DNA from: Akkermansia sp.
Lineage (GTDB): Bacteria > Verrucomicrobiota > Verrucomicrobiia > Verrucomicrobiales > Akkermansiaceae
Length of the DNA stretch: 21,605 nucleotides
Assembly (NCBI GenBank): GCA_020047775.1
Contig: JAIFNK010000181.1
Coordinates: 1 to 21,605, forward strand
Direction of reading: 5' to 3'
Part shown: in pieces, positions 1-21,605 of the stretch
How the letters are laid out: each line of letters begins with the position of its first letter
Position numbering within the stretch: the first letter of the stretch is position 1
The notes under the pieces: generated by a model
Seen by the model: only the letters and a program-made list of their open reading frames with translations
Told to the model about the DNA's origin: nothing
Database searches by the model: none
Translations under genes and position numbers: made by a program

Positions 1-2
1 CG

Positions 3-590
3 CCCGTGATTCCCATCGAGGACGCGCAACTTGCGGGCAAGACCGTGCGCCGCATCGGAGTGGCACAGAAATACAATCCGAAGCGCTCGAATGTGGAAAA
101 CCCCGAGTTGTTTCCAATCTGGCCGTTCCGCATCTTCGGGCTGGAGCGCCCGATGCTGGAGGAGGCGCGCAATGCCTATCAACTTCGCGGCAGCCACAAC
201 GACGTCGGCTGGGGTTACGACGGCAATGCGGCACCTCTGTTGGGAATGACCGACGAAGCCGCGCGCATCCTCAAGGTGAAGCTGTCCAATGCCAACGCCG
301 CCTACCGCTGGCCCTCCACTTGGGGACCGAATTTCGACTGGCTGCCCGACCAATGCCATGGCGGCAACCTGATGGCCGCCATCAACTACATGCTGATCCA
401 GCATTCCGGCGACAAGATCCTGCTGCTACCCGCATGGCCGAAGGATTGGGATGTTTCCTTCAAGCTCCATGCCCCGCGCCAGACCACCGTCGAAGTCGTC
501 TATCGCGGCGGTAAAATCGAAAAACTCGAAGTTCTCCCACGGGAAAGACGCAAGGACATCACCCTCCCGGCTGGACTCGATGCATCGTGA
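3..590 (+). CDS. GH95-like glycoside hydrolase, C-terminal part (5' end outside window)
   Basis: The frame is open from the first bases of the window to a TGA at 588-590, so only the last ~195 residues are present. The visible part matches, from memory, the end of the (alpha/alpha)6 barrel and the small beta domain of GH95-like enzymes (alpha-L-fucosidase type and DUF5703-type relatives). It has an FRIFGLERPMLEEARNAY stretch, a WPSTWGPNFDWLPDQCHGGN segment, an NYMLIQHSGDKILLLPAWP segment typical of the barrel end, and a beta-rich tail ending KIEKLEVLP. Such enzymes trim fucose or related sugars from glycans. The aldolase gene starts 64 bases after the stop on the same strand, with no obvious terminator between, so a catabolic operon is likely. 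The exact substrate cannot be read from this fragment. The N-terminal catalytic region and any signal peptide are not visible. Confidence 0.62.
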   Translation, partial: PVIPIEDAQLAGKTVRRIGVAQKYNPKRSNVENPELFPIWPFRIFGLERPMLEEARNAYQLRGSHNDVGWGYDGNAAPLLGMTDEAARILKVKLSNANAAYRWPSTWGPNFDWLPDQCHGGNLMAAINYMLIQHSGDKILLLPAWPKDWDVSFKLHAPRQTTVEVVYRGGKIEKLEVLPRERRKDITLPAGLDAS

Positions 591-654
591 CCCCGCGATT
601 TTCCCCACTCAAGCCGCTTGCCTGATTGGCACCCATTCACAAGAATCAACCGAA

Positions 655-1668
655 ATGTCACAATCCACCATCAACGGCATCTTCGTTCCCAACATCGTTC
701 CCTACGACGCCAAGGGCCGCATCGACGAAGACGAACTCCGCCACATCATCCGCTGGGTCGGCGACAAGGGCGTCACCGGATTTTATCCGAACGGCAGTAT
801 GGGCGAGTTCATCCGCCTCAGCTACGAGGAGCGCCGGACAGTCGTGCGCATCGTCAGCGAGGAAGCAAAGGGCCGCCCGATTCTCGCCGGAGCCGCCGAA
901 GCCAACATCGAACTCGTTTTGGAAATGTGCAACTACTGCGCGGATCTCGGTTGCCGCGCGGTCTCCATCACCGGACCCTATTACTACAAGCTCACGCAGG
1001 AGAGCATCGAGGCCTACTTCCGCGAGCTCGCCGCCAAGTCACCGATCGACATCGTTGTGTATAACATCCCGGTCTTCGCTAACGAAATTTCACTTCCCGT
1101 GCTCGAACGCCTCGCCATGGATTGCCCGCGCATCGTCGGCACCAAGGACACATCGAAGGACATGGGCCGCTTCCAACAGACGCTGCACACCATCAAGCGC
1201 CAGCGCCCGGATTTCTCCGTGCTCATCGGCTGGGAGGAACTGCTTTGCACCGGCCTCTTCATGGGTGCGGATGGTGGCACGCTCTCCAGCGCCGGGGTTG
1301 TCCCGGAAGTGGTGATGAGACTCTATCATGCCGCGCGCGCCGGAAAATGGGATGAGGCGAAACGCATTCAGTTCGAATTGCTCGATTTGTTCTCGCTGAT
1401 GGTCGGCGCGCCGAATTTCCCGGAAGGCTTCCGCACCGGCTACGAACTGCGCGGCTTCAAGGCGGGCAACGCGCGTTTCCCGCTCTCACCCGCCGAGCAG
1501 GGCCTCATCGCGGAAATGCGCTCCAAGCTCGCCTGCGTGCTCGCAGGTTGCGGATTTGAGGAAGCCGCCGGCGAATGCAGCCTCGGAAAATCAAAGCCAT
1601 CGCCGATGGACATCGATGCAATCGTCCAAGCGGTAATGAAGAACATCGAAGCCTCGCAAGCTCGCTAG
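655..1668 (+). CDS. DHDPS/N-acetylneuraminate lyase family aldolase with C-terminal encapsulation-peptide-like tail
   Basis: Class I (Schiff-base) aldolase of the DapA/NanA/2-keto-3-deoxy-sugar-acid aldolase family, 337 residues from ATG 655. The open frame extends further upstream (to 451), but that part overlaps the preceding hydrolase gene and lacks family similarity. Family marks are visible: the GSMGE loop at residues 47-51 (GTTGE in DapA), PYYYK, the catalytic tyrosine in YNIP at 136, and the Schiff-base lysine in GTKDTS at 164. Spacing is almost identical to DapA. The barrel ends near residue 305. It is followed by a polar G/S/K/P linker and a predicted amphipathic helix, MDIDAIVQAVMKNIEAS (318-334), of the kind that targets enzymes into bacterial microcompartments. 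The next gene, 6 bases on, encodes a BMC shell protein, which supports that reading. The substrate is unknown. Cleavage of a 2-keto-3-deoxy-sugar acid to pyruvate plus an aldehyde fits family and context. A housekeeping DapA is unlikely given the tail and neighbours. Confidence 0.88.
   Translation: MSQSTINGIFVPNIVPYDAKGRIDEDELRHIIRWVGDKGVTGFYPNGSMGEFIRLSYEERRTVVRIVSEEAKGRPILAGAAEANIELVLEMCNYCADLGCRAVSITGPYYYKLTQESIEAYFRELAAKSPIDIVVYNIPVFANEISLPVLERLAMDCPRIVGTKDTSKDMGRFQQTLHTIKRQRPDFSVLIGWEELLCTGLFMGADGGTLSSAGVVPEVVMRLYHAARAGKWDEAKRIQFELLDLFSLMVGAPNFPEGFRTGYELRGFKAGNARFPLSPAEQGLIAEMRSKLACVLAGCGFEEAAGECSLGKSKPSPMDIDAIVQAVMKNIEASQAR
1606..1656 (+). other. Putative BMC encapsulation peptide coding segment
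   Basis: These codons specify MDIDAIVQAVMKNIEAS, after the linker GECSLGKSKPSP. Hydrophobic residues fall at i, i+3/i+4 positions (I, I-V, V-M, I), giving one hydrophobic helix face. This is the pattern of known encapsulation peptides such as the PduP N-terminus. It lies beyond the normal end of DHDPS-family barrels. Targeting function is inferred from pattern and from the adjacent shell gene. Confidence 0.62.
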
Positions 1669-1674
1669 CAGAAC

Positions 1675-2184
1675 ATGCAGGCCCTCGGATTCATCGAAGC
1701 ACCCTTCCTCAGCATTTCCGCCATGCTCGCCCACGAGGCGGCCACAACGGCGGACGTCCATATCCTGGGATTCGAAGATACCGGCAACGAAAACCTGCTC
1801 ATCCGTCTATCCGGTGAAATCGCGCAAATCCGCGCCGCGCTCGATGCCGCGGAAAAGCTCGCCCCTCAACTCGGCGCATCCATCGTCACCGGCATCATCC
1901 CCCGCCCCGCCGACGGATTCGACTCGATGATCCATTTCCCTGATCCACCACCACCCCGGCGGCACGGTGGAAAGGCAGGACCAAGTCGCCGTGGAAGAGC
2001 CGTTGGAAATCCGGTTGGACGGTCATCCGGTGGCAGTGGTGATGCGCACGCCGGGGCACGACGACGAGCTGGCGCGCGGGATTTCTGGTCACCGAGGGGA
2101 TTATTTCCAAGAATCCGATTCACTTCCCTCGCGACATGCCCGGCGGCAGGTCGGCATCCTTGCCACTGCGTTGCGGCTTGGTGA
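1675..2184 (+). CDS. Bacterial microcompartment shell protein, single BMC domain (BMC-H-like); native 3' end probably lost
   Basis: Residues 1-80 from ATG 1675 form one BMC domain: MQALGFIEAPFLSISAMLAHEA, then ADVHILGFEDTG, LLIRLSGEIAQIRAALDAAE and GIIPRP (PRP at 76-78). These align end to end with PduA/CcmK-type shell proteins, which assemble into hexamers that tile the shell facets. It is divergent. The pore loop, usually KIGSG, reads EDTGNEN, and the usual lysine before the second strand is a threonine. The gene starts 6 bases after the aldolase stop, so the two are probably cotranscribed. A BMC-H is normally ~90-100 residues. Here the frame stays open to 2184 (169 residues), but from about residue 90 (nt ~1945) it reads a proline/arginine-rich sequence that is an out-of-frame copy of an fdhD fragment. 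The last ~80 residues are therefore probably not native. The BMC domain itself looks intact. Confidence 0.82.
   Translation: MQALGFIEAPFLSISAMLAHEAATTADVHILGFEDTGNENLLIRLSGEIAQIRAALDAAEKLAPQLGASIVTGIIPRPADGFDSMIHFPDPPPPRRHGGKAGPSRRGRAVGNPVGRSSGGSGDAHAGARRRAGARDFWSPRGLFPRIRFTSLATCPAAGRHPCHCVAAW
1940..2135 (+). pseudogene. fdhD: fdhD remnant (formate dehydrogenase sulfurtransferase), frameshifted and truncated
   Basis: The frame read from 1940 gives HHHPGGTVERQDQ, then VAVEEPLEIRLDG, then VVMRTPGHDDELARG. This is the conserved N-terminal part of FdhD, which transfers sulfur to the molybdenum cofactor of formate dehydrogenases. One surplus base near 2081 shifts the frame. Read in the next frame the family pattern continues as FLVTEGII, and similarity then stops near 2105. 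FdhD is normally ~260-280 residues, so about four fifths is missing, including the catalytic cysteine region. There is no ATG in frame; a TGA at 1928-1930 precedes it. The fragment overlaps the 3' extension of the shell gene in another frame. A 7-bp direct repeat, TGATCCA (1928-1934 and 1941-1947), lies at the junction. Identification of the fragment is fairly sure; it cannot be functional. Confidence 0.75.
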
Positions 2185-2430
2185 TGGACGACCCGGGGCC
2201 GGGCGTGAAAAATTTCAGTTGGAAGGACTCGGCGGCTGCCCATGCGCCATTCTTCCACTCGAAAAAGAGGCCGGATGGGAAGGTCACGTTACCGATGGGA
2301 TATCATTGGCCCCATGTGTTGTTTTTTGTGTCCCAGCTCCGGTGCGCGTCGCAGCCGAAAGCGACGAGGTAGTTTTTGGAATTGCCCTTTATGGATTTCA
2401 GTATCCTGGAGGTGCGCTCCCCATACCCGG
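2120..2430 (-). pseudogene. Unidentified coding remnant with in-frame stop
   Basis: On the minus strand a protein-like frame runs from about 2430 to a TGA at 2120-2122. It contains GNSKNYLVAFGCDAHRSWD, KNNTWGQ, then an in-frame TGA near 2307, then NVTFPSGLFFEWKNGAW, ESFQLKFFTPGPGSS and a DLPPGMSRGK terminus. The composition (aromatics, glycines, ordered charge) looks like genuine protein rather than random translation, but I do not recognise the family. The stop in the middle and the lack of a start suggest a decayed gene. It overlaps the 3' end of the fdhD remnant. This could be a chance frame. Confidence 0.3.
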
Positions 2431-2812
2431 ATCGTTATGGCCAGACGGCTTCCCCAATTGTTTTGCGCGAAGTTCCGCCAGTGACATCTCGTAGCTTTTT
2501 CTCAAGCTTCGGAATTTGGTTTGGATCTCTTCGATGCTTGGGGGATTTTCGATAAAGGTGGCGAACCCTTCGTCGTCTTCGCTGAGGCTCCCTCTGCACA
2601 TCCGGTTCAAGGCGATTTCGAACTCCATTGGGGTTAGCTCGGCTTGATCGAATGCTCCTTTCCATTTTACCACTCCGAATTGGTGGTCTTTTTCCAGGAT
2701 GAAGAGGTCAAGGTCCTCGCTGATCCGATGCCCAATGTATAGGGAGAGTCCTGTTCCTCCGATGAGGATGAATACCCCATGGGCGCTGCCGCCAGATTCG
2801 AATTGACCCGCC
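2398..2812 (-). pseudogene. AbiEii/AbiGii-like nucleotidyltransferase remnant
   Basis: The minus-strand frame contains ILIGGTGLSLYIGHRISEDL followed by DLFI. This is the signature of AbiEii/AbiGii-type toxins (DNA polymerase beta-like nucleotidyltransferases: GGT, then GHR-S-DLD with the metal-binding aspartates). These are the toxin half of type IV toxin-antitoxin or abortive-infection pairs. Only ~130 plausible residues follow, against ~250-300 in the family. The tail (FIENPPSIEEIQTKFRSLRK, then SLAELRAKQL) could correspond to the family C-terminus with the middle deleted. There is no good start codon just before the GGT motif; the open frame to 2988 runs antisense into the neighbouring secreted-protein gene. 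No antitoxin gene is visible. The motif is clear; the inactive state is inferred from length and missing start. Confidence 0.55.
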
Positions 2813-2839
2813 AGTCCATCAGCAAGAGCCTGATCCGGT

Positions 2840-3703
2840 ATGACAACGTTCCGATCCGCCGTCTCCGCGGCCACCTTGTTCGCCCTCGTTTCTAACGCCC
2901 CTGCCGGTATCACCATCGGCCCGGTCCGTGCACAGCCGGGCGAAAGCGTGCGGCTGGTCACTTTTTCCGAAACAAAGGGCGGAACCATCCAGAAAGACTA
3001 TCTCGGCAAGTCCAGCACCGGAAAAATCGAAGTCACCCGCGAACGGGACCTTGTCTGGACCTTCCGCTCCCCCGCCGCCGATGGCACGCGCCGCGGCATG
3101 GTCCGGGTGCCCAAAATCACCACCACCACGAAAACCGTGATCGATGGCAAGGAGGAAAAGATCACCGACAAAAGCCCGCTCGTCGGCAAGATGTTCGCGA
3201 TGTCCAAATCCCCTACCGGTGACTGGAATTTCGAGCTCGATGGTTCCCTCCCACTGGCCCGGGTCCAATCCGAGATCGACGAACTCAAGGTCTATCTGAA
3301 GCGCGACTGGTATCCGGCCCGCGAGATCAACGTCGGCGATTCCTGGGAATTCGATCCGGCCTGGATCCGGATGACCATCGAAAAAGACATTTCCAAAGCC
3401 CAGACCATCGGCACCATGAAGCTCCGCCAGGTGCGCAGCGCTGAGACGCGCCGGATCGCGGTCATCGACGTGTCGATCCGCAGCACCGGCACGGACTTGC
3501 GCCCGGATGGAATTCAGGCGAATGCGTCCGTCGATATCACCGGTGAGGTTATCGTGAACCTCAACACCATGCTCGACGAAACCCTCGAGCTGAAAGGGAC
3601 CATCGTCACGACCACCACCAAAGGCGCGGAAACCACCAAGGTGACACTCCCCATCCGACTGTTAGCAACCAAGTCGTTTGTCAAGGACAGCCCGATGCCT
3701 TGA
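2840..3703 (+). CDS. Secreted/periplasmic protein of unknown function
   Basis: 287 residues from ATG 2840. The N-terminus (MTTFRSAVSAATLFALVSNA, then PAG) looks like a Sec signal peptide cleaved near residue 23. The mature part is beta-rich with many T, V, K and R residues. It has a stretch of threonines around KITTTTKTVIDGKEE, a central WYPAREINVGDSWEFDP segment and a repeated STGT/TTTTKG pattern near the end. The alternation of strands and the "GDSW" turn resemble small bacterial periplasmic beta proteins of unknown function; no catalytic motif is seen. It stands alone, between the AbiEii remnant on the other strand and the lactate dehydrogenase remnant on the same strand. No family could be named with confidence. 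Coding reality is supported by the uninterrupted frame, signal peptide and consistent composition. Confidence 0.7.
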   Translation: MTTFRSAVSAATLFALVSNAPAGITIGPVRAQPGESVRLVTFSETKGGTIQKDYLGKSSTGKIEVTRERDLVWTFRSPAADGTRRGMVRVPKITTTTKTVIDGKEEKITDKSPLVGKMFAMSKSPTGDWNFELDGSLPLARVQSEIDELKVYLKRDWYPAREINVGDSWEFDPAWIRMTIEKDISKAQTIGTMKLRQVRSAETRRIAVIDVSIRSTGTDLRPDGIQANASVDITGEVIVNLNTMLDETLELKGTIVTTTTKGAETTKVTLPIRLLATKSFVKDSPMP

Positions 3704-3716
3704 TCCCTCCGTCGCG

Positions 3717-3991
3717 CCCTTGAACGTCACCGTTTTCAAGGACTACAACCGGGTGCGCGAGCGGAATTTCATGAAGAGGAGTCCGAGTTGTTCTTCGAAG
3801 ACCTTTCGTTACAAATCATCCCGGACGCCGTCTTCATGCGCCTCACCACCTTCCCGTGCGTGCTCGTCGCCGGCGGCCACCAGGCGTTTCTCACCGAGGA
3901 GGCCATGACGAACATTGCAAAAACCACCCCGCCCGACCTAACCGACTTCGAAGCCGGTCGCGACTGCCCGAATACCGTGAAGTTGAAATAG
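3717..3991 (+). pseudogene. ldhA: D-lactate dehydrogenase (2-hydroxyacid dehydrogenase) remnant with large internal deletion
   Basis: The first piece, in one frame, reads LNVTVFKDYNRVRERNF. This matches the mid-protein LALNRK...YNRVREGNF segment of LdhA-type D-lactate dehydrogenases. Directly after it, in another frame, comes HEEESELFFEDLS, then QIIPDAVFMRLTTFPCVLV, AGGHQAFLTEEAMTNIAKTT and DLTDFEAGRD. This is the C-terminal part, including the conserved GHQAF..TEEAL histidine region. Roughly 100-120 residues, including the Rossmann glycine motif, are missing between the two pieces at about nt 3770, and the N-terminal third is also absent. The family (NAD-dependent reduction of pyruvate to D-lactate) is recognised from memory of these motifs. 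The product cannot be functional. Confidence 0.75.
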
Positions 3992-4117
3992 TCCGATCCA
4001 ACTGACCGTGCCACAAGAGTAAGCGCGCACCCGTGAAACGCACCGATCACGCCAGCCGGGCAAGCGCGACAAGTCTCGCGACTGGACAACAAAACACCCG
4101 GTCATAGGATCCCGGCC

Positions 4118-5101
4118 ATGCCGATTTTCTGCCATCCTTCCCCGTCCAAAGGTGCCGCAATCATGGCGGAGGAGTTTTCCTCGTCACTCTCACCCGAGAT
4201 CGTGTGGATCGATCTACTGAACGCCACCCCGGCGGAAGTTACGGCCATCGAAAAGCATTTCGGGATCTCACTTCCGACGCGTGAGGAGATGCGCGAAATC
4301 GAAAGCACGAGCCGCCTCTATTGCGAGGATGACGCCCGCTTCCTCACGACTCCACTGCTGGTCAGCACCGAGAGCGAGGATCCACATTCGACGGAGATCG
4401 GCTTCGTGTTTGTCAAAGATCACCTGCTCACCATCCGGAATGTGGATCCACACAGTTTCAAGCAAACCGTCAACCTGTTCGCCAAGCGCCCGCAACCGAA
4501 CCGGGACCAGGTTTTCGTGGCGCTGATCGAGGCCATGGTGGATCGCCAGGCGGATCTCTTGGAACGATTGTCCAAGGAAATGGACGAGCTGTCGCACCGG
4601 ATTTTTTCCCGGCTGAAACGGGCGAAGGAATCCGAGAACAACCTGCGCGACGCGATCTACCGACTGGGCCGCAGTGGCGACCTCATCGGCCGGGAGCGTG
4701 ATTGCATCGTGGGCCTCACCCGGCTGGTGCAGTATGCCGGCCATGATGATTCCGACGGTCCCGGCATCAGCGCGGATTCCTCATGCTATCAAAAACTCAG
4801 GCCCATCATGCGCGACCTCCAATCGCTGGCAGAATTCGCCGGGTTTCTCGCCTCGAAAGTCAGCTTCATGCTCGATGCCACGCTCGGGCTCATCAACATC
4901 GAGCAGAACACGATTGTGAAAATCTTCACCGTAGCGGCGGTCATCTTTCTGCCGCCCACCCTCGTCGCCAGCATTTATGGCATGAACTTCGACGTGATGC
5001 CGGAACTCCGCTGGCAGCTCGGTTACCCGTTTGCGATTTTCGTGATGGCCTGCTCGGTCGCCCTGCCGTTCTGGTTCTGCCGGCGCAAGGGATGGCTGTG
5101 A
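4118..5101 (+). CDS. corA: CorA-family Mg2+/Co2+ transport protein (first copy)
   Basis: 327 residues. CorA proteins are pentameric inner-membrane channels for Mg2+ (also Co2+, Ni2+). Seen here: the cytosolic entry motif VWIDLLNATPAE near residue 29, an acidic alpha/beta domain, a long charged helical stalk (residues ~130-260), and TM1 (KIFTVAAVIFLPPTLVASIY). TM1 ends in the signature GMN motif at about 288-290. A short loop follows, then TM2 (YPFAIFVMACSVALPFWF) and a basic KGWL end. Start ATG 4118 puts VWIDL where E. coli CorA has it and has AGGA 8 bases upstream. ATG 4163 would give 312 residues and is a reasonable alternative. No Mg2+ riboswitch is recognised upstream; the leader follows the ldhA remnant. 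A second corA occurs at 9923. Substrate preference cannot be read from sequence. Confidence 0.93.
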   Translation: MPIFCHPSPSKGAAIMAEEFSSSLSPEIVWIDLLNATPAEVTAIEKHFGISLPTREEMREIESTSRLYCEDDARFLTTPLLVSTESEDPHSTEIGFVFVKDHLLTIRNVDPHSFKQTVNLFAKRPQPNRDQVFVALIEAMVDRQADLLERLSKEMDELSHRIFSRLKRAKESENNLRDAIYRLGRSGDLIGRERDCIVGLTRLVQYAGHDDSDGPGISADSSCYQKLRPIMRDLQSLAEFAGFLASKVSFMLDATLGLINIEQNTIVKIFTVAAVIFLPPTLVASIYGMNFDVMPELRWQLGYPFAIFVMACSVALPFWFCRRKGWL

Positions 5102-5122
5102 CCGCACGGACTCCGTGCCGGT
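5101..5122 (+). terminator. GC hairpin directly after corA stop
   Basis: GCACGG and CCGTGC arms (5104-5109, 5113-5118) enclose a 3-base loop. An ACCG/CGGT extension is possible with one bulged C. It starts within the stop codon region. There is no T-run, only GGTTAGGAAAA, so a classic rho-independent terminator is uncertain. It may be mRNA 3'-end protection or a short repetitive palindrome. Confidence 0.35.
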
Positions 5123-5245
5123 TAGGAAAAAGCGCGCACTCGGGAATCCACGGCGGATGCTTTCAAGCGATCTGATGGGAAACCTGTTAAATTCCGCGAT
5201 GGTTCTTGACGGGCGAGGGAAAACCCAACAGTTACCTCAGTTGTT

Positions 5246-5722
5246 ATGTCCCAAAATCTAGCAAACATTGCATTGACTCCCGCCGAAATCACCATTTTGA
5301 ACGGCGCTCTACAAACCATCCGCACCACTCTTGGCACCCGCGCCGTGAGTCTGACACCGGATCAACGGAAAAACCTCGTCAAGATGGGCGACAACACCCG
5401 CATCTTTTGCCAGCAGGCCGTCACCGGCCTCCAACAGAACTCCGGCAGCATGCCACCCGACCTCGACATCCCCGGCCTCGTCCAGGATTTCGCGGACTAC
5501 ACCGCCCTCGAAACCTTCGTTGCTGAATACGAGGCCGTTGGAGAACTCCTTGATGACACGCTCAAGGCGATTTCCAGCGACGTCATGACCAACAGCATCA
5601 TCGGCGTCAGCTTTCTCAAGACCCTAAACAAGATCAATCCCGCCCTGGATACCCTGGTTGGCGCGCTCAAGACCGTCCGTCGCCGGAAGCCGGTCAAAAC
5701 TGTTACCCCGCTCGTCGCCTGA
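5246..5722 (+). CDS. Conserved helical protein of unknown function
   Basis: 158 residues from ATG 5246, predicted mostly alpha-helical and soluble, with no signal peptide and no membrane segment. It carries the pattern LTPDQRKNLVKMGDNTRIFC near residues 40-60, followed by PPDLDIPGLVQDF and ELLDDTL. I recognise this (L-T-P-E-E-R-K-x-L-x-K-M-G-D-K-T ... L-D-x-x-x-L ... L-x-D-T) as a widespread family of short uncharacterised bacterial proteins, often annotated only as hypothetical. The C-terminus is basic (VRRRKPVKTV). It stands alone: 144 bases after corA, and followed by a repeat region. A TTGACG at 5206-5211 could be a -35 element, but no convincing -10 follows. No function is proposed. Confidence 0.75.
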   Translation: MSQNLANIALTPAEITILNGALQTIRTTLGTRAVSLTPDQRKNLVKMGDNTRIFCQQAVTGLQQNSGSMPPDLDIPGLVQDFADYTALETFVAEYEAVGELLDDTLKAISSDVMTNSIIGVSFLKTLNKINPALDTLVGALKTVRRRKPVKTVTPLVA

Positions 5723-5835
5723 TTCACTTCTCTCATCCGGGGGGTGATTTCGGCGCGACAATGCTGCAACCGTTCCCCGGAACCCCATTCCACTCACGCC
5801 CAAGCGTGAAAACCCATCCCGCGTGAGCTCCGCAG

Positions 5836-6002
5836 CATTCGCACGAACGCTCAGACCGTTCCCACGAACGTTCCACATCATTCAGACGAACGCTCAGAGC
5901 CTTCCCACGAAGGTTCCCCATCATTCAGCGGAACGCTCCAACCGTTCCCGCGGATGCCCAAGGGCATTCCTTCGAACGCTCCGAGCGTTCCGGCGTCCGC
6001 CT
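5836..6002 (+). repeat. Four degenerate 43-bp tandem repeats with GAACG-N7-CGTTC palindromes
   Basis: Units begin CATTC at 5836, 5879, 5922 and 5965, exactly 43 bp apart; the fourth is partial. Each contains GAACGCTC followed by a second half ending GTTCC or similar. Units 1, 3 and 4 keep the inverted pair GAACG...CGTTC, which is longest in unit 4 (GAACGCTC, 1-base loop, GAGCGTTC). Upstream sequence near 5768-5790 looks like a more decayed unit. The region is non-coding, between the 158-residue protein gene and the hairpin element. Confidence 0.85.
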
Positions 6003-6027
6003 TTTTGCTGCCGCAAGTCACACGGCT

Positions 6028-6099
6028 ATAAGGAGTAGCGACATTCCTGTCGCTACTTTCTCGTCCCGCTGTGGCGACATGAATGTCGCCACTCCTTAT
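6028..6099 (+). repeat. Paired-hairpin (REPIN-like) palindromic element, copy A
   Basis: The outer inverted arms are ATAAGGAGT (6028-6036) and ACTCCTTAT (6091-6099). Inside are two hairpins. The first is GTAGCGACA/TGTCGCTAC (6035-6043, 6048-6056) with loop TTCC. The second is GTGGCGACAT/ATGTCGCCAC (6071-6080, 6083-6092) with a 2-base loop. The same architecture recurs at 21496-21550 and as a half at 9013-9032. It resembles REP doublets mobilised in trans by RAYT transposases; no such transposase is in the window. It lies 53 bases upstream of the restriction-modification start. Confidence 0.85.
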
Positions 6100-6152
6100 T
6101 GGAAATTTCCCTCGCCCCGCCTCCCGGCGATTTCCTAGCTTTCAGCCACCTC

Positions 6153-9008
6153 ATGCTCTCCTGGAACGAAATCCGCCACCGCGCCATCGGCTTCTCCCGT
6201 GAAAACCGCGACAAGACTTCCGAGGAGTCCGACAAGCAGTCCTTTTGGAACGAATTCTTCCATATCTTCGGCATCAGGCGCGGCGCCGTCGCCTCATTCG
6301 AGGAACCGGTGAGAAAACTCTCCGGAAACCTTGGAAAAATCGATCTCTTCTGGCCCGGCAAGCTGCTCGTCGAGCACAAGTCCGCCGGGCAGAACCTCGA
6401 CAAAGCGCATACCCAGGGCATGGAGTACATTCGTGGACTCGTCGACTCCGGCCGCGACAAGGATGTCCCGCGTTTCCTCATCGTCTCCGATTTCAAGCGT
6501 ATCGCCCTGCACGATCTGGAACCGGAGCAGGACCCGGATCTGCCGCTTTTGAAGCGACTCCCGCCCTCCATTGTTTTCCCGTTGGAGGACCTTCACAAAC
6601 ACATCCGCCGCTTTGCCTTCATCCCCGGCTACAAGCAGCACAAGCTCAATCCGGAAGACCCCGCCAATATCGAGGCCGCCGAGCTCATGGCGCATCTTCA
6701 CGATGCCCTGCTCGCCGGTGGCTTCTCCGGTCACGACCTGCGCGTTCTCCTCGTCCGTGTGCTGTTCTGCCTCTTCTCCGACGATACCGGCATCTTCAAC
6801 CAGAAGGATTTCCAACTCCTCATCGACAATCGGACCAAGCCCGACGGCGGTGACACCGGCCCGCTGCTTGCCAGACTCTTCGACGTTCTCAACACCCCGG
6901 AGGACAAGCGCCAGGCCAATTTAGATGAAGACCTCACCGCCTTTCCCTACATCAATGGAGCGCTATTCGAGGAGCGCATCTCGTTTGCGGACTTCAATGC
7001 CCAGATGCGCGGCCAGCTTCTCAAAGCCTGCGCCTTCAAATGGGAGCGCATCTCACCCGCCGTCTTCGGCTCATTGTTCCAAGGCGTCATGGATTCCAAG
7101 GAGCGCCGCCAAGTCGGGGCGCACTACACGGCAGAGAAAAACATCCTCAAGCTCATCCGACCGCTGTTCCTGGATGAACTCCGCGCCGAGTTCATCGCCG
7201 CCAAGACCGACAAATCCACCCGTCGCACCGCCCGCCTCGAAGCGCTCCATCAGAAACTCGGCGCCCTCCGGTTCTTCGACCCCGCTTGCGGCTGCGGAAA
7301 CTTCCTCGTCATCACCTACCGGGAACTCCGCTCCCTCGAACTGGAAATCCTGCTGGAGCTCCACCGCAACGAACTCAGCGAAACCCAGCACGAATTCTCC
7401 TTCGACGTCACCAAGCTCTCCAAAGTGGACGTCGATCAAATGTACGGCATCGAGATCGAGGAATTTCCCGCCCGCATCGCCGAAGTCGCGCTTTGGCTCG
7501 CCGATCACCAGGCAAACATCGCCATGTCCGAAGCCTTCGGGCAGCTCTATCGGCGGATTCCGCTGAGGAAGTCGCCGCATATTGTCTGTGCGAATGCGCT
7601 GCAGACAGATTGGAAAGTCGTCTTAGCACCCGAGAAATGCGGCTTTATTTTGGGAAATCCGCCATTTATCGGAAAGCAGTTCATGTCACCTGAGCAAAAG
7701 GCGGACATGCAAGCCATCTGCGGCCATGTGAAAGGAAGTGGTGTGCTCGACTTCGTGACCGGATGGTATTTCAAGGCGGCGGAATATATGCGGACCGGCG
7801 GCGCGCGCTGCGCTTTCGTTTCCACCAATTCGATTGCTCAAGGCGAGCAACCCGGAGTCCTGTGGCATGAGTTGTTCTCGCGGCATCGGATGAAAATCCA
7901 CTTCGCTCACCGCACTTTCGCATGGGAGAGCGAGGCCCGCGGCAAAGCCCATGTGCATTGCGTCATCATCGGATTTGGTTCCGGAGACATCTTGGTCAAA
8001 CGCATTTTCGATTACGAATCGGATCCGGAAAATCCCAGTGAAGTGGTCGTTCCCAACATCAATCCCTACCTGGTGCAGGGCGGCGACATCGTATTGACGA
8101 AGCGCTCCTCACCCGCCTGTGCCGTCCCAGCAATCGTTTTCGGCTCGATGCCGAACGATGGCGGCAATCTGCTACTTACCCCGCCCGACAAACACGATCT
8201 TCTGCTGGAAGAGCCGGACGCGGCCGAGTTCATCCGCCCCTTCATCGGCTCCGAAGAATTCATCAACGGCATCGAACGTTGGTGCCTGTGGCTGGAAGGA
8301 ATCAGCGCCGCGAAACTCCGCTCCATGCCGGTGGTTTTCAAACGCGTAGCCGCAGTCAAGCAACACCGGCTTAACAGCACTCGTGCGGCAACCCGGCAAC
8401 TCGCAAACAGACCCACGGAATTCGCGGAAAACCGGCAACCCCATTCCAGCTATCTGCTCATTCCCGGAGTATCCAGCGAGAACCGACCCTATGTCCCTAT
8501 CGGTTTCATCCGACCGCATGTGGTCGCCAGCAATCTGGTCAACATCATCCCCGACGCCACGCTCTATCATTTCGGCGTGCTCACCTCCACCATGCACATG
8601 GCCTGGATGAAACACGTTTGCGGACGTCTGAAGAGCGATTTCCGCTACTCCAACCAAATCGTCTATAACAACTTCCCTTGGCCGGAAACCATTTCGGAAA
8701 GCAATCTCGCCAAAGTCAAATCCCTCGCACAACAAATTCTCGACACGCGGATCGAATGCGGTGACGGCCGCCATGGCTACCTGCCCGCCCGCAAGAAAAG
8801 CGCGGCATGCACATTGGCGGACCTTTACGATCCGGTCTCCATGCCGCCGAAACTGGCAAAGGCCCACGAGCAGCTCGACCGCGCCGTGGACCGCTGCTAC
8901 CGCAAGGAGCCCTTCCTCACCGACCGCCAGCGCGTGGAATACCTTTTCGCCCTCTACGAACAACTCGCCGCCCCGCTGGTCGCCAAGCCCGCGAAGCGGA
9001 AAAAATAA
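6153..9008 (+). CDS. MmeI-like type IIL restriction-modification enzyme (fused endonuclease and adenine methyltransferase)
   Basis: 951 residues from ATG 6153. The frame is open to 6099 (TTG), but that start falls in the repeat arm, and family members begin near LSWNEIRHRA. Order: an N-terminal PD-(D/E)XK nuclease with D64, E74 and K76 in KIDLFWPGKLLVEHK, the same D-X9-E-X-K spacing as MmeI; a helical spacer; and an N6-adenine methyltransferase core with SAM-binding FFDPACGCGNFL (about 373-384) and catalytic NPPF (about 502-505). A target-recognition region follows, and a C-terminal helical part containing VYNNFPWPE. MmeI itself is 919 residues, so this is full length. Such single-chain enzymes methylate one strand of an asymmetric site and cut about 20 bases away; they need no separate specificity subunit. 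No shift or missing catalytic residue is seen. The recognition sequence cannot be predicted here. The gene is flanked by related palindromic repeats. Confidence 0.92.
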   Translation: MLSWNEIRHRAIGFSRENRDKTSEESDKQSFWNEFFHIFGIRRGAVASFEEPVRKLSGNLGKIDLFWPGKLLVEHKSAGQNLDKAHTQGMEYIRGLVDSGRDKDVPRFLIVSDFKRIALHDLEPEQDPDLPLLKRLPPSIVFPLEDLHKHIRRFAFIPGYKQHKLNPEDPANIEAAELMAHLHDALLAGGFSGHDLRVLLVRVLFCLFSDDTGIFNQKDFQLLIDNRTKPDGGDTGPLLARLFDVLNTPEDKRQANLDEDLTAFPYINGALFEERISFADFNAQMRGQLLKACAFKWERISPAVFGSLFQGVMDSKERRQVGAHYTAEKNILKLIRPLFLDELRAEFIAAKTDKSTRRTARLEALHQKLGALRFFDPACGCGNFLVITYRELRSLELEILLELHRNELSETQHEFSFDVTKLSKVDVDQMYGIEIEEFPARIAEVALWLADHQANIAMSEAFGQLYRRIPLRKSPHIVCANALQTDWKVVLAPEKCGFILGNPPFIGKQFMSPEQKADMQAICGHVKGSGVLDFVTGWYFKAAEYMRTGGARCAFVSTNSIAQGEQPGVLWHELFSRHRMKIHFAHRTFAWESEARGKAHVHCVIIGFGSGDILVKRIFDYESDPENPSEVVVPNINPYLVQGGDIVLTKRSSPACAVPAIVFGSMPNDGGNLLLTPPDKHDLLLEEPDAAEFIRPFIGSEEFINGIERWCLWLEGISAAKLRSMPVVFKRVAAVKQHRLNSTRAATRQLANRPTEFAENRQPHSSYLLIPGVSSENRPYVPIGFIRPHVVASNLVNIIPDATLYHFGVLTSTMHMAWMKHVCGRLKSDFRYSNQIVYNNFPWPETISESNLAKVKSLAQQILDTRIECGDGRHGYLPARKKSAACTLADLYDPVSMPPKLAKAHEQLDRAVDRCYRKEPFLTDRQRVEYLFALYEQLAAPLVAKPAKRKK

Positions 9009-9012
9009 GGAA

Positions 9013-9032
9013 AAGGGACATTCCTGTCCCTT
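9013..9032 (+). repeat. Single hairpin of the GACA/TGTC family, copy C
   Basis: AAGGGACA and TGTCCCTT arms with loop TTCC, 4 bases after the restriction-modification stop. It shares GGGACA-Y-TCCTGTCCCTTC with the minus-strand reading of copy B at 21496-21550 and GACATTCCTGTC with copy A, so it is one half of that element. It might also serve as a transcript end, although no T-run follows. Confidence 0.75.
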
Positions 9033-9289
9033 CATCCGGTGCGGAGCCGCTGAAAACGAAGCAACTTTGGCCCAATTGCCACCCCCGTTTCTTCTCGCGT
9101 GATTGAATTTCGAGCGGCAAACTCGGTCCATGTGGCCGCATCACCATTCGGAATGCCAGGCACCGGGAAAGAGGTCCGGGGATGCATAAGGCCGCATGGC
9201 ACGCCGTCAGGAAAAGGCGGTTGAAGCGGGGCTCACCGCCGCACGCGGTAGCCCACCACCAGCGGGGCGTCTGGCAGAGGTTCGGCCGG

Positions 9290-9846
9290 ATGCGCGAGTC
9301 CGGACGCAGGACGTGGATTGCGTTTCTCGCGGTGCTGGGTCCGGGACTGCTGGCCGGGCTTTCCGACGATGATCCGGCGGGCATCACGACTTACTCGGTG
9401 CCGGGTGCGGATTTCGGCTACACGCTGCTCTGGATCATCCCGGCCTCGACGGTGTTGTTGGTGCAATTTCACCTCATGGCGGTGCGACTGGGAGCGGCGA
9501 CGGGCAAGGGATGCGTAGGCCTCATCCGCGAGAAATGGGGACGCGGGGCGGGCTACTTCGCGGTGGGCGGGCTGCTTTTCGCCAACTTCGGAACGATCTG
9601 CGCGGAGTATGCCGGGATCTCGGCGACGCTGGCGCTCTACATCGTGGACGGGCTGCTGGCTGGACCGGACTGGGGCGCGGTGTGGCACCGCTCGCTGGTC
9701 CCGCACCTGCCGACGAGCCCGGCCGGATGGATCGCGATCGCCGCGGCACTGGGCACGACGCTGCCGGATGGGTGAGCATCGTGCTGGTCCTGGCATGCGT
9801 GGGTGCGCTGGGCTGGAGATGGGTTGCCGGGCGATTCGGAGAGTGA
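9290..9846 (+). pseudogene. Nramp-family divalent metal transporter, internally deleted
   Basis: The reading frame (ATG 9290; open from 9182) gives the Nramp N-terminus. It contains FLAVLGPGLLAGLSDDDPAG, then TTYSVPGADFGYTLLW, LVQFHLMAVRLGAATGKG and LLFANFGTICAEYAGISATL. This covers about the first four or five of eleven membrane segments, including the metal-site helix. At about 9770 the frame hits TGA after GTTLPDG. In the next frame WVSIVLVLACVGALGWRWVA follows, ending with a stop at 9844-9846; this matches a last membrane helix. Around 200-250 central residues are therefore missing. The full-length family is ~400-450 residues and moves Mn2+, Fe2+ or Mg2+ by proton coupling. The gene sits directly upstream of a corA gene. 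It cannot be functional as read. Confidence 0.78.
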
Positions 9847-9922
9847 GCAAGATCGAAGTGCCGGGATGACTGGCCCGATCCAGTGGCTTGCCTCGCCAGA
9901 CGGGAGCCCTACAATCACGGCC

Positions 9923-11014
9923 ATGTTCACCAAGCGCCACGGTCCGCCGGGATCATCTCCCGCCACGCTTCTTCCCCACCTGGTCGATGGCCAAACCCGC
10001 AAACCCGGCATCCAGATCATCGAATACGACAAGGACTCGCTTGAAGAACGCGACATCACGAGTCTGGAGGAATTCGCCGGACATTTTGAAAGCCGCAAGA
10101 TCACCTGGATCAACATCGACGGCCTCGGCGACGTCGAGGCGCTGACATTCCTTGGCAAGCGCTTCAATCTCCACCCGCTGGCGCTGGAAGACGTGCTCAA
10201 CACCGGCCAGCGCCCCAAGATGGAGCACACCGCGGACTACATCTTCATCGTCGCCCAGATGGTCTATCAAGACGCGGGGAATGCCATCCGCAGCGAACAG
10301 GTCAGCCTGTTTTTCGGGAGGAATTTCCTCATCACCGTCCAAGAGGAAGGAACCTATGATGTCTTCGATCCGGTCCGCGAGCGCATCCGCGGCGGGCGCG
10401 GCTCGCTCCGCAAGCTCAAGGCGGACTACCTCGCCTACGCACTGCTGGACTCGATCATCGACCACTACTATCCGGTGCTCGAGGACCTTGGTTCCTCCAT
10501 CGAGGAGCTGGAGGATGACCTACTGGAAAGACCGTCCCGCGAGATGGTCATGACCCTGCACGATTACAAGCGCAGCCTCACCCAGATGCGCCGCTTCGTC
10601 TGGCCGCTGCGGGACGTGGTGAACGGCCTGCTCCACGACCCGTCCGGTTTCATCACCCCTCCCACCAAGATCTATCTGCGGGACTGCTACGACCACACCG
10701 TGCAGCTCATGGATCTGGTAGAGAGCTACAAGGAACTCACCTCCGGCCTCATGGAACTCTATCACTCCAGCGTCGGGCTCCGCACCAACGAGGTCATGCG
10801 CGTGCTCACCGTGATCACCTCCATCTTCATCCCGCTAACCTTCCTTGTCGGTGTTTACGGCATGAACTTCGCCGCCCAGACAACCGAAGGGAAAAAACTG
10901 CCGCTCAACATGCCCGAACTCTATCACCCGTATGGCTACATCGGACTCATGGTCCTCATGGGCGTCATCGCCCTGGTCCAGTTGATCCTCTTCAAAAAAA
11001 TGAAGTGGCTGTGA
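9923..11014 (+). CDS. corA: CorA-family Mg2+/Co2+ transport protein (second copy)
   Basis: 363 residues from ATG 9923. The frame is open to 9803, but the extra N-terminus overlaps the Nramp remnant's end and has no family similarity. Seen: an acidic cytosolic domain with ITWINIDGLGDVEAL, HPLALEDVLNTGQRPKMEH (a classic CorA block), then FFGRNFLITVQEE. A long stalk helix region follows, then TM1 (LTVITSIFIPLTFLVGVY) ending in GMN at about 313-315. The periplasmic loop contains MPELYHPYGY, followed by TM2 (IGLMVLMGVIALVQLILF) and the basic terminus KKMKWL. The MPEL loop after GMN is typical of functional CorA. It differs from the first copy over most of its length and looks closer to the longer, Thermotoga-type CorA, so the two are paralogues rather than a recent duplication. 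No SD or known riboswitch is evident. Confidence 0.94.
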   Translation: MFTKRHGPPGSSPATLLPHLVDGQTRKPGIQIIEYDKDSLEERDITSLEEFAGHFESRKITWINIDGLGDVEALTFLGKRFNLHPLALEDVLNTGQRPKMEHTADYIFIVAQMVYQDAGNAIRSEQVSLFFGRNFLITVQEEGTYDVFDPVRERIRGGRGSLRKLKADYLAYALLDSIIDHYYPVLEDLGSSIEELEDDLLERPSREMVMTLHDYKRSLTQMRRFVWPLRDVVNGLLHDPSGFITPPTKIYLRDCYDHTVQLMDLVESYKELTSGLMELYHSSVGLRTNEVMRVLTVITSIFIPLTFLVGVYGMNFAAQTTEGKKLPLNMPELYHPYGYIGLMVLMGVIALVQLILFKKMKWL

Positions 11015-11018
11015 CCAC

Positions 11019-11034
11019 GGGCGGTTGGCCGCCC
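11019..11034 (+). terminator. GC hairpin after second corA stop
   Basis: GGGCGG and CCGCCC arms with loop TTGG, starting 4 bases after the stop codon. There is no T-run. Its position and form resemble the hairpin after the first corA. Confidence 0.35.
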
Positions 11035-11169
11035 ACGGGAGTTCCGCCGTCTGAAAATAGCCTGACAATTTCCTTCCCATCTTCTGCTCTTAAAGTAATT
11101 TCGCCTCGCTTTGAGCGGGGTCCGCCTCACCAAAGCTCCAGCCTCACCTTGCTGGGTCCATGGTTCGAA

Positions 11170-11191
11170 TTAAATTCCGGGGGGAAATTAA
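11170..11191 (+). other. AT-rich hairpin with G loop in corA-nasA intergenic region
   Basis: TTAAATTCC and GGAAATTAA pair with one A-A mismatch around a GGGG loop. The central block TCCGGGGGGA occurs again in the loop of the next hairpin (11245-11254). The 397-base interval 11015-11411 holds no convincing gene; these hairpins are its only clear content. Function unknown. Confidence 0.4.
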
Positions 11192-11225
11192 CCGGACACG
11201 GCCCGAGCGGTAGGTTGCGAAGAAC

Positions 11226-11272
11226 AAAAGTGCGCGTTGCGAAATCCGGGGGGAGATCCAACGCGCGCTTTT
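11226..11272 (+). terminator. Strong 14-bp stem-loop, A-tract/T-tract flanked
   Basis: AAAAGTGCGCGTTG (11226-11239) pairs with CAACGCGCGCTTTT (11259-11272), with one G-T pair, around a 19-base loop rich in G. The 3' TTTT followed by CGTTT is compatible with an intrinsic terminator, and the 5' AAAA makes it terminator-like on the other strand too. It lies 140 bases before the nitrate reductase remnant, so it could end corA transcription or have been a leader attenuator. Confidence 0.6.
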
Positions 11273-11411
11273 CGTTTACGCCTTGGATGGATTTCCCGGC
11301 CGCATGAACCCGCCTCATCCGCGACATGAGCACTCCCCCGCCGCAGGTCCGGATTGCCCGTGGGGCCTCGTATGCGGCGTGCTAGCCCGACAGGCTCATC
11401 CGCCGTTTTCC

Positions 11412-12739
11412 ATGCTCGCCCGACTCCTCAAACAACACACCGGTCCCCTGACCCGCGACCTGGTGCTGGAACCCGGGAACTTCGGGCTCGGGAAAATCCC
11501 GTCGCGCCTGAAGCCAAGCTCCACCGTCACCTCGATCTGCCGCTTTTACGCGACCGGCTGCCAGCTGAAAATCCACCTCGATGAACACGGCGAGGCCATC
11601 AACCTGAGCCCGCAGGCGGGCTACCCGGTGAATCTCGGCATGGCCTGTCCGAAAGGCTGGCAGGCGCTCGACCCGCTGGATTCGCCGGACCGGGCGACGT
11701 CTCCACTGCTGCGCGATGCATCCGGAAAATTGATGGAGACGGATTGCCCGACCGCGCTCGACGTGTTCACCACCCGGCTCAAGGAAATCCGTGAGCGCCA
11801 CGGGCGGGAGTCGGTGGCGTTTCTATCAACCGGGCAGATCCCCTTCGAGGAAATGGCGTTTCTCGGCTGCCTGTTCAAGTTCGGCATGGGATTCCTGCAT
11901 TGCGACGCGAACACGCGCCAGTGCATGCCGACGGCGGCCACGGCCTACAAGCAGTCGTTCGGCTTCGACGCCCCACCGGCGACCTATGCGGACTTCGAGC
12001 AGTCGGACGTGATCGTCCTGATTGGAGCCAACCTCTGCATCGCCCATCCGATCCTGTGGCAACGCGTCATGCGCAACCCGCGGAACCCGGAAATCATCGT
12101 CATCGATCCACGGGCAACTGAAACCGCGCAAGCGGCAACACAACACCTGGCGCTGAAACCGAAGGGTGACCTTGCGCTGTTATACGCGCTCGCCCACTGC
12201 ATCGTGCGCGATGGCCGGGTGGACGCGGAGTCGCTGGCCCGCACCGAGGGCATCGCTGAATTCACGGAATTTCTCAGCAACTACCATACTCCTAACGGCA
12301 AGGCGAAGCTCCTGTTCTCCCCGCCTGCGGAAATGCCCGAGCCACCGGATTCCAGTTACCCCTTCCTCATGCTCACCGGCCGCGGCACCAGCAGCCAGTG
12401 GCAAACCCAGACACGTACCTCCAAGTCCGACATCCTGAGAAAACTCTATCCGCAGCACGTCTATCTGGAAGTCCATCCCGCCAACGCCCGCCAACGCCCG
12501 CCAACGCCCGCCAACTCGGGCTCAAGGTGGGCGACCCGGTGACCGTCCGCTCGCGACGGGGCGAAATGACAGCCTCCGTCTATCTGGCACCCACCGTCCA
12601 GCGCGGGCAGGTGTTCGTGCCGATGCACTACAAGGAGGTGAACCGGCTGACCCACTCCGCCTTCGACCCGCATTCCCGCCAGCCGAACTACAAAGCCTGC
12701 GCGGTGGCACTGGTCCGGCCCTCCCCTCTTCGCACGTAG
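11412..12739 (+). pseudogene. nasA: Assimilatory nitrate reductase catalytic subunit (molybdopterin oxidoreductase), multiply damaged
   Basis: The start ATG 11412 gives [20 protein letters not shown], matching the N-terminus of this family (open frame from 11283). Typical blocks follow: [16 protein letters not shown], the [13 protein letters not shown] segment, [36 protein letters not shown] and [16 protein letters not shown]. Damage is of three kinds. First, the [4Fe-4S] motif should read CxxCxxxC but is C43-R-F-Y46-A-T-G-C50, with one ligand changed to Tyr (TAC for TGC). Second, after [13 protein letters not shown] (near 12285) the sequence jumps to [12 protein letters not shown] and the C-terminal domain, losing ~200 or more residues. 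Third, a 10-bp repeat expansion at 12477-12515 shifts the frame; the C-terminal molybdopterin-binding part ([18 protein letters not shown] to the TAG at 12737) continues in the other frame. The enzyme would reduce nitrate to nitrite in the cytoplasm. No nirB, nasB or transporter gene is nearby. Confidence 0.88.
12477..12515 (+). repeat. 10-bp tandem repeat (CCAACGCCCG) causing a frameshift in nasA
   Basis: Three full copies of CCAACGCCCG at 12481-12510 are flanked by CCCG and CCAAC, about 3.9 units in all. The ancestral reading [16 protein letters not shown] needs two units fewer. The 20 extra bases change the frame by two, which exactly accounts for the switch to the downstream nasA frame. 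Confidence 0.9.
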
Positions 12740-12795
12740 TCCCGCTTTCAAGCGGTCTTCTCTTTCACGAATAACCGGCTGAAGGCCGGGACTAC
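12736..12795 (+). repeat. REPIN-like palindrome of a second type, overlapping the nasA stop
   Basis: Outer arms GTAGTCCCG (12736-12744) and CGGGACTAC (12787-12795) are perfect. Inside, CCGCTTTCAAGCGG (12742-12755) and CCGGCTGAAGGCCGG (12775-12789) are each self-complementary half-hairpins. The whole is an imperfect inverted repeat of ~21 bases per side around CTTCTCTTTCACGAAT. The TAG stop of the nasA remnant (12737-12739) is inside the left arm. It lies between convergent genes, so it may also act as a two-way terminator. Confidence 0.75.
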
Positions 12796-12835
12796 TTACG
12801 AAGATCCGGCGATCGCGCGTTCTCCACTCCCTCCC

Positions 12836-13516
12836 TCACCGTCGGTTCGTCCACTTGTGATCCGCATACCTCGCCGCAACCCGCCGGGCCAAATCGTCCG
12901 GATCCGGTAGAAGCGGAACCCTCCTCCACTGATCGGAAATCCGGCCCGCGAAATCCTCCGCACGCTGAATGGATAGAGCCTCCTCCACACAAGCCGCCGC
13001 CACCGATCCCTGGTGCAGCAAGCCGAGCCGTGAACGCCGCTGCCCGGCACCGGCGAGTTTCCTCCCATCCGCCCCTAGCAAATCATGATGCACCGGATTC
13101 TCAAAACAAAGCGCCGCACCGGTCTCCTCCGCACCGCTGCTCACCCGGGCATCGACACCTCCGGCGACCAGGCATTCCGCCAGCGCGGTGTGAATCCGCC
13201 GGTAACTTTCCGCCCCGCGCCAGCCAGCCAGCGGTTCGCCGTGAGGGGCCACAATGGTGTAAGTCCAGTCCGCCCGGTGATCGACCATTCCGCCGCCGGT
13301 CCAGCGCCGGACCAGATTCACCCCGGGAAACGCGGCCCGCGCCGCGGCGATTTCGCCGAAATAGCCGAGACTCGCCCACTCGCCCGCCCAGCGATAGACC
13401 CGCAGCACCGGCGTTCCCACCGTCTCTAGCAGCCACTCGTCCACTGCCATCGCCTCCGGCCCCGGGCGTCTCACCGGATCCATCCACAGCAGCATTTTCG
13501 AAAAAACCACCCGCAC
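12836..13516 (-). CDS. Lipoate-protein ligase A family protein (BPL/LPL catalytic domain)
   Basis: 226 residues. Family marks: an N-terminal AMAVDEWLLE helix (usual form NMAxDExLL), PVLRVYRWAGEWASLGYF, the lipoyl-AMP loop LVRRWTGGGMVDH (RRWTGGG at 70-76), and GRKLAGAGQRRSRLGLLHQG with the catalytic lysine at 153, then GSV. These match LplA/LipM/OctM-type enzymes, which attach lipoate or octanoate to E2 and H proteins. Which reaction this one performs cannot be decided. The start is GTG 13516, which has GGAGGG seven bases upstream on the minus strand (within 13524-13530). ATG 13495 is the alternative but has no SD. The gene is convergent with the nasA remnant, and its 3' end is 41 bases from the palindrome at 12736-12795. 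No frame damage is seen. Confidence 0.85.
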   Translation of the reverse strand: MRVVFSKMLLWMDPVRRPGPEAMAVDEWLLETVGTPVLRVYRWAGEWASLGYFGEIAAARAAFPGVNLVRRWTGGGMVDHRADWTYTIVAPHGEPLAGWRGAESYRRIHTALAECLVAGGVDARVSSGAEETGAALCFENPVHHDLLGADGRKLAGAGQRRSRLGLLHQGSVAAACVEEALSIQRAEDFAGRISDQWRRVPLLPDPDDLARRVAARYADHKWTNRR

Positions 13517-13686
13517 GCAATACCCTCCCGCCCCCGAATCCGCAACTGCTTCCTGCCCGGTGGCTGAGAGGGGCCCGACACTAGGGATCGTTGAGGGAGG
13601 CGGAGACCGGAATTAGCCACTGATTGCACTGATTCACTGATTTCAAGACGGCGAACTTCGCCAAGATTCGGCACTACTACAGATTC

Positions 13687-14130
13687 TTAATCTGTTAATA
13701 GACAGGGCGGCAGATCCAGAGCCAGTTCCCCGCACCGCCGCATTTCCGCGCACTGGGTTTCCATCCAGGCAATCATCACCCGCGCCCGCTCCAAACCGGC
13801 CAATCCCGTTAGAGAAGCAAGACTGTTTCCCAACACATCGCAGCGCCCGTCCCGCAGCACCTTGTAAAACCAGATGGCGAATACCGGTTGGCCCGGGGTG
13901 ACGAAGCCATGGCCGTCCGTTTGGTTCGCGGCGGCTCGCAGCGCCTCCGCCCGATCATCGAGACCCAGCAGCCGCTGATAGCCATGGACCAGGGAAGAAA
14001 CTTGATCACTATAACAATGGAAAGCCTCGGTGTGCGTCACCGCCCGCGCCTCCCAGCCATCCGCGGCGAATCCATAGACCTCGGTGATGATGTCGTGCTT
14101 CCGGGACCAGATATTATTCGGTAAAAACAA
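13687..14130 (-). pseudogene. Remnant of a glycogen-debranching-like (alpha/alpha)6 glycosidase
   Basis: The minus-strand frame contains NNIWSRKHDIITEVYGFAAD, THTEAFHCYSDQV, DGHGFVTPGQPVFAIWFYKV, DGRCDVLGNSLASLTGL and GELALDLPPCLL. These ordered blocks are typical of (alpha/alpha)6-barrel glycosidases of the amylo-alpha-1,6-glucosidase/GDE type; the NSLA...GELA..LPPCL part is what I recognise best. Full proteins are several hundred residues longer at both ends. Here there is no proper start (only TTG 14130), and the frame stops right after PPCLLTD at 13687, so both ends are missing. An AT-rich 7-bp hairpin (13679-13695) lies at the stop. Identity is moderate; the truncated state is clearer. 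Confidence 0.5.
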
Positions 14131-14143
14131 GATGAAGAGATTC

Positions 14144-14715
14144 TCAATTGGATGTTGGTTTTTCGGCGTGTTTCATTTCCGCCAGAGACAAATGAAATGC
14201 GAGCGATGCCTCGGCGCCCTGGTTCGCATTGACCCGGTCGGGATGCAGTCCGTCACCACAACCGCTGGTTTCCGGGTCGTAAAGCGCCACCCCAGGTCGT
14301 TGCGACCGAGAAACCACTCGAAAGCGCGCCTGGCCTCGCCCGACCAATACGAATCCCGCGTGACGCGGCAGGCGTCCAAACAGGCGGCTACCATCGCATG
14401 ACATTCCACCGGTTGTTGGTCGAACTCGGCCCGCACCCCGTTTTTCTCGTGGAATCCATTGCACCCGATCGGTCGGAAATGGCCGCCCGGTGCCTTCTGA
14501 ATCGTGGCCAACCAGCGGAGCGACTGGAGTCCGACCTCCAGCGAATCCTGATAGAGAATCCATCTTCCGCTGAGAATCAACGCCTGGGAGAGGCGCGCGT
14601 TGTCATAGGTCGCGCTCACCTCGAACCACGGCCATTCGTCCGACGCATAACCTTGCCAGAGATTCACCAGCTTGCCGGTCAAGGCCGCGCAGGCGGCATT
14701 CACTTTCAAATCCAC
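14144..14715 (-). pseudogene. C-terminal half of a glycosyltransferase-associated glycosidase-like protein, frameshifted
   Basis: From about 14715 (GTG, not a convincing start) the minus strand reads DEWPWFEVSATYDNARLSQA, then LILSGRW, GLQSLRWLATIQ, GHFRPIGCNGF, AEFDQQPVECHAMVAACLDA and RRAFEWFLGRNDLG. The frame then shifts because one G is missing from a G run near 14293. In the next frame VALYDPETSGCGDGLHPDRV, NANQGAEASLAFHLSLAEM and a stop at 14144-14146 complete the family pattern. This is the C-terminal half of a conserved protein often encoded next to or fused with GT-B (group 1) glycosyltransferases. The N-terminal half, with the YCTDDNAR-type motif, is absent because the giant gene ends only 32 bases upstream. 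Two independent lesions make it a pseudogene. Confidence 0.65.
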
Positions 14716-14747
14716 AGTCGTAGCTAAAACAATCGCACGATCCAGCT

Positions 14748-17700
14748 TTAGAGATCCGACTTAACAATTACCGTCCGTCCGATGGCTCCCATCACGCCTA
14801 GCAGCAAACAAAGAACAACACCCAGCCAGGCGAAGCCGCTGCCGACGCGCTTGAGATCGAGCGTGATCGACATCGGTCGCTGGCCGTCCACCTGCACGCT
14901 GCGGCCGAAGGTGAGCACGGTGCCGCGCTCCGGCAGCGTGATGTCGAGCGCGACGGGCGCGGGTTCGGCGGCGAGCTGCTGGGTGACGATGCGGTTGGCG
15001 ATTTCCTTGAGTGCGGCGTTTTCGTCGGCGGTGTTGCCTTCGAGGAAACGGTCGAACTGTTTGGGATCGTAGTTATAGCCGCCGCGCAGGACGGGGTTCG
15101 CCTCGGCGGCGCGGTCGAGCTGGGTGTTAGCCGCCTGAGGCGCGGCACTGCGGTTGTCGATGGTGAGCTTCTGGCGGCGGGTGTTGAGTCCTAACACGGC
15201 TTGCTGGGTCTTGAGCTGGCGGAGCTGGACGCGGGCGTCCTCGCCGGAGGCGGCGTCGAGTTGGTTGCTGCGGACGGCATTGCTGAAGGCGTTGCTGGCC
15301 TTTTCCTGGTCGCCCGCCGCAAGCCATGAGTTCGCCTGGTTCAACAGCGCGGCGGCATTCGCCGAGTCGCTTTGTTTCTTGCCCTGCACAAACGACTGAT
15401 AGTCCTCCAGCTTGAAGGAACCCATCGCGGACTGTTGTTTCAGATCGAAGTCGCCGCCATGGTCAACCATCCGCCAGCCTTCCGGCACGAGCACGCGCCA
15501 GGTTAGATTTTCCATCGGCACGTTGAGGATCGGGCCTTCGAGACGGCTGCCCTTGCTGGTCCCCGCGGAATAGACGAAGCGCACGTTGGCAGGGCGGCCC
15601 ACTTCCGGTGACGGGAAAACGTAGAACAACCATTCGTCGCCCTCGCGGACCAGCGTGGCTCCCTCCTCGTTGACGAGCACGTTGAACAACGCGGAGCCTT
15701 TAGGAAGTTTCAAACGCAGAGTGCCTTTTCCGACGACCTGCATCTTCAAGTCCACGGCGGTGAGCGCGTCCCCATCCGGCGACATCAGGGTGGTGAGCGA
15801 TCCTGCGGCGACCCGGAGTTTTTGCAAATCGGCGAGTTGATGGCGCTTTAAAACGACCGGCAGCGGGCCTTCGGGATCGGCGACGCGGAAGGCCATCAAC
15901 GGCGCGACATTCCCGGCCACTTGTCCGAGCGCCGACTGCACGACCGCCCAATCCGCGCGCTGCCAACCGCGCGGCATCGCACCGGCTTCCAACTCCAAGC
16001 GACCACCGGCGCGGATCGCGACGAAGTAGGAAAGCTGGCGGACTTGCTCCAGAACGATCGGCTGAATCAACTCGCCGCCATCGTCCTTGCTGGCGCGCTG
16101 GTATTCCAGTTCCACGCGGGTTTCCCCGGCGACGCCGCGCTGGAAACGAATCTCCCAGAGTCCCTGCTCGCCCTCGACGGGCACGAGGTCGGCGACAGCC
16201 GCGCCATTCGCCCGCACGGTGGCGGCAGCGGTGGCGTCGAGTCCGGGGATGCGGACGCGCAGCGATTTGAGCGCGGCGTTCTCGATTTTATAACCGATGA
16301 CCGCGCGGGTGAGCACCTGGCCCTCGCGCAGCGTGGATTCGTGGAAAACCTGCGCGGTCACCCATGGATCCAGGCGGCTGATGGCCAGACCTAGCGACCA
16401 GTCGCTTTGCAACAAGCGATAGACCAGGGCACCGGGCCGGGCGGCGGCGCGGGCGGATTCCTTCGGCGCATCCGCGAGCGTGCGGGGATCGAGCTGGGAG
16501 ATGTTTTTGCGCTCCACGGCCCGGACTTGCAATCCACGCTCGGGGACGACGGTGAGCACGCCGGTTTCACGCGAGGCATCGCGCAACGACAAGCGCGGCA
16601 CCTGCCATTTTTCCTGCGCTCCGGGCGGACGACCGGTTAGTGTGAGATTGAACTCGCGCTTGCCCATCGTCTTGCCGGTGAGGTGCAGCGTGATCACGCG
16701 CTTCGCGTCCACCTTGCCTTCCGTCCAATGACTCAAGCCCTCGCCGGTGGCGGTTTCCACCTCCAAGCCCTCCGGAACTTCCACTGCTAACCGGAATACA
16801 CCGGAGCGGGTGATCGTCACGGATAGATCGGTTGCCACCACCAACCGGTCCTCGCCCAGCGAGACCAACTGCCACGACTCCGCCCGCAGCTCGGGGGCGA
16901 CGGCGGCGACCTTCACCTGCGCCACCACCTTGCCCGTGCCGTAGCGGAACGCATGTTGCAGCAGCGCCAGTGGGTTTCCGTCCTTGTCGCGCGGCAGTAA
17001 TTTGGCGTTGAAATCCTCGGGATTCACCCGTGAAAGCCCCTCGACGTTGATCGTCTCCGGCTGCGCTTCCTCTCCGAAGGCCAGGGCGAGAAATCCGATT
17101 TCACCCGCAGCTCCGTTGACGCGGATGGGTTCGAGCGCCAGATCCATCGGTAGGGTTCCGGCACCGCGCTGGGTTTCCACCGTGAAGGCAAACGCCTGGT
17201 CCTGCGCCGGCTCGACCGGCACGCGGAGCTCACGCTTTTCCGGATCGAAGCGCCATGAACCGACCGGACCGTCGATCACATCGCTCACGGTGAAGCCCGC
17301 TGGCACCATCATGACAAGCGACGAGACGCGCCCCTGCGCCGGGCGGATCGCGACCCGGTGGCGACCATTGACCACGCCGGGTCCGGGCAGATAGAGATTG
17401 GAAACTTCGGCGAAAAACCTCGTTTCCTCGCTGCCGACATCACGTTGTTTCGGACGGGCCTGGATTTTCACGGAATCCGCCGGACCGAGCACCATCACCG
17501 CGCCGCTTTCCTTCGCGGTCAGGCCAGCGGGAGTCCTAACACTGGCCGCGCCGGGCGAGAGGAATTCCCAGCCCGCCTGATCCCAGCGCACGGTCACCTG
17601 GCGCATGGCGGCGGGTCCGCCGGGAAGCTCCCAGCCTTTTCCCGGATCTGCCAGAGGCATTTCGAAAGTCGCCTTGCCGGTCATGCGGCCCGCCGCATCC

Positions 17701-20700
17701 GCGACGATGAAATAGGCGGGTGCGCCATCGAGCAGCGACTTCACCACCCGCAGGCCGGTGCCTTCGAATCCGCTCAACGTGGCCGGGGGACGCAATAACA
17801 GAAAGCGGTCGCCGGCCTCGGCGCGCAGCGTCACATCGATGGTGCCGCGCAGGCGGCTGTCGCGGATCTGCCAGTCCTGGATCATCGACTCCGCAGGCTT
17901 CAGCCCGGGGATTTCCGCGGCGCGGGCGTCGTTGAAGCCGAAGCCCGCGAGCACGAAGGCCGCTGCGACGGCTTCGGCGACCTTGCGCTTGTCGCGGATC
18001 GCCTGCCGCAGCCGGGGAATCCACCAGACGAGGGCGATCAAGGCCGCCATGCCGAAAAACAACGCCGCGCCGCCGCGGATGGATAGAAACGCAGCACCTG
18101 CCAGAGCGAGTCCGCAGATGGTCCACCAGCGATCCCGGACTAGCAGGCCGCGCGCCGCGATGATCACGCCAAGCGCGAAAACCAGCCACATCCCCCACCC
18201 CGTCCTGGCGACCCATGGAGCGACGTTGCCGATCTCCACCATCACCTCGCCGCCCGCCGCCACCACCGGCGCGGCGTATTCAAGGACGGCGGCATTTCCC
18301 CGGCTGGAGCCCGCGGCGGCTAGACCGAGGCCCGCCGCCGTCACGACGAAGGCCAGCCCCAACAGCAGCGAGAAAGTCCGCTGCAAGCCCGCGCCCCGGC
18401 CAAGCAACAACGCGCCCAATCCTAACACAAGCAGCCCGCCGACCGCCGTGGAATGCCGTGCCAGCCATTCCCAGCCGCTTTCCGCCAGGCCGGGCCGCAC
18501 CAGTTCCGCCGTGCCGCCGCGCGGGACGAGTTGGCGGCCTTCATCTCCACTCACCGTCCACTCGCCGATGACCACGGGCGCTGCTAACTTCGGAGCACCG
18601 AGACGCAAGTGGGTCGCGCTGTTGGAACGCGCACCGTAGCGCAGGGTGATTTCCACCGCCTGATTCGGATCGATTTGCGAGGGCAGCGGCACCAAGGTTT
18701 CGCCGCCGTCGGCGCGGGCGTTCACGGACTCGCCGTTGACCTTGGCTTCCCACAAAACGGCCCCGGCTGGGAGAGTGGCCCGCAGGGCGCTGCGGCTGCG
18801 GGATTTCACGAAAAAGCGGGCGTCCGTCACCCATTGACCGTCGCGTGAGACCTGGCTGGAGAGCTTGAGGAAATCGACCACCTGCTCGACGGTTTCGCCC
18901 GGGTTGAACCACTCGATTTTCATCCCGATCTTGAATTCGCGGGCGGTGTATTGCCACGCGGCCAAGGTCGGCGCACTGCTGAGCAAACGGAATTCCGCCG
19001 GCAGCTCGCTGGCGTCGATCGCGAGCAAGGCCCCCTCGCTCACCGGCTTGGCGAATTTCACCTGAAGCGGACTAACCACCTGCACATAACCACGCTCCGC
19101 CTGCACATCAAGCGGCCGGACCTCGCCGGGTGTCAAATCGCCGCCGCGGGCATTCATCGGTTGCTCGAAGGTGAGCAATACGGTGCCGGTGCCAAGGACC
19201 GGACGTGATAGAGGAACGATCACCGTGTTCCCGTCGCGCCGCCAGTCGCGGCCGACGTTCTGGCCGGTGACGTCGATGTTGCCGATGCCCTCGGGCACGG
19301 AAATCTTCCACTCGGTGGCGGGCGCGCCGACGACGAAGTAGTTGATGAGCACGCTGCCGTAAGCCGCACCGGCTTTGAGCGAGTAAAGGTGAAAGACGTC
19401 GGCCTGCACGCTTTGGCCGAGGGCTTCGACCGTGAGGGCGACTTGCCACGCGCCTTCGCGCAGACGGAACGCCTGTTGCAATCCGGCGGTCTTCTTCGGG
19501 AAAAACGTGATCGGCACCTCGGCCACGCCGCTGGTTTTCCCGGCGACTAACCGGTACCCCGCCGCCGCAACCGCGCCAACATAGCCGCGCCGCGATTTCA
19601 CGCCGGGGAAACCGAGCGGCTGGAGATCCCATGCTCCGGCCTTGGCTGCTTCATTCTTCTCTAGCCGCACGCTGACGAGTTGGCGGTCCATCACCGCCTC
19701 TTTGAAAATGATCTTGAGGCGGCGCTTCCCGTCCTTCACCTCGCTGGCCACCGCGTAGTCGGCGACCGCCGCGCCGGTGACGGAGGCGACGGCGTGATCC
19801 GCCGGGATTTCCAATTCCCACTCGCGCAACGGTGCCTCGCGGATGTCCAGCTCCAGATCCGCGAAGACACGGCGGTCGGTTTCCGCGAGTTCATAAACAG
19901 TGACTTCCGTCACGGCGATTTCCGGCAGCACCTGGTCCGCCTGGATGGCATAGTTGTAGTCCGACGAAGGAAACCGATAGACAAACACCTGCCGCAGCGC
20001 CTCGTCCACACCGCCGGGAAATTGAGCGGGGGCGAGCTGGATAAGGCCCTTGGTATCGGCGACTTCGATTCTAACCGCGCCTTCGTTCGCCACCCGCAGC
20101 CAGCCGCTGTGGCGCAGCGAACCGATGGGGATCATCCGCAACGCCTCGGCCTTCACGGGGAATCCGCCGAGCGCGGCCTGCGCCTCGATGACGATCCGGC
20201 CACTGCCTTCGATAGGACGGCTCAATTTCACGTCGAGGCGGCGCTTGCCGTTTTCCTCGTGAACCGACCAGCCGAGCACCGGCTCGCCCGTGACCGCCAG
20301 CACCTCGCCAGGGCCGTCGAGCGAGAGTGATAGATTGGCGAGTTTCCCCTGGAGGACGCGCAAATCCACGGTGGTGAGTTGGCGCAGCAGGCCGCTGCCG
20401 ATCCGGACGTCGGTGGATTCCGTGCTGGAGAAGAACAACGCGCCATCGGCCAAGGCATCCGCCTCGCGCCAGGCCATGGCGGCGGATCCGTTAGCCGGGA
20501 GGAATCCGACAAATCCGCGCGATGGGTCCTCCTGGGCCCGGAGTTCCGGCACCACCGCGAGGGTGCGGTCAAATGCCGAGGCCTTGTCCAGTCCCATGAG
20601 CGTCACCGGAACGACGACGCCGGTTGGCAGACGGAAATCCAGATGTTTCCAATCGCCCTTGCGGGTGACGGGGACCACAAAATCGATGGCCACTGGCAGA

Positions 20701-21590
20701 TCCCCGGTGCGCTCCGCCACCAGATCGTAGCCGTTTTTTTCCCGCAGGACCACATGCCAGCCGTCGCCGGAAACGCCGGCGGAAAGGGTCGCGCCGCCGC
20801 TGAACAATTCCGCCGCCGAGCCGATCGCCGCAGCGCGGGCGATGCCGGTTAGGCGGAATGAAACGCTCCCGCCATCGGACACGACAGAGCCCGTCAGCGT
20901 GGCGTCCATCAACTCCAAGCCGCGCGAGCCGGTGCCGCCGGGGGAGACCGAGAGCGCGAGGGTCGCCATGCCGTAGCCGAGGAAGTTGCGGCCGTTCGCG
21001 GCATCCACCGGGACCAGTCCGTCGGCTTTGAGCACGCGCAGGTCCACCCCTGGATCCGCGGTCATGGCGACGGCCAGTGAAAAGCCGGTGGCAGGTCCGG
21101 GGCCGGGCAGCAGCAGGCTCGCGGACTCCCTTTCAAACTTGAGGCGGGTTTTCACCTGCACCTGTAGATCCGTGAGAGGCTTGTCCTCACTGATCACAGG
21201 GCGCACGTCGAGAAAACGCGAGCCGTCGTCAGCGACGCGCAGCGACCAGTCGCGCAGGCCCTGGCCGGTGACGGCGAGCACCTCGCCCGCGCCGTTGAGG
21301 GCGAGGGTGAGGGTTTCCGGTTTGCCCTGATGGATCTTGAAAGCGATTTGCTGGTCGCTGGTGACAGAGGCCAGCCCGATCTGCGCCTTCACCTCGGCTG
21401 ACGCGGAATAGAACAGCGGCGCTTCTTTCGGGGCCTTGCCGAGCGGGACGAGGATGACGCGGTCGTCGGGTTCCTGGGCGAGGGCGAGAGTGATCAGGAG
21501 TGCGGACACTACTGTCCGCACCAAGAAGGGACAGGAGTGTCCCGACTCCTTGTGAAATCGCTGCGCGATGCGGTTGAAGAACTTTTTCAT
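14748..21590 (-). CDS. Giant exported multi-domain membrane protein of unknown function (2280 residues)
   Basis: Starts at ATG 21588-21590 and runs uninterrupted to TAA 14748-14750. Residues 1-38 form a long signal peptide (MKKFFNRIAQRF ... TVVSALLITLALA) whose middle is encoded by a palindromic repeat. Residues ~40-1035 are a beta-rich ectodomain. About 1040-1215 hold five or six hydrophobic helices; the last, after KRKVAEAVAAAFVLAGFG, ends NDARAAE like a second signal peptide. A second beta-rich ectodomain follows (~1225-2245), with a helical, TPR-like part near LLNQANSWLAAGDQEKASNA. Residues ~2248-2273 are a C-terminal membrane anchor followed by VKSDL. A recurring motif (hydrophobic-VTG-x3-6-W/Y then a beta pair) is seen near 102, 430, 597, 770, 1430 and 1610, suggesting repeated Ig-like modules. 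No catalytic motif was found. It looks like a cell-envelope protein; function unknown. No SD is seen in the 15 bases upstream. Confidence 0.85.
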   Translation of the reverse strand: MKKFFNRIAQRFHKESGHSCPFLVRTVVSALLITLALAQEPDDRVILVPLGKAPKEAPLFYSASAEVKAQIGLASVTSDQQIAFKIHQGKPETLTLALNGAGEVLAVTGQGLRDWSLRVADDGSRFLDVRPVISEDKPLTDLQVQVKTRLKFERESASLLLPGPGPATGFSLAVAMTADPGVDLRVLKADGLVPVDAANGRNFLGYGMATLALSVSPGGTGSRGLELMDATLTGSVVSDGGSVSFRLTGIARAAAIGSAAELFSGGATLSAGVSGDGWHVVLREKNGYDLVAERTGDLPVAIDFVVPVTRKGDWKHLDFRLPTGVVVPVTLMGLDKASAFDRTLAVVPELRAQEDPSRGFVGFLPANGSAAMAWREADALADGALFFSSTESTDVRIGSGLLRQLTTVDLRVLQGKLANLSLSLDGPGEVLAVTGEPVLGWSVHEENGKRRLDVKLSRPIEGSGRIVIEAQAALGGFPVKAEALRMIPIGSLRHSGWLRVANEGAVRIEVADTKGLIQLAPAQFPGGVDEALRQVFVYRFPSSDYNYAIQADQVLPEIAVTEVTVYELAETDRRVFADLELDIREAPLREWELEIPADHAVASVTGAAVADYAVASEVKDGKRRLKIIFKEAVMDRQLVSVRLEKNEAAKAGAWDLQPLGFPGVKSRRGYVGAVAAAGYRLVAGKTSGVAEVPITFFPKKTAGLQQAFRLREGAWQVALTVEALGQSVQADVFHLYSLKAGAAYGSVLINYFVVGAPATEWKISVPEGIGNIDVTGQNVGRDWRRDGNTVIVPLSRPVLGTGTVLLTFEQPMNARGGDLTPGEVRPLDVQAERGYVQVVSPLQVKFAKPVSEGALLAIDASELPAEFRLLSSAPTLAAWQYTAREFKIGMKIEWFNPGETVEQVVDFLKLSSQVSRDGQWVTDARFFVKSRSRSALRATLPAGAVLWEAKVNGESVNARADGGETLVPLPSQIDPNQAVEITLRYGARSNSATHLRLGAPKLAAPVVIGEWTVSGDEGRQLVPRGGTAELVRPGLAESGWEWLARHSTAVGGLLVLGLGALLLGRGAGLQRTFSLLLGLAFVVTAAGLGLAAAGSSRGNAAVLEYAAPVVAAGGEVMVEIGNVAPWVARTGWGMWLVFALGVIIAARGLLVRDRWWTICGLALAGAAFLSIRGGAALFFGMAALIALVWWIPRLRQAIRDKRKVAEAVAAAFVLAGFGFNDARAAEIPGLKPAESMIQDWQIRDSRLRGTIDVTLRAEAGDRFLLLRPPATLSGFEGTGLRVVKSLLDGAPAYFIVADAAGRMTGKATFEMPLADPGKGWELPGGPAAMRQVTVRWDQAGWEFLSPGAASVRTPAGLTAKESGAVMVLGPADSVKIQARPKQRDVGSEETRFFAEVSNLYLPGPGVVNGRHRVAIRPAQGRVSSLVMMVPAGFTVSDVIDGPVGSWRFDPEKRELRVPVEPAQDQAFAFTVETQRGAGTLPMDLALEPIRVNGAAGEIGFLALAFGEEAQPETINVEGLSRVNPEDFNAKLLPRDKDGNPLALLQHAFRYGTGKVVAQVKVAAVAPELRAESWQLVSLGEDRLVVATDLSVTITRSGVFRLAVEVPEGLEVETATGEGLSHWTEGKVDAKRVITLHLTGKTMGKREFNLTLTGRPPGAQEKWQVPRLSLRDASRETGVLTVVPERGLQVRAVERKNISQLDPRTLADAPKESARAAARPGALVYRLLQSDWSLGLAISRLDPWVTAQVFHESTLREGQVLTRAVIGYKIENAALKSLRVRIPGLDATAAATVRANGAAVADLVPVEGEQGLWEIRFQRGVAGETRVELEYQRASKDDGGELIQPIVLEQVRQLSYFVAIRAGGRLELEAGAMPRGWQRADWAVVQSALGQVAGNVAPLMAFRVADPEGPLPVVLKRHQLADLQKLRVAAGSLTTLMSPDGDALTAVDLKMQVVGKGTLRLKLPKGSALFNVLVNEEGATLVREGDEWLFYVFPSPEVGRPANVRFVYSAGTSKGSRLEGPILNVPMENLTWRVLVPEGWRMVDHGGDFDLKQQSAMGSFKLEDYQSFVQGKKQSDSANAAALLNQANSWLAAGDQEKASNAFSNAVRSNQLDAASGEDARVQLRQLKTQQAVLGLNTRRQKLTIDNRSAAPQAANTQLDRAAEANPVLRGGYNYDPKQFDRFLEGNTADENAALKEIANRIVTQQLAAEPAPVALDITLPERGTVLTFGRSVQVDGQRPMSITLDLKRVGSGFAWLGVVLCLLLGVMGAIGRTVIVKSDL
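21496..21550 (-). repeat. REPIN-like element copy B, inside the giant gene's signal peptide
   Basis: Outer arms AGGAGT (21496-21501) and ACTCCT (21545-21550). Inner hairpins: GTGCGGACA/TGTCCGCAC (21500-21508, 21513-21521; loop CTAC) and GGGACA/TGTCCC (21528-21533, 21538-21543; loop GGAG). The architecture is the same as copy A at 6028-6099. Read on the minus strand it encodes residues KESGHSCPFLVRTVVSALL (14-32) of the giant protein. Confidence 0.85.
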
Positions 21591-21605
21591 ATTGGTTGGT
21601 TTCTA

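Follow-up and report, generated by a model that had tools for sequence, protein, structure and literature searches.

The start of a contig from Akkermansia sp. raises the question of whether a DHDPS-family aldolase, encoded directly upstream of a shell protein gene and downstream of a GH95-like glycosidase, defines a microcompartment of its own or serves one that is already known. The initial annotation had proposed a new type, in which a non-phosphorylative route would release lactaldehyde inside the shell. The window analyzed here comprises the whole contig (C113; 21,605 nucleotides) of a genome that is 57% complete, and the following features were recognized in it:

3..590, plus strand: C-terminal 195 aa of a GH95-like hydrolase (DUF5703/LamG/GH95-like glycosidase), truncated at the start of the contig
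655..1668, plus strand: DHDPS-family class I aldolase of 337 aa (PF00701, 173.5 bits)
1612..1665, plus strand: amphipathic helix of the aldolase (residues 320-337), a probable encapsulation peptide, after a linker at about 308-319
1675..1943, plus strand: first BMC domain of a BMC-T gene (PF00936, 37-39 bits), the second domain being missing here
1944..2900, no single strand: non-homologous debris behind the break, with an FdhD fragment (plus), a stretch repeated on contig C227 and an AbiEii-like fragment (minus)

Gene Content of the Window

All three genes lie on the plus strand, and the upstream hydrolase was correctly recognized in the initial annotation. Its 195-aa fragment taken alone gave no Pfam match. 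In the syntenic relative L034, however, the orthologous gene (34-2781) is 90% identical to the fragment over 194 aa, and its full-length product exhibits a DUF5703_N domain (259 bits), a Laminin_G_3 domain and a weak GH95 catalytic domain at 42.7 bits, with a cut-off of 27 bits. As the DUF5703 N-domain stands beside the GH95 domain, the upstream gene is assigned to a divergent GH95-like group.

The shell gene starts at 1675, only 6 bases past the aldolase stop codon and on the same strand, as had been noted before, but in the window only the front half of a BMC-T gene with two domains is present. Intact orthologues in relatives (L023, L024, L026, and L034) encode tandem, non-permuted BMC-T proteins of about 206 aa with two complete PF00936 domains, whereas the window's gene carries one. 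DNA homology stops at 1940 in comparison with L034, L035, L039, and L108, and at 1956-1958 in comparison with L024/L036 and L026/L055. The stretch of debris that is repeated on C227 measures 250 bp. The break may represent a real truncation or an assembly join. Alignment with the intact two-domain relatives ruled out that the gene codes for a single-domain BMC-H protein. The best full-length match of the BMC-T model was the synthetic BMC-H tandem 6ner (TM about 0.77), while natural BMC-T proteins such as PduT gave poor alignments when both domains were considered (TM about 0.4).

The Aldolase and Its C-Terminal Tail

The aldolase exhibits the PF00701 barrel, the Schiff-base lysine and the catalytic tyrosine of class I DHDPS/NAL enzymes, and Lys164 and Tyr136 are found in all 82 aligned aldolase rows. 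Its best solved relatives are the KDG/KDPG aldolase 4uxd and YagE by sequence, and YagE by fold. The most likely substrate is proposed to be 2-keto-3-deoxy-L-fuconate (L-KDF) or a related 2-keto-3-deoxy-sugar acid. Database searches identified 1241 homologues at E<=1e-40; among the 120 of these that were listed, the source names, where given, are mostly dihydrodipicolinate synthase.

The structure model contains a helix at residues 320-336 behind a low-confidence linker, in agreement with the initial description of a Schiff-base aldolase whose tail extends past the barrel. A terminal linker followed by a short amphipathic helix is the sequence layout expected of encapsulated cargo. A corresponding tail pattern was identified in 74 of 80 homologous aldolases (from the best 80 of 149 loci) compared to 10% of shuffled tails, which makes it a lenient pattern, and at least two obvious tails (P0026 and P0031) escape it. 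Of the 1241 database homologues, 120 were listed, and 117 of these carry the pattern as well; five further DHDPS-family proteins that were examined, including two encoded by the window's genome, lack it. Over the 78 of 80 tails of sufficient length, the hydrophobic moment was 0.575, compared to 0.420 (sd 0.013) for shuffled tails. The window's own tail is moderately amphipathic (0.513 versus a shuffled mean of 0.42), and the reference encapsulation peptides of the same genome reach 0.444-0.481. Six of the 80 aldolases do not show the pattern; five of them (L038, L080, L082, L093, and L102) come from genomes that contain BMC-P. By eye, the layout of the tail resembles the C-terminus of the class II aldolase of the Planctomycetes-Verrucomicrobia (PVM) microcompartment and the N-termini of AldDH and PduL encoded in the same genome. 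Together, sequence and model suggest that the tail is a probable encapsulation peptide.

Alternatively, the aldolase could be cytosolic, with a tail that merely docks the enzyme to the shell exterior or serves another partner. Such an arrangement would be compatible with the usual distance of the aldolase and BMC-T genes from the main microcompartment locus (see below), and encapsulation peptides are recognized here by sequence and model only. It is nevertheless improbable, as the tail layout resembles that of the PVM enzyme termini and a cytosolic enzyme would hardly be expected to have a BMC-T partner.

Conservation of the Aldolase-BMC-T Pairing

The 80 related loci compared are the best of 149 found, and all counts thus describe the nearer relatives. 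Nine of the 80 (L036, L040, L055, L065, L084, L086, L087, L088, and L108) duplicate contigs of an earlier locus set, and several genomes contribute more than one locus. The aldolase tree omits L108 and L038. L051, which is titled Hydrogenedentota, encodes exactly the same protein as L050 and was probably binned wrongly.

The initial annotation had suggested a genome search for DHDPS-family genes near BMC domains, and this search revealed that the pairing is conserved in several phyla. A two-domain BMC-T gene is located beside or near the aldolase gene in 44 of these best 80 of 149 loci, which belong to Verrucomicrobiota, Planctomycetota, and Latescibacterota. Thirty-three of the 80 loci do not contain a satellite shell gene in the stretch covered, the flank lengths of which differ. 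One of these 33 (L073) sits at the main PVM locus, where the aldolase gene follows the DeoR gene. A further locus without a satellite shell gene (L075) is cut by the contig end.

Among 288 genomes of the order, BMC-P was found in 40, including all ten with the tailed aldolase. The BMC-T of the module was identified in eight of the 288 (half of it in G000). All eight possess the aldolase, and this BMC-T was not found in any of the 30 other BMC-P-bearing genomes of the order; in G137 and G149 it is located on a different contig from the aldolase. The hypergeometric test applied to this co-occurrence ignores the relatedness of the genomes. Within the genus, the comparison yielded seven of 15 genomes with BMC-P and none of 12 without (Fisher's test, 0.008). 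BMC-P presence was checked in 49 genomes, which cover 50 of the 80 loci, including all six with tail-less aldolases as well as 23 of the 34 loci that lack a BMC-T neighbor; as such loci were deliberately included, this sample is not random.

These distributions bear on the notion that the window shows chance neighbors on a fragmentary contig, i.e., an ordinary DHDPS-like enzyme beside a shell pseudogene. The truncated shell gene and the gene debris behind it speak for this notion. However, a pairing that recurs in 44 of the 80 loci and across several phyla, and a BMC-T restricted within the order to aldolase-bearing genomes, render it scarcely credible.

A PVM Main Locus in the Same Genomes

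In the window's genome, contig C306 harbors a PVM locus for fucose and rhamnose breakdown, with genes for PduL, three BMC-H proteins, a kinase, three BMC-P proteins, AldDH, a C-terminally tailed class II aldolase (PF00596), a malate-type dehydrogenase and a DeoR regulator. It therefore contains all elements that characterize a PVM main locus, namely BMC-H and BMC-P, class II aldolase, AldDH, PduL, kinase, and DeoR. The window locus is not a main locus of this kind, as no BMC-P was found on C113 and the three BMC-P genes of the genome are all located on C306; the module likewise carries no aldehyde dehydrogenase or PduL of its own. Axen 2014 and Sutter 2021 define BMC satellite loci as distal loci whose set of shell genes is incomplete, whether or not enzymes are encoded there, in genomes with a main locus elsewhere (PMC4207490; PMC8217296). 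The window locus corresponds to this definition, being distal and incomplete in its shell set, with a main BMC locus in the genome.

A similar organization was found in relatives. The PVM class II aldolase was detected at E<=1e-50 in 51 of 59 aldolase-bearing genomes examined, and genomes with the DHDPS-family aldolase mostly carry a single set of three BMC-P genes. It was considered that this aldolase replaces the class II enzyme in Latescibacterota, where none was detected at E<=1e-50, yet their main loci hold one and the replacement was rejected. Among the main loci fetched, those of Planctomycetota also contain the class II aldolase. In G221, a single contig combines, within about 29 kb, genes for fuconate dehydratase, GH95, GH29, the aldolase, BMC-T and L-fucose isomerase with a PVM locus that includes a class II aldolase.

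A separate microcompartment type defined by the aldolase, as first proposed, would be in line with the pairing with a BMC-T of its own and with the full catabolic cassette of some loci (L049). The PVM locus in the window's genome and its relatives leads to the rejection of this stand-alone type, which is very improbable given a module without BMC-P, AldDH or PduL, one three-BMC-P set in most genomes, and the widespread class II aldolase, found also in the Latescibacterota and Planctomycetota main loci.

Pathway Neighbors and the Proposed Substrate of the Aldolase

The gene set of the non-phosphorylative L-fucose pathway is clear in relatives such as L049. This cassette encodes an SDR (best solved relative HSD17B14), a fuconate-dehydratase-like enzyme (348 bits to human ENOSF1 and 347 bits to the X. 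campestris L-fuconate dehydratase), an SSF transporter, a fuconolactonase-like enzyme (74 bits versus 4dlf), the aldolase and BMC-T, with an IclR-type regulator on the opposite strand. The set is absent from the window contig, and no fuconate dehydratase was found in the window's genome at its 57% completeness. Scores stayed below the curated NCBIfam cut-offs for fuconolactonase, fucose dehydrogenase, and L-rhamnonate dehydratase. Of the 28 loci of the window's clade, 18 carry Amid2, nine SDR, seven RhaT, five FucD-like enzymes, four GH29 and three GH95. The near relatives G253, G077, and G281 carry a fuconate dehydratase that is 88-89% identical to that of L039. CaiB and MaoC genes are also common in this clade and were counted against a satellite module.

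Fuconate dehydratase was detected at E<=1e-100 in only 16 of the 59 aldolase-bearing genomes, and other substrates must consequently exist in the aldolase family. A related aldolase subgroup adjoins a relative of L-rhamnonate dehydratase, with 302-303 bits in L094 and L099 against a cut-off of 393 and, for L099, 251 bits versus 3fxg; L096 and L098 have the same neighbors by similarity. Judging from contig name prefixes, four genomes hold both subgroups (L042/L094, L043/L096, L047/L098, and L046/L101), L101 being assigned to the rhamnonate side by the tree alone.

The window's enzyme might therefore belong to the same kind of module and act on another 2-keto-3-deoxy acid, derived from L-rhamnonate, L-galactonate or a pentonate, with L-lactaldehyde, glyceraldehyde or glycolaldehyde as products. 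The rhamnonate-side subgroup, the genomes with both subgroups and the lack of a dehydratase on the window contig argue for this possibility, as does the fact that L-fuconate dehydratases accept L-galactonate and D-arabinonate. We consider it unlikely, since some of the clade's loci carry RhaT, GH29/GH95 and genes resembling those for fuconolactonase and fucose dehydrogenase, and the three near relatives have a fuconate dehydratase. Of the lactaldehyde route that the initial annotation had placed in a shell, the class I aldolase, the probable tail and the pathway genes of relatives are retained, while the separate compartment is not.

A Probable Satellite Module of the PVM Microcompartment

Gene identities, tail, conserved pairing, co-occurrence with the PVM shell and pathway neighbors in relatives are direct results of the analysis. 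The window probably carries a satellite of the PVM compartment that supplies both cargo and a shell protein, with an aldolase that most likely acts on L-KDF. In this model, the tailed class I aldolase would be taken up into the PVM shell and would there cleave a 2-keto-3-deoxy-L-sugar acid, most likely L-KDF, into pyruvate and L-lactaldehyde. The toxic lactaldehyde would then be converted by the main-locus AldDH, PduL, and acetate-type kinase to lactyl-CoA, lactyl-phosphate and finally lactate. The BMC-T encoded alongside the aldolase is probably incorporated into this shell and may serve as a pore for the sugar acid or pyruvate. One lactaldehyde-handling compartment would thus be supplied by two routes, with the class II aldolase acting on fuculose-1-phosphate or rhamnulose-1-phosphate and the class I enzyme on a non-phosphorylated acid.

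To our knowledge, no 2-keto-3-deoxy-sugar-acid aldolase has been recognized as a microcompartment signature enzyme, and this one would be the first. FucH, the aldolase of the non-phosphorylative L-fucose route 1, is a DHDPS-family protein. Its conversion of L-KDF to pyruvate and L-lactaldehyde is the reaction proposed here, and the upstream enzyme types are the same as in the relatives' loci, but the available text on this route mentions no encapsulation or shell partner (PMC11199699). The PVM microcompartment occurs in the same genomes and shares the expected L-lactaldehyde and the same AldDH, PduL, and kinase (PMC4207490). Its known signature enzyme, however, is a class II PF00596 aldolase acting on sugar 1-phosphates, whereas the module adds a class I PF00701 aldolase, a proposed non-phosphorylated keto acid and a BMC-T outside the main locus. 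A similar arrangement is found in the satellite EUT modules (EutABC and BMC-T) of HO, SPU3, and SPU6, which also combine a distal signature enzyme with a BMC-T and have been proposed to open an existing compartment to a further substrate (PMC8217296). Enzyme and substrate differ, and their BMC-T is of the permuted EutL type in contrast to the tandem, non-permuted form found here. SPU microcompartments likewise obtain their aldehyde from a class I aldolase, though from a different family (PMC8217296; PMC4207490); this is DeoC (PF01791) acting on deoxyribose-5-phosphate and not a PF00701 enzyme with a PVM shell. Text searches of the literature, which covered the Sutter 2021 study apart from its supplements, where such a PVM satellite is possibly drawn, yielded no description of the module. 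Nor did they find a paper joining a microcompartment with 2-keto-3-deoxy-L-fuconate or fucose dehydrogenase, and those joining one with dihydrodipicolinate concerned other subjects, as far as their listing showed.

A second sugar-cutting enzyme and shell piece for the fucose/rhamnose compartment appear to be present in many Verrucomicrobiota of aquatic origin and in some related bacteria, which would also suggest a function for a large protein group mostly named dihydrodipicolinate synthase. The tailed aldolase and BMC-T pair would be usable for engineering shells that import sugar acids. Orellana et al. raised the question of whether degradation through the BMC offers an advantage over cytosolic fucose routes that avoid lactaldehyde (PMC8857213). 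Genomes like G221, where genes for the two routes accompany a single shell locus, suggest that the non-phosphorylative route may also run via lactaldehyde and the compartment. On a broader level, we cautiously favor the joint view that the PVM compartment acts as a hub for lactaldehyde, fed by interchangeable entry modules that are encoded apart from it. Encapsulated aldolases of the DHDPS type, paralogous to one another, would serve fucose-, rhamnose- and perhaps other 2-keto-3-deoxy acids, a dedicated BMC-T would gate the sugar acid, and the shell would accept phosphorylated and non-phosphorylated pathways. If the satellite model is true, the fucose/rhamnose compartment would be a shared lactaldehyde-handling organelle with two chemistries, instead of one built around a single signature aldolase.

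Gene content of the contig

The window corresponds to one entire contig (C113) of an assembly of 3.06 Mb in 337 contigs, which is 57% complete. The following features lie at its 5' end:

3-590, +, C-terminal end of a hydrolase (gene fragment)
655-1668, +, DHDPS-family protein (PF00701, 173.5 bits), hereafter the aldolase
from 1675, +, BMC-domain gene (PF00936, 37-39 bits)
1944-2900, debris 3' of the broken shell gene: an FdhD fragment, a stretch resembling contig C227 and an AbiEii-like fragment

The hydrolase fragment itself has no Pfam match. Its full-length syntenic relative at locus L034, from a MAG titled Akkermansia muciniphila, combines DUF5703_N and Laminin_G_3 with a weak GH95 catalytic domain, and the label "GH95-like" of the initial annotation is therefore fair.

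In five relatives (L023, L024, L026, L028, and L034), the gene 3' of the aldolase encodes a product of 206-215 aa, with two BMC domains in those that were aligned or scanned. The window shell gene corresponds to the first domain of this two-domain gene (hereafter BMC-T) and is a half gene. Nucleotide homology stops at position 1940 relative to L034, L035, L039, and L108, and at 1956-1958 relative to L024/L036 and L026/L055; the break may reflect a genuine rearrangement or an artificial join made during assembly. Within the debris, a 250-bp stretch shows 83% identity to part of C227. Beyond it lies a partial molybdopterin oxidoreductase (11283-12542) and, given the FdhD fragment, formate-dehydrogenase-type pieces may therefore occur twice on this contig. 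The contig also encodes a 969-aa MmeI-type restriction-modification protein with five MmeI domains (6099-9008), two CorA-type transporters (4118-5101 and 9803-11014), the second adjoined by a short Nramp N-terminal fragment (9182-9775), and a 2280-aa protein on the minus strand (14748-21590) without a Pfam match at E<=0.001.

Conservation of the aldolase-shell gene pair

A scan of named genomes yielded 149 relatives of the aldolase, of which the best 80 were analyzed. The pairing on which the proposal of a possible new microcompartment type had been built is conserved: in 40 of these best 80 loci, a BMC domain follows within 300 bases 3' of the aldolase on the same strand, and 39 of these are two-domain genes, the remaining one (L070) being cut by a contig end. 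Five further loci (L046, L061, L079, L088, and L111) carry a two-domain BMC-T near the aldolase, in L103 a single BMC domain lies 363 bases past it, and L075 is cut off. No satellite BMC gene was present in the sequence stretch examined, whose length varies by locus, for 33 of the 80 loci; one of these, L073, is situated at a main PVM locus (Planctomycetes-Verrucomicrobia microcompartment, for L-fucose and L-rhamnose), with the aldolase directly after the DeoR gene. Linked loci occur in every main tree branch (47 of 80 ingroup rows, 18 changes) and are titled Verrucomicrobiota, Planctomycetota, and Latescibacterota, with one locus each titled Ignavibacteriae, Omnitrophota, and Hydrogenedentota.

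An alignment of 34 BMC-T proteins revealed a conserved inter-domain linker motif around PLYGGRDQxLPTD, which is missing from the aligned Latescibacterota and Planctomycetota copies and is perhaps a docking or pore element.

The aldolase and its C-terminal tail

Lys164, the Schiff base residue, and Tyr136 are present in all 82 aligned aldolase rows. Among solved structures, the top sequence matches are the KDG/KDPG aldolase 4uxd (132 bits) and YagE (113 bits), the latter also being the nearest fold to the predicted model (mean pLDDT 90.8). The model shows a TIM barrel, then a linker of low confidence, and finally a helix at the C-terminus (residues 320-336), a probable encapsulation peptide that would direct the aldolase into a shell.

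By a lenient pattern, which also matches 10% of shuffled tails, the tail was recognized after a variable linker in 74 of the 80 homologues; among the 120 database homologues listed, out of 1241 found, 117 match. The mean hydrophobic moment is 0.585 across the 74 pattern-bearing tails (shuffled 0.422, sd 0.014) and 0.575 across the 78 of 80 tails of sufficient length (shuffled 0.420, sd 0.013). The window tail reaches 0.513, compared with 0.444-0.481 for three terminal peptides from PVM cargo proteins of the same genome. None of five other DHDPS-family proteins checked, two of them from the window genome, carries such a tail. BMC-P is present in the genomes of five of the six pattern-less aldolases (L038, L080, L082, L093, and L102) and missing for the sixth (L110); lack of a tail therefore does not track lack of the compartment. 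The Verrucomicrobiia genome Co_bin.226 encodes four paralogous tailed aldolases in different neighborhoods (L064, L085, L090, and L091), which suggests specialization for different sugar acids while supplying one shell.

The main PVM locus and co-occurrence with shell genes

Judged by its gene set, the window genome has a PVM compartment locus. Contig C306 carries all three of its BMC-P genes and three BMC-H genes. Also encoded there are PduL, a kinase of the acetate type, an aldehyde dehydrogenase resembling PduP, a malate-type dehydrogenase, a DeoR regulator and a class II aldolase (PF00596, 142 bits) that ends in a C-terminal tail. This content agrees with the PVM set described by Axen et al. 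2014 (PMC4207490) and with the locus given for a recently isolated strain (PMC13274419). At E<=1e-50, 51 of the 59 genomes examined had a match to the PVM class II aldolase; of the other eight (G310, G311, G316, G291, G294, G318, G322, and G334), the first three carry a more divergent class II enzyme in the main locus. In G316, titled Ignavibacteriae, the main BMC locus also contains a two-domain BMC protein (L122, 7148-7717), additional to the satellite BMC-T of L069. In G321, another DHDPS-family-like gene and an enolase-superfamily gene (L126, 4657-8001; seed matches scoring 60 and 152 bits) adjoin the main locus, past its class II aldolase and a gene that weakly matches malate dehydrogenase.

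Within the order, 11 of 288 genomes encode the aldolase at E<=1e-40; ten copies are tailed, and the eleventh (G004) is distant (34% identity) and tail-less. BMC-P occurs in 40 of the 288 genomes, including all ten with a tailed aldolase (hypergeometric 9e-10; Fisher within genus 0.008; relatedness of genomes ignored). The BMC-T, full length except for the half gene of the window genome, was found in eight of the 288 genomes, all of them aldolase-bearing, and in none of the 30 BMC-P genomes of the order outside the ten with a tailed aldolase (6e-7 among the 40 BMC-P genomes, relatedness again ignored). This BMC-T was not detected in two aldolase genomes (G183 and G249), and in two others (G137 and G149) the genes lie on separate contigs. 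For 50 of the 80 loci, the source genomes, 49 in number, were checked for BMC-P, and 45 of them encode it. The four exceptions are G291 (L110, tail-less), G318 (L051, probably misbinned), G322 (L078, where DeoR and PduL adjoin the aldolase) and G334 (L045).

Sugar-acid pathway genes at aldolase loci

At L049 (Opitutales), an SDR, an enolase-superfamily dehydratase, an SSF transporter, an amidohydrolase, the aldolase and BMC-T form one row, and an IclR-type regulator gene lies on the other strand. Over almost its entire length, the dehydratase aligns with human ENOSF1 (348 bits) and with L-fuconate dehydratase from X. campestris (347 bits). The amidohydrolase matches 4dlf, which we take to be a fuconolactonase, with 74 bits, and the fuconolactonase model with 132.5 bits, below the cut-off of 400. 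The closest solved relative of the SDR is HSD17B14, an L-fucose dehydrogenase (PMC11293516, PMC13406643); SDRs belong to large families, and at 157 bits the fucose dehydrogenase model stays under its cut-off of 300 and ranks behind several other SDR models. Portions of this cassette recur in L024, L027, L028, L045, L057, and others, some with GH29, GH95, and RhaT genes. In route 1 of the non-phosphorylative L-fucose pathway, 2-keto-3-deoxy-L-fuconate aldolase performs the last step, yielding pyruvate and L-lactaldehyde (PMC11199699), and the aldolase would act on such a substrate. A second subgroup adjoins a relative of L-rhamnonate dehydratase (L094 and L099, 302-303 bits, below the cut-off of 393; L096 and L098, by similarity). 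Both the fucose and the rhamnose route would yield L-lactaldehyde.

At E<=1e-100, 16 of the 59 aldolase genomes encode fuconate dehydratase, among them G253, G077, and G281, which are close to the window; it was not found at this threshold in the incomplete (57%) window genome. Within the order, 21 of 288 genomes have it; five of the six copies with at least 68% identity belong to aldolase genomes, and more distant copies are mostly found in genomes without the aldolase. Genes for a CoA-transferase of family III (CaiB) and for MaoC-like hydratases often occur upstream of the aldolase in the window's clade (L024, L045, L047, L059, and L064). They have no evident role in the proposed pathway and may act on a CoA product of lactaldehyde.

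In genome G221, genes of both routes and the PVM locus lie within about 29 kb of contig C4:

221663, fuconate dehydratase
between dehydratase and aldolase, GH95, SSF and GH29
229338, aldolase
230430, BMC-T
after BMC-T, second GH29, L-fucose isomerase (1069.5 bits, above the cut-off of 775), rhamnulokinase-like kinase and PVM locus
249403-250521, class II aldolase, inside the PVM locus

Thus, phosphorylative and non-phosphorylative route genes are found beside a single shell locus.

A proposed satellite module for the PVM shell

PVM loci have been assigned the phosphorylative route by Orellana et al., who also describe alternative fucose pathways able to avoid lactaldehyde (PMC8857213). The main texts of two BMC catalogues (PMC8217296, PMC4207490) do not mention PF00701, pfam00701 or dihydrodipicolinate, and no published account of a microcompartment containing such an aldolase was recognized in literature searches; the catalogue supplements may depict one without naming it. 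The closest published idea found concerns satellites of HO and SPU loci termed "EUT modules", which comprise signature enzymes and BMC-T and were proposed to extend a resident compartment (PMC8217296). For the window genes and their relatives, the analysis establishes what the genes are, the tail, the pairing and the co-occurrence, while encapsulation, substrate and pore function are inferred. The best-supported account of the window genes is likewise a satellite module, located away from the main PVM locus, which would supply the PVM shell with a non-phosphorylative aldolase and with that aldolase's own BMC-T as a putative pore.
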